DNA of 64,000 bases. It comes from Schlesneria sp. (GTDB lineage Bacteria; Planctomycetota; Planctomycetia; Planctomycetales; Planctomycetaceae). Made by a program: the position numbers and the translations under genes. The stretch spans positions 124,001 through 188,000 of the forward strand of contig JAQGHU010000022.1 in NCBI GenBank assembly GCA_028291515.1, given 5' to 3'. The notes under the pieces were generated by a model, which was given only the letters and a program-made list of their open reading frames with translations, ran no database searches and was not told where the DNA came from. Of the stretch, positions 1 through 64,000 are shown piece after piece. Positions within the stretch are counted from its first letter, which is position 1, and each line of letters starts with the position of its first letter.

Positions 1-180
1 GCCGTCTTCCAAAAACGGCCGAATTGCCTCCCGGGCGGCCAATTCCATCAGATTAATCATGGCCGGCGTGGCAAAGACCACCGCACCGCCGAGGCGATCC
101 GCCCCCAGATGGATGACTTGATCAGCACCGACAATGGCCTGAAGTTCACCGAGCGTTCCAACAGTAAGGCCTGATTTCAT
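1..180 (-). CDS. Thioesterase/hotdog-like protein (FlK-type), partial, runs off the left edge
   Basis: Reverse complement from 180 reads MKSGLTVGTLGELQAIVGADQVIHLGADRLGGAVVFATPAMINLMELAAREAIRPFLEDG, open to the window edge; resembles FlK-like thioesterase N-termini. Confidence 0.55.
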   Translation of the reverse strand, partial: MKSGLTVGTLGELQAIVGADQVIHLGADRLGGAVVFATPAMINLMELAAREAIRPFLEDG

Positions 181-677
181 GGGGTTTGTTGGGATTCCAC
201 GGTAACGAGTTGAAAGCGGATTCCGCTGGACAAGTGGCTTGCAATCTCGCACGTGAGCGAGGTTACAGGAAGGGGCCGGGGCTTCGGAATGATCGTCACG
301 AATTACCGTTCTAGTCGCCAGTTTTCCATCAAACTGCATGAATTGACGTTTTCTTTTCCGATGCCTCGGCTATAATCCGTCCCACTTTGATGGTCAATGG
401 TGACTGTCAAAGAGGAAGATGACTGCCGTTTTTGTCCACCTCATGCTTTTGTCCTCTTGCTCGCTGCTCACTTCGCAGAGTCCAAGATCGCCAGGCCCGG
501 TGACGTTCGACGGCCGCGTCCCCATCGGATTCCCCTCGACGAGCTACTCGGGAATCGCTCGCCGCGGTGACATCGATCGGACGTTTGGCCTCGGTTTGGC
601 TTAGATCTTCCCTGCCTCGATTTTACGTGGTAGCCAGTGACCTGTTTTGGGTGAGTGTCACGTTACACTCACGAAGG

Positions 678-1058
678 ATGACGATGAGCAAGAATTTGTA
701 TGTTGGGAATTTGTCGTTCAATACGACCGCCGATGATCTGCGAGATTTGTTCTCGCAATACGGCTCAGTGAATTCGACCCAGGTGATCTCGGATCGTGAA
801 ACGGGTCGTTCACGCGGATTCGGATTTGTGGAAATGGCCGACGGCGCCGAAGCTGCAATCCAAGCCGTGAATGGTGCCGATTTTCAGGGCCGCGCGATTA
901 CCGTCAACGAAGCTCGTCCTCGTGAAGAGCGAAGCGGTGGTGGTGGCGGCGGACGCGGTGGTTACGGTGGAGGTGGCGGTGGAGGAGGTGGTGGTGGCTA
1001 CGGAGGCGGCGGTGGTCGCGGTGGTTATGGAGGCGGCGGTGGCGGTGGCCGTTATTAA
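678..1058 (+). CDS. RNA-binding protein: RRM domain with Gly-rich C-terminal tail
   Basis: MTMSKNLYVGNLSFNTTADDLRDLFSQYG... with RNP motifs (LYVGNL, RGFGFVEM) and a GGGGRGGYGGG tail; ATG at 678 preferred over the upstream ORF extension. Confidence 0.95.
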   Translation: MTMSKNLYVGNLSFNTTADDLRDLFSQYGSVNSTQVISDRETGRSRGFGFVEMADGAEAAIQAVNGADFQGRAITVNEARPREERSGGGGGGRGGYGGGGGGGGGGGYGGGGGRGGYGGGGGGGRY

Positions 1059-1112
1059 TTGAAATGAGTTGAGCGACTCTCGACTCTCAAGGCGATTACG
1101 ATAATAAAATCG

Positions 1113-1138
1113 CGGCGGGAAGAATTCACTTCCCGCCG
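1113..1138 (+). terminator. Hairpin terminator downstream of the RRM gene
   Basis: CGGCGGGAAG-aattca-CTTCCCGCCG followed by TGTTTAT. Confidence 0.7.
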
Positions 1139-1476
1139 TGTTTATCGCCTGAAGATGTGCCCGGGCACCCTCCGTGTGACCGGAATTCGAGACGACACTC
1201 TATTGATGCGTCTTGTGATTGAATTGTTCCAGTGAGCCCTGTGCTTGGTGCTCCAGATGGATGGACTTGTTCCGTCCGACAATTCATCGGCTTCTATTTG
1301 CCGTTTTTGATGTCGCAATTGGCGAACTTGGCGGGCTATTCCTTCGGGATAGCACTGGCGTCGTCCCAATCGCGTTGGCTTCACGAACGGCTGTCCCCGT
1401 AAGTGGGTGTGGCAATTTTGTCACGCCGTTCGTTCTTCGTGCCAGCCGATTGCTGGTTAGACATTAGGATAGTTCT

Positions 1477-2814
1477 TTGACTTCTTTTGCTGATTTTGAT
1501 TTTGTCGAACCGATTCGACTGACCCTGCAGAATGAAAACTATACGACCCCGACGCCCATTCAGGCGCAGGCCATTCCTCACTTGCTCCAAGGCCGCGATC
1601 TGCTCGGCTGTGCTCAGACGGGAACAGGTAAGACCGCTGCATTCGCGTTGCCAATCCTCAATCGATTGGCCATGTCGCGTCGTCCCCCTGTGGCACGCAA
1701 GCCACGAGTGTTGATTCTGGCTCCGACGCGAGAGCTCGCACAACAAATTGATGAAAGCTTTGCGACCTATGGTCGTGGGCTGAAGTTCCGACAAGTCGTG
1801 GTTGTTGGCGGCGTCAGCCAATTGCCGCAGACACGCATCTTGAACCGCGGAGTCGATATTCTCGTCGCCACTCCGGGACGTTTGCTCGACCTGATGGGAC
1901 AGGGTGCGATTCGGCTGGATGGATTGGACACGTTCGTTCTGGACGAAGCCGATCGCATGCTGGATATGGGCTTCCTGCCAGCGATTGAAAAGATCGTCGC
2001 TGCCTTGCCGGTGAAGCGTCAGTCGCTGTTTTTCTCGGCCACGATGCCACCGGCATTGGCACCGCTTGTGAATCAACTGCTTCGCGATCCTGTTCGCATC
2101 GAAGTCGCACCACAGTCCACCACAGCCGAGCGAGTCGAGCAGCACGTCATGTTTGTCGCACGCGAAGACAAACGCTCACTACTACAGAACATTTTGTCTG
2201 ACGTCGCCGTGCGTCGCGCGATTGTGTTCGCTCGTACGAAGCACGGAGCCGACAAGATCGCTCGTTGGCTGGATGCTTCGGGAATCTCCACCGACTCGAT
2301 CCATGGCGACAAGTCACAAGCCGCTCGTCAGCGAGCCCTCTATGGTTTCCGCGACGGACGGACGCGAGTCCTGGTTGCGACCGATATCGCCGCCCGTGGG
2401 ATCGATATCGACGACATCTCGCACGTCATCAACTATGACCTGCCGATGGAACCCGAGAACTACGTCCATCGAATCGGTCGAACAGGCCGAGCCGGTGCCG
2501 AAGGGATCGCCCTGACATTCTGCGACGCGGATGAACGCAGTGCCTTGCGTGGCATTGAGAAGATGATCAAGAAACAGATTCCTGTTCGTACCGATCATCC
2601 GTATCACATGCAGGGAGGCGCATCGCAATCGGCTCCGTCAGCGGGCCGACGACCATCACGTCCGAACAATGGCCGACCTGGCGCTCCCGGCAAAGGGAAT
2701 GCGGGTCGACGATTTGGTGGCAAGCCAGCACAATCGGCGACCGGTGGACGTCCGCAACGACGGCCACAAAAAGCGGGTGCAGCACCACGTTCTGGCGGAC
2801 CGCAAGAACGCTAG
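1477..2814 (+). CDS. DEAD-box ATP-dependent RNA helicase (RhlE-like)
   Basis: AQTGTGKT, PTRELA, DEAD, SAT, HRIGRTGR motifs and a basic C-terminal tail; apparent TTG start. Confidence 0.95.
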   Translation: MTSFADFDFVEPIRLTLQNENYTTPTPIQAQAIPHLLQGRDLLGCAQTGTGKTAAFALPILNRLAMSRRPPVARKPRVLILAPTRELAQQIDESFATYGRGLKFRQVVVVGGVSQLPQTRILNRGVDILVATPGRLLDLMGQGAIRLDGLDTFVLDEADRMLDMGFLPAIEKIVAALPVKRQSLFFSATMPPALAPLVNQLLRDPVRIEVAPQSTTAERVEQHVMFVAREDKRSLLQNILSDVAVRRAIVFARTKHGADKIARWLDASGISTDSIHGDKSQAARQRALYGFRDGRTRVLVATDIAARGIDIDDISHVINYDLPMEPENYVHRIGRTGRAGAEGIALTFCDADERSALRGIEKMIKKQIPVRTDHPYHMQGGASQSAPSAGRRPSRPNNGRPGAPGKGNAGRRFGGKPAQSATGGRPQRRPQKAGAAPRSGGPQER

Positions 2815-2906
2815 ATCGCATCCAACTTAACCGTGGCGTCCCGCGAGCAGAAACTCGCTTAGTCTAACCCATGTTTCAACGCGATAAGTAAGTGCTACCC
2901 GCACTA
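2812..2906 (+). repeat. MITE-like repeat, copy 1
   Basis: TAGATCG...CCCGCGAGCAGAAACTCGCTTAGTCTAACCCATGTTTCAACGCGAT...AGTGCTACCCGCACTA; near-identical core to copies at 3892 and 32123. Confidence 0.85.
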
Positions 2907-3081
2907 AATTGCTGAGCGGAGCGGCGTGAACGAACATCGGATCGAGCCGGCCCAATGGGTCGGCTGCTTCGAAATTCTTCCGACGCTCCCGCTTCGTGTT
3001 CAGCGTGGTTATTATCAGCTCAATGGCTGATGCAGCGCTCGGCCGAAGAGACTTTTGTTTGTGATCAAGGATCTGCCGCGA

Positions 3082-3894
3082 ATGTCCGCCCCTCGAATTT
3101 GCGTTCTGCGAGCCCCGGGAACGAATTGCGATACCGAAACCGCGTATGCCTTTGATTCCTGCGGTGGACAGTCCGAGCGAATTCATCTGTTCCAGCTGCT
3201 GGAACAACCCGCTCTGCTCGATGAATTCCAGATCCTCTGTATTCCCGGCGGATTCAGCTACGGCGACGATATCGGGGCAGGTGTCGTCTTCGCCAGCCAG
3301 CTTCGTGGCCACCTTGGTGACGCCATGCGTCGCTTCCTGTCGGCCGAAAAACTGGTGCTCGGCATCTGCAATGGATTCCAAACGCTGCTGAAGGCGGGAA
3401 TCCTTCCCGGTGGCACCGGCGAGTCGTTAGCGGCGGAACGCCAAGACGCCGAGGCGACGCTGACCTGGAACCTGAACGGCAAATACACCGCTCGCTGGGT
3501 TCATCTCAAAGTCACTGCGCCTGGAAACGTATTTCTGCGCGGGATCGATGAGCTTGATCTGCCGATTGCTCACGCCGAAGGACGGATCGTTGTGCGTAGC
3601 GATCAAGTGTTGAACGATTGGCGCGAACGCGGCCAGATCGCACTCAGCTATGCCGAATGGTCACCGGTCGAATCCGGATCCAATCCGATCAACGATCGTT
3701 GGACTGCGAATCCAAACGGTTCGACAATGGACATCGCCGGACTGGGTGATCCCACCGGCCGCATCCTGGGGCTGATGCCGCATCCTGAACGATTCCTGTT
3801 CGGGACGCAGCATCCGCAGTGGACACGACTCGGTCTGACCGGCGATGGCGCTGGGCGTCAGATCTTCAAGAATGCCGTCGAGTACTTCAACTAG
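3082..3894 (+). CDS. purQ: Phosphoribosylformylglycinamidine synthase subunit PurQ (glutamine amidotransferase)
   Basis: MSAPRICVLRAPGTNCDTE..., IPGGFSYGDDIGAGVVFA, LGICNGFQ, GLMPHPER motifs. Confidence 0.95.
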   Translation: MSAPRICVLRAPGTNCDTETAYAFDSCGGQSERIHLFQLLEQPALLDEFQILCIPGGFSYGDDIGAGVVFASQLRGHLGDAMRRFLSAEKLVLGICNGFQTLLKAGILPGGTGESLAAERQDAEATLTWNLNGKYTARWVHLKVTAPGNVFLRGIDELDLPIAHAEGRIVVRSDQVLNDWRERGQIALSYAEWSPVESGSNPINDRWTANPNGSTMDIAGLGDPTGRILGLMPHPERFLFGTQHPQWTRLGLTGDGAGRQIFKNAVEYFN

Positions 3895-3985
3895 AGCGTA
3901 TCCCACCTAACTGTGGCATCCCGCGAGCAGAAAACCGCTTAGTCTAACCCATGTTTCAACGCGACACTTGAGTGCTACCGCACTA
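3892..3985 (+). repeat. MITE-like repeat, copy 2, between convergent purQ and spoVG
   Basis: TAGAGCG...GTGGCATCCCGCGAGCAGAAAACCGCTTAGTCTAACCCATGTTTCAACGCGACACTTGAGTGCTACCGCACTA. Confidence 0.9.
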
Positions 3986-4612
3986 GACGATTCCAACTCC
4001 GAAGTTGTCTTCGTCAGTCCCCGTCCAAGCCAGACGCGATGTGCCATCACCTTCAGCACGGGCTGGGCTCAAGTGATGCGGGGTTTGTTGCGACGCCGCT
4101 AGATCACGACGTCGGATGGCATCGCCGACTGAAAGGATCAGCGGGCCTGTGCCAGCTTCCTCAAGCTCTTCACCTTCGCCCAGGCGAGCAAAGTTGTCTT
4201 CGCCGTAGTCGTCGTAGGTGCAGGTATAGCCAGGCAGCCGGGATCGTTCGAGCTCGTCGCCGTAGGCAACGATAACCCGTTGCTGGATCATCTCGCGGCA
4301 GTCCGAATTAATCGGGTGGGCGATGTCAGCATACAACCGTGCGCGACCATCATCCCCTTTTTCGGCTCGATCTTCGTGCAATCGAGTTCCGCATTCGCTG
4401 CAGAAGCGTGATCGCAAATGATTTTTTGCGGAACAACGAGGACAGCGGTCTGTCAGCTTGCGGCTTGGCATCGCCACAAACGACCCACGCGTCCCTTGAA
4501 TGATCTTCAAATCGCGAATGACAAAGCAACTGTCGAATGTGACAGAGCAGAATGCCTGCAAGCGATCATTCGGATCACTCATTAACTTGATGCGAATCTC
4601 GGTGATTTCCAC
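3983..4612 (-). CDS. spoVG: SpoVG family protein with inserted zinc ribbon
   Basis: EITEIRIKLM...SCFVIRDLKIIQGTRGSFVAMPSRK + CPRC-x8-CSEC + ADIAHPINSDCREMIQ; GTG start, directly downstream of ispE as is common. Confidence 0.85.
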   Translation of the reverse strand: MEITEIRIKLMSDPNDRLQAFCSVTFDSCFVIRDLKIIQGTRGSFVAMPSRKLTDRCPRCSAKNHLRSRFCSECGTRLHEDRAEKGDDGRARLYADIAHPINSDCREMIQQRVIVAYGDELERSRLPGYTCTYDDYGEDNFARLGEGEELEEAGTGPLILSVGDAIRRRDLAASQQTPHHLSPARAEGDGTSRLAWTGTDEDNFGVGIV

Positions 4613-4733
4613 GGTCTGACTCCCTTTGTAACCGGTGTCAAGTAGACAACTCCCTGTCTCAAGCCCGCCACAAATCTCCGTGGCTCTCCTATTGATAACG
4701 CACCGTTTTATCCACGGTTGTCGGCAGTTCCCG

Positions 4734-5642
4734 CTAGGGGCAACTGCGTGCAACCTTAACCCATGGGATTCCCGCCGTAGAAATACGACGAGCAACCGCC
4801 ATCGCATGGTGAGCCGTTCGACAGACCGCGAAGTATGACGAACCACTACCACTCATCTGGTGACCGACGACTGACTCTTGCTCAAACAGCGACCGCAGTC
4901 GTCGCACATCGCTGCTGAGTGACTCTGCTGGAGTCTGCAATCCGTTATGCAACCTTCGCGCCATCTGGCAAATGTTGCCGTCCGCCAGCGCTTCGACAAA
5001 CCGCTTCATGTCCTGATTTGTCTGATCAGGAACGCAGGCCCGATACACGGCGGGCGTGGACAACCCAGTCAGTGGTTTCGCGACAACGAAGTGAAGACCC
5101 GTGGAAACCCGAAAAGGTTCGAGCACTTCACCACGTTCCGTACAGAGCGCAACCGGTGTTTTGCCTAGAAAGAATGGAACATCGCTACCTAATTGGGCAG
5201 CAATTTCCGATAGCTTCGCATCGGGGATACCTAATTTCCATAATCTATTTAAGGCCCCAATCGTCGCGGCGCAGTCACTCGAACCACCACCCAAGCCTGC
5301 CGACGACGGAATTCTTTTGATGAGAGAAATCCGCACGCCACCATCGTAGCCCGCATGTTCCTTAAGCAGCATCGCCGCGCGAACGACCAGATTTGTCGCT
5401 CCCGTCGGTGCGTCAGATCGAAGTACGCCTGCGCTTGATCTTGAGTACGCATCAATCACTGCGAGTTCGATCTTGTCAGCAGAGATCGCTTCGAAAAAGA
5501 GAGTGTCATAGAGATTGATGGCTGCCATCACCGACTCGATGTCGTGGAAGCCATCTGGTCGCTTGCGGACGATGCGCAAGAATAGATTCAGCTTGGCAGG
5601 GGCCAGCACTGAAAGTCCGTGAGTTGTTGGCCTGCAGAGCAT
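4734..5642 (-). CDS. ispE: 4-diphosphocytidyl-2-C-methyl-D-erythritol kinase
   Basis: APAKLNLFLRIVRKRPDGFHDIESVM, IPSSAGLGGGSSDCAATI, GSGSSYFAV motifs (GHMP kinase). Confidence 0.95.
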   Translation of the reverse strand: MLCRPTTHGLSVLAPAKLNLFLRIVRKRPDGFHDIESVMAAINLYDTLFFEAISADKIELAVIDAYSRSSAGVLRSDAPTGATNLVVRAAMLLKEHAGYDGGVRISLIKRIPSSAGLGGGSSDCAATIGALNRLWKLGIPDAKLSEIAAQLGSDVPFFLGKTPVALCTERGEVLEPFRVSTGLHFVVAKPLTGLSTPAVYRACVPDQTNQDMKRFVEALADGNICQMARRLHNGLQTPAESLSSDVRRLRSLFEQESVVGHQMSGSGSSYFAVCRTAHHAMAVARRISTAGIPWVKVARSCP

Positions 5643-5899
5643 TTGAGGTCACATCCTGTGAACCTGCTCGCGTACAAGTGCGATAGCTATCTGAATGCGA
5701 AATCTCGAGCGACACACTCGATGACCGGAGTTGCTGTTGGGATAGGCGACTCAGGGAATGGCGTATAAAAACCAACACAGCCATTCATGAGACGTTTCGA
5801 TGCTAGGGATCAATCCTAGTTGCGTCAATACCGGTTTTGCCGCGGCACCATCGCGCATCTTGACAAGCCATCGAGAGGCCGTCGCTCAGCGAAATGGGA

Positions 5900-6739
5900 T
5901 CAGTTCATCCCCGCGAGTATTTTTTCCGCGACCAGGAGATGCGCTTGCAGAATTGGTTGATCCAGAGCCGTACAGGTTTTCAGGCAGCCTTCAAGCAAAT
6001 CGATTGCCAGTCCGGGGCGGTTTGATTTCAGGGCCACCAGCGCCAAATCGCGTCGTTGATCGAAAGAACCGGGATGCAACGCAGACAACCGCCGTTGCAC
6101 GTGCCACGCCTGTTCCCAGCACTCTTGCTTGACCTGCACTGCCTTCAGATTATTCAACATCCGGATGATGATTTCACGAGGCTTGGCCGGTTCCAGCGCA
6201 CTTTCGATCTGTTCAGAGTCCAGGCCACTCAGTGATTCCAGCCAACTGCAGCATTCGTCGTAATTCAGCACCTCTCCCTGATGAAAGGCATCGACGAACA
6301 GAGGCCCTTCGATCGTTTCCAGGCGTGACAGGAAGTGCATCGGCGCTGAGACACCTTCCAATTCCACACCCGCATTCTGAGCAACCGCCACATAGACGAG
6401 TGACAACGAAATCGGAATTCCGACGCCCGTCTCGATGACGCGATTGATGTAGCTGCATTCAGAGCGATGGAAGGCTTCTTTGTCGCCATGCAAGCCGTGT
6501 GTACCGTACAGACACTTCGATAATTCCCGCAACATCGCGCGATCATTTCGAGCGCGAGTCAGATGGCTGCGTACTTCATCGGCGCGGCGCGAAATCCAGT
6601 TCAGTGTATGATCGAAGTCCAAATCCGGTTGGCCGTCTCGGGCGAGCTCTAACGCCAGCACGGTCAGGTCAACATTCGAACTTCGCATCAATAGCTTGCG
6701 AAATTCGTGGTCGTTCTGAAATTCGAAATCAATAGTCAT
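5900..6739 (-). CDS. SirB1/transglutaminase-like family protein with TPR-like C-terminus
   Basis: MTIDFEFQNDHEFRKLL...INRVIETGVGIPISLSLVYVAVAQNAGVELEGVSAPMHFLSR; ATG at 6739 preferred. Confidence 0.85.
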   Translation of the reverse strand: MTIDFEFQNDHEFRKLLMRSSNVDLTVLALELARDGQPDLDFDHTLNWISRRADEVRSHLTRARNDRAMLRELSKCLYGTHGLHGDKEAFHRSECSYINRVIETGVGIPISLSLVYVAVAQNAGVELEGVSAPMHFLSRLETIEGPLFVDAFHQGEVLNYDECCSWLESLSGLDSEQIESALEPAKPREIIIRMLNNLKAVQVKQECWEQAWHVQRRLSALHPGSFDQRRDLALVALKSNRPGLAIDLLEGCLKTCTALDQPILQAHLLVAEKILAGMN

Positions 6740-7109
6740 GCGGCAATCCAGTTTTCCCAGATGAGACTTACCCGATTGTAAGTCGCCACCGGAGGGGAGT
6801 CGAGGTGTCATCTCACCGACAGGCATCCCGACAACGCCCCGAATAGTCCGAATTGCTGGTGACTTCGAGGTGGCCGACAAATGTCATTAGCAATGAAAAC
6901 CACATAGCATTGCTCAGAGATTGCCGTTCGTCGCGACGACTTTGGAGGGGCTATAATGATCGCAATCAAGCGAGTCACCAAATTACCGCAGAATTCGAGT
7001 TTGATGACCACTTGGTCAGATTCGGCAGAACCGGCATGTCACTTGAATCGTCGCCCTTTGAGAACGCTGCAGGGATATTCGTCGTCGACTCTTCATTGCC
7101 AGAGAGGTT

Positions 7110-10100
7110 TCAATCCGCCACGCGCAACCATTGTTGATCCAAACGCTTTTCCGAGACGGAGATCGCGGTGCCAAGTTCCTGAGCGAATAGCGAGACTCGA
7201 AATTCCTCTGTCATCCAACGATACGTTTCCAACTCGGGGTCGTAGAGCTGTCGCTCGCGATGTTGTTTAAGTCGCTCAATCCCTCGTTGCCATCGCGGCG
7301 CGATGGCCGCAAGCTGCTGCTGGTCCCGCTGTCCTCCGGCTCCGGCCAGCTTCTGCAATCGCATCACGATCGCTCGCGCGTATCTGGGGAACTGCTGCAG
7401 CCAGGGCCACGGTGTTCGCACCAGAAAGCCTGGACCGAATAGCTGCCCCAACTGGGCATGCACGTCCTGTCGCGTCGGCTGCCACTGTGGGGACGCGGTC
7501 TTTTCCCAAGTCTTGCGAATCTCCATGAAGGCTTGAAAGAGGGGGCCGATCACATGCGCGACTTGCGCCGTCGCCTCTGCCAGTCGGATGCGACCAGCCC
7601 GCAAGCAGTCGCGAAATTGCGGTTCGCTGCGGGGCAAGGCTTGATCGGCCAAAAATGCTCGATCCGCGATCAACTCGGCCAGATGCTGCCGAAAATTCAG
7701 CGGCTGCGGAAACGTCTTGGACTGCAGGGTCCAGTTGTTGAGTTGTGGAAGTTGATCGATCTGCTGCTTGAGCTCGCGCGGAATCGTCAAACAGATCAAG
7801 CGGCGAATGCCGTATCGCAATTCCTGTTGAGCCCGATTCGCGTCATCAACCAGTCGCAATGACACCGCTTCGCCATCGTCGATCAGGCACGGGTACCCTT
7901 TCAGTGGGATGCCCCCGCGTCGGACCTCAATTTCCGGCGGCAGTGAACCGAAGTCCCACGTGACAACCCGATCGCGGTGCCAGCGCGGATCATCGACCGA
8001 CGAAAAACTGGTCGCGGCGACAGCGCCAAATTCTTGTCGCAATGACACCAGATCGCGGCCCACACCCAAAGTCTGGCCTTCGCCATCGGTGATACGAATC
8101 TGCATGCGCAAGTGATACGGAAGTCGATCCTCCTGAAACTCGGCGCGCGGGATGATGACGCCAGTCACCAACTCAATCCCGATCGCGACTGCTTCCGCAA
8201 ACGAGCCGTCACCAAATTTCAGGACTTCGGCCACCCGCGTGGCGGTCTCTGGAATCGGCACTAGCGAACGTCGTGATTCCTTCGGAAGCGTGCGAATCAA
8301 CGCTTCAATCTTGTCTTGAATCAATCCCGGCACTAGCCAGCCGAGTCGCTGGGCATCGAGTTGATTCAGCCCCTCCTGTGGCACCGTGACGGTCACGCCG
8401 TCGGCGTCCTGTCCGGGTTCCAGCCGATACGACAACGGCAGAGACAGGCCCTGCATCTGAACTGCATCCGGAAAATCGGATTTCGTCGCACGAGCTGATT
8501 CGTCATCGACCAAGTCTGACTCCGACATCAACAAACGATGTCGATCTTCGATGAAGGCCGTTCGCAGCCATTGGACAAGGCGCTGACCATCCAGAATGTC
8601 GACGGGCAGTCGTGAGTCATAGAAGTCGTATTGAACTTCTTCCTCTTTCAGAATGCTACCACGTCGTGATCGCGTTTGCAGTTCTTCGAGTTGATGAATC
8701 AATTCGCGATTGCGACGCAGAAAGTCCGGCATCGCAATGCGTGGTGGCTGTGACTCATCACCGGAACCCCATTCCCCCTGGACCAGTCCGTGCTGGATAA
8801 AGATCTCTCGCGATTTGGCAGGATCAACGCGTCCGTAGCCGATCTTGCGACGCGGAACGATGAGCAATCCAAACAAAGAAACCTTCTCGAACGCCGCGAC
8901 GCCCAGATTCTCGGCGTCCCAGTGCGGTTCGCTATAAGTCCGAGTGAGCAGATGTCCGGCCAGCGGCTCGATCCAATTCGGATCGATTCGCGCGGCCGTG
9001 CGAAGAAACCGCCGGCTTGTTTCAATCTGTTCCGAAGCCACGATCCATTTGGGTTTCTTGCCAGCAATCCCGGAGCCAGGCCACAAGAACGCTTTCTGAC
9101 TGCCGGCCGTTTGAAATTCCCCACTCTCGGTTCGTACGGCGATGCTTGATAGAAACCCGGTCAACAACGCTCGATGGATTGCTGCCGCATCGCCGCGGCG
9201 CGTCATCGGGCCGACATGGTCCGTTGCTTTGGTAACCGCCTTGGAGTCGCGTTTCGGAACCGCAGCTTTGTCGCCAGGTTTTTGCGAAGTCGTCGGCGCT
9301 GCTTTTCTTTTGGCTTCATCGAGACTGTCTGTGACGATCGAAACCAGTTCGGCGTGAACATCGATCCACTCACGCATCCGAGTCCATGACAAGAAGTTCT
9401 GCAGGCAGGCCTTACGAAGCTGGCTATGCGAGAGCTGCGATTTGAGCTTGTGATAGAAGTCCCACAGCTTCAGGTAACTGAGAAAGTCGGATTCCTCATC
9501 GGCGAATTGTTTGTGAGCCTCATCCGCCTGTTGCTGCTTCTCCAGCGGTCGCTCTCGTGGATCCTGGATTTCGAGCGCGGACGCGATGATCAGAACTTCA
9601 GCCAGACAATGTTCGTCAAGGGCCGCCCAGATGATGCGAGCGATCCGCGGATCGACGGGGAATCGAGAAAGTTTGCGGCCAAGTGGCGTCAGTTCATGCT
9701 GTTCGGTGACCGCTCCCAGTTCGAACAGCGTCTTGTAGCCATCACGGATCGATTCGGGTCGTGGCGGCTCCAGAAACGGGAACTCTTCGATCGCTCCCAG
9801 CCCTAAGGTTTTCGTCTGCAGAATCACGTCGGCCAGGTTCGATCGCAGAATTTCCGGGGCCGTGAATCGTTCACGGCTGGCGTAGTCATCTTCCGCATAC
9901 AGGCGGATACAAATCCCGGGACCAACTCGACCACAGCGTCCCGCCCGTTGATCGGCCGAGGCCTTCGAGATCGGCTCGATCGGCAATCGCTGCAGCTTGG
10001 ATCGCGGCGAATAGCGGCTGATTCGTGCTGTTCCTGTATCCACGACATAACGGATACCAGGAACAGTCAATGACGACTCTGCCACGTTCGTCGCAATGAT

Positions 10101-11138
10101 AATTCGCCGCGTCGACGAGGTCTGAAAGACTCGCTGCTGTTCGGCCGCAGACAATCTGGCATAGAGCGGCAATAGATCGGGCCTGGACCCGCCGAATGTC
10201 CGCCCACGCAATGTTTTCGACGCTTCGTGAATCTCACGCTCGGTCGGCATGAAGACCAGCACGTCACCAGGCCCCTGTGCGGTCAACTCACTGACCGCTT
10301 TGGCAACCGCATCCTGCAGATCAGGCTCGTTGCCATCTTCGTCCGGTTCCAGAGGTCGATGCAGGATATCGACAGGGAAGGTTCGGCCGGTGACTTCTAG
10401 AACGGGGACATCACCTGCGACAGTCGCGAAGTGACTCGCGAACCGTTGCGCGTCGATTGTCGCCGAGGTGATGATCAGTTTCAGATCGCGTCGTTTCGCG
10501 ATCAGGCGGTGCAGATATCCTAACAGAAAATCGATGTTCAAAGATCGTTCGTGAGCTTCGTCGACGATGATCGTGTCGTACTGATCAAGCCACCGATCGT
10601 TCTGTGTTTCGGCCAGCAGGATCCCGTCAGTCATTAGCTTGATGTATGTCTGCGATGACGTGGCATCAGCAAAACGCACCTTGAAACCGACCTCACGGCC
10701 GACCGGAACGTTCAACTCTTCCGCGATACGAGTGGCCACTGAACGAGCCGCGATCCGCCGCGGCTGCGTGTGACCAATCAGACCATCCACGCCTCGACCT
10801 AGTTCCAGGCAAATCTTGGGAAGTTGAGTCGATTTTCCCGACCCTGTTTCGCCGCACAGGACGATGACACGGTGATCTCGAATCGTGGCCGCAATTTCAT
10901 CCCGGCGTTGGCAGACTGGAAGCTGATCGTCGTACGTCGGCTTGGGTCTGGCTTCCCAACGTTGCTTCCGCACCTGACACGAGCGATCCAACGCGGCCTG
11001 AAATTTGGACAATTGCTGATCGTGAGGCCGCCCCGCTCGTTGAGCCTCCTGGATGCTGTGCCATTGTCGGTGCAGGCGGTGGCGATCCACCAGCAGTGTT
11101 TGATTTAACGCCTGTTCAATGTCGGCCGAAACGGTCAT
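7110..11138 (-). CDS. hrpA: ATP-dependent RNA helicase HrpA
   Basis: 1342 aa, GETGSGKSTQLPK, DEAH, SATIDAQRFASHF, QRAGRCGRVGPG, long DUF3418-like C-terminus. Confidence 0.95.
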   Translation of the reverse strand: MTVSADIEQALNQTLLVDRHRLHRQWHSIQEAQRAGRPHDQQLSKFQAALDRSCQVRKQRWEARPKPTYDDQLPVCQRRDEIAATIRDHRVIVLCGETGSGKSTQLPKICLELGRGVDGLIGHTQPRRIAARSVATRIAEELNVPVGREVGFKVRFADATSSQTYIKLMTDGILLAETQNDRWLDQYDTIIVDEAHERSLNIDFLLGYLHRLIAKRRDLKLIITSATIDAQRFASHFATVAGDVPVLEVTGRTFPVDILHRPLEPDEDGNEPDLQDAVAKAVSELTAQGPGDVLVFMPTEREIHEASKTLRGRTFGGSRPDLLPLYARLSAAEQQRVFQTSSTRRIIIATNVAESSLTVPGIRYVVDTGTARISRYSPRSKLQRLPIEPISKASADQRAGRCGRVGPGICIRLYAEDDYASRERFTAPEILRSNLADVILQTKTLGLGAIEEFPFLEPPRPESIRDGYKTLFELGAVTEQHELTPLGRKLSRFPVDPRIARIIWAALDEHCLAEVLIIASALEIQDPRERPLEKQQQADEAHKQFADEESDFLSYLKLWDFYHKLKSQLSHSQLRKACLQNFLSWTRMREWIDVHAELVSIVTDSLDEAKRKAAPTTSQKPGDKAAVPKRDSKAVTKATDHVGPMTRRGDAAAIHRALLTGFLSSIAVRTESGEFQTAGSQKAFLWPGSGIAGKKPKWIVASEQIETSRRFLRTAARIDPNWIEPLAGHLLTRTYSEPHWDAENLGVAAFEKVSLFGLLIVPRRKIGYGRVDPAKSREIFIQHGLVQGEWGSGDESQPPRIAMPDFLRRNRELIHQLEELQTRSRRGSILKEEEVQYDFYDSRLPVDILDGQRLVQWLRTAFIEDRHRLLMSESDLVDDESARATKSDFPDAVQMQGLSLPLSYRLEPGQDADGVTVTVPQEGLNQLDAQRLGWLVPGLIQDKIEALIRTLPKESRRSLVPIPETATRVAEVLKFGDGSFAEAVAIGIELVTGVIIPRAEFQEDRLPYHLRMQIRITDGEGQTLGVGRDLVSLRQEFGAVAATSFSSVDDPRWHRDRVVTWDFGSLPPEIEVRRGGIPLKGYPCLIDDGEAVSLRLVDDANRAQQELRYGIRRLICLTIPRELKQQIDQLPQLNNWTLQSKTFPQPLNFRQHLAELIADRAFLADQALPRSEPQFRDCLRAGRIRLAEATAQVAHVIGPLFQAFMEIRKTWEKTASPQWQPTRQDVHAQLGQLFGPGFLVRTPWPWLQQFPRYARAIVMRLQKLAGAGGQRDQQQLAAIAPRWQRGIERLKQHRERQLYDPELETYRWMTEEFRVSLFAQELGTAISVSEKRLDQQWLRVAD

Positions 11139-11264
11139 GCTCCAAATGCTTCTTCAACGGGGCTGGCTCGATGCGCGGATCACCAGTTTAGCATCCAAGG
11201 TGACAATTCGGGACTCGGACGGGTTCGGTGGACGAGATTAGTCCACATATTCCCCCCCTTCGCA

Positions 11265-12365
11265 TCAACAATTGGCGAGCGCTTGAATTTGGTCGACCAC
11301 ACGGGAAGCGGCGTCGGGGATGGACAACTGTTTCGCTGCGTCACTCATTCGTTGGCGAAGCGACTCATCGGCCAGCAACTCGTGCAACTGCGCAGTCAGT
11401 CTCTGCGCGGTGTCTTCAGTCGTGGTGCCATGTTCGATGACGATTGCTGCTCCACGAGTCTGCAACGAATTTGCATTGGCTCGCTGGTGGTCATCCGCCG
11501 CGTGTTGATAGGGGACCAGCACCATCGGCAGTCCACAACACGTCAATTCAGCGATTGTCGTCGCACCGGCACGAGAGATGACAACCGAAGCGGCCCGATA
11601 GCGTGCTGCCATGTCGTCGAAAAAAGGTCGTACCTCCGCATCAACGGATTGCTGTTGATAGGCAAGTCGAACCGAGTCTGCTAGTCGTGGACCCGTTTGA
11701 TGCACGATTCGCCAACCAACGAGCGGTTTACCGACTTGCCCCACCGCCTCCATCACTGCTTCATTGAGCGAGTCCGCACCTTGGCTGCCACCGAGGACCA
11801 GCAACTCCATTCGCGGTGCAGGCTGTCGAACTTCTTGAGCCAGTCGCGAGATCTCCTGACGTACCGGATTGCCGGTCACTTCCACTCGCTTCGCAGTCGG
11901 CAACCGATCCGTCGCTTCGGCAAAGGATGTGCAGACGACGGCGGCCGAAGACGCCAGCCACCGAGTCGTTCGGCCAGGGATGACATTTTGTTCGAGCAGC
12001 ACGATGGGAACACTTGCTCGCGCGGCCGCCCAGACCACGGGGGCACTCGCGTAACCTCCCAAACCAATGACAATCGTCGGCGATGTTTCTCGAATCAGCC
12101 CCTTGGCTGCTCGCCAGGCTCGCCAGTTCCGGAAGACAAACCGCAATGGACGGCGCTTCAGGGCGCTGAGCGATTCGACGGGGAGCGGCCGATGCTCAAG
12201 CTGATAGCGCGCCAGAATCGACGACTCCAGATCCTTCTCCGAGCCAATGAACATCACTCGGCAGTCGGGTTCTCGTCGCAATAATTCGAGCGCGACGGCA
12301 ATTCCGGGAAACAAGTGTCCCCCGGTGCCACCCCCTGCAAAGAGATAAGTCCGTTTTGTTGCCAT
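11265..12365 (-). CDS. murG: UDP-N-acetylglucosamine--N-acetylmuramyl transferase
   Basis: MATKRTYLFAGGGTGGHLFPGIAVA, VIGLGGYASAP, EQNVIPGRTTRW, GGSQGADSLN, SRAGATTIAEL. Confidence 0.95.
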   Translation of the reverse strand: MATKRTYLFAGGGTGGHLFPGIAVALELLRREPDCRVMFIGSEKDLESSILARYQLEHRPLPVESLSALKRRPLRFVFRNWRAWRAAKGLIRETSPTIVIGLGGYASAPVVWAAARASVPIVLLEQNVIPGRTTRWLASSAAVVCTSFAEATDRLPTAKRVEVTGNPVRQEISRLAQEVRQPAPRMELLVLGGSQGADSLNEAVMEAVGQVGKPLVGWRIVHQTGPRLADSVRLAYQQQSVDAEVRPFFDDMAARYRAASVVISRAGATTIAELTCCGLPMVLVPYQHAADDHQRANANSLQTRGAAIVIEHGTTTEDTAQRLTAQLHELLADESLRQRMSDAAKQLSIPDAASRVVDQIQALANC

Positions 12366-12426
12366 CCGTGAATTCGTCTCTGTCAGAGAGAATACTGGCC
12401 GTGTACACGAGAAAGCATGCCAAACG

Positions 12427-12461
12427 AAAAAGCCTTGTCCACAGAAGTTGCGGACAAGGCT
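12427..12461 (-). terminator. Intrinsic terminator downstream of tRNA-His
   Basis: On minus strand AGCCTTGTCC-GCAACTTCTGT-GGACAAGGCT followed by TTTTCGTTT. Confidence 0.85.
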
Positions 12462-12467
12462 CGCAAG

Positions 12468-12542
12468 GGTGGCTAACCGGATTCGAACCGGCGACATCCA
12501 GAACCACAATCTGGCGCTCTAACCAACTGAGCTATAGCCACC
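12468..12542 (-). tRNA. tRNA-His(GTG)
   Basis: Canonical cloverleaf GGTGGCTATAGCTCAGTTGGTTAGAGCGCCAGATTGTGGTTCTGG...GGTTCGAATCCGGTTAGCCACC with G-1. Confidence 0.95.
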
Positions 12543-12716
12543 GTAAGGTGATGGGGCGATTTTAGCGAGAAGGATCGCAGTTGCAAGTGAGGACCGACCC
12601 GCCGCTCGCCTCGAAGCGGATGTGACCCGCCTTCGTTCTTCGATTCGTCATTTGCGACGAAAAAATTGAGCGATTCGACAGAAGATCCCGTCCGCAGTGG
12701 CAGGCCCCGCCAGAGT

Positions 12717-13556
12717 TTACGAATGGCGTCCGCGAAAACGTGAAAAGTCCAGCCCCGGAATCAGCGAATTCGAATCGTCTTTGCCCTTCGCTGCTAGCCG
12801 TCGCGATGGCAGCATTCCATCGTCCAGAAAGGCTTGTTCGGGGATGCTGCCCAGCATCGATTGAATCAGTCCCTCAAACCCGGGCGAGTCCAGCATCACG
12901 TTGGGAAGCTGGCCAAGCAACGACAGCCTGACTCCGGCGGCGACCAATAATTCAACGGGTCGCGACGTTTCACCCGACTCCGCCGCTTCTTCGGCGAAGT
13001 CTTTGGCGCGATCGGCGTCGAACGCGAATTGGAAGACATCTTCAGAGCCGCAAATGTTGCCGATTAGCATATCCGTCCAGCGGTCACATCGTCTCCGCAG
13101 CCGATCGAGATCCGCTCCCCAAGAGCCCGATTCTTCCTGCTTCAGCAACTGACTCAGTAATCGATGCCGAATTTGCAATAAGCCATTGACTGCATTCGAG
13201 GCAATCCGAGTCAGATCCTGTTTCCCGGTTTGTCGATCGATGCTGGCGAGGATCGTGGCCCAGACTCGCGTCACCAATTCGGTCGTAAACAGTTGCGCGG
13301 CGACTTCCTGAAAACGCGACTTGGAATCGGCTGTGACAGAAGGCTCACTGTTCAGAAATTCGTCCCATGACTGCTGCAGTTGCTTCGTGGATTGCCAGAA
13401 CTGTCGTAGTGCCAGCGGCGAAGGCTCGAATTGATTTTGGATCGAGTGCTGTCCGACTCGCGAAAGCAACCAGGCGATTTCGGCAAGTGATTTAACAGTC
13501 AGACCCTGTTCAACGGCTGGCATCACGACCTCTAAATTCAAAGACAATTGCGACAT
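12717..13556 (-). CDS. Hypothetical protein
   Basis: 279-aa ORF with coding-like composition; family not recognised. Confidence 0.75.
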   Translation of the reverse strand: MSQLSLNLEVVMPAVEQGLTVKSLAEIAWLLSRVGQHSIQNQFEPSPLALRQFWQSTKQLQQSWDEFLNSEPSVTADSKSRFQEVAAQLFTTELVTRVWATILASIDRQTGKQDLTRIASNAVNGLLQIRHRLLSQLLKQEESGSWGADLDRLRRRCDRWTDMLIGNICGSEDVFQFAFDADRAKDFAEEAAESGETSRPVELLVAAGVRLSLLGQLPNVMLDSPGFEGLIQSMLGSIPEQAFLDDGMLPSRRLAAKGKDDSNSLIPGLDFSRFRGRHS

Positions 13557-13802
13557 GGCCCTCGGTCGCCGCAGAGTCTCGTCTCCGCTGATGATTTACA
13601 ACCGACTGGCACTCACTGTTGGCAAACTGAATGCCGCGGCCACGATGCCGCCGAAATCGACTAGATCCGAACAGTTCGTTCTGTTTCAAAGTCCAAGTGT
13701 CAACTTTCGAGAACATCCCATGTTGCCCGATGGCAACGTGACGACGTGGCGGCATGCGAATCGGCATCATTGCCTACTGAATCATCGCGAACCGAATCAG
13801 GA

Positions 13803-14570
13803 TCATTTGGCCTCTGGAATTGGAGCGGGTGTGATGGCCGCTTTGGCTTCGGTGGCCGTCAGATCCCGAATCTGGATGTCCTTCAATCCTGCCGTCGTGG
13901 AATAGCAAGAGATCCCGAGGGGCTTGGACAGTTCCACTTCCGGGCGAATCGATATCTTGCGGCCCTTGGTCTCCACGCCGACCACTTGTTTGTCATCGAT
14001 CCACCCCATCAGGCCGTTGTCGTTGACTCGCAGACGGATCTTGTACCAGCGTCCTCGGTCGAATGACGCATAGCGAGCCGTTTCGTTGTTGGCGGCATCC
14101 AGTCCATCAAGGCTCGAAATCCCCACGACCCCGCCACCCCAGCCCCCGACGATAAAGCTGCAGGGATCGTCTTTTACTGGGAAGGTCAAACCGCAGAAAA
14201 AGTCGCCACCGTCGATGCGCTGAGCAGAGAGCGAGATCTCATAGTTGTTCTTGGGTAGCTCGCCACCTTCCCAGGCGATGCCCGTCATTTCCGAACCTTG
14301 CTTCATGATGATGGCACCTTCCTTCACCTCGACATCACCTTCACCCCCGAATTGCGAGCTTTTCCAGTTCTTCAGGGTCTTGCCATCGAACAACGACTTC
14401 CATTTCGCGGGGGCAACCTTTTGTGCAGGCTCTTCGGAATGAACAGTCGGCGTCCACTGAACTGTCGCGGCGTAGCACGCCAGTCCCAGGCAACCCAACC
14501 AAAGAATATTGGATTTCGACGAACTAGGTTTCCCCGCGGCGTTACGGCCAGAGAAGCTTGTCATCTGCAT
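13803..14570 (-). CDS. DUF1080 (3-keto-disaccharide hydrolase-like, LamG fold) secreted protein
   Basis: Signal peptide then WKSLFDGKTLKNWKSSQFGGEGDVEVKEGAIIM...GRWYKIRLRVNDNGLMGWIDDKQV. Confidence 0.9.
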   Translation of the reverse strand: MQMTSFSGRNAAGKPSSSKSNILWLGCLGLACYAATVQWTPTVHSEEPAQKVAPAKWKSLFDGKTLKNWKSSQFGGEGDVEVKEGAIIMKQGSEMTGIAWEGGELPKNNYEISLSAQRIDGGDFFCGLTFPVKDDPCSFIVGGWGGGVVGISSLDGLDAANNETARYASFDRGRWYKIRLRVNDNGLMGWIDDKQVVGVETKGRKISIRPEVELSKPLGISCYSTTAGLKDIQIRDLTATEAKAAITPAPIPEAK

Positions 14571-14929
14571 AGTGGCACCTCAGCTTGAGTGTTGGAATGA
14601 GTCGGATGCTGCAAACCGAACGAGATGTTGACAACTGGCAGCGTCAAAACGGTCAATTTCACTTCCAAGGATTACGTTTCGCCACATCCCGTTCAAGTCG
14701 GTGCGATGCGAATTGAAGGCAACAACGCTTCCTTGGCGCAACATTGGAGCAGTCAACGAGAGTTTAACGAATGATGGCAGCGTCGTCCTACCTCAGCTAT
14801 TAGAGTTCTATCCACCGCGATCAGGATGCGGTCCAGTTGCGATCAGTGATCTGACGCAGCGGGTGAAACGGCCGAGACCACCGCGTCGTTGAGTTCGTCA
14901 TTGTTATCGATTTTCAATCGCCTACAACT

Positions 14930-16666
14930 ATGTCGACTGATGGAGCAATCATCCCGGGGTTTGAAACCGTTGCCACCAACGCTTCGTCGGTGGCCAGCGA
15001 GCTGGGGCTATTGTTGGATCGATTCAGTCGCGGCCTGCGACCTTCTCCCGCGGTCAGCGCCGCCGATGTCAGTCCCGCCGATGTTATCACGGAGGTCCAT
15101 CAGTTGGAGGCCGAAGTCCTGCGGTTCAGTCGTGAACGCGCTCACATCAACGCTGAAAATCAGTTACTGAACGAGATCATCAACTGCAACGGCATCACCG
15201 GTTGCAACCGACTCTTAAGACGCTTGATCATCGAATCGACGACAGGCTTTGCCGCGTTGATTGACATTTCTGCCGCAGAAACGCAGCCGCTGGCGATTCG
15301 AGGAGACGCCATCAGTCATCAGTCGGGGTTCCGCTTCAAGGATCGCCTGATCGAACAACTTCATCGCGAATCACTGGTCATCGGCCAGTATCAGTTACAA
15401 GAAGCCGGTGGTTCGCCGCTGGTGGCCGTAGAGAGCGTCTCTGCCGTAGACAAAGATCCAACACGAGCCGCCTGCGAACTCTTTCTGGTGCCGATCAAGC
15501 TCAACAACCGACTCGCCGGTCTGTTGGCCACCACGTCTCTCTGGCCCGCGGGTCTGCGTCGCAGTGAACAGGTCGAGATCCTCGGTCGTATCAGCCAGGG
15601 GATCTTGTCCCGCTGTCGACAGGAACGCGAACTGATTCAGCATCAGGGGGAATTGTGGATCGCGCGTGAGATGCTGCAACTCAAGTCGATCACGGATCAA
15701 GCCGCCGATCAGCCACTGGAAACGCTGGGTGAGTTCACCGCTCGTTTGTGTGAGGCGGCTGGTATGGATCGCGCCGCTGTCTTCCTCGCCGCACGACGCG
15801 AAGGCGACATTGCCGAGCCGGTCGTGGAAGCGGGAGTGACACTCCCGACGACGATCTCTAAAGACTGGCGTCGACACGAAATTCGCCTGGTTCGCAATTC
15901 GGTCGATTCCTTGCAGGTTGACATTTTGAGCGACGACGAACTGAACCACCTGGGAATTGATTCGCTCTGGGGGCACGCGGCTGTGTTGCCTCTGCGCTCC
16001 GCCGGCAGACGCTTGGGAACGTTGATTCTCAGTCGCCGAAGTCGAGCGTTGCTTCCCGGCCGGGCGCTGCAGCTTTTGGAATGGGCCACGGATCTATTAT
16101 CGCAGACACTGTGCCGCATCTACCGCGATGCGGCCATCCGCCGCCAGGCCCGACATGACGGACTCACGGATCTCGCCAATCGCCGCGTCTTCGATACACT
16201 GCTGACGTGTGAAGTCGATCGAGTTCGCTTGGGGGTCTCCGAGGAATGTTCGCTGTTGCTCGCAGACCTCGATCGATTTAAAGCGGTCAACGATCAGCAC
16301 GGACACATGGCAGGGGACGAAGTCCTCCGTCTGACGGCTCAGCTCTTACGCGAACGCGTGGGACAAACGCGAATGGGCGAACGCAGTTTGATCGCTCGTT
16401 ACGGTGGCGAAGAACTAGCAGTCCTCCTGCCTGGCGTCGGCATGGGGGGAGCTCTCCGCGTCGCTGAAGAGATCCGTGCCGCCATCGAGCTCATGCCCGT
16501 CTGCTATGCCGAGAAGCGTCTCGGCGTCACGGTCAGCATCGGTGTGGCCAGCTTTCCACTCCACGGCACAAACGCCGCGGAACTGGTCGCGGCAGCCGAC
16601 TCGGCCCTCTATCAGGCCAAAGCCGAAGGCCGAAACCGCGTCTGCCAGCCCGCCCTGCATCACTGA
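14930..16666 (+). CDS. GGDEF-domain diguanylate cyclase with GAF-like sensor domains
   Basis: RQARHDGLTDLANRRVFD...LLADLDRFKAVNDQHGHMAGDEVLR...IARYGGEELAVLLPG. Confidence 0.9.
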   Translation: MSTDGAIIPGFETVATNASSVASELGLLLDRFSRGLRPSPAVSAADVSPADVITEVHQLEAEVLRFSRERAHINAENQLLNEIINCNGITGCNRLLRRLIIESTTGFAALIDISAAETQPLAIRGDAISHQSGFRFKDRLIEQLHRESLVIGQYQLQEAGGSPLVAVESVSAVDKDPTRAACELFLVPIKLNNRLAGLLATTSLWPAGLRRSEQVEILGRISQGILSRCRQERELIQHQGELWIAREMLQLKSITDQAADQPLETLGEFTARLCEAAGMDRAAVFLAARREGDIAEPVVEAGVTLPTTISKDWRRHEIRLVRNSVDSLQVDILSDDELNHLGIDSLWGHAAVLPLRSAGRRLGTLILSRRSRALLPGRALQLLEWATDLLSQTLCRIYRDAAIRRQARHDGLTDLANRRVFDTLLTCEVDRVRLGVSEECSLLLADLDRFKAVNDQHGHMAGDEVLRLTAQLLRERVGQTRMGERSLIARYGGEELAVLLPGVGMGGALRVAEEIRAAIELMPVCYAEKRLGVTVSIGVASFPLHGTNAAELVAAADSALYQAKAEGRNRVCQPALHH

Positions 16667-16686
16667 TCGGTGGTGGCCAGAGTTCG

Positions 16687-16712
16687 TCATTCCCGCGCAG
16701 GCGGGAATCCAG
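16687..16712. repeat. Widespread 'CATTCCCGCgcagGCGGGAATCC' palindromic intergenic repeat
   Basis: ATTCCCGC-gcag-GCGGGAAT inverted repeat between convergent genes; its translation is the recurrent VIPAQAGIQ artefact. Confidence 0.7.
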
Positions 16713-16788
16713 GCAGATAGTGAACGGCAGCATTCCGGCAGCAAGCTGAGTCAAACTGCTGAATTCTCGCCTGCTCGGAAATGACAAC

Positions 16789-19353
16789 TCATTCACGAGT
16801 GACGAACTCATCTAGATTCAACAGCACTCGCGCTAACGCTGTCCAAGTCGCTGCTTCCACGGCACTGACATTGTCGGGTACCGGTTTCGGCGCGAATTCT
16901 GCCGCCGCCTGCTTGTCCGCTTCAAATCGTTCTCGCTGCTGCTGAACATACTCGCGCAATCGAACCAACTCTGCTGAGCGAGGTTCGCGAGCCAAACACA
17001 ACTCGCACGCCAGATTCAATCGCTGCGAATCATCACCTTGGGGCAGCGACAACAATCGCACAGCCAAGCCTCGCGCGAATTCGACAAACGCCAGGTCGTT
17101 CGCCAGCGTCAGACTTTGCAGCGGCGTGTTGGACCGAACGCGTCGAGTACACGCCACATTCGCATCCGGGAAATCAAACACCGTCATCGACGGATACAGA
17201 CTCGACCGCCACAGTTGCGTGTACATCGCTTTGCGGTATCGAGACCGATCCGTCTCGGCCTTCCAAGGCTTCTTGTCCTGGGTGAAGTCGAACACTCCGT
17301 CCGGTTGGGGCGGATACACCGGCGGGCCGCCGATCTCGGATGTCAGTAGACCTGCGGCGGCCAAAGCTTCGTCGCGGATGATTTCCGCATCCAATCGAAT
17401 TCGGTTCTGTTGCGACAACCATTTGTTCGTCGGATCGACCTCGGCCACATCAGGGCGTTGATACGACGATTGGCGATACGTGGCCGATGAGACGATCAAC
17501 CGATGAATCCGTTTGACATCCCAGCGAGTTCGCATTTCCCCTTTCGAACTGCCAGAAAACTCACTAGCCACCCAATCGAGCAATTCAGGATGAGTCGGAG
17601 CTGTTCCCTGCAACCCAAAATCATTCTCTGTCTCAACCAAGCCCCGCCCGAAATACTTCTGCCAGATCCGGTTCACCGTCACGCGAGAGGTCAGCGGGTT
17701 GTCGTCAGAAATCAGCCACTTCGCCAGGTCCAGCCGGGTGGTTGGCAGCATGCTCTGAGGCAACGTCCCAATAGCCGATCCATCCAGCACGACAGGTACC
17801 GCCGGCTGCACCTTCGCACCTTTACGCAGGAAGTCGCCTCGCAAGTGAATGTGAGACTCCCGTGGCTTCGGAAGCTCTTGCATCACCATCGTCGTTGGGA
17901 ATGTTGGCTCCTGCGCACGCAGTTTCGCGATCTGATCCAATTCAGGAAACTTCGCCCGAGCAACCTCTACTCCGCGAAAATAAGCCTCCAGATCTCGGAC
18001 GTGTGTTTCCGATCGATCCCGAGGTGGCAAGTCGACAGCATTCTTGACGTTAAATGGCAGCTTCTTCTTATCGTCGTCACTCAGTGACTTTTCCCAGACA
18101 GCTTGATCCGCCGCGATAACTTGAGCGTTCAATCGGACCGCTTCCTCCAGTTTGGCAATCTTGTCTCGAATCTGCCGCTGTCGTCCCGGCTCATTCACCG
18201 CGAGTTGTTCCGCAGACGGAACATCGATCCGTGGTGCCGTCGGGTCGCCACCGTTAAACGCGGTGCTGTTGAAAAACGCGTACAATTGATAATACTCGCG
18301 CTGCGAGATCGGATCGTATTTGTGGTCGTGGCATTGAGCACACCCAACCGTCAGCCCTAGAAAAACGGTCCCCGTCGTATTGGTGCGATCGACAACCGCT
18401 TCGACTCGAAACTGTTCGGGGTCAGTTCCCCCCTCTTCATTCACGAGCGTATTCCGGTGAAATCCCGTGGCAACAAGCTGGTCTAAATCCGCATCAGCAC
18501 GCATGTCACCAGCAATTTGATCGATGACAAACTCGTCAAACGGCAGATTGCGATTGAAAGCGGCAACGACCCAATCTCGATACTTCCAGATCGTCCGCGG
18601 CATATCCCGAGTGAAGCCGTTGGAATCCGCATACCGAGCCACATCCAGCCAGTCTCGGCCCCAGCGTTCGCCAAAATGTGGTGCTGCCAAGAGTCGATCA
18701 ACAAGTTTCTCATAAGCGTCTGGCGAATTGTCGTGGACAAACTCCTGAAGCTCATCCGGTGATGGCGGCATGCCGAGCAAATCGAGCGACACGCGGCGAA
18801 TCAGTGTCCAGCGGTCTGCTTCCAGTGACGGCGGCAACTGAACTGCCTCGCGTCGCACTGTGACAAAGCTATCGATGGCACTCCGCGCAAGAATTCCCGC
18901 AGTGACGGGAGGCACTGGATGCGTCACACGCTGAAATGCCCAATGATCGCCCCCCTTCTTCTGCGCCGTCGCGGCGACAACTTCATCGGCCGGGAATTTC
19001 GCGCCGTCAGCAATCCAGTCTTTCAGCAACTGAATCTCGGCGTCGGACAGTCGCGGTCCTTCGGGAGGCATCTTGGAAGCCCCCTCTGCTCCGGTCACCG
19101 CTTGAATCAACAGGCTTTTTGCGGGATCGCGAGCAACAAGTGCAGGGCCGCTGTCGCCTCCGTCGGTCAACGCGCGTCCGCTGTCGATTCGCAGTCCCGA
19201 CTGTTGCTTCTCGGGCCCATGACACTGCAGGCAGTGTTTGACCAACAGAGGCTTCACCTGTGTCGCATAGTCCGACTTGGGAACATCGTCACCCACCGCC
19301 AATGTGGCCGGCAGCAGCATCAAGGCCAAAAAACATCTGTTCGGCAACGACAT
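16789..19353 (-). CDS. PSD1 family protein: planctomycete cytochrome c + DUF1549 + DUF1553
   Basis: CLQCHGPEKQQSGLRID, WARYADSNGF-type (DVARYADSNGFTRDMPRTIWKYRDWVVAAFN), LAKWLISDDNPLTSRVTVNRIWQKYFGRGLVETENDFG. Confidence 0.95.
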   Translation of the reverse strand: MSLPNRCFLALMLLPATLAVGDDVPKSDYATQVKPLLVKHCLQCHGPEKQQSGLRIDSGRALTDGGDSGPALVARDPAKSLLIQAVTGAEGASKMPPEGPRLSDAEIQLLKDWIADGAKFPADEVVAATAQKKGGDHWAFQRVTHPVPPVTAGILARSAIDSFVTVRREAVQLPPSLEADRWTLIRRVSLDLLGMPPSPDELQEFVHDNSPDAYEKLVDRLLAAPHFGERWGRDWLDVARYADSNGFTRDMPRTIWKYRDWVVAAFNRNLPFDEFVIDQIAGDMRADADLDQLVATGFHRNTLVNEEGGTDPEQFRVEAVVDRTNTTGTVFLGLTVGCAQCHDHKYDPISQREYYQLYAFFNSTAFNGGDPTAPRIDVPSAEQLAVNEPGRQRQIRDKIAKLEEAVRLNAQVIAADQAVWEKSLSDDDKKKLPFNVKNAVDLPPRDRSETHVRDLEAYFRGVEVARAKFPELDQIAKLRAQEPTFPTTMVMQELPKPRESHIHLRGDFLRKGAKVQPAVPVVLDGSAIGTLPQSMLPTTRLDLAKWLISDDNPLTSRVTVNRIWQKYFGRGLVETENDFGLQGTAPTHPELLDWVASEFSGSSKGEMRTRWDVKRIHRLIVSSATYRQSSYQRPDVAEVDPTNKWLSQQNRIRLDAEIIRDEALAAAGLLTSEIGGPPVYPPQPDGVFDFTQDKKPWKAETDRSRYRKAMYTQLWRSSLYPSMTVFDFPDANVACTRRVRSNTPLQSLTLANDLAFVEFARGLAVRLLSLPQGDDSQRLNLACELCLAREPRSAELVRLREYVQQQRERFEADKQAAAEFAPKPVPDNVSAVEAATWTALARVLLNLDEFVTRE

Positions 19354-19517
19354 CAGCGGGCCCCTCAGGCGTCCGGCGAAATCACATCTCGCTTCGAGTA
19401 TCGCCCACGATCAGGGTCCGGTCAATCGGTGGCGGCTCAATACCGTTTTGTCCCGCCCTGCGTTAGACTGCTCGCCATTCCGTTTGGGACTATGTGTACA
19501 CGGCAGGAAGAGTACGG

Positions 19518-19958
19518 ATGCGCAAGAATAAAGTTCGCCGCGAAGATCTAAAGCCAGGAGAAATTCTCTGCCAGTACTGCACCGCGCGGTGCTGCCGCTA
19601 CTTCGCCTTGCCGATTGAAACGCCCAAAACATGGGAAGATTTCGATCACATGCGCTGGTACATCATGCACGGTCGAACCTCGGTGTTCGTCGACGACAAC
19701 GTCTGGTATCTGCTCGTCTACGGAGATTGCCGCCACCTGCAACCCGACAACATGTGCGGCATCTATCACACCCGTCCGCAAATCTGCCGAGACTACTCGA
19801 CCGACAATTGCGAATACGATAACGACGGCTGCTACGACAAGTACTTCGAATCGCCCGAACAAGTCTGGGAGTATGCCGAAGCCATTCTGCCACCTAAGCC
19901 GCAACCCAGACGCAAGCGCGGCGAACCGATCATGCCCATTCTGCCCATTCTCGGATAG
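19518..19958 (+). CDS. YkgJ family cysteine cluster protein
   Basis: CQYCTARCCRYFALPIETPKTWEDF...DCRHLQPDNMCGIYHTRPQICRDYSTDNCEYD. Confidence 0.9.
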   Translation: MRKNKVRREDLKPGEILCQYCTARCCRYFALPIETPKTWEDFDHMRWYIMHGRTSVFVDDNVWYLLVYGDCRHLQPDNMCGIYHTRPQICRDYSTDNCEYDNDGCYDKYFESPEQVWEYAEAILPPKPQPRRKRGEPIMPILPILG

Positions 19959-20012
19959 CTGGCGAGATCAACGTGCGCTCTTTCTGCTCACCAAGATTTC
20001 GAGTGAGGGTGC

Positions 20013-20149
20013 CACGGTTTTGGAGTCTTCGACAAGGCCGTGTCTTCTCCCTTTTTATCGGATCTTGCCAATCAGTTGCGACCGAACGATCATACCTTGA
20101 GACATTGAATTCAATCCCACACGGCTTTGTCGAAGACTCCAAAACCGTG
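20013..20149. repeat. 31-bp inverted-repeat pair (30/31 identity) flanking ~75 bp
   Basis: CACGGTTTTGGAGTCTTCGACAAGGCCGTGT (20013-20043) and ACACGGCTTTGTCGAAGACTCCAAAACCGTG (20119-20149). Confidence 0.9.
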
Positions 20150-20255
20150 ATACCCAAGTCAATTGCAACACAACCATTTCAACGCGGTTTTTTGGTCGTG
20201 ACGATTCGTTGACGACCGGCCCCTGCACCTTCGACCACCAACCTGAAAACATGCT

Positions 20256-21569
20256 GTGTCTGATTCACTGATCACCCCCCGTACGCTCAAGGGCTTTCGC
20301 GACTATCTCCCCGAAATCATGCTCGTTCGCGAGCGACTGATGGAGACCGCGCGGCGAGTCTTTCGTAGCTATGGGTTCAGCCCTATCGATACCCCTGCCC
20401 TCGAATATGCCGAGATCCTGACTGGCAAAGGGGGAGATGAATCCGATAAGCAACTATTCCGCTTCAAGCAGGGCGACCGAGATGTCGCGATGCGTTTTGA
20501 CCTGACCGTCCCACTAGCGCGGTTCACTGCTCAGCACTTGGCGACCGTCGGCACTCCGTTTAAACGCTATCACATCGCCCCCGTCTGGCGTGGCGAGAAC
20601 ACCCAGCGCGGCCGCTACCGCGAATTCGTCCAGTGCGACTTCGATACGATCGGCACCGACTCCAACGCCGCCGATGTCGAGACGCTGCTCGTCATTCATG
20701 ACTTGCTGGTCGCACTCGGCTTTGAGCGTTTCACGATTCGCGTCAACAATCGATTGATCCTGAACGGCGTCCTCAGCAAGTTGGATCTTCTCGATCAGTC
20801 AGTCGGTGTGCTCCGCGCCCTCGACAAGTTGGCCAAGATCGGTGCGGATGCCGTCGTCGCCGAGATGGTCGAACGAGTCGGAGCAACAGAAGCGCAAGCT
20901 CGCCAGGTTCTGGAACTGGCGAATCCCAACATCACACTCGACCAACTGCAGACGATGCTCGAAGGCAACGAAATCGGCCTGCTCGGTGTCAGTCGTCTCC
21001 GTGAATTATTCACTGCGATCGCCACCGCAGGCATCCCGGCCGAACGCGTGGCCCTCGACGTGTCGATCGCCCGCGGACTCGACTATTACACCGGCACGAT
21101 CTACGAAACATTCCTCGGCGACCTCCCCAGCATCGGCAGCATTTGCTCTGGCGGTCGCTACGACAACCTCGCGGGACTCTTCACGAAAGAACGCCTGCCC
21201 GGAGTCGGTGCAAGCCTCGGACTCGATCGTCTGTTAGCGGCGATGGAAGAGCTGAAGTTGTTGGGCACTCAGGCCACACCCGCGCCGGTCCTCATCACGC
21301 AGTTCGACGCAGCACGACTTGGCGACTACCTCCGCATCGGCCGCGCTCTGCGTGCCGAAGGGATCAACGCCGAAGTCTATCCCGACGTGAAGAAACTCGG
21401 AAAACAACTCCAATACGCCGACCGCAAGGGATTCAAGCTCGCCCTGATCGCAGGCTCAGACGAATTCGCCACCGGTGTCTGGCAGATCAAAAACCTGGGA
21501 AATGGCGAATCGCAAACGATCAGCGAAGCCGACCTCGTGAAAACGATCCAAGTGCTCCTCAGCAAATAG
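20256..21569 (+). CDS. hisS: Histidyl-tRNA synthetase
   Basis: LKGFRDYLPEIM, GSICSGGRYDNLAGLF, GVGASLGLDRLLAAMEE; GTG start. Confidence 0.95.
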   Translation: MSDSLITPRTLKGFRDYLPEIMLVRERLMETARRVFRSYGFSPIDTPALEYAEILTGKGGDESDKQLFRFKQGDRDVAMRFDLTVPLARFTAQHLATVGTPFKRYHIAPVWRGENTQRGRYREFVQCDFDTIGTDSNAADVETLLVIHDLLVALGFERFTIRVNNRLILNGVLSKLDLLDQSVGVLRALDKLAKIGADAVVAEMVERVGATEAQARQVLELANPNITLDQLQTMLEGNEIGLLGVSRLRELFTAIATAGIPAERVALDVSIARGLDYYTGTIYETFLGDLPSIGSICSGGRYDNLAGLFTKERLPGVGASLGLDRLLAAMEELKLLGTQATPAPVLITQFDAARLGDYLRIGRALRAEGINAEVYPDVKKLGKQLQYADRKGFKLALIAGSDEFATGVWQIKNLGNGESQTISEADLVKTIQVLLSK

Positions 21570-21606
21570 CCGGACCCTGAAAGTGCAAACTTTCATCGTG
21601 TCCGAT

Positions 21607-21716
21607 AAGGCCTGAAAGGCCGCAATAATCCAGCCCAGGGCAGAGTGAAGGGGCAAAGCCCCGCAATGTCGCCCTGGGTCAGGAGTTCTCAGCATCACCC
21701 AGCCCTGCAAGGGCGA
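21607..21716. repeat. Multi-palindrome intergenic repeat
   Basis: Nested hairpins GGCCTGAAAGGCC; CCCAGGGC...GCCCTGGG enclosing GGGGCAAAGCCCC; GCCCTGCAAGGGC. Confidence 0.75.
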
Positions 21717-21871
21717 AACAAGCTTCTGAAGGCCAGTTTCATTGAAACCGGTGTTGCCTCTGATGAGTATTGATCTTCAGAGGCGGCTGAACTGCGACAC
21801 ATGGAGTTGACCCTAGTAGGACGCTGCCAAAACAAGACTGGTTGGATTCCGGCTCCAACACAGAGGTTTCC

Positions 21872-22621
21872 ATGCGCACGACGGCACTCGCACTAAACTC
21901 GATCGTTGTCGTATTTTTTTCTTGCTTCTTCGCCTACACATTCATCGTGCGTTCGCATCTCGACGCTCTTGGTCGCGATTTCGTGACTGAGAAGACCGTC
22001 AGCTACTCGAAACCGATTGTCGAAATCGCTCACGAATCACTCGATTCGCCATTGGTCAGGAAACTGCTTTCCGAAGACAAGGCCTTGGCGATTCGCAATG
22101 AAATCAGAGATTATCGGAATGACCCAGCCGCTTACGTATCTGATTTGACGCATCAGCCCCTTCGTAAATTGCCATTGGCAAATGCGAATCCGCTTCTCGC
22201 AAAGGTGGCTTCGATCAAAGAGAAGATCCGCACCTTCTATGACGACACGCTGAACGCGCTGATCACCGATTTGCGGATCTTTTCTGTCTCAAACCTGATC
22301 GCAGGATTGATTGCTTTCGGCTTGGCGTATCGTTCGCCGCGTCCGATACGCAATTCGATCGTCTGGTTTTCGTTTCTCATCTTCGTCGCGGTACTTTGCT
22401 GCTCATCTCTGTACATTGATGACCTCACGTTTTTCCGTATTCTATTCCGGACACACATGGGTTGGCTGTACGCAGTCCTCTTATGCGTCATGACGATTGC
22501 CCTTTACTGGGACTACGGTCGCCATATCAATGCGGCCGAACAAAGCGATGTCGACGGAGCTACCGACAGAGCGGTTCCAAGTGGACCATCGGCTGCGGTG
22601 ATCAGTGGCACACAGAGATAA
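21872..22621 (+). CDS. Hypothetical membrane protein
   Basis: MRTTALALNSIVVVFFSCFFAYTFIVRSHLD plus further hydrophobic segments. Confidence 0.7.
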   Translation: MRTTALALNSIVVVFFSCFFAYTFIVRSHLDALGRDFVTEKTVSYSKPIVEIAHESLDSPLVRKLLSEDKALAIRNEIRDYRNDPAAYVSDLTHQPLRKLPLANANPLLAKVASIKEKIRTFYDDTLNALITDLRIFSVSNLIAGLIAFGLAYRSPRPIRNSIVWFSFLIFVAVLCCSSLYIDDLTFFRILFRTHMGWLYAVLLCVMTIALYWDYGRHINAAEQSDVDGATDRAVPSGPSAAVISGTQR

Positions 22622-22759
22622 CTGTGACTAGACGCTACCAAAAGAGATCGGCGTCAATCGCGGATAAGTTAACCTGGTGATTGGTACAGTTTCCGCGGAT
22701 GGCCTGGTTAAATCGTAGTTTTACAAACGCCACAGAGTCGCCAAAATCGGACGCACACC

Positions 22760-23041
22760 ATGCAAGTTCACGTAGGCATCGCAAAGAGACGAGCGAAGCG
22801 TTTGGCCGCAGCGGTAATGGTATACTCCGAGGACTTGGACATGTGGCACGTCCTGCTCTACACCGTCGTTGATGGGAAGGTTGCGCCATTCGCCGAGCAG
22901 GCATTTGATACTCAACAAGAGGCGACCGATGATGTCTGTGAGAATTTGAAGATCGAGCCCGAGGAGTTACTGGAGATGGACGAGGAAGCGGTGGATGACT
23001 ACATCCTCAAGACCACTCGCAACAAATGGTCCACGTCATGA
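22760..23041 (+). CDS. Hypothetical protein (acidic, 93 aa)
   Basis: Open frame with coding-like composition. Confidence 0.55.
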   Translation: MQVHVGIAKRRAKRLAAAVMVYSEDLDMWHVLLYTVVDGKVAPFAEQAFDTQQEATDDVCENLKIEPEELLEMDEEAVDDYILKTTRNKWSTS

Positions 23042-23085
23042 TTTTGACACCTGAATTCGTTTCCGGTGATCATTAGGAGTCGGAA

Positions 23086-23637
23086 ATGCCCACCTTCGTA
23101 GCTCTGCTCCGCGGCATCAATGTTGGGAATGCCAAACGCATTCCCATGGCCGAGCTACGCGACTTGCTCGGCGAACTTGGCTACACGGGAGTCGCGACGC
23201 TTCTCAATAGCGGCAACGCTGTCTTCCAAGAGTCAAAGGGGACATCGGCCAAGCACGCCTCGGAGATGTCCGCGGCGATCGCAAACAAATTCCAAATCGA
23301 AGTCCCGGTCATCGTCAAGTCGGCAAAGGAACTTGCCGCTGTCGCGACGGAGAACCCGTTTGCAAAGGAAGCCCCCGACCGTTCCCGACTGTTGATCGCC
23401 TTTGTTCAAGATGCCAAGTCGTTGGCTGGGCTGAAACCGCTCCAGCATTTGGCGATCCCGCCGGAAGAATTTGTGGTCGGCAAGTATGCGGCTTACCTCC
23501 ACTGTGTCACCGGCATTCTCGAAAGCAAAGTTGGTAAGGCTCTGCTCGGCAAGGAAGGCAAAGCGACCACCACTAGAAACTGGGCGACCGTTCTCAAATT
23601 ACTGGCGCTCGCAGGTGCGTCCGCGCCCGAGGTGTGA
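23086..23637 (+). CDS. DUF1697 family protein
   Basis: MPTFVALLRGINVGNAKRIPMAELRDLLGELGYTGVATLLNSGNAVF; GGAG upstream. Confidence 0.95.
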   Translation: MPTFVALLRGINVGNAKRIPMAELRDLLGELGYTGVATLLNSGNAVFQESKGTSAKHASEMSAAIANKFQIEVPVIVKSAKELAAVATENPFAKEAPDRSRLLIAFVQDAKSLAGLKPLQHLAIPPEEFVVGKYAAYLHCVTGILESKVGKALLGKEGKATTTRNWATVLKLLALAGASAPEV

Positions 23638-23664
23638 ACCGATTCCCGTCGAAAGTGATTCGCC

Positions 23665-24171
23665 ATGCAAACGCCGGACGGTATCAAGATCATCCCCACC
23701 GTTTACCAAGAGGTACTCGCCCTGCTGAAGTCAGACGTGTTGGCGGCAGTCGAACACCTGATCGCGGCTGAGCGCCGTCTCAAGATGATCTACGATGACG
23801 GAACGGCGAGTATGACCTACCTTCGAGCGCAAATCAGCGTCTCGGGTTTGACAACCGCGGGCATTGAAGGATATCTGTCTCACAACAAGGATGCCGTCAT
23901 CCGTTTCGGCCTGCGATTCCTGGGCGACCAGGACGCAACCAGCGATGAACAAGAGTACGCGGAGGGCGAGGAACAAGATCCGCCAGGCGAATCCGAGATC
24001 CTCGGGTTGAGCAATGGGATGGGAATCAAGATCGCCATCTACCACAATTTCCTGGCCAACCGAACGCCTGCCGAATTTATCGCGTTCCTCAAGAATCGCC
24101 GGATTCCCAAGGCCGCCAAGTTCGCACGCGATCTTGTTCGCGTGTACGGCGAAAGCCAGATGCTTGGTTGA
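23665..24171 (+). CDS. Hypothetical protein (168 aa)
   Basis: Open frame with coding-like composition; family not recognised. Confidence 0.7.
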   Translation: MQTPDGIKIIPTVYQEVLALLKSDVLAAVEHLIAAERRLKMIYDDGTASMTYLRAQISVSGLTTAGIEGYLSHNKDAVIRFGLRFLGDQDATSDEQEYAEGEEQDPPGESEILGLSNGMGIKIAIYHNFLANRTPAEFIAFLKNRRIPKAAKFARDLVRVYGESQMLG

Positions 24172-24232
24172 GATTTGGCCTTTCTCTGACTCATGAATTC
24201 CACGCATCGGAATCTCGCGAGGCCGATCTATG

Positions 24233-24304
24233 ATGGGACACAGTTACGAATGCACTGATTGCGACTTCGAATTCTGCTCGGGGTGGTCGCACCATGCTGG
24301 TGGG
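24233..24304 (+). pseudogene. Fragment of a small Cys-containing protein (MGHSYECTDCDFEFCSGWSHHAGGQ...)
   Basis: Convincing CxxC-containing N-terminus that decays into non-coding-like sequence within ~25 codons. Confidence 0.4.
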
Positions 24305-24457
24305 CAGCTTCGCGTCCGTCCTGCGCGTGCTACCCACATAAGACAGCAAATACACCCGGTCAACTTGATTCGCAGTCGCTGTTTGTTGAATCTGTTAGGT
24401 ATTCGTCAAAATCCAGTCGACGTTTGAGCACATTCCTCCCAACTAGACCCATCAATC

Positions 24458-24661
24458 ATGCCGAACCCCAGAGTCGGAAAGACGCTTCGGACAGGCCTTG
24501 CCTTGGCTTTCGGTCTCCTGATCGGCAACGCGGTGGTCATGCCGTTGATCAGTAGTCGAACGCCTTTAGACGGTTTAGGCATCGGCCTTATTGCCGGATT
24601 ACTCGCACTAGTCGCTTATTCCGTTATCGCAATTGCGCGGAACCGCAGCGACGCGAAGTAG
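24458..24661 (+). CDS. Small hypothetical membrane protein
   Basis: 67 aa with two hydrophobic stretches. Confidence 0.45.
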   Translation: MPNPRVGKTLRTGLALAFGLLIGNAVVMPLISSRTPLDGLGIGLIAGLLALVAYSVIAIARNRSDAK

Positions 24662-24756
24662 TATTAATCACATTGAACGGATGTTTAATCCAGAGACGTG
24701 TCACCGAACTGAAGGGGCTGAGATCGCAGGCGCGACGATCTGTAATCCCCATCCGC

Positions 24757-25680
24757 TCAGTTGGTCACCAAAGGCTGCTGGCTGGAATCTCTAGCCTTTT
24801 GACGTGTCTTGCGTAACACCATCTGGCCTGAATCGCGGGCGATTGTTGTCGTGTACGACCCCATATCGAGGCAGTTGTCGTCCGTGTCGAACGGGTTCTC
24901 GATCTCCACGCTCGCTTCTTCCATACCGCAGAGTCCCAGCGACACCAGCGCGACAAGAGCCGGGGTCCACCAGCCGATTCGATCGCAAATTGCGATGGGC
25001 AGTGTGGTCAAATAGACCAGGATCAATTGCTTCAGCATGACGACATACACGAACGGCAGCGGAGTCTTCAGGATCTTTTCGCAGCCCCCTTGGGAATCCA
25101 CCATCCGGCAGAGTTCGCCTTCCAGCAGCCGGACCAGTTCGAAATCGAGTTGTCCGTTCTGACGGTAGTTGTGGATCCACGCCGAGATCGCCGCGGAAAC
25201 TCCCACGGGCGTGTTACTGAAAAACATCGTCTCTTTGCAGACCGTTTCCGACAGAAAACGATCCGCATCCTCGGTATCGAAATTTCCCTGCAACGATCGT
25301 CGTAAAGTGATCACGTAACCAGAAACGAGATCCGCCAGTTCGGCACCGCCGTCGGTGTATTCGGTCCCCATTCGCACCAAGTTGCGGCTGGAATTGATCA
25401 GTTGTCCCCAATGAGAACGGCCTTCCCAATAGCGGTTATTGGACGCGTTCATCCGAAAGACGATCAGAAACCCCAGCAGCGATCCCAGCACCGCGTGACT
25501 GGTTGGATCAAGTCCGGTAAACGACTTGAATCCGCCATACTTGACCGTGGTGTACAAGCCCTGAATGACCACCGCGAACAGCGTCAACAACAGAATTCGC
25601 CGGGACGCGCGTTGCAGGGCCGTGCCACGATACGAGAAAACGATCTTTCCCCAGTCAAACCGATCATAGTAAATCATCAA
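24757..25680 (-). CDS. Bestrophin/UPF0187 family membrane protein
   Basis: MIYYDRFDWGKIVFSYRGTALQRASRRILLLTLF...LGFLIVFRMNASNNRYWEGRSHWGQLINSSRNL. Confidence 0.9.
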   Translation of the reverse strand: MMIYYDRFDWGKIVFSYRGTALQRASRRILLLTLFAVVIQGLYTTVKYGGFKSFTGLDPTSHAVLGSLLGFLIVFRMNASNNRYWEGRSHWGQLINSSRNLVRMGTEYTDGGAELADLVSGYVITLRRSLQGNFDTEDADRFLSETVCKETMFFSNTPVGVSAAISAWIHNYRQNGQLDFELVRLLEGELCRMVDSQGGCEKILKTPLPFVYVVMLKQLILVYLTTLPIAICDRIGWWTPALVALVSLGLCGMEEASVEIENPFDTDDNCLDMGSYTTTIARDSGQMVLRKTRQKARDSSQQPLVTN

Positions 25681-25909
25681 TCACTCTGCTTCGTACGTTG
25701 CAATAGGCAAAGGCACAAATGGCGATTGCTCGACGATCGCCATCCCTGACGCGACATGCATGCAATAACTTCCTGCAAACGTCGAGTCAAGTCGGCTTGA
25801 GAGAACGTCGGCACCGTCGGCTGGTCCTCGCCGACGCCTGTACTAATTGTAATCTTGGTTGCATATCATGATATGTGGGTGGCGAGTGGGAGTGGCCTGA
25901 GGGAGCAGC

Positions 25910-27700
25910 ATGTCGCGAAAGACTCGGTGGATGGTCGGAATTTCTGTCGTGCTGATCGCGGCGGTGTCATGGTCCGCTTATCAGATCTTCAGTTTGGCAC
26001 GCCAGAAAGCGCAGCTCAGCGTCAGTCGCGCCAAGCTCAAGCAGATTGGGCTGGCCCTTCACAACTATCACGACAAGTACGACTGCTTCCCGCCTGCCTA
26101 TACTCTTGGTCCCGATGGCAAGCCGTGGCATAGCTGGCGAGTCTTGTTGCTTCCCTTTCTGGACGAACAAAGACTCTACGATCGCTACCGATTCGATGAG
26201 CCGTGGGATGGCGCGCACAATCGAGAGCTCCAGGAACTTCGCCCCGAGGCGTACGCCTCGCTCTTGCAGCAGTCGCAGCTCAAGACCGTCACCACGTACT
26301 TAGGCGTTGTCAGTCGCCGCACCATGTGGCCCGCACATTTCAGCGTCAAGATCAGCGACGTGACCGACGGCACGTCGAACACCGTGCTACTCGTTCAGAA
26401 CTTCAGTAGTGACGTGGTCTGGTCCGAACCCCGCGAAATGCGCGAGAAAGATGCGTTGGCGCTACTGCGCCCCAAGGAGTCCAGTCAGCCATCGAAACCT
26501 GCAACCCCTTCGATTCCAATCTTGCTTGGCGACGGGTACGTGCGGCTCATCTCGCCACAGATTAACCGAGACCTGTTTATTTCGTTGCTCATGCCGAAAT
26601 ATGGTCAGTACGTCGTTGCCGATGGCTGGCCTCGCGAGGAAGGTGCGACTTCCAAGTTGCCTGACACGGTCGATGCCAGTCACTATCCGCACACGCACAT
26701 CTTGGCTGTCGCGGATTCGCCAGTCATTCCCCACGAAACGTCGGTGTACTGCGCCACGGTGCAACTCGCGTGGGATCTCCTTCGGCCCGGGGTCAATCGA
26801 CCTGTGGTGGCGACGAGTGCAGGCCTCGTTGTCGACGCTTTGAACGCGCATCCATTTCCAACGGATGCGCTGTCCAAGGAAGATTATTTTGCAGGTGCCT
26901 CGGGATTAGCTCCAGGCAATTCAGCAAAGCTGTTCGAGGAGTTTCGAGAGCGCTTTCCCAACGCTCCCCTCAAAATGCTGGCCAATTCGGGTGGTTTTCC
27001 CGGTGTCCGCATCCTGACCTATCTGCAGAAGTCCCTCCCGTTTCCTGATGTGATGGAGCGATTTCCGAAGCCGTTCCAGTTCAAGCACGGTGACCAATCC
27101 ACGGACGTGAAATCATTCGGCTGGCCTTCGTCGAACGGCGAAGGGAGTGGAATGGCGGTCCTGAAGGAAACCGTCGAGGTTCGCGACTATGCAGGTCGGG
27201 ACGACTTCATTCTGTTGCTGAAGTCGGATAGTCCCAAACAGGACGAAATCATTCTCGCTCGAATTAAGCCAGCAGTAACTCTGCGAGCAACGTGGGAGAC
27301 AGCTGCCGACAGGATCTCCAAGCCGAAAGCGGATCAAGTCGTTCGTGAGTTGCGAGGTATTGATGAATTGCAAATCCCGATCATCTCGTTCGGAGTGACC
27401 TCGCCCGTTACCGAGTTGATCGGATTGCACTTGCCTACCGCGACGAGCCCAGACCGATCGATCATCGATGCTCGGCAGACGATGCGGTTTCGACTCGACG
27501 AGTACGGTGCCGAATTGATTGCGGATATGCAGATGATCGTTGGAGAAAATGGTAATGGGGCACTGCATATTGACCCATTAGAGCCACGGCATTTCGTCTT
27601 CGACGGTCCCTTTCTGCTAGCCCTCAAAGAGAAATCCGCAACCGTTCCGTACTTCCTGGCCTGGATCGGCAACACGGATCTCATGGAACTGGCGAAGTAG
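25910..27700 (+). CDS. DUF1559 domain-containing protein
   Basis: SRAKLKQIGLALHNYHDKYDCFPPAYTLGPDGKPWHSWRVLLLPFLDEQRLYDRYRFDEPWDGAHN. Confidence 0.9.
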   Translation: MSRKTRWMVGISVVLIAAVSWSAYQIFSLARQKAQLSVSRAKLKQIGLALHNYHDKYDCFPPAYTLGPDGKPWHSWRVLLLPFLDEQRLYDRYRFDEPWDGAHNRELQELRPEAYASLLQQSQLKTVTTYLGVVSRRTMWPAHFSVKISDVTDGTSNTVLLVQNFSSDVVWSEPREMREKDALALLRPKESSQPSKPATPSIPILLGDGYVRLISPQINRDLFISLLMPKYGQYVVADGWPREEGATSKLPDTVDASHYPHTHILAVADSPVIPHETSVYCATVQLAWDLLRPGVNRPVVATSAGLVVDALNAHPFPTDALSKEDYFAGASGLAPGNSAKLFEEFRERFPNAPLKMLANSGGFPGVRILTYLQKSLPFPDVMERFPKPFQFKHGDQSTDVKSFGWPSSNGEGSGMAVLKETVEVRDYAGRDDFILLLKSDSPKQDEIILARIKPAVTLRATWETAADRISKPKADQVVRELRGIDELQIPIISFGVTSPVTELIGLHLPTATSPDRSIIDARQTMRFRLDEYGAELIADMQMIVGENGNGALHIDPLEPRHFVFDGPFLLALKEKSATVPYFLAWIGNTDLMELAK

Positions 27701-27733
27701 TGAGACTGATGATCGGGCCTCCGTCCCTTTCTT

Positions 27734-27757
27734 CCTGAGCGGGGGACGTAAGTCCCC
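27734..27757 (-). repeat. Short palindromic repeat GGGGACTTACGTCCCC-CGCTCAGG family, copy 1 (reverse)
   Basis: CCTGAGCGGGGGACGTAAGTCCCC; related to copies at 54392 and 59788. Confidence 0.75.
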
Positions 27758-28002
27758 TGGCCTCTTCTTCGGGCGTGAGCCTCCTTGCTGCAGCGATCTC
27801 ATTGGACACCGTAGCTCCCAGTGGTGACATCCAAACGACTACCATCGGACCGTCGAAAAAGATTTCTCAAAATCCGCGAACTTTTCTTTCGCGAGTGCTG
27901 TCTTAATAGGGACATGCTGCAAACTGATTGCGGCAAGATCTGAATCAACCAAGTCATCACGACGTTACGATAGGGTGGTCTGTCGATCATGTGCTACAAA
28001 CG

Positions 28003-28172
28003 GCTGATGTCCGAGAGCGAACAAAACCCAGTGGGTCAATTGGCAGCAACGCCAATTCGATTCGCCACGCAATCGGTGTGCTTCGGCGTGCTGCCCAACG
28101 GCGGCACGAATCCGAATTGCGCAGGCTTGTTTGGCGAGGACCTCCCGCTGCGCCTGCTCACGTGACATCGGC
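28003..28172 (+). ncRNA. Candidate structured ncRNA (6S-RNA-like architecture possible)
   Basis: Closing stem GCTGATGTC/GACATCGGC; internal AATTGGC-agcaac-GCCAATT, CGTGCTGCC-caac-GGCGGCACG, CGCAATCGG/CCGAATTGCG, CGCCA/TGGCG; no plausible CDS; strong terminator follows. Confidence 0.5.
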
Positions 28173-28196
28173 CCTTAGGCCTCCGCAAGCTCTTAG

Positions 28197-28232
28197 AAGC
28201 CCGGTGTCACACAACTGACACCGGGCTTTTTT
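28197..28232 (+). terminator. Strong intrinsic terminator
   Basis: AAGCCCGGTGTCA-cacaac-TGACACCGGGCTT followed by TTTT. Confidence 0.9.
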
Positions 28233-28261
28233 CGTTTGATGATGGGGGTAGTTTCTGATCC

Positions 28262-28333
28262 GGGCTGGTAGCTGAGACGGTATAGCGCCTGGCTGAAGAC
28301 CAGGAGAGAAGGATTCGAGCGCCTTCCAGCCCA
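28262..28333 (+). tRNA. tRNA-Phe(GAA), non-canonical
   Basis: GGGCTGG TA GCTG AGACGGTA TAGC G CCTGG CTGAAGA CCAGG AGAG AAGGA TTCGAGC GCCTT CCAGCCC A; A53.G61 mismatch. Confidence 0.8.
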
Positions 28334-28357
28334 TTTCCGCGGCACAGCCACGGAAAT
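28333..28357. repeat. Triloop hairpin H1 abutting tRNA-Phe 3' end
   Basis: ATTTCCGCGGC-aca-GCCACGGAAAT. Confidence 0.75.
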
Positions 28358-28444
28358 AAAGCAGTAGAGCGGAGGAAGTAGTAAGGAGACAAGAACGAGC
28401 CTCAACCGCTCGTACTGCGGTCTACTCTCTACTTTCCACTCTCT
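28358..28444 (+). repeat. 87-bp spacer direct repeat, copy 1
   Basis: AAAGCAGTAGAGCGGAGGAAGTAGTAAGGAGACAAGAACGAGCCTCAACCGCTCGTACTGCGGTCTACTCTCTACTTTCCACTCTCT. Confidence 0.9.
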
Positions 28445-28465
28445 AGTTTTTCACAACACGCACAC

Positions 28466-28537
28466 GGCCCGTTCGACTTCTGGTGAGGTTGCCAGTCTTT
28501 CACGCTGGCCAGGTGGGTTCGAATCCCACACGGGTCA
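28466..28537 (+). tRNA. tRNA-Glu(TTC)
   Basis: GGCCCGT TC GACT TCTGGTGA GGTT G CCAGT CTTTCAC GCTGG CCAG GTGGG TTCGAAT CCCAC ACGGGTC A. Confidence 0.85.
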
Positions 28538-28547
28538 CTTCAGTATT

Positions 28548-28619
28548 CAGAATGTAGGGGAGCGGTACCCCGCGTGGTCTGGGCCCACGAGGTCGTCGGT
28601 TCGAATCCGGCCATTCTGA
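28548..28619 (+). tRNA. tRNA-Pro(TGG), C33
   Basis: CAGAATG TA GGGG AGCGGTA CCCC G CGTGG TCTGGGC CCACG AGGTC GTCGG TTCGAAT CCGGC CATTCTG A; retains C1-G72/A73. Confidence 0.8.
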
Positions 28620-28643
28620 TTCATGCAGCAAAGCTGCATGAAT
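28619..28643. repeat. Triloop hairpin H2 abutting tRNA-Pro 3' end
   Basis: ATTCATGCAGC-aaa-GCTGCATGAAT (11 bp perfect). Confidence 0.85.
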
Positions 28644-28730
28644 AGAGCAGTCGAGCGGAGAAAATAGTAAGTAGTCAAGAACGAGCCTCCACCGCTCGTA
28701 CTGCGGTCTACTCTCTACTTTCCACTCTCT
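28644..28730 (+). repeat. 87-bp spacer direct repeat, copy 2
   Basis: AGAGCAGTCGAGCGGAGAAAATAGTAAGTAGTCAAGAACGAGCCTCCACCGCTCGTACTGCGGTCTACTCTCTACTTTCCACTCTCT. Confidence 0.9.
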
Positions 28731-28774
28731 TCTTCTCCACTTGATCAATGCGAGAGTCAACAGTTAGCAGCCAA

Positions 28775-28845
28775 CGCCTGGTGATGTAACGGCAGCATGT
28801 TGTCCTGATAAGGCGACAGCAGTGGTTCAACTCCACTCCAGGCGA
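28775..28845 (+). tRNA. tRNA-Ile(GAT), non-canonical
   Basis: CGCCTGG TG ATG TAACGGCAG CAT G TTGTC CTGATAA GGCGA CAGC AGTGG TTCAACT CCACT CCAGGCG A. Confidence 0.75.
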
Positions 28846-28937
28846 GTCACTGCCAGCGATAGTCGTTTCGAATGAGACCAAGGTCACAAATACCATGACA
28901 AGATTTCGCGAGTACAAACGTCACCACTTCCTCACCT

Positions 28938-29009
28938 GGGGACGTGGTGTAACGGCAGCACATCAGGCTTTTACCCTGACAGGCGAGGGTTCGAATCCCT
29001 CCGACCCCA
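28938..29009 (+). tRNA. tRNA-Lys(TTT), A5.A68 mismatch
   Basis: GGGGACG TG GTG TAACGGCAG CAC A TCAGG CTTTTAC CCTGA CAGGC GAGGG TTCGAAT CCCTC CGACCCC A. Confidence 0.8.
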
Positions 29010-29026
29010 CTGCGGCTGCGCCGCAG
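29010..29026. repeat. Triloop hairpin H3 abutting tRNA-Lys 3' end
   Basis: CTGCGGC-tgc-GCCGCAG followed by purine-rich GAGAGAGTGG. Confidence 0.75.
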
Positions 29027-29091
29027 AGAGAGTGGATACGAGAGAGTTGAAAGTAGACCAGAGTACTCTCCCGAGTCTTCTCAGCAACTTT

Positions 29092-29163
29092 GCACGGATC
29101 CTCTAGTGGCGAAGAGTCCGCATTCGTAATGCGGCAACGTGGGTTCGAGTCCCACTCTGTGCT
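29092..29163 (+). tRNA. tRNA-Thr(CGT)
   Basis: GCACGGA TC CTC TAGTGGCGAA GAG T CCGCA TTCGTAA TGCGG CAAC GTGGG TTCGAGT CCCAC TCTGTGC T. Confidence 0.8.
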
Positions 29164-29227
29164 TTTTCATCCGCGATGACGAATGTGATTGTGATTGGAT
29201 GTCAGTCGCGCGATGGGTGACTAACAG

Positions 29228-29243
29228 GCTCTTTGACAAATTG
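29228..29243 (+). promoter_or_regulatory. boxA-like antitermination motif
   Basis: GCTCTTTGACAAATTG resembles bacterial rrn boxA (TGCTCTTTAACA). Confidence 0.35.
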
Positions 29244-29323
29244 TAAAAGATCAATTACCGAGGCGAACCCATTTGCCGCACGGACCGTCATCGGTTCGTA
29301 CGTCAATGGATCACTCGGAACAA

Positions 29324-29394
29324 GCACCCATGACGTAGCGGAAGCGTACCGTCTTGCCATGGCGGAGGTGCCGGTTCAACTCCGGCTGGGTGCA
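29324..29394 (+). tRNA. tRNA-Gly(GCC), A73
   Basis: GCACCCA TG ACG TAGCGGAAG CGT A CCGTC TTGCCAT GGCGG AGGT GCCGG TTCAACT CCGGC TGGGTGC A. Confidence 0.8.
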
Positions 29395-29453
29395 TTCAGT
29401 TGTTGGTTCATTCTCGTTTCGACATCTCGATTCGTTGTCGAAGTGAATCGTTT

Positions 29454-29525
29454 GGGTCGGTAGCTCAGCGGCAGAGCAGGTGTTTGTTAAACACCCGCGC
29501 GTGGGTTCGAGTCCCACCCTTCCCT
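29454..29525 (+). tRNA. tRNA-Asn(GTT), two acceptor mismatches
   Basis: GGGTCGG TA GCTC AGCGGCA GAGC A GGTGT TTGTTAA ACACC CGCGC GTGGG TTCGAGT CCCAC CCTTCCC T. Confidence 0.8.
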
Positions 29526-29629
29526 CTTGATACCTGTCGTTTCGGCGAACCCGTCGCTCGCCTCATAAGTCTCGTCGCCGATGATGTTCTCTTCTTCTCT
29601 ACTCTCAACTCTCTCCCCTCTACTTTCTA

Positions 29630-29652
29630 TTTCTGCGGCTATGCCGCAGAAA
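29630..29652. repeat. Triloop hairpin H4 abutting tRNA-Leu(TAG) 5' end
   Basis: TTTCTGCGGC-tat-GCCGCAGAAA preceded by CTCTACTTTCT tract. Confidence 0.8.
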
Positions 29653-29654
29653 TT

Positions 29655-29727
29655 GGCTTGGTAGGCAACGGCAGACCACTCCGGCTTAGAACCAGAGATG
29701 CTGTGGGTTCGAGTCCCACCCGAGCCA
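29655..29727 (+). tRNA. tRNA-Leu(TAG) lacking long variable arm
   Basis: GGCTTGG TA ... TCCGG CTTAGAA CCAGA GATGCT GTGGG TTCGAGT CCCAC CCGAGCC A. Confidence 0.75.
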
Positions 29728-29885
29728 CTGATGTTTGTTGTCCTCGTCTAAATTTAGAGTCTGTGTTTCAAGGCGTAGTGAAGGAGGGTGGCCGAGGCAC
29801 GAGCGTCTTCGCGAAGCCCCGGAATCCAGCCGGCAGCAATCCTGCCCCGGCCGCCCTGCATCGGTTCATTGTCAGAGTAATCCGC

Positions 29886-29960
29886 GGCACGGTACGCAAA
29901 CTTGGGATAGCGATGAAGCTCAAACCTTCATGAGTGTGGGTTCGACTCCCACCCGTGTCA
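29886..29960 (+). tRNA. tRNA-Leu(CAA) lacking long variable arm
   Basis: GGCACGG TA CGC AAACTTGGGATA GCG A TGAAG CTCAAAC CTTCA TGAGT GTGGG TTCGACT CCCAC CCGTGTC A. Confidence 0.8.
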
Positions 29961-30139
29961 TTAAACGAAGTTGATTCACGATCTGCGAACCTGCGTTGTC
30001 CTTGCCGCGTCATGGTTGTTGTCCACTCCAATTCAAATAGGGAGTCGGCACACGGAAGTGTGCCTGCTACTCTAAGGAAGCTCGATGAACGAACGATCCG
30101 ATTTGCTGAAGCCCTCTTACTTTTGCCATCACGCTGATC

Positions 30140-30478
30140 ATGAAGACAACTCGTCCTAACACTGGCTTGCCGCAATTGTCCGCGGTCGTAGCCCCTGAAG
30201 ATCTGAACTGCGGCGACTTTGTTGCCGCGCTCAACGTGATCTATCAACTCCCTTCTTTCATGTGGGGCTGTGATTCCTCGATCCCGCCCGATGAACCTGT
30301 GCTGGTGCAGTTTCGAGCTCCCAACGCCGGCATGCCACTCAAGATCAAAGCCATCTGCCTGCCGTTTGTGTTCGTGAAGATGCCGAACGGGACCACGCAG
30401 ACGATGGATGTTCGCCAGACGCAGTTTGTTCGTCTGCAAACGGAATATGCCGAGCATGTCTGGAACGAACTGAAGTAG
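30140..30478 (+). CDS. Small hypothetical protein embedded in the tRNA array
   Basis: 112 aa MKTTRPNTGLPQLSAVVAPEDLNCGDFVAALNVIYQLPSFMWGCDSSIPPDEPVLVQFRAPNAGMPLKIKAICLPFVFVKMPNG...; coding-like composition. Confidence 0.75.
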   Translation: MKTTRPNTGLPQLSAVVAPEDLNCGDFVAALNVIYQLPSFMWGCDSSIPPDEPVLVQFRAPNAGMPLKIKAICLPFVFVKMPNGTTQTMDVRQTQFVRLQTEYAEHVWNELK

Positions 30479-30486
30479 GAACCAAT

Positions 30487-30556
30487 GGCAGGCGGGGCAG
30501 GTGCCCGACTGGTCTTCATATGACCGGCTAGCCCGGATCGTTACCGGGGCCTGCAA
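30487..30556 (+). tRNA. tRNA-Met(CAT)-like, minimal D-arm and ATCGTTA T-loop
   Basis: GGCAGGC ... GGGC-AGGT-GCCC ... TGGTC TTCATAT GACCG ... CCCGG ATCGTTA CCGGG GCCTGCA A. Confidence 0.6.
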
Positions 30557-30653
30557 GAATTCTACTTCCGCTCGGTACGAGCCTGCTTTCCATACCCGAC
30601 TGCTCGTCCGAAGGTCTCTTGCGAACGCGGTGCAATTGCGAGGCGCTGCGATC

Positions 30654-30729
30654 GGCCGAGTACGCAAACTGGGAAAGCGACCAGATTCAGAATCTGGTGA
30701 TTCTGTGGGTTCAACTCCCACCTCAGTCA
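30654..30729 (+). tRNA. tRNA-Leu(CAG) lacking long variable arm
   Basis: GGCCGAG TA CGC AAACTGGGAAA GCG A CCAGA TTCAGAA TCTGG TGATTCT GTGGG TTCAACT CCCAC CTCAGTC A; C4.A69 mismatch. Confidence 0.8.
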
Positions 30730-30768
30730 GTGATTGGAATGTCTCGTTTCGATTGGAAAGTTGTTGAA

Positions 30769-30839
30769 GGTCCCGTCGTCCAATGGAAGGACGTCTGCTC
30801 GACTCGCAGAAGACGATGGTTCGATTCCATCTGGGACCA
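30769..30839 (+). tRNA. tRNA-Val(GAC), C33
   Basis: GGTCCCG TC GTCC AATGGAA GGAC G TCTGC TCGACTC GCAGA AGAC GATGG TTCGATT CCATC TGGGACC A. Confidence 0.75.
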
Positions 30840-30949
30840 CTGGGAGGTGTTTGGGTTCTGGCGTTACGTGTTGTACGAAAAGATCTCACGATTGGACCCG
30901 GCATCTCGTTCTGTGAGCGCCTCCGACTGGAGGCAAGGATCGAGTTGCG

Positions 30950-32125
30950 ATGAGGAGCAAGCTGCATCTGAATGTGGGGACCATTGGTCATATTGATCAC
31001 GGCAAGACGACGTTGACTGCCGCCTTGCTGGCTGTTCAAGGATCGAAGGGTCTCGCCAAGCCCAAGGCCTACGCCGACATTGCGGCCGGAGGGACCGTTC
31101 GCGACCCCACGAAGGTCGTCACCATTACCACCAGCCATGTCGAGTATGAAACGGACACGCGTCACTACGCGCACATCGACTGCCCCGGCCACGCCGACTA
31201 CATCAAGAACATGATTACCGGCGCGGCTCAGATGGATGGTGGTGTGCTCTTGTTGTCGGCGACCGATGGACCAATGCCGCAGACGCGCGAGCATATCCTG
31301 CTGGCGCGGCAGGTCGGCGTTCCGAACCTGGTCGTGTTCATTAACAAGATCGATCTGGTCGACGACTTGGAACTCGTCGAACTGGTCGAGATGGAAACGC
31401 GCGACCTGCTTGTTCAATATGGTTTCGATGGCGAGACGACTCCGTTCATTCGGGGAAGTGCTCGTGCAGCGATGCTCAATCCATCCGATCCTGATGCCAG
31501 TCGGTGCATCAATGATCTGCTGGCGGCTCTGGACGGTCTTCCCGTTCCGGAACGCCTGGTCGATCGTCCGTTCCTGATGCCCATCGAAGGAATCTTTACT
31601 ATTGATGGTCGAGGCACCGTCGCGACCGGCCGGATTGAACAAGGCGAAATTAGGCCGGGTGACAAGGTTGAAATCCTGGGTTTGGGTGGAACGCTGGAAA
31701 GCGTCGTCACCAGTGTGCAAGCGTTCAACAAGCCGCAAACCTGCGGGTCGGCCGGCGAAAACGTCGGTCTACTGCTGCGTGGGATCAAAAGCGTCGACAT
31801 TGAACGCGGGCAGGTGATTGCAGCTCCTCGATCGATCCTGGCTCATGCTCGATTCAAAGCGCAGGTGTATGTGTTGAGTCATGAAGAAGGAGGACGGCAC
31901 ACGCCGTTTTTCGACGGCTATGCGCCGCAGTTCTTCTTTCGCACGACGGATACTACTGGCCGCACTCAATTGACCGATGGTCAAGAGATGGCGGTGCCAG
32001 GAGACAACGTCACGTTGACGGTGGAACTGGGCAAACCAGTTGCCATCAACCCCGGCTGTCACTTCGCCATCCGTGAAGGGGGTAAGACAGTCGGCTCGGG
32101 CATCGTCACCGAGATCCTGGATTAG
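30950..32125 (+). CDS. Divergent elongation factor Tu paralog (EF-Tu-like)
   Basis: [85 protein letters not shown]; switch I reads [17 protein letters not shown] instead of ..ARGITINTSHVEY.. Confidence 0.95.
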
Positions 32126-32212
32126 TGCGGGTCGCACTTCCGTGTCGCGTTGAAGCACGGGTTAGACTAAGTAGTTTTCTGCTCGCGGGATGTCAAAGTT
32201 TCGTTCGCTCTA
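32123..32212 (-). repeat. MITE-like repeat, copy 3 (inverted relative to copies 1-2)
   Basis: TAGTGCGGGTCGCACT...GCGTTGAAGCACGGGTTAGACTAAGTAGTTTTCTGCTCGCGGGATG...CGCTCTA. Confidence 0.85.
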
Positions 32213-32261
32213 AGTTAAACCTCAAACACCGCTGGTGGTCTTCGAACCGCCAGCGGATTTT

Positions 32262-33680
32262 TTATGTCGGCAGCAATTCGTGGATCGGTTCCCCAAATGG
32301 CAGGATCGGCATCGGGCGACCGCGGAAGTCGGGGAACGAATCAGTGTAGTCGACCCCAAGATGCCGATAGACCGTGGCCCACAGATCGTTCGGGGTCAGC
32401 GGTCGATCCGCGGGATGTTCGCCCTTGGAATTCGTCGAACCGATGACTTGGCCTGTTCTCATACTTCCACCGGCCATAATGAACGACATCGCCTGTGGCC
32501 AGTGATCGCGACCCGGTTGCATCACGCCCGTCTGCGAACCAATGGTACTTTCCAGTCGTGGTGTACGACCAAATTCGCCGGTCACCAGAACCAGCGTGCG
32601 ACGATCCATGCCTCGTTGATAGATGTCTTCAATGAGCGCCGTCACCGCTTGATCGTAGATCGGCAATCGGACTTTCAAGTCGTCCCAAATGTGACAATTG
32701 ACTGCGTGGGAGTCCCAGTTGTAAACCCCCTGCTTCAGGTGTTCGATGCCCGATTGATAAGGGTTCTCCATCACCACGGTGACAAAGCTAACTCCGGCTT
32801 CGACCAGCCGGCGTGCCATCAGGGCTCGTTGTCCCCAGCAATGTCGACCGTAGCGATTGCGAACCGACTCGGGCTCGTCGGACAGATCAAAAGCCTTGCG
32901 AGCTCGGTCGCTGGTGATCATCCCGACGGCACGCTGCTGGTAGCGGTCCATGGAATCCATGACGCGCGAGGAATCGATCTGGCGTTCAATGCGATCCAGC
33001 CCACCCAGTAGACTCATTCGATCGTCCAACCGCTTGGCGACTTCCGCGACGGGCGAGATGTTCGGTACGACGAAGTTCGGGGCGAGCGGATCACCTTCCA
33101 CATTGAAGGGAAGATACGCATTGCCCAAGTAGGCAGCTCCCTGGGCGAACACATCGTTCGTTCGACCGCCCGGGTTCATCGAGATGTAATTCGGAATGCC
33201 AATCGATTTGTGTTCGCGCCACTTGGCGACGACTGATCCTGTGGCGGGGGCGTCATTCACCGTATCGACGGGCGTCTTAGGAATGCGGCCGGTCATCATC
33301 CGCTTGTGGCCACCGCCGTGATCCGCGAAGTTGTGCGCGACAGACCGGATGACGGCATACTTGTCGGCAATCGCCGCATGTCGCGGCATCAGTTCGCAGA
33401 CGTCCAGACCCGGAACGTTGGTCGGGATCGGATGAAACGCACCGCGGTATTCTGCCGGGGCGTTCGGCTTCATGTCGTACATGTCCATGTGCGGCGGCCC
33501 ACCGGGCAGCCACACAAAAATCACCGACGTATCCTGATCAATCGCCTGCCCCGCTTCGGCAGCCTTGGCCTGCAAGCGAAACAGATCTGGCAACGCGAGA
33601 CCGCCCAAACCTAACGCACCGACGGACAAAAACTCGCGGCGCGTGGCGGGACCAGAACAGAAGCGACGAGGAGCGCTCAT
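32262..33680 (-). CDS. DUF1501 domain-containing protein (Tat-type signal)
   Basis: ATRREFLSVGALGLGGLALPDLFRLQAKA...VIFVWLPGGPPHMDMYDMKPNAPAEYRGAFHPI. Confidence 0.95.
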   Translation of the reverse strand: MSAPRRFCSGPATRREFLSVGALGLGGLALPDLFRLQAKAAEAGQAIDQDTSVIFVWLPGGPPHMDMYDMKPNAPAEYRGAFHPIPTNVPGLDVCELMPRHAAIADKYAVIRSVAHNFADHGGGHKRMMTGRIPKTPVDTVNDAPATGSVVAKWREHKSIGIPNYISMNPGGRTNDVFAQGAAYLGNAYLPFNVEGDPLAPNFVVPNISPVAEVAKRLDDRMSLLGGLDRIERQIDSSRVMDSMDRYQQRAVGMITSDRARKAFDLSDEPESVRNRYGRHCWGQRALMARRLVEAGVSFVTVVMENPYQSGIEHLKQGVYNWDSHAVNCHIWDDLKVRLPIYDQAVTALIEDIYQRGMDRRTLVLVTGEFGRTPRLESTIGSQTGVMQPGRDHWPQAMSFIMAGGSMRTGQVIGSTNSKGEHPADRPLTPNDLWATVYRHLGVDYTDSFPDFRGRPMPILPFGEPIHELLPT

Positions 33681-33759
33681 AATAACTTCCGATTAGGCAG
33701 GGTCGGCAGGCGGATGTCGGCGGGGCAATTCAATGGCATTCTCACATATGTGTACCATT

Positions 33760-35301
33760 TTATCGAGCCGATGGGAAGTTTTCTCCAGCAGGATCGTCCG
33801 AGAGATGGCAAACTTTCTGCTCATCCTGGACGCCGGACCCCCTTTTAGGGGCATGAACAACGAGGTGTCGCAACATTTGTGAGGTATTTGTCTTAACGCG
33901 ATCGGGTTGCAAAGTCATTGCCTGTTCTTCAGGTGATGCTCGTGCATCTGGTGTCCGACACAACCCCGTCGTGTCCAAGACGCATCGCGCGACTCGACGC
34001 GTTGTGAAGGGTCCGGCGCTAGTGACGTTCGTGAACGCGAAAGCAGGCTCTTCGAAGATCGTGACTGTTGCTGGCGAATGCGTCCAACATGAGAGCGTCA
34101 GAAGGACGGCGAGCATGGCGCTGACGATGCCCCGGCCAACCAGAATGCGCCGACTCTGAGTGAGCGATTTGTTCACCTGAGGAGTCGGCGAACCGACTGC
34201 CTTCGATGTCCGCAGTGGCCGTGTTATTTCACCCGCCAAGATTGTCGCAGTCTCAGCGACATCTGCCGCGACGGTCGATTGGGGGTGAACAGGCTGAGGG
34301 AGTTCGGAGGGCGGCGTGACCTGTGTGTCACCAATCAAATTCAAGAGACTGTCGTGGATTGTCTGCGGGAAGACGTGCAGACAACTTTCCAGTTCGCGGA
34401 TCACCTGCGTCATCGACTGGTATCGGTCAGTCACTTTCTTGGCGACCATTTTCTGAAAGACCGCATTCAGTTGTCGGGGAACATCCGCGCGACGATCTCT
34501 TAGCGAAGGAATGGGTTGGTTCTGGTGAGCCAGTAGGCGGGCGGTCAGTGTGTCACCGTCGTAGACGGGACTGCCGGTCAGCAGGTAGTACAACGAGCAC
34601 CCCAGGCTGTAAATATCTGCTCGGGCATCGGCATGCTTGGCATCCAATGCTTGCTCAGGGGCCATGTAGTCGACTGTCCCCAAAACTGTCCCGGCCCCGG
34701 TCAGTGCCGCTTGATCAGCCGTGTTGCCTTCGATTCGCGCCAGGCCCAGATCGAGGATTTTGACTGTTCCCTTCTTGTCGAGCAGCATGTTGGCAGGCTT
34801 GATGTCCCGATGCACGACTCCTTCTGAATGAGCGAACTCCAGTCCCCGGGCAACTTGCAGGATGCTGCTGATCGCTTGCGTGACTGTGAGCGGACCACTC
34901 TTCTTCACCAGTGCCGACAGATCGATCCCGTCGACGTATTCCATCACCAGAAAACGGATCCCATTGGCCTCACCTGCATCATCCGCCGCGATGATATTCG
35001 CGTGTCGCAGTTTGGCCGCGGCTTCGACTTCACGCTGGAACCGGGCTGCCGCGTCGCTGTTCTGCATCAGATTGAGAGGGAGCATCTTGATCGCAACAAG
35101 CCGTTTCATCCGGCGATGTTCGGCCTTATAGACCGTTCCCATGCCCCCCTGTCCGATTTTTTCCAGCAAGACATAGTTGCCCAATACCAGCGGACCGCTT
35201 TCCTTCGCAACGGTCTCCGCCCGAAACTCGGGCAGACACACGTGGGACACTTGTGTCGCTCGTTCTGGCTGGCTTCGAAATGGGAGTTCGGTGATTCGCA
35301 T
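33760..35301 (-). CDS. Serine/threonine protein kinase
   Basis: YVLLEKIGQGGMGTVYKAEHRRMKRLVAIKMLP, VVHRDIKPANMLLD, DLGLARI, GTVDYMAPEQA; C-terminal TM segment. Confidence 0.9.
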   Translation of the reverse strand: MRITELPFRSQPERATQVSHVCLPEFRAETVAKESGPLVLGNYVLLEKIGQGGMGTVYKAEHRRMKRLVAIKMLPLNLMQNSDAAARFQREVEAAAKLRHANIIAADDAGEANGIRFLVMEYVDGIDLSALVKKSGPLTVTQAISSILQVARGLEFAHSEGVVHRDIKPANMLLDKKGTVKILDLGLARIEGNTADQAALTGAGTVLGTVDYMAPEQALDAKHADARADIYSLGCSLYYLLTGSPVYDGDTLTARLLAHQNQPIPSLRDRRADVPRQLNAVFQKMVAKKVTDRYQSMTQVIRELESCLHVFPQTIHDSLLNLIGDTQVTPPSELPQPVHPQSTVAADVAETATILAGEITRPLRTSKAVGSPTPQVNKSLTQSRRILVGRGIVSAMLAVLLTLSCWTHSPATVTIFEEPAFAFTNVTSAGPFTTRRVARCVLDTTGLCRTPDARASPEEQAMTLQPDRVKTNTSQMLRHLVVHAPKRGSGVQDEQKVCHLSDDPAGENFPSAR

Positions 35302-35447
35302 GGTGTTTCCAAACGTGTCAGGTGTTTCTGACAAATAATCGTTTGAGGGAGAGGCGATTCGACAATTCTGGTGGAAAATCTTTCAACTCGGCGCAATTTC
35401 GGATGTCGGCGAGATTTATGGAGTTGGTCATTGTCTCGCGCAGGCGC

Positions 35448-35742
35448 ATGACACAACCGACGGAACGTCGGTTTTGCTGTCGCCAAGGTCGCCAAGACCC
35501 TGGGCGTATGTCGTTGGATATTGTTCGCATATCGAAACAGGAGGCCGAGGGGCAAGGGCTGAGGGCTAAGCGATGGAAAAACATCTGACAGAACCAGGAA
35601 TGAGAAGTCGGAGCCACGATTGACACGGATGCACACGATTTAGAGGACGTGAATGACACAACTGCCCCCGGTCGCGTGACGCTCTTGTCGCCAGGATCGC
35701 CAAGACCTTGGGCGAACGTCAATTGAGGTCGTTCGCACATCG
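35448..35742 (+). repeat. Two degenerate ~87-bp direct repeats beginning ATGACACAAC
   Basis: 35448-35535 and 35653-35742 share ATGACACAAC...TGTCGCCAAGGTCGCCAAGACC(C/T)TGGGCG...GTTCGCA(T/C)ATCGA; a third ATGACACAACC at 35794. Confidence 0.75.
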
Positions 35743-36065
35743 ACTTCCGCCCAATCTCTTGGCGAGATTGGCTGCGCGGAATTGAGTGTCTGCATGACAC
35801 AACCTCCGCTCGATTGGGAAGGAAGGCTTGGTGTGGACGAGTACCGCTTTGCCAGAGTTGCTGGTTCTGATGTTGGCTGGGCATTTTTCCATTCGCAGTT
35901 GGCTCCGATTTCTGTGTGCTGTCGGACGCTCGAACCTTACGAAATGGCAGAATTTGTCAGTCCATGGCAGGTTTTTGGGGGGTGGTCGATTTTGTCAGTG
36001 GGATGTCTAGGCAGAATCTGAGTATTGAGGTGTTGAAAATGACACATCGATCTGCCTCCCACAAA

Positions 36066-36094
36066 AAAAACGGCCACACGTGTTGGCCGTTTTT
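36066..36094. terminator. Bidirectional-type terminator hairpin
   Basis: AAAAACGGCCA-cacgtgt-TGGCCGTTTTT with flanking A and T tracts. Confidence 0.8.
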
Positions 36095-36470
36095 CTGCGG
36101 TCAACAGGTGTGGCCGTTGGTTACGGTCCACAGGAAATCGGGTTTTCTGCCTAGTGCGTTATGCCATTCTTCGGTGCGCGACGCTAGATGGCCTTTGAGC
36201 GATTTTGACACTTTATCGAGGAAAAGTCGGCAGCCCCTCGCGGTGTTGGCCTCACCTGACGCTCAGACGGATGTGTGTCGACTGACAGTTTTTGACACCC
36301 GCGGACAATTTTTGACGATGGGGGACAAAACGGGCCTGTTTTTGGCAGTTTTCCTCAAAAAAGTGGATGTTTTGTGACAGATCGCGATCTCGATTGATGT
36401 GTCCGGCTCGCTGGAGCCACAAGCGTGGTCTCGCGGGTACTACGGCATGATCTCGACGTTGCCGAACGAG

Positions 36471-36540
36471 GTAGTCAACTTGACCCGCCGTCGTTGGCGG
36501 TTCAGAGTGATGACGGGTTAATCGCAAGCCCGTGATCGTT
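36471..36540 (+). repeat. Cassette-associated intergenic repeat, copy A
   Basis: GTAGTCAACTTGACCCGCCGTCGTTGGCGGTTCAGAGTGATGACGGGTTAATCGCAAGCCCGTGATCGTT. Confidence 0.75.
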
Positions 36541-36575
36541 AGGCCGTGCAATTAAGTCTTCGAAGGTCTGTTATC

Positions 36576-36920
36576 ATGCTGCCCGGTGAGCAGCCCCCGT
36601 CGAATATTACGCTCATTCAATATCTTGGTATTTTCGTTGGCGTCGGCGGAAGCATGTTCGCTGTTCTCGGGACTCTCGTTGCTGCCGTATGGTTCCTTCC
36701 ATCGCCTTGGTATTTACTTGGTGCAGTGCCGGCAACCTTTGCTGTATGGGTCATGCTGCGGGAGGGTGCCATTGAAACTCTGATTATTTTCACCATCCTC
36801 CTGTTCATTTTGTGGATTGCACGGTCGCCGATTCAACAAGTTCGGCGCCGATTTCAAGGGACGACTGTCGAGAGAATGGATCAAACGTTAATCGTTCAAC
36901 TGGGGACGTCTGTGCCGTAA
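36576..36920 (+). CDS. Hypothetical small membrane protein
   Basis: MLPGEQPPSNITLIQYLGIFVGVGGSMFAVLGTLVAAVWFL... three hydrophobic segments. Confidence 0.65.
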   Translation: MLPGEQPPSNITLIQYLGIFVGVGGSMFAVLGTLVAAVWFLPSPWYLLGAVPATFAVWVMLREGAIETLIIFTILLFILWIARSPIQQVRRRFQGTTVERMDQTLIVQLGTSVP

Positions 36921-36969
36921 GTGGTCGCTGTCCATCCGAGAGCCCGTTATGTTCAATTCCGAACCAAGG

Positions 36970-37055
36970 CGGCCCAAGTGACCCTCAATAGCTGGCGGTT
37001 CCAAGTGTTGGCGTGTTGATCGGAAGCCCGTCGTTGTTCGCGAAAAGTTACCTCG
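36970..37055 (+). repeat. Cassette-associated intergenic repeat, copy B
   Basis: GGCGGCCCAAGTGACCCTCAATAGCTGGCGGTTCCAAGTGTTGGCGTGTTGATCGGAAGCCCGTCGTTGTTCGCGAAAAGTTACCTCGG. Confidence 0.75.
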
Positions 37056-37084
37056 GATGTTCGACGCATTAAGAGATTTGTGGC

Positions 37085-37435
37085 ATGAAGGTTCTGTTGC
37101 GGAATCCAGACGCGATCGACGGCCGCGATTACAGGTCGCTGACCGTCGGGCGAGAGTATGTGGTTCTGGGGCTTGAGTCTGATTGCTATCGTCTACTGGA
37201 TGACAATCGTGAGCCGATCTTGTTCGACCCTGAAAATTTTGATGTCACCGATTCGCAAGAGCCCTCGTTTTGGGTTTCACATATCGGGGAGGAGGGCGAA
37301 CGCAGCGCATATCCGGTAGCTTGGGACGCGCCGGGCTATTTTGAGGACTGGCACGATGGTGTCGAAATGGTCCGGCAGTCATTCACCGATCAACTTAATT
37401 TGTTGTACCCGCAGATAAGTCTTGAGCAGCGCTGA
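37085..37435 (+). CDS. Hypothetical small acidic protein (immunity-protein-like composition)
   Basis: MKVLLRNPDAIDGRDYRSLTVGREYVVLGLESDCYRLLDDNREPILFDPENFDV... Confidence 0.7.
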   Translation: MKVLLRNPDAIDGRDYRSLTVGREYVVLGLESDCYRLLDDNREPILFDPENFDVTDSQEPSFWVSHIGEEGERSAYPVAWDAPGYFEDWHDGVEMVRQSFTDQLNLLYPQISLEQR

Positions 37436-37439
37436 CTGA

Positions 37440-37530
37440 GTAGGTCAACTTGACCCGCTGTCACTAGCAGTTCAAAGTGGCGGTGTGTTGATTGGTAGCC
37501 CGTCGATGATCTCGGGTAGATTACCTCGGC
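37440..37530 (+). repeat. Cassette-associated intergenic repeat, copy C
   Basis: GTAGGTCAACTTGACCCGCTGTCACTAGCAGTTCAAAGTGGCGGTGTGTTGATTGGTAGCCCGTCGATGATCTCGGGTAGATTACCTCGG. Confidence 0.75.
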
Positions 37531-37756
37531 CGTTTGGCCAGCAGAGCAAAAACGGGATGGCATCTCGTCGCGATCTTCGATGGAAGGATTTCCGGCGTCG
37601 TGCCGATGACGCGCCTGAGTCGGTCTATCGTCACAGCGTATCGGGGTGGGAGTACATTCCGATCCATCCTTTTGCAGATGAGCCCGAATTAGAATCTGGC
37701 GATTAATGCTTTTTAAAAACTCACTGTTGTTATCAAAATAATTGAGGCCACAAGAA

Positions 37757-38221
37757 ATGTGTCAGAGAGTCATCCGTCGAATTGCAATTGGTTTCCGACT
37801 GATTTTTATACTGACTGCAACGGCTGGTTGCATGGATCAAGTCGACCCCACAGCCAAGTTGGAAACCGGACATCAAGAACGCCGACAATCGACGTTGCCA
37901 CTCCAAGCAACAATCGATCTCGGTGTCATCGTTCAGGGCAAATCGGTCGAGACAAATCGATGGATCCGTTTTCAAAGCGACAAGCCAATTCGGATCACGA
38001 AAATCGAGAAAAGTTGCGAATGTATCGATGTGAAATTCCCTCAAATGAAAATTTTACCTGGGGAAAAAATCCTGGCTCATATTTCTTACGACGGTGCGAA
38101 AGAACCCGAGTTTGTTGGATCGCTTGAAATCGAAGTCAAACTATTCGACGAAAAAAACGATCAAATCGGATTGCTAAAGTTGCCCGTTGAGATTATTTCC
38201 CAGACGAGCGTCGAGTTGTGA
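37757..38221 (+). CDS. DUF1573 domain lipoprotein
   Basis: LTATAGCMD lipobox; IRFQSDKPIRITKIEKSCECIDVKFPQMKILPGEKILAHISYD. Confidence 0.8.
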   Translation: MCQRVIRRIAIGFRLIFILTATAGCMDQVDPTAKLETGHQERRQSTLPLQATIDLGVIVQGKSVETNRWIRFQSDKPIRITKIEKSCECIDVKFPQMKILPGEKILAHISYDGAKEPEFVGSLEIEVKLFDEKNDQIGLLKLPVEIISQTSVEL

Positions 38222-38362
38222 CGCAACCGACGGCGTTTAGGGAAACGCGAGCAATTCTGGTGAGTGCAGACGAATCTAGTAATTCCAGTGTTAGTCGCTC
38301 AGGCTACAAACATTCGGAACACGACGAAACAACCCGTTTGGGATCTCAAGAGACGATTTCAA

Positions 38363-40237
38363 TTACGGGTTGTCGTTCTCGTTTGGGCGATGTTCCACGA
38401 TCCACAATGTTGGCGTCAGCATCCAAGCACCGAGTGGAGGAAATGGCTTTCCTTTTTCCAGACCGTTTGGAGAGACCACGGTGATGCGTTGTCCAACCGC
38501 CGACTGAGAGCGAAAATTCGGAATCACGACGCTTGCCAGTTCGTTGCTGATGACGCTGTCACGTAATTCCGCGACAATCTGTCCAGTCGCTTTGACATGG
38601 TCTCGCAGATAGAAGAGATCCTGACCCCAATCGAGGCTGCTTCCTGTCAAGTGCCGATAGCCGCACTGAGAACCACCTGCGAACTTGTTGAAATACGCCA
38701 GATGATGCGGGTAGACGAGGATTAGACTCGTGGTGCTCTCTGCAATTAGTGCGATGGCAAACACGCCAAGAATCGTGATGCGACGTGTCATCACGAAGCT
38801 AACCTGCCCCAGGAAGATGAGAAAAATCCCCAGGGACGGAAACACGTACCGAAGGTGACGATTAAATTCCGTTTGCGAACTCACTACTGCCAATAGCACG
38901 ATGGCCGGTGTCAAGAGCACCAGTTCATCGCGCAGCAGCGCTGGGCGATCACGACGAATGAATCGCGTCAGTACGACCAGCGCGAACAACCCCCATGTCC
39001 CGCAAGGAACTTTGACCAGCAGACCGTACAGATAGTAATACCACCACCCCCCATGCTGTTTCACTTCACCGCGCAGGTACGAGGGTAAGTAATAGTTTTC
39101 GAAATCCTTCTTTTGAATGTCCAGACCCAGAACGTATTGCTTTGGCAATGGAACCGGTAGTTTCCCCAACCAGGAATCTCGAAACCGATTCCCAGTTGAA
39201 CCAGGTTTGTCTAAGCCCGTGAGCGTCTTGCTGACAAATTGAAATTCCTGCAGTGGCGTACCGAAACCGTCAAATACATAAACAAGATTGATGAGATAGG
39301 TAGCGATCAACAGGACGATAGCCAGATGGTAGACGGGCGGACGAGAGTCTAACGTTGGGTCAAGATGGTCTGTTTCTGATTGGGGTCCATGCTCGGGTGC
39401 CGTCTCGACCGATTTCGGAAGCAAAGCCGAGTCTGGATTAGTACCCTCGCACTGATCTTGCGTTTTGCTGTGCTGCGATCCCATCCACCGCCACGTGAAC
39501 CAGAGTATCGGCCAAAGTGCAAAAAGTACTAGCCAACTCATCTTTGAAAGTTCCGCCAGCCCCAATGCCCCACCTGCCAGAACAACTCGTATCAGAGTCG
39601 GCTGCTTCAGCCAGCGCCAAAATGTATAGCCTGCCAGGATTCCAAACGCGGTGGTGGCTCCGTCGGGCGTAATCAATTCACCGTGACCCAACAAATTCGG
39701 TTCGAAGACGAAAAGCGTTAAAGCAACTAATCCCGCCGAGCCGCCGTATAACTCCCGAGCCCATCGGTACGCGAAGTAAGCTCCGATTAGGCTGAACGGA
39801 ATCCCCGCCCAGCGTCCGGCAATAAACAACGGCATCGAATTGACCCCGTTCGACCGGATCAAATCTTTGCCCATCTCGAATTCGACGCGGCTGCCTTGGA
39901 TGTCGCGAAACTGGCTCCAATCCAGTTTCGTGCTGCTGAGAAGTATCGGAATGCTTGTGATCATTCGCGGCAATGGCGGGTTCACGCGATAAAGCTCATA
40001 TCGCCCGTATTGCCAATGACTCACGCCGCTGACGAGAAATGGCGGTTCGAGATCGGTTGGACTGTGGCAGGTCGCGGAATACGCCAAGAGTCCCGTTTGA
40101 ACGACGAGCAACAACCAGACAATGATCCGCTCAGTTCGACTTGCAGCCGAGACGCGATTACTCTCAGGCGCGATTGAGCCTACCACTTTGTCACAACTTG
40201 TTGTTAGGGGCGGCCGATCTCGATTTGATTCGTTCAT
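38363..40237 (-). CDS. Polytopic membrane protein, GT-C/ArnT-like glycosyltransferase
   Basis: 624 aa, multiple TM segments, YRVNPPLPRMITSIPI..., GEWGY-like N-terminal Asp/Glu loop typical of GT-C. Confidence 0.7.
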   Translation of the reverse strand: MNESNRDRPPLTTSCDKVVGSIAPESNRVSAASRTERIIVWLLLVVQTGLLAYSATCHSPTDLEPPFLVSGVSHWQYGRYELYRVNPPLPRMITSIPILLSSTKLDWSQFRDIQGSRVEFEMGKDLIRSNGVNSMPLFIAGRWAGIPFSLIGAYFAYRWARELYGGSAGLVALTLFVFEPNLLGHGELITPDGATTAFGILAGYTFWRWLKQPTLIRVVLAGGALGLAELSKMSWLVLFALWPILWFTWRWMGSQHSKTQDQCEGTNPDSALLPKSVETAPEHGPQSETDHLDPTLDSRPPVYHLAIVLLIATYLINLVYVFDGFGTPLQEFQFVSKTLTGLDKPGSTGNRFRDSWLGKLPVPLPKQYVLGLDIQKKDFENYYLPSYLRGEVKQHGGWWYYYLYGLLVKVPCGTWGLFALVVLTRFIRRDRPALLRDELVLLTPAIVLLAVVSSQTEFNRHLRYVFPSLGIFLIFLGQVSFVMTRRITILGVFAIALIAESTTSLILVYPHHLAYFNKFAGGSQCGYRHLTGSSLDWGQDLFYLRDHVKATGQIVAELRDSVISNELASVVIPNFRSQSAVGQRITVVSPNGLEKGKPFPPLGAWMLTPTLWIVEHRPNENDNP

Positions 40238-40379
40238 CTTCGACTACGATCGACGTGTCGACAGTACGATACAATCGCAGAAGTCTTTCTCAAAAGGCGG
40301 GGCGAAGACTGCTGCTGCAACTGCCTCTAATGGGCATGATTTGAGCCAGATGAAGCAGTGCAGTGATCAGAGATTGCAA

Positions 40380-40877
40380 CTATGGTGAGGCGGCGGCAGA
40401 GGGTGTGGAAACGACTGTGCCGCGGATCGACAGCATAAACATCGGCTGTCGGCAATCATTCGAATACACGTAGACCCTTTTCTTGAAGGCACCGTTCAGC
40501 CCTCCAAGATTCACTCGCGTCGGCAAAGGAAACTCACCCTCTGGAGGAACTGTTTTCGGCAACTCGCTTCCCACGGTCCAAATACAACTGCAATCAGTCA
40601 AAATCCGTGATACTGTTAATGGTTGCCGTCCAACGTTCTTCAATTCAAACACATGCTCAATGACCTTTTGGTCACGAATTTCTCCAGCATTCCATTCAGC
40701 TTCCTGGCAAGCGATGGCGGGGTTCCAATACTGGGATCCAAATTCACTGGCCAAGTTTCTAAGGCACGATACCGTTGCCAACAGCGCCGAGATCCCAACG
40801 AGCATATTGAGCCGGCTGGACCGAAACCGATTGAAAACTCCCTGCACTAGAAACATGAAACCCTCGACATTAACCAC
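40380..40877 (-). CDS. DUF1573 domain protein
   Basis: GEIRDQKVIEHVFELKNVGRQPLTVSRILTDCSCIWTV... Confidence 0.85.
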   Translation of the reverse strand: MVNVEGFMFLVQGVFNRFRSSRLNMLVGISALLATVSCLRNLASEFGSQYWNPAIACQEAEWNAGEIRDQKVIEHVFELKNVGRQPLTVSRILTDCSCIWTVGSELPKTVPPEGEFPLPTRVNLGGLNGAFKKRVYVYSNDCRQPMFMLSIRGTVVSTPSAAASP

Positions 40878-40889
40878 ACCAACCTCTGC

Positions 40890-43751
40890 TCACTCGGGCA
40901 AGATTGGAACGGTCATTCGCACCGGCAACTCGCCCGCCTTGGAAAACGCCACCTTTGCCAACGCAATACTTCGCAATTCGGGCGCGATGACGGTGACCCC
41001 CCACTTTCGTTCGCCCATTCCTGCGACCGAGCAATCAACGGAAGTGTTTGAACACTCAACTTCAGTCGCAGACCAATCCCCGTCCGCCGTAGCAACCGTG
41101 ATCTCACACCGACCACGACCGTTGCTCAACCTAATGCTCTGCGGATTTAGCTCGGCTTTGATACTCCGCGAGAAAGACAGCAACACATGAGCACCGGATG
41201 CATTACCCTTCTCACTAACGTCTAATTGGCAAATCTCCAACTCACCTTTAGACACCCGCTCCATCACGTCGGCTCCGAATTCCAACACAATTTCCAGCAT
41301 TGACTGATCACCGGATCCACGGATGGTGCTTTTGCAATAAGAGCGGTTCGAACGAACTCCAGCATTGGACCCCATCCCCAGAGTTTTCAGTGGAATCGAC
41401 TCCACGACTTTCACAGGACATGGTCCACAAGCGGTCGGAATCGATACCGACCGTCTCAGGACCACAGGCTCCGGACGTTCGATCGAAATCTCGCAATCTG
41501 CCCGCTCGCCTGTCGAAAGCAAGAATCCAACTGTTTTCCGTGCGTTCGTCGGACCCCATAGATTCTGATTAACGGTAATGGACCAAACGGATTTTTCTCC
41601 TGGCGATACGACGCTATTTTCCGATACCGAGGATGCCCGAATACATCCACAAGGTGTGACGACCCGGTCTACTGTGAATGGTTTCTGACCGCGATTCGTG
41701 ACCTCCAACTGAAAGGAGGCGTTGCCATTCAAAAACTCAGACGCCGCCAAATGCTTCGTCTTGAAAGAAATGTCGAAAACAGACTTCCGATCCTGGTCGC
41801 GGCGACAGAACAAAACCACGGCGTCTTTGAAATCCAGGTCGGCAGGAACTTTCCCGTCAGCCAACGAAAACGGTGATTTGGGAGGATCGAGGAGATAAGG
41901 TTGTCCTGCCGAATTCTGGCAAATCACGACATAGTGTGGCGCCCCGAGACTGCCCTTTACCACAGCCAATGCTGCCATACCGGGGCGCAAATATCGCAGA
42001 AGTTCGGGCAACGAGACATCGGACCGTGCTTCAGCGTTCAATCCATATGCGATAAGAACATCACGCATATCCTTCATGCGTACTCCTCCAGGAGTCGGCT
42101 TCAAGCTGCGTGACAAAACTAACGCATCGCAATCAATCGAAAATAGCGACAACACGGTGAGCGTTGAGGTATACCCACACTCAACAACATTAAGTCCTTT
42201 TCCACTCTGCGCACCAAATTTCCATCCTGCGTCCCAGACAATTCTCGCACCCGACTCCGCAGTGGCGGAGCGAGGTCCGGCGTCAGCGGCTGAAACCTGC
42301 GCGGTGCAATGGCTCTCGCAAGGCACGTGGGCAAGGGAAAAGACCAGCAACAAAGTGCCGCCTCTTCGAAACTTTTTCACACTGATCACGGCGATCAAAG
42401 CCAAGAGAATTACTGCATTTCCGACAATCAGCCAGAAGCCGCTACGCTTGATTTCTCGCGATGCAGGCTTTGCCGACGGAATTGTTTGGAACTTGCTCGC
42501 GACATAGTCTTGGATCGATTTCAACTGAAACTCTGGCGTATCTCCGACGACAAGGTTCAACGCCTTATCGGCATCAATCACAAGTGTCCCTGGCGCAAGA
42601 CCGAGATTGAACGAATCCTCCGTCAAGGGAGGATCCACCTCCATTTCGGAGAATACGATCTTCCGACCTGTTCCATTCAACCAATCGTAATCGACAACCT
42701 CTAACGGACCCCAAAACCCCGGCTTCCATTCGACGTTCGTGCGGATCGATTCGTTTTGCAGCGGCCCGTTCGGATCGATTTCCACAGAATGTCGTTCTTC
42801 GACGCGACTCAACGCGCCCGCCTGCTTGCCATCAAACTCCAGCGTGAAGTGACCCGGTACATGATTGCCAGGCAATCCAGCCGTCGTCCAAGTCGTCAAC
42901 CAGCCGCCGGTCGCCGATCTTTCTACCTTACTCAGCGTCGGGTCATTAGCCAGACGTTCAATGAATTCCGAACCTCGTGAAAAACCACCGTCTTTGGGAT
43001 ACGACCAAGACGGCAAATGGATAAAGGGGGGCAACGCCCAGATCCCCGACTGCATCACAAAGTTTTCCAAGTTGCCATTCGCCACACCCACCGATACCAC
43101 GGCCGGGCCGGTAAAACTGAGCTGCTTCGGCTCTTTTTGCGGCGACAGATTCGTGTCAATCGCGGTCATTTCACCCCAATGCAGAGCACCATCAAAACAG
43201 TATCGAAAGCGGTATTTATTAGTGACTGTCTCTTCAGGTCTTCGAACTGTGGTTTCCAAATCGATAAGAAAACGAGCGGTCGCAAAATCCACCAGCGCGT
43301 GGCCCGCCGTGATCAGCACGCCTTCATTACCACTCAACTCCTTCACCTCAGCAAAACCGGCCTTTCGAGCCGCAGACAACATATGCTTTTCTCGGCGAGA
43401 CCACACAGGATCTTTGTTGTCGTGAACCAACGCGACTGGACCCGCTAGCGCAGTATGCTTGAATTTCCAGCGATAGACTGCCCCAGCCTTCTCTCTCGCG
43501 CCCAACACATCGACAAGCTCCTTGAAGGACGAAACATCGTCCGCAACACAACACGACGGAACCGCTGCAAAGAGCCCCGAACAAAGAAACACACCAACAT
43601 GGCACCCCAATTTGCTTCCGGCACGCATCAAGCTCAATGATCGCAACGACTCAATGAATCGCGAAAGCATCCAAGGCCACGCTGCCGACTTCATCATCAT
43701 CGCCAATCTTTCCCAAGTATGGGTATCGCGCAACTGATTGAATCTGACCAC
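40890..43751 (-). CDS. Large secreted/membrane protein with C39-peptidase-like and DUF1573-like domains
   Basis: LNVVECGYTSTLTVLSLF ... APHYVVICQNSAGQPYLLDPP (Cys-His-Asp order of C39) then LEVTNRGQKPFTVDRVVTPCGCIRAS (DUF1573); TM segment between. Confidence 0.75.
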   Translation of the reverse strand: MVRFNQLRDTHTWERLAMMMKSAAWPWMLSRFIESLRSLSLMRAGSKLGCHVGVFLCSGLFAAVPSCCVADDVSSFKELVDVLGAREKAGAVYRWKFKHTALAGPVALVHDNKDPVWSRREKHMLSAARKAGFAEVKELSGNEGVLITAGHALVDFATARFLIDLETTVRRPEETVTNKYRFRYCFDGALHWGEMTAIDTNLSPQKEPKQLSFTGPAVVSVGVANGNLENFVMQSGIWALPPFIHLPSWSYPKDGGFSRGSEFIERLANDPTLSKVERSATGGWLTTWTTAGLPGNHVPGHFTLEFDGKQAGALSRVEERHSVEIDPNGPLQNESIRTNVEWKPGFWGPLEVVDYDWLNGTGRKIVFSEMEVDPPLTEDSFNLGLAPGTLVIDADKALNLVVGDTPEFQLKSIQDYVASKFQTIPSAKPASREIKRSGFWLIVGNAVILLALIAVISVKKFRRGGTLLLVFSLAHVPCESHCTAQVSAADAGPRSATAESGARIVWDAGWKFGAQSGKGLNVVECGYTSTLTVLSLFSIDCDALVLSRSLKPTPGGVRMKDMRDVLIAYGLNAEARSDVSLPELLRYLRPGMAALAVVKGSLGAPHYVVICQNSAGQPYLLDPPKSPFSLADGKVPADLDFKDAVVLFCRRDQDRKSVFDISFKTKHLAASEFLNGNASFQLEVTNRGQKPFTVDRVVTPCGCIRASSVSENSVVSPGEKSVWSITVNQNLWGPTNARKTVGFLLSTGERADCEISIERPEPVVLRRSVSIPTACGPCPVKVVESIPLKTLGMGSNAGVRSNRSYCKSTIRGSGDQSMLEIVLEFGADVMERVSKGELEICQLDVSEKGNASGAHVLLSFSRSIKAELNPQSIRLSNGRGRCEITVATADGDWSATEVECSNTSVDCSVAGMGERKWGVTVIAPELRSIALAKVAFSKAGELPVRMTVPILPE

Positions 43752-43760
43752 ATCTTTGAA

Positions 43761-44258
43761 TCAAGGAATGCATGGGGGGCCCTGAACAGCCGCCAAAATG
43801 TTGGGACCAACAGAGCCAGCGTTTGCGGCACCAATGCACATGCAATCCCAACCACCACCATTGCCAAGATTTACAAACAAACTGCAAGTACTGAAGCTGC
43901 AGCACGGTACAGTTATTGCGCACCCGCAAGTAGGGCAAGCAGGCGCACAAGTGGGCGTAACCTTACCGCTACAGCCACCACATGGAGCACCCACTGGCGT
44001 TCCCGGCGTGCAACCGAGCATGGGGCCGGGGCCGTTAGGCAACCCGATACCCGTACAAGTTTTACCACTGTTACTCGTACAAGGCGAAATCGTCCCAGGT
44101 ACCACACGCGGTGAGACGCCACAACTCTTCGCAACGATTTCGTTCAATGCGGAATCAGGAACCGCCCGACCCGGAAGCCCCGCATTGATCGGGACATTAA
44201 ACACAAACAGCAACAAAGCCACCTCAGCGACAACCACCGTGAACACTGCATTCCGCAT
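43761..44258 (-). CDS. Secreted Cys/Gly/Pro-rich protein (165 aa, 16 Cys)
   Basis: Hydrophobic N-terminus then CGVSP...CTPGTPVGAPCGGCSGKVTPTCAPACPTCGCAITVPCCSFSTC. Confidence 0.7.
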   Translation of the reverse strand: MRNAVFTVVVAEVALLLFVFNVPINAGLPGRAVPDSALNEIVAKSCGVSPRVVPGTISPCTSNSGKTCTGIGLPNGPGPMLGCTPGTPVGAPCGGCSGKVTPTCAPACPTCGCAITVPCCSFSTCSLFVNLGNGGGWDCMCIGAANAGSVGPNILAAVQGPPCIP

Positions 44259-44340
44259 TTCTGAGCCTCACTTGCCTTAACAACCAACACAAGGAAACAG
44301 CCAGTAACAACCCCGAAAAAGCACGACAAGGTGCCTCATT

Positions 44341-44556
44341 CTACGGACACGAATCCTCTGGGCACATACAGACCCAAGTTGAGCCACAACACACCGGAGT
44401 GGATGTCGCTTTAATGTCATCACAAACAGGTTGCGGGGCCGTGCAGCCCTCTTGTGCCACCGCTTGCGGCACCTCAAAAGGATTGAACGCAAAGTTAAGC
44501 GCTGAAAAGGACAGAAACAGCGCAATGAGCGCACACTTCAAGAGTCGATCGGTCAT
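44341..44556 (-). CDS. Small secreted Cys-rich peptide (71 aa)
   Basis: MTDRLLKCALIALFLSFSALNFAFNPFEVPQAVAQEGCTAPQPVCDDIKATSTPVCCGSTWVCMCPEDSCP. Confidence 0.7.
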   Translation of the reverse strand: MTDRLLKCALIALFLSFSALNFAFNPFEVPQAVAQEGCTAPQPVCDDIKATSTPVCCGSTWVCMCPEDSCP

Positions 44557-45376
44557 GATATTAAGACCTTTTTCCCTGTCGTGAGGAGAATGCAGATGGC
44601 AAAATGCAGCACAATGGTTCATTTTCTACACACGCCGAGTTAGAACGTCAAACGCAACCCCGGACATTTGGCCTGCTTTGCTTGAACTTAGTTAAATATT
44701 CATCGGCACAGCAAGTGCTGAGCTTCTCGCACGTGATCCAAACCAGCCTTTCTGTCGTTTACGATATCTTCAAGTAACGCCTCTCAAGCTCTATCACGCC
44801 AAGTTCTCTCCCAAAATCGTCGGATGAATCGCTAGCGTAAACTATCTGCGCCAAAGAAAGTAGAAAATGGCTCCAGCTGCCAGAAGGGAGTCAATTGCGA
44901 TGCCCCCTTCATAAATGGGTCGAACTCCGAGTGCCACGTCTTTTGCGACCGAGCTTTCAGCCAGGACAATTGCACATCAGTCAATTCGGTGGACAGCCAA
45001 CTGAATATCAGGGCCATTCGTACCCGAGTTGCCCAAATCCCAAATGCCCCGCACAGGCCGCCACGCCGCTCTACAGTCACCAGCAGAAATATCTGATGAG
45101 GGAAATGGCCGTGATCGACTGGCGAGACGAACCCGTGCTTGCGGAAGACTGTCTGTTGTTGGTTTATTACGTGTGCAGCATCTGTTTCAGTATCCGAGGG
45201 GGTTATAGCTGTACCTAAGTGAGTGGCCAGCGCTTTGTTTGCGGGCTCTTCTCTTGCAGCTAGAAAATGGTCTTCGAGGAGGCAAAAGAGCCTCCCTTTT
45301 GGTTCCGACGACACGCACCGCTGATTTTCAAGTGGTTTGGGATGGTGCCGGGAAATCAGCGAACTGGAGTTTCGAC

Positions 45377-45919
45377 ATGGGATATCGAGTTTCGTGGATT
45401 GCGCGTACTGGTACATCCATGGACGAGTTGCTTCGAGCGTCTCGACGAAAGCGGACTGGCGAGTGTCATGAATTTCCCGATGTCGGATTCTATTTGCTCG
45501 AACTGCCGAAGGGAGATTTGGAAGCCTGGGTCGTGCTGATTGCCGACGGGTCTGATTACTTCATGGATCTCGATGAGTCGCTGGCTCAATCGCTGTCTGA
45601 AGGAGGCAATGAGACGATGTATTTCGTGTGCTCAGATACTGTGATGGTCACCGATTTGAAGTGCTTCCGAGACGGAGAGATCGTCTGGTCGATTGAATAC
45701 GATTGCGAAGATGAGACGAAACGGCCCGCCATCACGGGTGACGCACCCGCGATTGTGAATGAGGTGCTGAAGGGCCTGCGGTCTCAGCAGGAGAATGATG
45801 CAGACACGGACTATATCTACGATCTGACCGCCGAAGTGGGATGTCGGCTAGTTGGTTTCCGGCACGATACGGACTTCGAAACAGACGATCCTGCACTCTT
45901 TCAGGTTCTGGCTGGCTGA
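45377..45919 (+). CDS. Hypothetical protein
   Basis: MGYRVSWIARTGTSMDELLRASRRKRTG... coding-like. Confidence 0.7.
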   Translation: MGYRVSWIARTGTSMDELLRASRRKRTGECHEFPDVGFYLLELPKGDLEAWVVLIADGSDYFMDLDESLAQSLSEGGNETMYFVCSDTVMVTDLKCFRDGEIVWSIEYDCEDETKRPAITGDAPAIVNEVLKGLRSQQENDADTDYIYDLTAEVGCRLVGFRHDTDFETDDPALFQVLAG

Positions 45920-45947
45920 TCGATTGGTGAGTCCGTGTTGGCGCGTT

Positions 45948-46976
45948 TCAGGCGGAGTGCAAGGCAACCGTTTGGGTTTGCGGGACAGCGGGTGTTGCTG
46001 GCTGGTACGCCAAATGTTTGTGGCGAAGTTGGTTCAGCAAGACGTTGTCTCCTGCGTGCAGCACTTCCGTTCTGGCGGACTGTGTCCCCGAGGGAGGCAC
46101 ACAGACCAGCGCGTAAGATTCGCCGAGGACGCTGAGGCGTTCTGATCGAACTTCGTAAATGAGGGCCGTGTTCTCGTCGATTCCCAATCCGACGAGATTG
46201 GGGTGCGTTTCGAGCATCTGCTGCATTCGCCACAGGCGATTTCTTTGCAGGAAATGTTGGTCGACAACGGCGTCTGGAATCAGGTCCAATCCGCGAGCTT
46301 CGATGGGCAGGTTTTCGCCCTCTTGAATCATGACGCGCGAGAGAATGGCGGCACCGGCTGAGCATCCGCCCACGACTCCATTTCGCTGGAGAACCTCGTG
46401 CAGACTTTGCTGAACGGCCGTATCGACGTAGCGGGTGGCCAGGAAATCCTGATACCCACCGCTGAACCAGACGCCAGTCGCTTGATTCAACGCGGCACAG
46501 AATTCGGCGGAGTTCGCGGTGGCTCGGTCATGAGCATTGCACAATTCCACGTGCGTCGCGCCGACTTTGCGCCAGGGAGCGAGCCAGGTGTCTTCGGTGC
46601 CGGGGGCGGGTTCGATGGCGGGAATGACGACGATTCGTGCATTCGTCCCGCCGGCAAGTTCAAAAAAACGCTGGCGGACCTCGGGAGTGACGTAGCCACC
46701 TCCGGCGATGACAAGTGCGCCGCCCTGAACACGCGCATCGACCACTGTTTGAGCGGCGGTGATCGGCGTGGCGCTTTGGAAAACATGGATCACGACGCCA
46801 AACGTCAACAGTACAAACAACGAAGCCCCGCCGTGAACGAGCATTCTGGCACTGGAAAGGGAACGTCGAATGTTAAACACGGCTTCTCCCTGTGGTTGTT
46901 TGTTGACATTTGCGAGTTTCGGATCGAACACGGCGAATTGTATGCATGTCGAACTCGACACCAAATGGGTAGTCAA
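45948..46976 (-). CDS. Cyanophycinase-like peptidase (S51 family)
   Basis: GGALVIAGGGYVTPEVRQRFFELAGG, GVWFSGGYQ, GVVGGCSAGAAILS, VVDQHFLQRNRLWRM, LVGLGIDENTALI. Confidence 0.9.
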   Translation of the reverse strand: MTTHLVSSSTCIQFAVFDPKLANVNKQPQGEAVFNIRRSLSSARMLVHGGASLFVLLTFGVVIHVFQSATPITAAQTVVDARVQGGALVIAGGGYVTPEVRQRFFELAGGTNARIVVIPAIEPAPGTEDTWLAPWRKVGATHVELCNAHDRATANSAEFCAALNQATGVWFSGGYQDFLATRYVDTAVQQSLHEVLQRNGVVGGCSAGAAILSRVMIQEGENLPIEARGLDLIPDAVVDQHFLQRNRLWRMQQMLETHPNLVGLGIDENTALIYEVRSERLSVLGESYALVCVPPSGTQSARTEVLHAGDNVLLNQLRHKHLAYQPATPAVPQTQTVALHSA

Positions 46977-47092
46977 TTAACTTTCTCGCAAGAGTTCGAC
47001 ATTGGCGGGCGGTATCACCGGTGGTGACACGTCGTTGACATCATCGTGAGCCTGACACAAAGCTCCCTGACATACACCAGACCGCTGCGGGA

Positions 47093-48385
47093 TTGGCAAA
47101 CAGCACCATGCAAGAATCGGCAACCAATGTTCGCAAGCCAGCGCCCCGTCACGTTTCGTATCACGTTGCCCGGGCCCTGTGTTCGCTGAAAGAACGGTTG
47201 ACGGGGAAACCGCCGCTGGAAGTTGAGGCTCTGGAAAAGATCGCTCGGCGCGACGTGGGGGGGGCGGAGTTCGCGGATGTCTCCTTTCGAGAGCCGCTGT
47301 CGATCCTGCTGCGATCATTGAACGAGACCGCTCGGCTCAATCCGATCGGCCGGATTGCGGCGTCGACCCGTTTGCGGCAGATCCTGGTGAATCGGCTGAG
47401 CCTGGAACGAGCGTGGGGCGGACCCGATCCGTTGTCGAATGCCGCCATGCCTCCGTTGAAGCGGCCCATCTATGTGCTGGGGTTGCCTCGCACCGGGACG
47501 ACGTTGTTACTGAATTTGCTGGCAGCGGACTCGCGAGGGCGATACCTGCGGTACTGGGAATCGCTGACTCCCCTGATGGCGGCGGGTGTGAAGAAGGGTG
47601 GCGATTCGAAGACGCTGCGGCAGAAGTTAGCGGTTCAGCAGGTTCAGCGGACCAACCTGCTGGCTCCCAGTCTGGTGGGGATTCACAAGATCGAACCGCT
47701 TGGTCCTGAAGAATGTTTGTGGCTGCTGCAGAATACGATGCTGTCCTACAGCTTTCCGTTGATGTGGAACATCCCCGAGTACTCGGAGTGGTTGAACGGT
47801 CGCAGTGAAGCGGATTGGGAGTCTGCTTACCGCTATTACCTGGCGACGTTACGGCTGATTCAGAATGACATGCCGGGCGAGCATTGGGTGTTGAAGTGTC
47901 CAGTGCATACGCCGCGACTGGGGACGATTGCACGACTTGTGCCCGATGCCTGTTTCATCCAAACGTACCGCAACGTGGGTGAGGTCGTCGCATCCATGTG
48001 CAGCCTGGCTCACGAGACCCAACGGATCTCGTCCGACCACGTCGATCCGGCGACCGTGGGCAAATTGACGGTACAGACACTCGCCAGTTGGTCTCGCGAT
48101 GGAGCGACCGGCGAGGCGAGCCTGCCAAAACGAGTCTTGAACATCCATTACAAAGCACTCGTCACTCAGCCGCTGCCAACGATGCGCATGATCTATGATC
48201 ATTTTCAGATTCCGTGGACGCCGGGCACGGAAGACGCCATGCGCAAATGGTTGAACGACAATCCTCAGCGTAAGCACGGCAACCATCGCTATTCGCTCTA
48301 TGACTTCGGGCTGACGCCGGACGAAGTCATGGCGAGCTGCCAGTCGTATCATGCCGCCGAACAGCAACTCTTGAAACTCGTGTAA
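47093..48385 (+). CDS. Sulfotransferase family protein
   Basis: RPIYVLGLPRTGTTLLLNLLAAD (PAPS-binding), WVLKCPVHTPRLGTIARLVPDACFIQTYRN. Confidence 0.85.
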   Translation: MANSTMQESATNVRKPAPRHVSYHVARALCSLKERLTGKPPLEVEALEKIARRDVGGAEFADVSFREPLSILLRSLNETARLNPIGRIAASTRLRQILVNRLSLERAWGGPDPLSNAAMPPLKRPIYVLGLPRTGTTLLLNLLAADSRGRYLRYWESLTPLMAAGVKKGGDSKTLRQKLAVQQVQRTNLLAPSLVGIHKIEPLGPEECLWLLQNTMLSYSFPLMWNIPEYSEWLNGRSEADWESAYRYYLATLRLIQNDMPGEHWVLKCPVHTPRLGTIARLVPDACFIQTYRNVGEVVASMCSLAHETQRISSDHVDPATVGKLTVQTLASWSRDGATGEASLPKRVLNIHYKALVTQPLPTMRMIYDHFQIPWTPGTEDAMRKWLNDNPQRKHGNHRYSLYDFGLTPDEVMASCQSYHAAEQQLLKLV

Positions 48386-48391
48386 CGCACC

Positions 48392-49801
48392 ATGACATTG
48401 AAGCGATTGAGTGATATTCCCGGTCCGCGCACGCTTGCCGACCAATGGTCCATGTATCGACGCCGGTACCAGATGGGCCATGCGCTGCGCGAGATCAGCC
48501 AGAATCATGGCGATATCGCTCGTGTTCCCATTGCCGGTGATCCGAAGGTTCTGGTTTCGCATCCGGATCATGTGCGCGAGATCATGGTTTCGAATTCGCA
48601 GTACTTCGGGCTGTCGGGTCAAGACTTGCTGAGACGAGTCGTGCCGTGGAGCCTGATCGCCATTGAGGGGCAACTGCACGACGAACATCGCGCGATGATG
48701 CTGCTGACGCTACGTAAGATCCTGACGCGGCGGATTCTGACCACGACGATCCTGCGAGCCAACCAGGCGCTGTCGAAACTGCGCGATGGAGACGTGATCG
48801 ATCTGTATCAGTTCTCGCGTGAAGTGAGCCTGGCCATTGCGGCATCGCTGCTGTTTCCCGCCGAGGCGGGCGACGAGATCGTGTCGGGCATCGATCACAA
48901 GGCGTTCCTGGATTTGATGTCGCAAAGCAATGCGTGGTTCCTGGGAATGCCACTGGCATTTCAAAACGTCTGTCTGCTGGCTGACCTCCGTCACAACATG
49001 AAGATCATGGCGACTCGGCGTCACGTTCGTCGGCAACTGACCGACGCCATCAAAAGCGCCCGATCGTTGTCACGTTCCGGGCCGGATGCGGATGTCCTGT
49101 CGCTACTGACGGATGGCTCGGAAGTCGGCGGTGCCATGCGTGACGAGTTTCTGGAAGACAACCTGCTGACAATACTCCTCGCCAGTTATGACACGACTGC
49201 CAATTCGCTGGCGTGGGCGCTCTGGGAAACTTCGCGTCAGCCTACGTTGCAAAATCGAATTGCAGACGAAGGGTCCCGGCTTTCGGATAATCCGGCGGAC
49301 AATCTGGAATGGAGTAACGGTGCGGTCTGGACCGAAGCGACGCTACAGGAATCACTGCGGATGTATCCGTCCATCTGGGCGACATCGCGCCGGACGCTAT
49401 CGGACTATCGGCTAGGCGATTTCCTGTTACCCAAAAATACGTTCGTCTATACGAGCCAGTGGGTTACTCATCACGACCCGCGCTGGTTTACCAATCCTCT
49501 GGAATTCCGTCCCGAACGTTGGGAACCCGAATCGACTCCAGAGGCCGGTGGTGGAACCGAGAAGCCTTCAGACGCGCGACTGCAGTTCTCATTCTTTCCG
49601 TTCGGCGGTGGCAAACGCTTTTGCATCGGCAAGGCCATCTTCGATCAAGAAGCATCGTTGCTGTTGGGATCTTTCTTCTCACGCTGGGAAGCGACTCAGA
49701 TCGAGGACTGTCGCCCGGAACCACGGTTCGGCGTCACGTTGCAGCCGGATCGGCCGATGCTGGCCCGAATCAGGAAACGCCGTCCGAAGTCTGAAGCGTG
49801 A
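48392..49801 (+). CDS. Cytochrome P450
   Basis: ASYDTTANSLAWALWE, LQESLRMYPS (ExxR), FSFFPFGGGKRFCIGKAIF heme ligand motif. Confidence 0.95.
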   Translation: MTLKRLSDIPGPRTLADQWSMYRRRYQMGHALREISQNHGDIARVPIAGDPKVLVSHPDHVREIMVSNSQYFGLSGQDLLRRVVPWSLIAIEGQLHDEHRAMMLLTLRKILTRRILTTTILRANQALSKLRDGDVIDLYQFSREVSLAIAASLLFPAEAGDEIVSGIDHKAFLDLMSQSNAWFLGMPLAFQNVCLLADLRHNMKIMATRRHVRRQLTDAIKSARSLSRSGPDADVLSLLTDGSEVGGAMRDEFLEDNLLTILLASYDTTANSLAWALWETSRQPTLQNRIADEGSRLSDNPADNLEWSNGAVWTEATLQESLRMYPSIWATSRRTLSDYRLGDFLLPKNTFVYTSQWVTHHDPRWFTNPLEFRPERWEPESTPEAGGGTEKPSDARLQFSFFPFGGGKRFCIGKAIFDQEASLLLGSFFSRWEATQIEDCRPEPRFGVTLQPDRPMLARIRKRRPKSEA

Positions 49802-49859
49802 CAGGTCAGTGAGTCGGCCGTCTCTATCGCTATGACATGCCGATTGGCGTGCGACTTCG

Positions 49860-52800
49860 TCATGGGGCTGCGATGAAGTTGCCATTAATGACGATGCCGC
49901 CGATGGCCGTGCCAACTGGAATCGAGAAGGCGTCTGCGGGCGTCGTGGTATTGTAAATGTTGTTCGTTATTGTAGACGCGGATGCCACCGGGAAGGCTAA
50001 ATTGAGCTTCGGGGCAACCTGACTGAAGATGATGCCGCGATGAGTTGTGGTGTCACCAGCCAACAGCGTCACTCCGTTGGTCGTGATCGTGGCGATCGAA
50101 TTGGCTGCGACATAGTCGAAGAGCATGCCGGTGCCGCCGCCCGCCTGGTCGACAATGCTGTTGCCCGTAATCGTATCCGTACTGGTTCCGTAGAGACCGA
50201 ATCGCAATCCGGTACCACCAGCACCCTGGAAGGTGACCTTATTCGTCGCTAGAGACAGAGTGGACGTACCCGTCGATGTGTGACCTGATTGGCCATCAAT
50301 GACCCAGATCCCCGTTCCTGATGTTGCCGCAGTGGTGTCGAAATAAATCAAGTTGGAGGCGACAGTGCCCATTAAGAGAGAGGTCGTCGACGGATCTTGC
50401 AGGGAGATGGCTGTGATACCCGGGCCGTAGGAATAGATTGTGTTGGTCGAAATGGTGGCGGTGACAGGACCGGTCCAATTCGTACCGATCATTGTGGAAC
50501 CGCTGCCAAACCCGGACAGGATGTTCCCCGTCACCAACAGATTGAGTGTCGAGCCCGCCCCGCTGGCCTGTGTCAGAAACTGAATCGCTGTTCCGTTCAC
50601 ATTGGTGTCAGTGATCGTGTTGCTCGTGATGCTCGACGTGTAGAGACCTGCCGTATTCGCCTGGATTCGAACGGTCCCGCCGTTGGTGGCTCCGTTGGCA
50701 TTTAGTATCGAAGCGGTCATTGACACGGTGCTGTCGTTGAGCGAGTCGATCGCATATCCCGTTGAACCGGAGATTCGCAGGTCGCTGAGGTTGAGCTGGG
50801 TGGAGCCCGTCGACTGGATTCCGACGCCATTATTCACGAAATCAACCCAGCTGAGTGTCGTGCTTCCGAACGAATTGACCAGGACTCCTGCCGTTGTCGT
50901 ATTCTGGATCACCCCGCCTGTGGCGTACGCGCCGTTCCCTGCGATAGTGAAATTCCCTGTACTTGCTTCCAGCTTGATTCCGTATGCCCCGCCATTTACT
51001 GAGACGGAACCGAGCTTGGCATTGATCGCCGAAGTCTCGACATCAATGGCGGGGGCATTCACCGTTGTGAACGAACCACCATTGACCTGCAAATTGGCGG
51101 CGTTGTTCGCCGAGAGTCCCATCGCGTTGTGGGTATTGACTGTCACGCTATCCAGGGTGATCTTGCTGCTGGCATTCGCAAATGAAATGGCGGGCGATGA
51201 TGAGGATGAAGTCACGTTGAGGTTTGCCACATTGATAATCGCATCCGTTCCGCTGACGGAAAATCCGTTTGCGTTCGGTGAAGTGATGTTTGTGTTACCG
51301 GTGAAGTTGTAAATGGCGTCACTGGTTCCGGTCTTCGTTGTTCCCGAAATCTCTACTGCCGAGCCCCCTGTGCCGCTGGTTCCGGTCTGCGAAGTCGACA
51401 AAGAAGCAAATGTGGCATCGGTCGCTACGCTGTTGATCACGAGTCCCGTACCGCCGATATTCTTCAGCGAAAGATCATTGATGGCGATTGCGCCGTTACT
51501 TAAATTCTCTAATACAAATCCGTTCCCTTGCGCGGTGATTGTGTTTCCCGCTCCGTAGTAGGTGATGTTTGGATTGCCGCCGTTGAACACGATTCCGTTT
51601 CCGGTTGCCGACGTGATCTGAGTATTGCGAATTGTCACTTTGCCCGATGAATTCGCCAGGTTGATCGCATCGCCGCCGATCGAGGCAAACGTCAAATCAT
51701 GCAATGACACACCCGAGACTCCGCTTCCGAAAATTCCGTCTCCAGACGACCCCGTGATGGCGAACCCTGCAACTTCGGTGTTGGAAGCGAGAGTCACCGC
51801 AGTTCCTGACACGTTCTGAATCGTCGGCAGCTGTTGTCCCGCTTGCAGCAAATTCGGGATGCGGACATTGCCGCCGGTCGTGGACAATGTCTCGATCACA
51901 TTCCCCTGGCCGAACAGGTGTTGGCCGGAAGTCAACGTAATGGCTTCATTCAGCACGGACCCGCTTTGAACAAAAATGACATCACCCCCGGCCGCCTGGG
52001 CTGCCGCGACGGTTGAGAATGGATGTGCACTGGTCCCATCGGGCGTTCCGGCAACGGGGCCCGAAGCGGGGGCATAGACCTGTTCGACGATGTAGGGTTT
52101 GTCAGTCGCTGGGTCGATGGCGACTTGATTGACGGCGTTGGTTTGTGATTGCGCAACGATCACGTTGTAGTTGCGCTCCACGAAGCGGAACGGCGAAGGT
52201 GTGCTTCGGTTCCAACCCGTCGTCGGATGATCGTTGCCAAAAGGAAATTGCATCGACAATCCGACCATCACATTGCTGCCGTACAATTTATCGTGCGTGA
52301 ACAGCGTCTGTGCCGTGATCGTGTTGTTGATGACGCCTTCAACGCGTGCCTTGAAGCCGTTGACGCCGCCTGTTGATCCCCCTTCAAAGTGGTAGCCGCC
52401 GACGTAGCCTCGCACCACATGTCGATCCAGAACTGGCTGGCTGTAGCCCACTTCGGCATCGACGCCTCGCAGGGCATTTCCAATGGAAAGTGATCGAGAG
52501 TACAGAAGTTGATTGCCAGAGAACGAAGCGTTGCTGATCGTGTTCGAGAAGGTCTGTGAAGAGGTGAAAGGAAGATAAACGTTTGATCGCAGTTCGAATC
52601 TCTGGATCAAACCTTCGAAGCTGAGGCCGACTTGTTGGAACATCTTCGAGGTCGACTGATCGGCATCGTACCAGACGCTGGCACCCCCCCAGGCGTTCCA
52701 TTCGTCAAATAGTCGGCGATAGCCAACGCCGATGTTTCCTCCGACCTGCGATCGATTCGTCACGAATCCACGGACATCCGCAAAAATGAAATGACTGTCA

Positions 52801-53255
52801 GTCAGCAGGTACGGCATGTACTCGAGAGGTGTGATCGAATCATTTCGACCGAATGTCTTGCCACCAAGATGGCTTGCGCGTCCCATCGTACCAAGGCCGT
52901 TTCCGATCATCCTCTGGGACACGTCCTGTGACTCTTCGTCCGGCTCAGTTGCTATCTCTGATTCAGGGGCAGCTTTGAACGCGATCTCTTTCTTAACTGG
53001 TTCTTCGGTGTCAGGCGCGACTTCGATTGGTTCAAAAGTGGAGAGGGGTGGAGGATATGAGTCATCTGCCTGCACCGATCGCAGCCAATGATCATCCATC
53101 CCAATCGGGATGCAGATGAGCATCAGAACGACGGCAGATATCGCCCTCCACTCTGAAGCCAACCTGAATTGAATCTTCGCCAACATCATGGTTGTTCCTG
53201 CTCGCACGTCGATGGCGAGACCGAATCCAGTTGATGCACATCGCCTACGCATCAC
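49860..53255 (-). CDS. Outer-membrane protein: N-terminal inverse-autotransporter-like beta-barrel and right-handed beta-helix passenger
   Basis: GNIGVGYRRLFDEWNAWGGASVWYDADQ...GVDAEVGYSQPVL then repetitive beta-helix G-N-G-I-type repeats; 1131 aa. Confidence 0.75.
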   Translation of the reverse strand: MMRRRCASTGFGLAIDVRAGTTMMLAKIQFRLASEWRAISAVVLMLICIPIGMDDHWLRSVQADDSYPPPLSTFEPIEVAPDTEEPVKKEIAFKAAPESEIATEPDEESQDVSQRMIGNGLGTMGRASHLGGKTFGRNDSITPLEYMPYLLTDSHFIFADVRGFVTNRSQVGGNIGVGYRRLFDEWNAWGGASVWYDADQSTSKMFQQVGLSFEGLIQRFELRSNVYLPFTSSQTFSNTISNASFSGNQLLYSRSLSIGNALRGVDAEVGYSQPVLDRHVVRGYVGGYHFEGGSTGGVNGFKARVEGVINNTITAQTLFTHDKLYGSNVMVGLSMQFPFGNDHPTTGWNRSTPSPFRFVERNYNVIVAQSQTNAVNQVAIDPATDKPYIVEQVYAPASGPVAGTPDGTSAHPFSTVAAAQAAGGDVIFVQSGSVLNEAITLTSGQHLFGQGNVIETLSTTGGNVRIPNLLQAGQQLPTIQNVSGTAVTLASNTEVAGFAITGSSGDGIFGSGVSGVSLHDLTFASIGGDAINLANSSGKVTIRNTQITSATGNGIVFNGGNPNITYYGAGNTITAQGNGFVLENLSNGAIAINDLSLKNIGGTGLVINSVATDATFASLSTSQTGTSGTGGSAVEISGTTKTGTSDAIYNFTGNTNITSPNANGFSVSGTDAIINVANLNVTSSSSSPAISFANASSKITLDSVTVNTHNAMGLSANNAANLQVNGGSFTTVNAPAIDVETSAINAKLGSVSVNGGAYGIKLEASTGNFTIAGNGAYATGGVIQNTTTAGVLVNSFGSTTLSWVDFVNNGVGIQSTGSTQLNLSDLRISGSTGYAIDSLNDSTVSMTASILNANGATNGGTVRIQANTAGLYTSSITSNTITDTNVNGTAIQFLTQASGAGSTLNLLVTGNILSGFGSGSTMIGTNWTGPVTATISTNTIYSYGPGITAISLQDPSTTSLLMGTVASNLIYFDTTAATSGTGIWVIDGQSGHTSTGTSTLSLATNKVTFQGAGGTGLRFGLYGTSTDTITGNSIVDQAGGGTGMLFDYVAANSIATITTNGVTLLAGDTTTHRGIIFSQVAPKLNLAFPVASASTITNNIYNTTTPADAFSIPVGTAIGGIVINGNFIAAP

Positions 53256-53735
53256 GACGAGGTGAGTGCATTGAGCCGCATCGACCTAAGCAGGGAAGTT
53301 GCGGTTCGGGACGTTGCCTGATGAGCGAATCGAGTCTGGAGTGGCATGCGTATAAACTCGATGAGCAATCACGTCGAGGCCTGGATTGGGGTTCAAGAGC
53401 GAGGCTGTGGGAGAATTCAGAAACCCGCAGGAAACATGATAGATTTGTTAGAAACTCGTTCATCGCAGAACGTTGGCGGCGGTCGTTCGCGACATGTACG
53501 GTGACGACTTTGGCGAGTTCGTTCGCAGCTAGATAGAAGCGCTGGTGCCAGCCGTTTGTTCGTACTTCGGCTGAACAACTCTCGCCGTCGAAAAAGAGCT
53601 GACAAACACTTCAGGCTTGCCGCTTTTCATGCATTTGACCGGCAATCAAGGCCGGTGAACTCACATTTGCTGAGTAGAACAATGTCATTAAGCTCCATAT
53701 CTGACGAGGTTCACAGAGAAACCTCTAGTACGTAG

Positions 53736-53765
53736 AACTCGGCGAGACTACGGTCTTGCCGAGTT
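53736..53765. repeat. Palindromic hairpin AACTCGGCGAGAC-TACG-GTCTTGCCGAGTT
   Basis: 13-bp arms with one G.T. Confidence 0.7.
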
Positions 53766-53800
53766 TAGCCGTTGCCCGCCCTACGGGTTGATGAGAGGAG

Positions 53801-54229
53801 ATGACGATGACAATTGTTCGGACCTTGCTGCTGATGGCTGGCGTGTCCGTGCTACCTACGGGTTGCGCACTCACAGTCCCCCTCGTCGGACACGACTATG
53901 CTCAGTATGCGGGTGATTCCCTGGCCGTGAAGAACACCTCCTATCTGATTGCGAATGAGGCGCTGTATCCTCCCTATCAGATCCAAGCCGGCCAGCTTCA
54001 AGATGGCGAGAAAAAAGTGTGTGAACTTCCAGAAGGAACTCCGATTGAATTTCGTTCCTTCTGGCGGGCCAGCCGCATGCGACTAATGGGGGCACCGATT
54101 CGCAGCGATTACGCGCTGGTCATGGTGGACTCTCCCGTTGTCGGGCGCGTCACAGCCGAGTTGCCCATGTCACAATTGGATGGCGTCTTTGATGGCGACG
54201 AGCATCCAAAAACGGGAAGAGATGATTGA
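53801..54229 (+). CDS. Hypothetical lipoprotein
   Basis: MAGVSVLPTGCALTVPLVGHDYAQ lipobox. Confidence 0.7.
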   Translation: MTMTIVRTLLLMAGVSVLPTGCALTVPLVGHDYAQYAGDSLAVKNTSYLIANEALYPPYQIQAGQLQDGEKKVCELPEGTPIEFRSFWRASRMRLMGAPIRSDYALVMVDSPVVGRVTAELPMSQLDGVFDGDEHPKTGRDD

Positions 54230-54391
54230 CCGGGATGTTACGGATGTGGTGTCCGTGACATGGCCGTGTCGTCGTGGTTGGAAGGGCGAGGCTTCTGCCG
54301 TGCCGCGGATGTTATTGTGGGACCACTGACCGGCGCGGCATCAAAGGAACTTGCCTGGAAAGAGGGGCTCACACCCCAGGAAAAGTGGCCA

Positions 54392-54416
54392 GGGGGCTGA
54401 CGCCGCCCCGCTCAGG
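54392..54416 (+). repeat. Short palindromic repeat, copy 2
   Basis: GGGGGCTGACGCCGCCCCGCTCAGG. Confidence 0.8.
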
Positions 54417-54473
54417 AAGGCAAGAGGGGAGTCTCGCCTTCCCAGTTGTTCGCCGAAAACGATGTCGGCCGGA

Positions 54474-54701
54474 TTAATATTCTGGTGACCCGTTTCCGCG
54501 GATGTAGTCTCCATAGCGCGTCCGTTGAAAGGATAACAAATTTCGAGTTTTGTTCTGCCACGTTTTCCACGCAGACGGCCGGGTGTTCGTGTTTTGCACT
54601 TTGACAAGAGGCATTGGTTTCGGTGTTGAATCGGCCTGAACCGTCCCTGCAAATCCTGCCAACACGACCGCTCCACACGCAGACAATTTCAGTATGTTCA
54701 T
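54474..54701 (-). CDS. Small secreted hypothetical protein
   Basis: MNILKLSACGAVVLAGFAGTVQADSTPKPMPL... Confidence 0.55.
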   Translation of the reverse strand: MNILKLSACGAVVLAGFAGTVQADSTPKPMPLVKVQNTNTRPSAWKTWQNKTRNLLSFQRTRYGDYIRGNGSPEY

Positions 54702-55009
54702 GATCCTTAGTTTCTCCTTCGAGAGAGCCTTCAACGAGTTCATGGAGTTCCTTTTCTCCATATGGTACAGATCGACGCCTGCGCCCTCTTTGCTTGACGA
54801 CTCGAGGGAATCTCATGCAAATGCAAGTAATCAGAGAAACAGGTCAGAGGATGGTGGATGACCTGTCCCAGACGGAAAACTCGACTGTATGACGAAGGGT
54901 TCTTTCAGCCACTTGTCGGGCCTGTTGAAGGACCGCAAACGAGCCATGACTAACTCTGCTGCTGATGCCACAACTGATTGGAACGGCAAGCGCGAGCGAT
55001 TCGCCGTTG

Positions 55010-56599
55010 TCAGTCCCTTGGCGTTGGAGGTGTTTTCGGGGCGACGTTGCTCGCGTCTTCGCCTACCAGCCGGAGCGCTTCCGCGATCAGTTGTTCGGCT
55101 TCATCCGGGCGCCCTTTTTCCATCAGGGGGCCCACTTGTCGCATCACCTTTTGGATGGGCGACACATCCTGTCCGTTGCGCTGCATTTTCTCGGCACCGC
55201 GCATGACTCGCTGGACCTTCTCCGCAAGCTGGTGGGGAGGGCCTCCCGGACGACGCACCATTGCGGGTCGCTTGCCGGGATTCTCGAGCTGTTGACGTGC
55301 GGTGGCGTAGCGCTTGTGAATGAACTTCTTCATTGAGGCGACGATGTCATCGTAGTTGCGGTCTTCCGGGTTCGTGATCCGTCGATGAGGAAATGGATCG
55401 GCCAGAAGGTCGGCCTTGATCAGGGCGTATTTGGCGTCGAGGTTCGCACACAATCGTTCGGGTTCGAAATGTTTGTCGAGAATGATTCGCGCTGTCTCGC
55501 GGTATCGCTTCAGCAACACCGGATCGGCGACGATACGATCCAGCAGCGGATGCGGTTGTTGCCCTGGGGCCGGCCAGGCGGCGTTCCAATCGTCCAGCAC
55601 ATGGATCTGTCCGAAAGCGACTTCGCAGAATCCGACATCCAGATCCCAGGGCAGGTATTGCCAGCGCTTCTGTTCGCCATCGTAGTACAAGTAGTAGTTG
55701 TGAGGATTCCAGCCGGTGAGTTGGTCGAATGCGCCGGAAAATAACAGCACTGCCGTCACTCGCAGGAAGTTGTCGACAGCGAACTTCGATTCCAGATTTG
55801 TCGCGAAGTCCCTGGCGGGCGACTGATTGATCATCCCACTGAACTCGGCCAGTCGACGATGCCCTTTCTTGGAAGACTTCGTTTCTGGTTTGAATGTCCG
55901 CTCGTAGGCCGTCGGATCATCGCCGAGGAATTGAAGATTGCCACCGGGCCCTCCTTCGTCGACCTTGAATAGCATGCCGTTCGGATCAGGCAGGCGGTGC
56001 TTGACGAAGACCTCATCGATCCTTTCCACGTTGACGTACAGGCCGTGGTATTTTCCGTTCAGATAGAGCTTGGCGTAGTTGCACCGCTGTGTGGTGATGC
56101 CCTGGTCGCGCAGAATCTCGGTCACAATCGGCTCGCTGAAGAGACTGCCGAACTGGACTGCGTTGTCGAAGGAAACGCGCCGCAATCCCAGAAAACGCTG
56201 GTCGTGGGTGAACTCATCGAATTTGATCAGGAAGCTGCGTTTGTGCTGTTGAGCCGGTGAAGATGAGCTATTTCCCTTAAACCGGATCGCCACGTTGTCT
56301 ACGGAAATGTCTCGCCATCGGAACGAGGCTCGGCCGTAGACCCGTTCGGGCAACGCCGTCCGCATCCGATTCAGCTCGTCTTCGGCAACTTGCAGGTGGA
56401 TCGATTGCACTTCGTCGGGACGGTAGAAGTCGTCCTCGCTGACTTCAGCGGCTTTTGAAGTCTGTGCTGATGAAATGCGCCCGTCGGCAATCACCATCGT
56501 GATTGCCAGACAGGCGGCAAGGATCCAATTGGCAGTGCGATAACGGATCGGCATGGGCATGGGCATGGACCTGTTCGTACACCGATTGGTGTGAGGCAA
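55010..56599 (-). CDS. CotH kinase family protein
   Basis: VAIRFKGNSSSSPAQQHKRSFLIKFDEF, LNGKYHGLYVNVERIDEVFVKHR, WQYLPWDLDVGF. Confidence 0.9.
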   Translation of the reverse strand: MPHTNRCTNRSMPMPMPIRYRTANWILAACLAITMVIADGRISSAQTSKAAEVSEDDFYRPDEVQSIHLQVAEDELNRMRTALPERVYGRASFRWRDISVDNVAIRFKGNSSSSPAQQHKRSFLIKFDEFTHDQRFLGLRRVSFDNAVQFGSLFSEPIVTEILRDQGITTQRCNYAKLYLNGKYHGLYVNVERIDEVFVKHRLPDPNGMLFKVDEGGPGGNLQFLGDDPTAYERTFKPETKSSKKGHRRLAEFSGMINQSPARDFATNLESKFAVDNFLRVTAVLLFSGAFDQLTGWNPHNYYLYYDGEQKRWQYLPWDLDVGFCEVAFGQIHVLDDWNAAWPAPGQQPHPLLDRIVADPVLLKRYRETARIILDKHFEPERLCANLDAKYALIKADLLADPFPHRRITNPEDRNYDDIVASMKKFIHKRYATARQQLENPGKRPAMVRRPGGPPHQLAEKVQRVMRGAEKMQRNGQDVSPIQKVMRQVGPLMEKGRPDEAEQLIAEALRLVGEDASNVAPKTPPTPRD

Positions 56600-56723
56600 T
56601 TCAACTCAGATTACTCTGGTCTATCGCCCGCACAGGTTCATTTCAATCTCGGCGAGTGAGGATGTCGCTGAAGCCACCGTTTCATGCCGTACCAAATCCC
56701 CGGCCTGGCTTTAGCTTTAGATT

Positions 56724-57425
56724 TCACGGGGCCCTGCTGGCGGGGCGCTCATCGGCAGGTAGGTCAGGGGTTGGTTGAAAGGTTCCCGCGTCAAGAGTTC
56801 GTCTGAAGCTTGCTGGATCATAAGGGCCAAAAACTGGAGTGTCGTAGTCGCTAAGTGGTTGCGGGGCTTCGTCACCTGGAAAGCCAAGTCCTTCGGCGTT
56901 GTTGACAATCGTTTTCAACCGCAGTGTGATAATCTCGTCCTTCGCCAGCTTTCTCTTGTCGAGTTGCTGTCGCAGGGTTTTCAGCCGCTCTTCCGCCGCC
57001 GCCAATTCTTTCTCGCGCTGAGCCAGATCTTGTTCGAACTGTTTGATCAGAGACTTCTGGATCACGTCGGTCGCTTCTTTCCGCGCGGCTTCGTTTTGGG
57101 CTTTCTTCAATTTCTCTTTGGCCGCTTGCATCGCCTGCAGTTGTTTCAGTTCTTCGGCAGAGATCGGGATAGCCACTGAGTCGTAGATTGTCCGCGCCAC
57201 AGTTCTTTGCCGGTACGCAACGGAGGAGCCATGCGGAGAATTTGCGGGATAAATGACATTGGGCACTTCAGAAATAGGGGAAGGCGGGTCCGGATAATTG
57301 ATCGTCGCCAGATTGGGATTCGTCCGTCTGCGTACGGGCGTCTCTTCTTGCGTCAACGCGATCGTCGTGAAAGTGACGAGGCTGAAGAAGCAACTAGCCA
57401 CCAAAATCCATTTCTTGCGAGTCAT
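56724..57425 (-). CDS. Hypothetical secreted coiled-coil protein
   Basis: Signal peptide plus AAKEKLKKAQNEAARKEATDVIQKSLIKQFEQDLAQREKELAAAEERLKTLRQQLDKRK. Confidence 0.75.
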   Translation of the reverse strand: MTRKKWILVASCFFSLVTFTTIALTQEETPVRRRTNPNLATINYPDPPSPISEVPNVIYPANSPHGSSVAYRQRTVARTIYDSVAIPISAEELKQLQAMQAAKEKLKKAQNEAARKEATDVIQKSLIKQFEQDLAQREKELAAAEERLKTLRQQLDKRKLAKDEIITLRLKTIVNNAEGLGFPGDEAPQPLSDYDTPVFGPYDPASFRRTLDAGTFQPTPDLPADERPASRAP

Positions 57426-59062
57426 TGAGCAGCCCTTTCGACTTGAGGAGGTTGATAAACCGACTTTGGAGAGATTTGTGATCCACTGGAACCGAGTTCC
57501 AGCGTTTTGAGTGCGTCCAAGATTGAACTCAGGTTCCGTTGCCAGTCACTGAGATCGGTCGAATGCTCCGATAAAGCGGCGTCCTGACCGTTCCAATCGT
57601 GTTCAATATCACTCAACGACTGCTGAACACTGGTCAATTCGTTTGCGAAGTTGTCGGGAGGGAATTCCATCGCACCGACAAAGCGTGGCGGTAATTCCAG
57701 TGGCTCTTGACCAGGCGAGAGATCTTGAGTTTGCTCGATCGAATCCGGCATTGAACTCTGAGCCATCATCCCGGTTGTGAAGTGCGGGTCCGATCGATGC
57801 CATGAGGCGAGCCCGACGCCGACGAAGACACAGGCCACTGCGGCACACAGGCTCAAGACCGTTTTCTGAACCGTGGCTCGCCAGCGCAGCCAGCGGCGTC
57901 GCCAATGGAATCGAACAGGACGCCGTCCGCTTTGAAGCTGCGACAGAATCCATTCGAACCGCTGCTCCACTTCGTGAGCGTTCCGGAATCGGTCGCCAGG
58001 GACTTTCGCCAGCAATTGGTCGATGGCCTCGGCCAGTTCGGCGGGGATATCGTGATTGACTTCATCGACCGGTCGATGTGTGTCATGGCAGATGCGATTC
58101 AGGATCGCCATGGCATGCTCTGCCCGAAACGGCGGCCGCCCGGTACACATGAAATAGAGGACGCTTCCCAGGCTGAACAGGTCCGATCGATGGTCGACGG
58201 CGTGGCCGCTGGCCTGTTCGGGGGACATATAGTGCGGCGTTCCCGCGACGATCCCGGTTCTGGTCAGCGTGGCGTCATCCACCGTTCGTGCCAGCCCGAA
58301 GTCTGAAATCAGCACCCGTTCCACAGACTCTTCCATCAGGATGTTCGCCGGTTTGACATCGCGGTGGACCAGCCCCTGGGCATGTGCGGCCGCCAGGCCA
58401 GCCGCCACTTGTCGAGCGATGCGCAGAACCTCTTTCGGGTCGAGCGGTCCCCGTTCGTCGACGCGAGCCTGCAGCGATTGGCCGGGAACATACTGCATGA
58501 CCAGAAACGGCATGTCTCCATCGGACTGAACGTCGTGGATGGGAATCACATGTTCGTGGACGACGGCCGCTGCTGATTGGGCTTCGCGGGCAAATCGATG
58601 TCGAGCAGCTCCGTTGTGAGCCAGATGTGGCTTCAATACTTTGATCGCGACCACGCGATGCAGTTCGGTATCGAACCCTTTCAGGACGATCCCCATGCCG
58701 CCCGAGCCAATCATCCGTTCGACTTCATAGCGCCCGATTCGTCCCAGCATTTCGGGATGGCTGGGAGGGGCGAGGAAGTCGAGTGAGACGGGTTCGCTTT
58801 CCGCTCCGGCATCCATCATTCCATTCGCTTCCACGGAGATCACGACCGACGAGTTGATCGACGCGCGATACGGTTCCGCTTCATCGGACGCTTGCAATGT
58901 CTCACGAAGCTCGACCAGAAAGGTGTGATCGTCAGTGAGTTCAACGAGTCGTTGCTGGCAGCGTGAGCAGCCTTCGACATGGTTGGCTGCGACCTGATAC
59001 TCGGCACTCGATTCATCGGCTGCCAGCAGTTGTTTCAAGCGGGCATCATGACAGCGCATCAT
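57422..59062 (-). CDS. Serine/threonine protein kinase with N-terminal anti-sigma-type zinc finger
   Basis: HVEGCSRCQQRL (HxxxCxxC), IGRYEVERMIGSGGMGIVLKG, LVHRDVKPANILME, GTPHYMSPEQ; TM segment. Confidence 0.9.
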   Translation of the reverse strand: MMRCHDARLKQLLAADESSAEYQVAANHVEGCSRCQQRLVELTDDHTFLVELRETLQASDEAEPYRASINSSVVISVEANGMMDAGAESEPVSLDFLAPPSHPEMLGRIGRYEVERMIGSGGMGIVLKGFDTELHRVVAIKVLKPHLAHNGAARHRFAREAQSAAAVVHEHVIPIHDVQSDGDMPFLVMQYVPGQSLQARVDERGPLDPKEVLRIARQVAAGLAAAHAQGLVHRDVKPANILMEESVERVLISDFGLARTVDDATLTRTGIVAGTPHYMSPEQASGHAVDHRSDLFSLGSVLYFMCTGRPPFRAEHAMAILNRICHDTHRPVDEVNHDIPAELAEAIDQLLAKVPGDRFRNAHEVEQRFEWILSQLQSGRRPVRFHWRRRWLRWRATVQKTVLSLCAAVACVFVGVGLASWHRSDPHFTTGMMAQSSMPDSIEQTQDLSPGQEPLELPPRFVGAMEFPPDNFANELTSVQQSLSDIEHDWNGQDAALSEHSTDLSDWQRNLSSILDALKTLELGSSGSQISPKSVYQPPQVERAAQ

Positions 59063-59675
59063 CGTCCTCCCACTTCTTCACTTCCTCCCGCAGCCTGGAC
59101 ATAACGCGACTGCGAGCGACATAGATCGCTCCGACTGACAACCCCAATTCGGCCGCCGCCTCCTCCGCTGGGCGATCCTCCACGGCCGTCATCCAGAACG
59201 CCTGCCATGTCGCCTCTTTGACGGTCCCCTGCACCCGTGCGACGGCCCAGCGAAATAGATCCTGGCGATGCGAGAGTATCACATCATCATCTGCCCAACC
59301 GTCCGAGTTGGGATGCTGATTCAAGATCGCCAGCATGCTGGTTCCACCGCTGGCCAGGGCCCGCTGTCGCACTCGGCCCGACAGATCAATCAATTGATTT
59401 CGCGCGATCCGAAACAGCCAGGTCCTGAAGCGGCAGCGGTTTCCGTCCGGCCGCCAGCGTCCCACCGCCCGAGCTACCGCCAGCAATACGTTCTGCACTA
59501 ACTCGCGAGCATCCGCATCCTGCAATCCGCCTCGTCTTGCAAACCGGTAAACGAACGGCTCATAGATTGATACAAACTCCCGCCATGCCTCTGCATCGGC
59601 CGCAGTCGGCAGTCGCAGAATCAAGCTGGCACGAGTTTCGGGTATTTGAGGCATCGCGGTCTCCCAGACGACCAC
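59046..59675 (-). CDS. ECF-type RNA polymerase sigma factor (kinase-associated)
   Basis: WREFVSIYEPFVYRFARRGGLQDADARELVQNVLLAVARAV, RTWLFRIARNQLIDL, EEAAAELGLSVGAIYVARSRVMSRLREE. Confidence 0.9.
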   Translation of the reverse strand: MVVWETAMPQIPETRASLILRLPTAADAEAWREFVSIYEPFVYRFARRGGLQDADARELVQNVLLAVARAVGRWRPDGNRCRFRTWLFRIARNQLIDLSGRVRQRALASGGTSMLAILNQHPNSDGWADDDVILSHRQDLFRWAVARVQGTVKEATWQAFWMTAVEDRPAEEAAAELGLSVGAIYVARSRVMSRLREEVKKWEDDDALS

Positions 59676-59787
59676 CTATACACGAACGAAGCTTGGGAAT
59701 CTTTCACCAAGTGCGCGGATTTTGTCAGGTTTTTTCCGGGAACTAAAAGAACGATCCTCTTTCCATGTGCGCACGATTGAAGAGTCG

Positions 59788-59812
59788 GGGGGCTTACGCC
59801 GCCCCGCTCAGG
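59788..59812 (+). repeat. Short palindromic repeat, copy 3
   Basis: GGGGGCTTACGCCGCCCCGCTCAGG. Confidence 0.8.
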
Positions 59813-59824
59813 GGAAAATGCCGG

Positions 59825-60835
59825 TCACGTCCCCTTGCTGATCCACTCTTGAAACTTTGGCTCGTCAACGTTGCGACCGCTGATCGTGATAACGATGTCG
59901 CCGGTGCCGCTGAGGTCGGTCAGGCCGTTGAGCACGGCGGCGGTGGCGATGGCTCCTGATGGCTCGGTGCGCAGGCCGTGATGTTCATACAGCCAGCGCA
60001 TGGCTTCGCGCGTGGTGTTGTCTGGAACGGCAACTCCCTTGGTCACGCAGCGTTGCAGGATCGGCCAGTTGTGTTCGCCCACGTCGTACGACAGCAGGCC
60101 GTCGCAGATGCTTTTCGGTCGCTCGATGCGAACTCGCTGGCCAGCGCGGAGCGATTGGCAAAAGTCATCGGCTCCTGCGGGTTCGACGCCGATGATCTGT
60201 GCCGTGGGATGAAGATCGGCGATCGCGAGAGCATGTCCAGCCATGATGCCACCGCCACTGACCTGGCAGAGGAAATGAGAGATCTCGCGGCCCATCTGCT
60301 GTAGATCACGACCGATCTGCAGGCCACCGACTCCGTTGCCGGCGATCACATGCAGGTCGTTATAGGGCGATGCTTGAACGGCGCGTTCGCCTTCGGCAAT
60401 TTCTTTAGCGATCCGATCTCGCTCACCCGTTTCATGATCGCGAGCGGCATTGTAGGTGCGGATTTCGGCACCGAACGAGCGTGTCAGTTCAAACTTGACC
60501 TGGGGCGCGGTGTCGGGCATGAGCACAATGACTCGTTTGCCGTAACGCATTCCCGCGAACGAAATGCCCGACGCGAAGTTTCCCGACGAATGAGCGACCA
60601 CAGGTCGATCGCCGACTTCTTCGGCATGATGAGCCATCCAATTTAGCGCACCCAACAGCTTGAACGACCCGACCGGCGTCCAGCCATAGTCCTTAAACCA
60701 GATGCGACGGCCAAGGGGTAGCTTCAATTCTCGCTCGAGTCGATACGACCGAACGAGAGGTGCGGGAGACAGATGTTCATTGATGATGGCCTCCGCATCA
60801 TAAACATCCTGCATCATTGCAAGCCGATCCGGCAT
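59825..60835 (-). CDS. PLP-dependent threonine/serine dehydratase
   Basis: TPVGSFKLLGALNWM (PLP Lys), AHSSGNFASGISFAG, VSGGGIMAGHALA. Confidence 0.9.
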   Translation of the reverse strand: MPDRLAMMQDVYDAEAIINEHLSPAPLVRSYRLERELKLPLGRRIWFKDYGWTPVGSFKLLGALNWMAHHAEEVGDRPVVAHSSGNFASGISFAGMRYGKRVIVLMPDTAPQVKFELTRSFGAEIRTYNAARDHETGERDRIAKEIAEGERAVQASPYNDLHVIAGNGVGGLQIGRDLQQMGREISHFLCQVSGGGIMAGHALAIADLHPTAQIIGVEPAGADDFCQSLRAGQRVRIERPKSICDGLLSYDVGEHNWPILQRCVTKGVAVPDNTTREAMRWLYEHHGLRTEPSGAIATAAVLNGLTDLSGTGDIVITISGRNVDEPKFQEWISKGT

Positions 60836-60861
60836 GGTTAGCTCCAGTCCGCAAAATTGTC

Positions 60862-61731
60862 TTATGGCAGCGGCACGGTCCCAGCTATTCCCGCCACCGT
60901 CAAGGACGCTCCGAAGACCGATGACAATGCGTTGGCTTTCTCTTGAGCGACAAAGAGTGTTGGATCACCACCGTGCAGCAGCGTCAGCAACTCGGCCAAC
61001 CGATTACCAATTCGCTGATTGCAACTTTGGGCCGCTTCGTCCAGGAATCTTTTCAGATAGCGAAGATCGTCTCGCGTCGGCAAAAGAACGCGAGGCGAGT
61101 TTAGCAGCGGTTCCTTGGCGAGCAACCGAATTTTAAGTGCATCAGACTGAGTGATCACTCCCACGTTATGAACCATCGTATGCCGGATCTGCCATATTAA
61201 GTCCATGATTGGGAGCCGAAAGCGTTCGGCTGGCGGATTGTGGTTGTTCCCCGGAAAGAGGTAGAAGTCGCCATCTTGAAAGGGACGTGCAAGCAACTTG
61301 CGAAAGCGTTTGTTGATTTCCGCGCATTTCAGCCAAGTCGCGGATTCACACAATGCTTTCCCAATCGCGCCCGCCCCATAGAACGATGCAAGATTACTTC
61401 CGTGAACAGGAAACTCGTCAAACCGATCATCCAGCGTGAAGGGAGCTAAATAGTCGATGGCGACAGCCGCGATTTCCTTCAAAAAACGCTCAAAAGTTTC
61501 TATCAGGTTTACCAATATCATGCCGTTCAATCGGCCCAAATGACGCTGCACGACCGCCGGATAGAGATCGTCCTGACTGAACGCTCGTTCGACATAGAGG
61601 AGTGAATTCCAGAGATCCGTACTGGTCCGTTTATAGTGAGATAGTGGAGCGATCGCCTCCTGGGGCAATTCTTCAACATGCTGCAGCATCTCTTTGATGC
61701 GGAGACCAAGATCAATCGCCCGACGAGGCAT
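60862..61731 (-). CDS. HEPN-like domain protein
   Basis: RHTMVHNVGVI gives an RX4H motif in a helical protein (LIWQIRHTMVHNVGV); N-terminal LVNLIETFERFLKEIA typical of HEPN helices. Confidence 0.6.
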   Translation of the reverse strand: MPRRAIDLGLRIKEMLQHVEELPQEAIAPLSHYKRTSTDLWNSLLYVERAFSQDDLYPAVVQRHLGRLNGMILVNLIETFERFLKEIAAVAIDYLAPFTLDDRFDEFPVHGSNLASFYGAGAIGKALCESATWLKCAEINKRFRKLLARPFQDGDFYLFPGNNHNPPAERFRLPIMDLIWQIRHTMVHNVGVITQSDALKIRLLAKEPLLNSPRVLLPTRDDLRYLKRFLDEAAQSCNQRIGNRLAELLTLLHGGDPTLFVAQEKANALSSVFGASLTVAGIAGTVPLP

Positions 61732-61733
61732 GG

Positions 61734-62174
61734 CTATCCTTTTTTGCTGGCATGCGCGAGGTCGTCTTGAGTTCTTTCGGTAGTTTCCTCATCCTCGACC
61801 AGAAGCCATTCATTTCGACTCCCCTTCCAGCACAGATATAGAAGGCGGTCCTTCAGCCAGTGCGGCTTCTTATCGCCTGTGATTTGTACATTATTTTCCA
61901 GGCGGTCGACAACGGTGTCGATTTCATCGCCATGGATCTCCTGCCCCGTTGCATTCGACCGTTTCTGTTTGTCCTGAACGAGCAGCAAACGATCGATCTT
62001 TCTGAGTTCCGCAGCCAATTCATCGCCCGGGCATGGAAAATCGAGTCGGCCCGTCAGAAGAGGGTCGCCATCAACATTCCACCATCGATCCGTGCCTTGT
62101 TTTTCGATCCAAGTCGCCAGCTCTTTGGATTGCAACACAAAATGAGGGGCATCTTCAATGCTCATCGGAACCAC
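61734..62174 (-). CDS. Hypothetical protein, 2 bp upstream of the HEPN-like gene
   Basis: 146 aa, same strand, tight spacing. Confidence 0.65.
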   Translation of the reverse strand: MVPMSIEDAPHFVLQSKELATWIEKQGTDRWWNVDGDPLLTGRLDFPCPGDELAAELRKIDRLLLVQDKQKRSNATGQEIHGDEIDTVVDRLENNVQITGDKKPHWLKDRLLYLCWKGSRNEWLLVEDEETTERTQDDLAHASKKG

Positions 62175-62359
62175 CGCCTTTCATCATGACCAGGTTATTT
62201 AATCTTCGCATGGCCTGATCGCTGGTTCAAGCTTTCTGATGTGCTTCGCATCAGGAAATCATTGCGATGCAAGAGTGTAAGCCGAGTAAAAGTCGCTTCG
62301 CATCGCAAAAAAGGAGAAAAGGTCCCCTTGTCTTCAATCTGCCTGGATGCAGATGCACT

Positions 62360-63034
62360 TCAACTAAATGGCCGCTTCTTCTTTGACGCGGGACTGGTGG
62401 CCAACCGCGCGAGTACATTCTCCAGCCCTTGCCGCGCTTGATTCAATGGAGTGATCTCGTCCCGCATGACGAACAGGAAATTCGCAGTCAGGAGCATCCC
62501 CTCCGTTTCAAAAGCGGCTTGAGCAACATCCGACTGAGGCCTGATTTCGCCGTTCGCTTCGGCATCAGCGAAACACTGGGTCAGCAAGGTCAGCCATGCG
62601 TCCAGCACTTTGGAAACACGATCTCGTGCCAATCCGGGTCGTGTATCGAGTTCCGCGAGGACGGCAGCAAAAAAACAGCCCCCCGGAAAGACTTTCCGCT
62701 CTAAATGAAGGAGGAACGAATCCGCCAGAGCGCGGACTCGCCGCAGTCCTGCCGGGGCAGCCATCGCGGACTGAAGCACTTCGCGGTCAAAGATCGTGGC
62801 GGCTGTTTCAATCGTCGCCAGATCCAGCTCTTCCTTGGATTTGAAATGGGCATACAGCCCGCTCTTGCTCATCCCGACTTCAGCAGCCAACTCACCGATC
62901 GACAGGCCTTCGAGACCTTTCACGGTCACCAGCTTGGCGGCGGTGAGCAGAATGGTGGCGCGGCTGAGCTGGCCCGCCGAACGGCGGGGCTCGCCGGTTG
63001 GGGCGTTTGTTTTTCCTGCTTTTTGTTTTGCCAT
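62360..63034 (-). CDS. TetR/AcrR family regulator
   Basis: SRATILLTAAKLVTVKGLEGLSIGELAAEVGMSKSGLYAHFKSKEEL. Confidence 0.95.
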   Translation of the reverse strand: MAKQKAGKTNAPTGEPRRSAGQLSRATILLTAAKLVTVKGLEGLSIGELAAEVGMSKSGLYAHFKSKEELDLATIETAATIFDREVLQSAMAAPAGLRRVRALADSFLLHLERKVFPGGCFFAAVLAELDTRPGLARDRVSKVLDAWLTLLTQCFADAEANGEIRPQSDVAQAAFETEGMLLTANFLFVMRDEITPLNQARQGLENVLARLATSPASKKKRPFS

Positions 63035-63044
63035 ACCTTGAAAA

Positions 63045-63098
63045 TAGCACGATCGATCGTTAACTTCAAGAAATACATCAGCACGACCGATCGTGCTA
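63045..63098. promoter_or_regulatory. Paired palindromic operators between divergent tetR and tautomerase genes
   Basis: TAGCACGATCGATCGT (63045-63060) and ACGACCGATCGTGCTA (63083-63098); AGCACGA-ccga-TCGTGCT palindrome. Confidence 0.75.
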
Positions 63099-63206
63099 TG
63101 TGTGATGGTGTTCGTCACAGCGCGCGAATTCAACAGGACGCACTTTTCAAGTTGCGGTGCGTGCTGAATCACATCAGCAACTTCGACATCTGGATGGATC
63201 GCTCCT

Positions 63207-63428
63207 ATGCCACTACTGAACGTCAAGTTGATAGAAGGCGTTTTCTCGCACGCACAAAAGCAAGAGATGATTCGCAAACTGACGGACACGATGGTTTCCA
63301 TCGAGGGTGAGAACATGCGTCCGGTGACCTGGGTCGTGATCGAAGAGGTCAAAAGTGGCGAATGGGGAGTTGGCGGCAACCCCTTAACTACGAGCGACGT
63401 GCAAGCCCTCGCCGCCGGTCAGTCCTGA
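63207..63428 (+). CDS. 4-oxalocrotonate tautomerase family protein
   Basis: MPLLNVKLIEGVFSHAQKQEMIRKLTDTMVSIEGENMRPVTWVVIEEV. Confidence 0.9.
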   Translation: MPLLNVKLIEGVFSHAQKQEMIRKLTDTMVSIEGENMRPVTWVVIEEVKSGEWGVGGNPLTTSDVQALAAGQS

Positions 63429-63451
63429 ACATTGCGCTTATCATGGACTCT

Positions 63452-63491
63452 CTCCGGTGACTTGCGAAGCTTGGAAACCAGCTCACCGGAG
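63452..63491 (+). terminator. Possible hairpin downstream of tautomerase gene
   Basis: CTCCGGTGA...TCACCGGAG 9-bp stem with long loop; no clear T-run. Confidence 0.3.
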
Positions 63492-63815
63492 GGGGCGATC
63501 TTGGACACCTAGGACCGTTTGTTGGTTGCATTCGAGAACCAATCGCCGGTTCCATCGCATCGGTGCCACGCTACACGCCCCTGTCAATAACTATGGGGAC
63601 TTAGGCCCTTTTCTCCTCCATTGATGTGCCAAGCCAAAGCCGTTGAGTGCGACAAGATGTCCGGCAGGCGGTCCAAAGAGACCACTTACTTCCCGTGCGC
63701 ACCGCCTTCGCATCAAAATGGCTTTATCGAGATTGACATATGACTTCTCGTTGATTAAATGAGACGCTATGTCTATTTGTGGAGTGATCTACACGATGAT
63801 ATTTGAGACGCAACT

Positions 63816-64000
63816 ATGAACCGAGTTCGCCGAGCGCCAGAGTTACCCAGCGACAAAGTTTATCGCGGTTTTACGTTGATTGAGTTGTTGGTCGTGATTG
63901 CGATTATCGCAGTCCTGATTGCCTTGTTGCTTCCGGCCGTTCAACAGGCGCGCGAGGCCGCTCGACGTACGCAGTGCAAGAACAATTTGAAGCAGATGGG
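63816..64000 (+). CDS. DUF1559 protein with prepilin-type N-terminal cleavage/methylation signal, partial at right edge
   Basis: [62 protein letters not shown]. Confidence 0.95.

What the first reader, a model, noticed from the sequence alone, without database searches (positions are those of the whole stretch)
29655..30729. Three tRNA-Leu genes without a long variable arm
Leu(TAG), Leu(CAA) and Leu(CAG) go from the anticodon stem to the T-stem with 5-7 nt. Bacterial tRNA-Leu is normally class II with a long variable arm. All three keep A73, a LeuRS determinant. Leu(CAA) and Leu(CAG) share an unusual D-arm, TACGCAAACT(T)GGGA.AGCG. This resembles compact phage-encoded tRNAs more than chromosomal ones.
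Basis: partly seen in the sequence, partly recalled or inferred. Interest (0 to 1): 0.7.

Follow-up and report, generated by a model that had tools for sequence, protein, structure and literature searches.

The report
Stall-controlled reserve tRNA set with EF-Tu
The three odd leucine tRNAs are real and belong to a reserve second set of tRNAs (with a spare elongation factor) in a planctomycete bacterium, which appears to be switched on by an upstream short peptide gene when ribosomes stall for lack of exactly those tRNAs.

Summary
Observation confirmed: Leu(TAG), Leu(CAA) and Leu(CAG) have variable regions of 6, 5 and 7 nt, while the same genome has five normal class-II tRNA-Leu genes and one LeuRS. 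They belong to a 13-tRNA array (28262-30840) followed by a paralogous, strongly conserved EF-Tu (30950-32125), in one apparent transcription unit. Relatives carry the array as one locus of 29-43 tRNAs with an HNH endonuclease, so this is a fragment of a known kind, the 'tRNA array unit'. Short Leu tRNAs are its rule in Planctomycetota (TAG 17/17, TAA 17/17, GAG 25/25, CAA 22/24) and recur in Nostoc and Mycobacterium arrays.

The new finding is upstream: a leader ORF (27989-28165) whose stop codon lies inside a putative antiterminator, followed by a terminator. The layout holds in 46 of 47 fetched family loci. Leader peptides are enriched in amino acids whose tRNAs follow. In 8 fresh reduced arrays the true leader-array pairing was the best of 40,320 permutations; no other reading frame showed it.

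Best reading: ribosome-stalling attenuation switches on replacement tRNAs, and here EF-Tu, when those tRNAs are missing. Phage origin is not supported here. No expression data exist.

The parts
27989..28165 (+). leader ORF, 58 codons: MCYKRLMSESEQNPVGQLAATPIRFATQSVCFGVLPNGGTNPNCAGLFGEDLPLRLLT*; its TGA stop lies in the antiterminator 5' arm
   Evidence: frame open for at least 50 codons in 46/46 homologous loci against 22/46 and 13/46 in the other two frames
28162..28171 (+). 5' arm of the putative antiterminator (GTGACATCGG)
   Evidence: complementary to 28201-28210; 90% of cells paired over 23 diverse sequences against 25-48% when slid, but no significant covariation
28195..28230 (+). intrinsic terminator (stem 28199-28208 with 28217-28226, then T-tract); its 5' side is also the antiterminator 3' arm (28201-28210)
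   Evidence: stem supported by covariation, 4 pairs changed on both sides, 0/500 shuffles
28262..28333 (+). tRNA-Phe(GAA)
28466..28538 (+). tRNA-Glu(TTC)
28547..28620 (+). tRNA-Pro(TGG)
28775..28845 (+). tRNA-Ile(GAT)
28938..29010 (+). tRNA-Lys(TTT)
29092..29163 (+). tRNA-Thr(CGT)
29324..29394 (+). tRNA-Gly(GCC)
29454..29526 (+). tRNA-Asn(GTT)
29655..29728 (+). tRNA-Leu(TAG), short variable region (6 nt)
29886..29960 (+). tRNA-Leu(CAA), short variable region (5 nt)
30486..30557 (+). tRNA-Met(CAT)
   Evidence: ARAGORN only; not over the Rfam cut-off
30654..30729 (+). tRNA-Leu(CAG), short variable region (7 nt); stands in the slot (next to Val-GAC) that holds Leu(GAG) in relatives, so probably an anticodon-changed copy of Leu(GAG)
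   Evidence: 82% identical to the Leu(GAG) of the C24 array
30769..30840 (+). tRNA-Val(GAC)
30950..32125 (+). EF-Tu paralogue (391 aa), all three EF-Tu domains
   Evidence: Pfam; 67% identical to the host's canonical EF-Tu; dN 0.008, dS 0.239 against its orthologue in G012
32229..32256 (+). strong intrinsic terminator that closes the unit

Best explanation
The three genes are tRNA-Leu members of an accessory ('reserve') tRNA array of a planctomycete (Planctomycetaceae, near Schlesneria). The array and the EF-Tu paralogue behind it form one unit controlled by leader-peptide transcription attenuation. Proposed working: RNA polymerase transcribes a 58-codon leader. If all tRNAs are available the ribosome reaches the TGA, covers the GTGACATCGG arm, the terminator forms and the array stays off. 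If a tRNA decoded in the leader is missing, the ribosome stalls upstream, the arm pairs with the terminator's 5' side, and transcription runs on into the tRNAs and EF-Tu. The leader is enriched in the amino acids whose tRNAs the array supplies, so the unit senses loss of the molecules it can replace. The tRNAs are divergent but keep bacterial identity nucleotides (A73 for Leu, G73 for Ser, C73 for His), so the host synthetases can presumably charge them. Loss of the long Leu arm is tolerated by LeuRS and may help these tRNAs escape what removes the normal ones. Shown in silico: array, paralogy, leader frame, terminator, leader-array match. Inferred: stalling, antitermination, charging, and protection against tRNA loss (for example by anticodon nucleases or other translational stress).
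For: Five normal class-II tRNA-Leu genes (84-88 nt) and one LeuRS in the same genome. Full arrays of 29-43 tRNAs in relatives, same order. The attenuator pattern occurs in 13 of 171 family genomes with 0 hits of the reversed control; a covariance model found further loci. Of 47 loci fetched, 46 have a leader ORF ending on TGA inside the antiterminator arm, and 45 of these have array tRNAs directly downstream (L254 runs off its contig); the same layout holds for Pirellulales and other arrays outside the family. Leader-array match: best of 5040 permutations in 7 arrays; independent set of 8 arrays, best of 40,320; z = 6.9 in the leader frame and none in five other frames. Example L253: array Glu, Ile, Leu, Ser, Arg; leader MTRSLRLRISERRDERIARWAISERISRRTAESRQLLRT. 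Terminator covariation 0/500. EF-Tu2 dN/dS about 0.03. Published parallel: the Anabaena tRNA array is induced by translational stress and favours survival (PMC10272220).
Against: No transcript, translation or charging data. The antiterminator shows complementarity but no significant covariation, as expected if both arms are fixed by the terminator and the stop codon. Leader dN/dS is only moderately below 1, and synonymous-codon matching is clear only in the window and C24 arrays. Leu(TAG) has a mismatched anticodon stem and this array is fragmented, so some members may be decaying. The permutation tests treat loci as exchangeable although they are related. The genome and most relatives are metagenome assemblies.
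Confidence: 0.75

Rival explanations
1. Remnant of a phage or plasmid tRNA cluster without present function.
For: HNH-linked tRNA arrays exist in phages and plasmids; the array is broken into several loci in this genome; Leu(TAG) has an imperfect anticodon stem.
Against: Host-type flanks, slot-by-slot conservation across the family, kept identity nucleotides, leader frames preserved through indels and matched to the tRNA content, EF-Tu2 under strong purifying selection.
Confidence: 0.08
2. Amino-acid starvation response: the attenuator works like the trp or his leaders and senses uncharged tRNA, raising the dose of the matching tRNAs.
For: The anatomy is that of classical leader-peptide attenuation; starvation would stall the same leader codons.
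Against: More uncharged tRNA would not relieve starvation. Leaders of full arrays hold nearly all amino acids rather than runs of one. The Anabaena array responds to antibiotics that act on translation (PMC10272220).
Confidence: 0.12
3. The short-armed Leu tRNAs are not charged with leucine but carry another amino acid (mistranslation under stress).
For: Long-arm loss removes a feature of normal tRNA-Leu; identity of these tRNAs is untested; translational infidelity is a theme in the Anabaena work (PMC10272220).
Against: A73 in 103 of 107 array Leu tRNAs where it could be read, Leu-type D-arm with A14; E. coli LeuRS charges tRNA-Leu variants without the long arm, and mitochondrial LeuRS charges short tRNA-Leu (PMC9976931).
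Confidence: 0.05

Closest known systems
tRNA array units of mycobacteria (PMC5966550, PMC12803027)
   Same: Dense, near-complete, divergent extra tRNA set with an embedded HNH endonuclease; some of these arrays also have short Leu tRNAs (M. intracellulare L190, M. alvei L191).
   Different: Here chromosomal in planctomycetes, with a leader-peptide attenuator and, in five Schlesneria-like genomes, an EF-Tu paralogue; the papers read do not describe these.
trn operon of Anabaena PCC 7120, pCC7120delta (PMC10272220)
   Same: Silent second tRNA set with a homologous HNH gene and short Leu tRNAs (L189); induced by translational stress.
   Different: Controlled by the DNA-binding repressor TrcR, not by a leader attenuator; no EF-Tu reported in it.
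Leader-peptide transcription attenuators (trp, his, leu operon type)
   Same: Leader ORF, terminator, and a competing hairpin that starts at the leader stop codon; leader codons matched to what the operon supplies.
   Different: The product is tRNA (plus EF-Tu) rather than biosynthetic enzymes, and the leader covers many amino acids at once.
Short tRNA-Leu of animal mitochondria
   Same: tRNA-Leu without the long variable arm, recognised through A73 and A14 (PMC9976931).
   Different: Here bacterial, in a genome whose main tRNA-Leu set is normal class II.
Phage tRNAs that evade tRNA-targeting defences (PMC10264068, PMC11555353)
   Same: Extra tRNAs thought to replace host tRNAs destroyed by nucleases.
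   Different: This set is carried by the bacterium and apparently switched on by tRNA shortage.

Membership tests
tRNA array unit | high local number and density of tRNA genes | tested here: met
   13 tRNAs in 2.6 kb; 29-43 in relatives
tRNA array unit | tRNAs redundant with a complete housekeeping set | tested here: met
   Separate canonical tRNAs found, including all five class-II Leu
tRNA array unit | embedded HNH endonuclease gene | tested here: met
   Not in the window part; present between His and Trp in the C97 fragment of this genome and in 8 relatives' arrays
Leader-peptide attenuator | leader ORF in conserved frame | tested here: met
   46/46 open for at least 50 codons, indels in threes
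Leader-peptide attenuator | intrinsic terminator before the operon | tested here: met
Leader-peptide attenuator | mutually exclusive antiterminator | tested here: inconclusive
   Strong complementarity to the same arm, but covariation not significant
Leader-peptide attenuator | leader codons matched to the operon's products | tested here: met
Leader-peptide attenuator | read-through rises when the leader ribosome stalls | not testable with these tools
   needs a reporter assay
Class II tRNA-Leu | long variable arm | tested here: not met
   5-7 nt
tRNA-Leu by identity | A73 and Leu-type D-arm | tested here: met
tRNA-Leu by identity | charged with leucine by LeuRS | not testable with these tools
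   needs aminoacylation assay
Phage-encoded tRNA cluster | lies in a phage or prophage | tested here: not met
   Flanks are planctomycete chromosomal genes; the integrative element in G012 lies beside, not around, the array

The most novel reading that the evidence does not exclude
Planctomycetes (and perhaps other bacteria) carry a complete reserve translation kit, a second tRNA set plus in some species a second EF-Tu, held off by a leader-peptide attenuator that is a built-in tRNA-loss sensor: its leader peptide is composed of the amino acids whose tRNAs the kit replaces. Class-I-shaped tRNA-Leu is one of the ways in which the reserve tRNAs differ from whatever depletes the normal ones.
Probability: 0.6. 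Interest if true: 0.9.

Novelty: new variant of a known kind. Interest (0 to 1): 0.8.

Why it matters
What tRNA arrays are for is an open question; they are called cryptic or putatively anti-defence. A leader whose amino-acid make-up follows the downstream tRNA set gives a sequence-based reason to think they are replacements for lost tRNAs, and a simple reporter test. I found no report of leader-peptide attenuation of a tRNA operon (only an open-licence library was searched). The recurring short tRNA-Leu across three phyla offers natural substrates to test what LeuRS needs.

Tried and rejected
Alternative folds restoring a class-II arm: none; the covariance model gives the cloverleaf for all three, while minimum-energy folds of the bare sequences are weak. 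A second array-specific LeuRS: one LeuRS only. tRNA arrays next to the HNH homologues of Tsukamurella, Persicobacter, Methylobacterium and Acaryochloris plasmids: none found, so the HNH family is not limited to arrays. Class-I Leu as a universal feature of arrays: rejected, since Variovorax, Acidiphilium and pCBMA213 arrays have class-II Leu. The leader match as a by-product of base composition or DNA homology: rejected by the five-frame control. Leader conservation as ordinary protein conservation: only weak purifying selection, as expected for a sensor peptide. One strong model hit, L247, is not followed by an array.

Full report
OBSERVATION. Variable regions are 6, 5 and 7 nt by reading the cloverleaf, and A73 is kept in each. 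The same genome (8.6 Mb, 119 contigs) has five ordinary class-II Leu tRNAs, CAA 88, TAA 86, TAG 84, CAG 84 and GAG 84 nt, and one LeuRS. The short ones are therefore extra.

CONTEXT. They sit in a 13-tRNA array, 28262-30840, followed at 30950 by an EF-Tu gene. This EF-Tu is a paralogue, 67% identical to the host's canonical EF-Tu at G000:C92. Orthologues occur in four other genomes of the genus (98, 78, 78 and 76% identity), three of them with accessory tRNAs beside it. In the fourth (G012) an integrative element has gone in at the 3' end of the tRNA-Val, so that the upstream array is on another contig. Between G000 and G012 its dN is 0.008 and dS 0.239. The next strong terminator downstream is at 32229-32256, after EF-Tu2. 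The nearest HNH match with a name is an uncultured Schlesneria.

A SECOND tRNA SET. A second array at G000:C24 has 15 tRNAs (14 by ARAGORN plus Ser-TGA by Rfam) that largely complement those of the window. Smaller pieces carry His, Trp and Arg (C97), Asp and Met (C6) and Cys (C24:108026). Assuming the C6 and Cys copies are accessory, which I judged by resemblance, all 20 amino acids are covered. In relatives the set is one locus: 29-43 tRNAs in a fixed order with an HNH endonuclease of about 200 aa between His and Trp. This is the published 'tRNA array unit', known with an embedded HNH gene from mycobacteria (PMC5966550, PMC12803027). The Anabaena counterpart is silent until translation is inhibited and then favours survival (PMC10272220).

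THE SHORT LEU tRNAs ARE THE RULE. In planctomycete arrays, unique Leu sequences of at most 80 nt are: TAG 17/17, TAA 17/17, GAG 25/25, CAA 22/24, CAG 1/24. The single short CAG is the one in this window. It stands beside Val(GAC), the slot of Leu(GAG) in relatives, and is 82% identical to the C24 Leu(GAG), so it is most simply a GAG gene whose anticodon changed to CAG. Short Leu tRNAs also occur in HNH arrays of Nostoc, Kovacikia, M. intracellulare and M. alvei, but not in Variovorax, Acidiphilium or pCBMA213. Charging is plausible: E. coli LeuRS needs A73 and D-T loop contacts rather than the long arm, and human mitochondrial tRNA-Leu is charged without it (PMC9976931).

THE LEADER ATTENUATOR. 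Both the C109 and the C24 arrays are preceded by the same element. An ORF of about 58 codons ends in ...ACG TGA CATCGG; GTGACATCGG can pair with CCGGTGTCAC, which is also the 5' side of a strong terminator just before the first tRNA. A pattern search of 171 family genomes gave 17 places in 13 genomes and none for the reversed control. A covariance model added 30 places that I fetched. In 46 of the 47 the ORF ends at the same point; the frame is open for at least 50 codons in 46/46, against 22 and 13 in the other frames. Insertions and deletions are in threes. The terminator stem covaries (0/500 shuffles). The antiterminator is paired in 90% of cells, but its covariation is not significant. The element also lies before arrays of other planctomycete orders, with leader ends PLRL*.

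THE LEADER MATCHES THE ARRAY. Where arrays are reduced, the leader is enriched in the amino acids of the remaining tRNAs. I noticed this by eye in some loci. I then tested 7 arrays: the true pairing is the best of 5040 permutations. I next took 8 arrays from the new hits, one per orthologue group, with fixed rules: best of 40,320 under four rule variants. Pooled, z is 6.9 in the leader frame and between -2.0 and 0.9 in the five other frames. At codon level the window and C24 leaders also favour codons read by their own array (19/24 against 53% in other leaders, 13/16 against 45%), while the other arrays do not show it clearly.

MECHANISM. The most likely working is leader-peptide attenuation: full translation of the leader covers the antiterminator arm and the array stays off; a ribosome waiting for a missing tRNA leaves the arm free and the array and EF-Tu2 are made. 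Because the products are tRNAs, starvation is a poor reason for it; loss or damage of tRNAs, as by anticodon nucleases, or other translational stress fits better. That step, like stalling and charging, is inference.

LIMITS. There are no expression data; most genomes are metagenome assemblies; the permutation test ignores kinship between loci; and the literature search covered an open-licence library only, in which I found no leader-peptide attenuation of a tRNA operon.

Noticed in passing
L063 (G012:C129) 1-5800: An integrative element with phage/plasmid-like genes is inserted at the 3' end of the accessory tRNA-Val, between the array and EF-Tu2: accessory tRNAs serve as attachment sites.
   Followed up: partly
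window 30841-30949; L064 12390-12514; L065 11020-11133; L066 2199-2087 (minus): A stretch of about 45 nt (GGCGTTAC...TGTACGAAAAGATCTCACGATTG) is conserved between tRNA-Val and EF-Tu2 in four species; a possible further control or processing element.
   Followed up: no
window 29786-29880: GC-rich stretch that starts like a tRNA-Ser (GGAGGGTGGCCGAG) with a partly complementary 3' end but is called by neither ARAGORN nor Rfam; possibly a degraded tRNA.
   Followed up: no
window 30140-30478: Orphan ORF of 112 aa inside the array, no Pfam match; another small ORF resembling an S24/S26 peptidase lies in the G013 array (L066).
   Followed up: partly
L061 8310-8385: Accessory tRNA-Asn with anticodon ATT in the C24 array; the G012 orthologue has GTT.
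   Followed up: no
L064 12318-12389 (G008): The tRNA in the Val(GAC) slot has anticodon GGA and is called Ser; an anticodon or identity change in a one-tRNA array with its own leader and EF-Tu2.
   Followed up: no
L066 3540-3675 (minus strand): A tRNA-Ser-like gene with an insertion of about 55 nt in the middle.
   Followed up: no
L237 (G135), 4187 nt after the attenuator: ARAGORN calls a SeC(TCA) tRNA within an array; not checked.
   Followed up: no
L104 (LR756511.1, 595-kb phage genome): The HNH protein closest to the planctomycete array HNH in the phage collection (40% identity) is in a huge phage, with one tRNA nearby.
   Followed up: partly

What the first reader, a model, noticed from the sequence alone, without database searches (positions are those of the whole stretch)
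40380..44556. Operon with C39-like peptidase/DUF1573 protein and two secreted Cys-rich small proteins
Reading on the minus strand: a 71-aa Cys-rich peptide, a 165-aa protein with 16 Cys, a 953-aa protein with C39-like Cys/His/Asp motifs plus DUF1573, then a DUF1573 protein and a GT-C type membrane protein. C39 domains normally cleave leader peptides during export. Two small Cys-rich secreted proteins next to one suggest a peptide maturation/secretion system of unknown purpose.
Basis: partly seen in the sequence, partly recalled or inferred. Interest (0 to 1): 0.7.

Follow-up and report, generated by a model that had tools for sequence, protein, structure and literature searches.

The report
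Periplasmic leader-cutting cassette for cysteine-rich proteins
Some planctomycete bacteria carry a small gene set that seems to push a cysteine-rich protein through the membrane and only then clip off its leader, using an enzyme type that normally does this job inside the cell; this would be an uncommon arrangement with a directly testable enzyme-substrate pair.

Summary
The reported genes are real. The 953-aa protein has an extracytoplasmic N-terminal domain, a transmembrane/internal-signal segment, a C39-type peptidase domain and a DUF1573 domain. In ten homologues (17-28% identity) the Cys-His-Asp triad and the DUF1573 CxC are among 12 invariant columns. Its modelled C39 domain matches the LahT double-glycine protease and PCAT1.

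The key result is a conserved pairing across Planctomycetota. In all seven cassettes with readable upstream sequence, a secreted Cys-rich protein sits directly upstream; PMT/GT-C glycosyltransferases (class-level loci) and MauE are frequent neighbours. Leave-one-out profiles show that the class-level small proteins form one family. It was found only beside the C39 gene (five of 398 class genomes).

After an N-terminal hydrophobic signal, the class-level precursors share a gapless block, PG-x7-[LM]xx[IVT]x[GA][A/T/K]. This matches the -12/-7/-4/-2/-1 register of C39 leaders; two end in canonical GA. Most likely mechanism: Sec-type export, disulfide folding, then leader removal outside the membrane. 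Glycosylation is inferred from neighbours.

There is no ABC exporter in the cassette, topology places C39 outside, and the 71-aa peptide is not conserved. Purpose is unknown. No experiment was done.

The parts
44341..44556 (-). 71-aa secreted Cys-rich peptide (CC...C.C...C near the C-terminus); no C39-type leader; not found in the other cassettes
43761..44258 (-). 165-aa Cys-rich precursor: hydrophobic N-terminus, leader block LPGRAVPDSALNEIVAK, predicted cut before SCGVSP, core with 16 Cys
40890..43751 (-). 953-aa membrane protein: N-terminal extracytoplasmic domain (about residues 70-440), TM segment plus basic loop plus internal signal-like segment (about 440-490), C39 peptidase domain (about 500-650; C525, H606, D622), DUF1573 (about 660-760; C701-G-C703), C-terminal beta-rich region
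40380..40877 (-). 165-aa exported DUF1573 protein with a CSC motif; not seen beside the other cassettes
38363..40237 (-). PMT_2 (GT-C) glycosyltransferase; PMT_2 genes also flank four other class-level cassettes
37742..38221 (+). further DUF1573 protein (CEC motif), convergent with the PMT gene; association uncertain

Best explanation
This is a post-export maturation cassette. (1) The 165-aa precursor is sent through the inner membrane by its N-terminal hydrophobic signal or anchor (inferred). (2) Outside, its cysteines are oxidised; the conserved CxC of DUF1573, and MauE where present, are the likely helpers (inferred). (3) The membrane-tethered, outward-facing C39 domain recognises the PG-x7-[LM]xx[IVT]x[GA] leader at -12/-7/-4/-2 and cuts it, freeing a disulfide-rich core of about 100-130 residues (domain, triad, pairing and leader register shown by sequence and model; the cut itself inferred). 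(4) The neighbouring PMT-type glycosyltransferase, whose family generally works on the outer face of the membrane (from established knowledge), may O-glycosylate the product (weakly supported). The purpose of the mature protein is unknown.
For: C39: Foldseek of the model matches 6mpz (LahT C39 with leader; TM-score 0.64 normalised by that target, E 1.3e-4) and PCAT1; the profile's best PDB match is the ComA peptidase domain with C, H and D aligned (E 0.045); triad and CxC invariant in ten homologues at 17-28% identity; a relative in L049 passes the Pfam C39 cut-off. Topology: N-terminal signal, one strong TM at about residue 441 of the window protein, a basic loop, then a weaker hydrophobic stretch ending in small residues before C39, in most homologues. 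Pairing: Cys-rich secreted protein directly upstream in the window, L004, L017, L019, L043 (two copies), L049 and L050. Precursor profile hits only C39-bearing genomes, 4 of 170 family and 5 of 398 class genomes, always at the C39 locus. Leave-one-out profiles recover each held-out class-level precursor as the best non-training ORF of 1791 (E 4e-8 to 7e-4). Leader register: joint score 31 against 15 for the next offset; 0 of 20,000 shuffles and 1 of 20,000 column permutations reach it. Predicted cores of the six class-level precursors hold an even number of Cys: 16, 14, 16, 14, 10, 10. PMT_2 in the window, L004, L017, L043, L044; MauE in L043 and L049.
Against: The canonical double-glycine-type ending is seen in only two precursors (GA in L019 and L004); others read AA, AT or AK, and one has T at -4. 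Single-sequence tests are weak: only two of eight reach p < 0.05. The scoring scheme (allowing A at -2) was set after looking at the sequences. The deep-branching precursors (L049, L050) do not show the block. The usual C39 Gln upstream of the catalytic Cys is not conserved. The structure model is middling (mean pLDDT 55.6, about 65-80 in C39, three-sequence alignment). The 71-aa peptide has an odd Cys number and no leader. Glycosylation and disulfide steps rest on neighbours only.
Confidence: 0.6

Rival explanations
1. The Cys-rich protein is a structural, disulfide cross-linked and glycosylated cell-surface protein, and the C39 protein is its assembly protease. The cleavage mechanism may be the same but the purpose is envelope architecture.
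For: Planctomycete walls are described as protein-rich, with Cys-rich YTV proteins found in wall preparations (PMC8567305); PMT and acyltransferase neighbours; cores rich in G, and mostly in S/T, against background.
Against: Sporadic distribution: 7 of 170 family genomes have a match to the C39-protein profile, 4 have the precursor, whereas YTV wall proteins are described as a Planctomycetales trait; no Pfam or NCBIfam match of the precursors; one or two copies per genome.
Confidence: 0.3
2. The product is a secreted antagonist or signal, a bacteriocin-like or glycocin-like protein matured outside the membrane.
For: Leader block more conserved (0.32) than non-Cys core positions (0.21); patchy accessory distribution; gene set parallels glycocin clusters: glycosyltransferase, thiol-disulfide enzyme, C39 peptidase (PMC12457901).
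Against: Cores are much longer than glycocins; no immunity gene recognised; no dedicated exporter in the cassette; no activity data.
Confidence: 0.3
3. The C39 protein is mainly a redox or folding factor; the C39 domain binds the precursor as a chaperone and does not cut it.
For: CxC of DUF1573 invariant; DUF1573 has selenoprotein forms with UGC (PMC9312934, PMC13188914); a variant without C39 keeps the N-terminal protein, DUF1573 and a Cys-rich neighbour (L051). Catalytically inactive C39-like domains with chaperone roles are known in type 1 systems (PMC5557850).
Against: Cys, His and Asp of the triad are invariant in ten diverged homologues; the Cys-rich protein of the C39-less L051 locus lacks the leader block.
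Confidence: 0.2
4. Chance neighbours: the small Cys-rich genes are unrelated to the C39 gene.
For: Planctomycete genomes hold many secreted proteins of unknown function (general knowledge).
Against: Order and orientation kept in seven cassettes while proteins diverge to about 20% identity; no unlinked precursor in the genomes searched; none of about 241 other called ORFs passes the same filter.
Confidence: 0.03

Closest known systems
PCAT/AMS exporters with C39 domain (LahT, PCAT1, ComA)
   Same: C39 fold and triad; precursors with hydrophobic -12/-7/-4 leader positions and a small pair at -2/-1 (PMC6363468, PMC10885120)
   Different: no ABC transporter in the cassette; C39 predicted outside the membrane and fused to DUF1573; precursors carry their own export signal; longer Cys-rich cores
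FapD, periplasmic C39 peptidase of Pseudomonas Fap amyloid secretion (PMC5557850)
   Same: C39 peptidase on the periplasmic side, working after Sec export; catalytic Cys needed in FapD
   Different: no Fap partners recognised; membrane-tethered multi-domain protein; paired precursors with a C39-register leader, whereas the FapD target was left unclear
Glycocin biosynthesis (PMC12457901)
   Same: glycosyltransferase, thiol-disulfide enzymes, C39 leader peptidase, disulfide-rich product; C39 cutting at a non-canonical GK site is documented
   Different: glycocins use a PCAT for leader removal and export; here a GT-C membrane glycosyltransferase and no PCAT; cores here are longer
Cys-rich YTV cell-wall proteins of planctomycetes (PMC8567305)
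   Same: secreted Cys-rich proteins of the same phylum
   Different: small size, C39 partner, sporadic distribution; no family match

Membership tests
Peptidase family C39 | papain-like C39 fold | tested here: met
   Foldseek to 6mpz and PCAT1; model quality moderate
Peptidase family C39 | Cys-His-Asp triad | tested here: met
   invariant in ten homologues; aligned to ComA C, H and D
Peptidase family C39 | Pfam PF03412 curated score | tested here: not met
   17.7 bits against 22 for the window protein; the relative in L049 passes at 23.5. This is a score threshold, not a biochemical feature; hence the wording 'C39-type'
PCAT/AMS exporter | C39 fused to an ABC transporter | tested here: not met
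   domain scans of the cassette proteins and of the window neighbours scanned show no ABC transporter
PCAT/AMS exporter | substrate leader with double-Gly-type site | tested here: inconclusive
   register significant jointly; GA in two precursors, AA/AT/AK in the rest
FapD-type periplasmic C39 | C39 outside the cytosolic membrane | tested here: inconclusive
   hydropathy and basic-loop topology only
FapD-type periplasmic C39 | Fap operon partners (FapC-type amyloid, FapF pore) | tested here: not met
   no such match among the scanned neighbours; small proteins are Cys-rich
DUF1573 | PF07610 match | tested here: met
   953-aa protein 27.4 bits against 26.1; 165-aa protein 55.3 bits
Glycocins | glycosylated disulfide peptide with antimicrobial action | not testable with these tools
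   needs mass spectrometry and bioassay
YTV Cys-rich wall proteins | YTV domain match | tested here: inconclusive
   no Pfam or NCBIfam match, but it was not checked whether a YTV model is in these libraries

The most novel reading that the evidence does not exclude
A whole ribosomal-peptide-like pathway carried out outside the cytosol: Sec export of a leader-bearing precursor, then disulfide formation, GT-C O-glycosylation and C39 leader removal on the outer face of the membrane, with a C39-DUF1573 fusion as the combined protease and redox factor.
Probability: 0.3. Interest if true: 0.8.

Novelty: new variant of a known kind. Interest (0 to 1): 0.62.

Why it matters
C39 leader peptidases are known mainly as cytosolic parts of ABC exporters. 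The one periplasmic example in the papers read here, FapD, was reported without a settled substrate or recognition site. This cassette offers an outward-facing C39 enzyme with a genetically paired substrate family and a predicted cut site, so substrate recognition by such enzymes becomes directly testable. It also gives a possible role for DUF1573 (CxC, selenoprotein forms) in disulfide-rich protein maturation, and new Cys-rich secreted products to examine in a phylum with unusual envelopes.

Tried and rejected
Single-protein scan of genome contigs gave no relative; a ten-row alignment was too diverse to scan with; a four-row one gave two already known loci, now named. The N-terminal domain model is too poor to use (pLDDT 42.7), so its LolA-like look is only an impression and no fold search was made. 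Weak family-search hits (L052-L057) are DUF1573-only or spurious and were set aside. DUF1559 genes lie just downstream of the C39/DUF1573 gene in L002, L046 and L048, but such genes number 24-120 per genome, so this was not counted as evidence. PMT_2 genes are also not rare (about 15 in the own genome), so the PMT link rests on recurrence only. Paper searches for C39 with DUF1573 in planctomycetes found nothing describing this system. Chance neighbourhood and an inactive C39 were considered and judged less likely.

Full report
Observation. The window lies in an 8.59 Mb planctomycete genome (the same family-level group holds L019, which equals the record titled Planctomycetaceae bacterium S139_18). 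Pfam finds DUF1573 in the 953-aa protein and in the 165-aa protein downstream, PMT_2 in the 624-aa protein, only a sub-threshold C39 hit, and nothing in the two Cys-rich proteins.

Homologues. A search with the protein alone found two relatives at 26-27% identity among 59 genomes. Profiles then found full C39-containing relatives in G008, G081, G130, G138 and G033 of the same family, G443 and G364 of the same class, and G600 and G562 elsewhere in the phylum. Distribution is patchy: a profile match in 7 of 170 family genomes, one of them (G173) only the N-terminal part, and 2 of 15 in the window's genus. In a ten-sequence alignment 12 columns are invariant. They include the Cys, His and Asp of a C39 triad and both Cys of the DUF1573 CxC.

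Fold. The predicted model of the C39-DUF1573 part has C39 secondary-structure order, with the catalytic Cys at the start of the first helix. Foldseek returns the LahT double-glycine protease bound to a leader (6mpz) and several PCAT1 structures; the DUF1573 part matches Ig-like domains of ciliary proteins. A profile search of PDB sequences puts the ComA peptidase domain first, weakly (E 0.045), with C, H and D aligned. The oxyanion Gln upstream of Cys in other C39 domains is not conserved here; its role was questioned in LahT too (PMC6363468).

Topology. The window protein has an N-terminal hydrophobic stretch, one strong TM (near residue 441), a short Arg/Lys-rich loop, then a weaker hydrophobic segment ending in small residues before the C39 domain; most homologues show the same layout. 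The simplest reading is that the N-terminal domain and the C39-DUF1573 part are both outside, and that the second segment may act as an internal signal peptide. In L045 and L051 the N-terminal-domain protein and DUF1573 are separate genes, which fits. Topology was not tested by experiment.

The paired small proteins. Directly upstream, same strand: L004 (155 aa), L017 (161 aa), L019 (145 aa), L043 (174 and 176 aa), L049 (151 aa), L050 (155 aa), and the 165-aa protein of the window. L018 shows a Cys-rich fragment read into the C39 ORF, perhaps a decayed precursor. L002 and L044 lack enough upstream sequence. The class-level proteins are one family by leave-one-out profiles (E 4e-8 to 7e-4, next decoy about 0.05 or worse). 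L049 is not significant (E 0.08) and L050 is not recovered, so those two rest on position and composition. Searches of 170 family and 398 class genomes found the family only at C39 loci; the profile was built from these same members, so the informative part is the absence of unlinked copies.

The leader. After the hydrophobic N-terminus the six class-level precursors align without gaps: PGRAVPDSALNEIVAK, PGTHADAQVLASIRGA, PGEPLTATEMENVFAT, PGQEIADAELATIRGA, PGQRVYVTELKSVVAA, PGQISSDRDLESTVAA. Known C39 leaders place hydrophobic residues at -12, -7 and -4 and GG, GA or GS at -2/-1 (PMC6363468, PMC10885120). A joint score for this register peaks at one offset (31; next 15), reached by 0 of 20,000 shuffles and 1 of 20,000 column permutations. 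Taken singly most sequences are not significant, and A at -2 was allowed after seeing the data. A C39 enzyme that cuts after GK is documented in glycocins (PMC12457901), so strict GG is not required. Cut there, the six cores hold 16, 14, 16, 14, 10 and 10 Cys, all even.

Neighbours. PMT_2 genes flank the cassettes of the window, L004 (two), L017, L043 and L044, and a PIG-V-type gene that of L018. The own genome has about 15 PMT_2 genes. MauE, suggested to help form disulfides (PMC7794033), lies in L043 and L049. OpgC or acyltransferase genes occur in L004, L017 and L044. DUF1573 has selenoprotein forms with UGC in place of CGC (PMC9312934, PMC13188914), which points to a redox role.

Interpretation. 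Shown by sequence and model: the C39-DUF1573 architecture, the conserved triad and CxC, the recurrent pairing, the precursor family and the leader register. Inferred: outward topology, Sec export, cleavage at the site, disulfide help, glycosylation. The closest precedent for location is FapD (PMC5557850); the closest for substrate recognition is LahT and PCAT1; the closest for the set of activities is the glycocin pathway. It is not a PCAT system, because no ABC transporter is in the cassette, and it is not Fap. I call it a new variant of C39 leader processing. What the mature protein does stays open between a surface component and an antagonist or signal.

Noticed in passing
window 28262-30840 (+): A cluster of 13 tRNA genes with wide spacers on one strand, looking like a tRNA array.
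   Followed up: no
window 49860-53255 (-): 1131-aa protein with weak inverse-autotransporter beta-domain and right-handed beta-helix matches.
   Followed up: no
window 47093-49801 (+): Sulfotransferase and cytochrome P450 genes side by side, near an S51-family (cyanophycinase-like) gene at 45948-46976.
   Followed up: no
L051 6710-9357: Cassette without C39: Cys-rich secreted protein lacking the leader block, N-terminal-domain protein with TM, and a separate DUF1573 protein; suggests joint loss of C39 and leader.
   Followed up: partly
L048 about 74-1620 (+): Shorter TM-anchored C39-DUF1573 fusion without the N-terminal domain, with active-site sequence TQLDCG and a pseudopilin-like (DUF1559-type) gene downstream.
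   Followed up: partly
L002, L046, L048: DUF1559-type genes directly downstream of C39/DUF1573 genes in three loci; such genes number 24-120 per genome, so the link may be chance.
   Followed up: partly
L043 4792-7332 (-): PMT_2 glycosyltransferase fused to a BPL_N (biotin-protein-ligase N-terminal) domain.
   Followed up: no
L018 about 8370-8560 (+): Cys-rich fragment with a CC...C pattern read in frame into the C39 ORF, perhaps a decayed precursor.
   Followed up: partly
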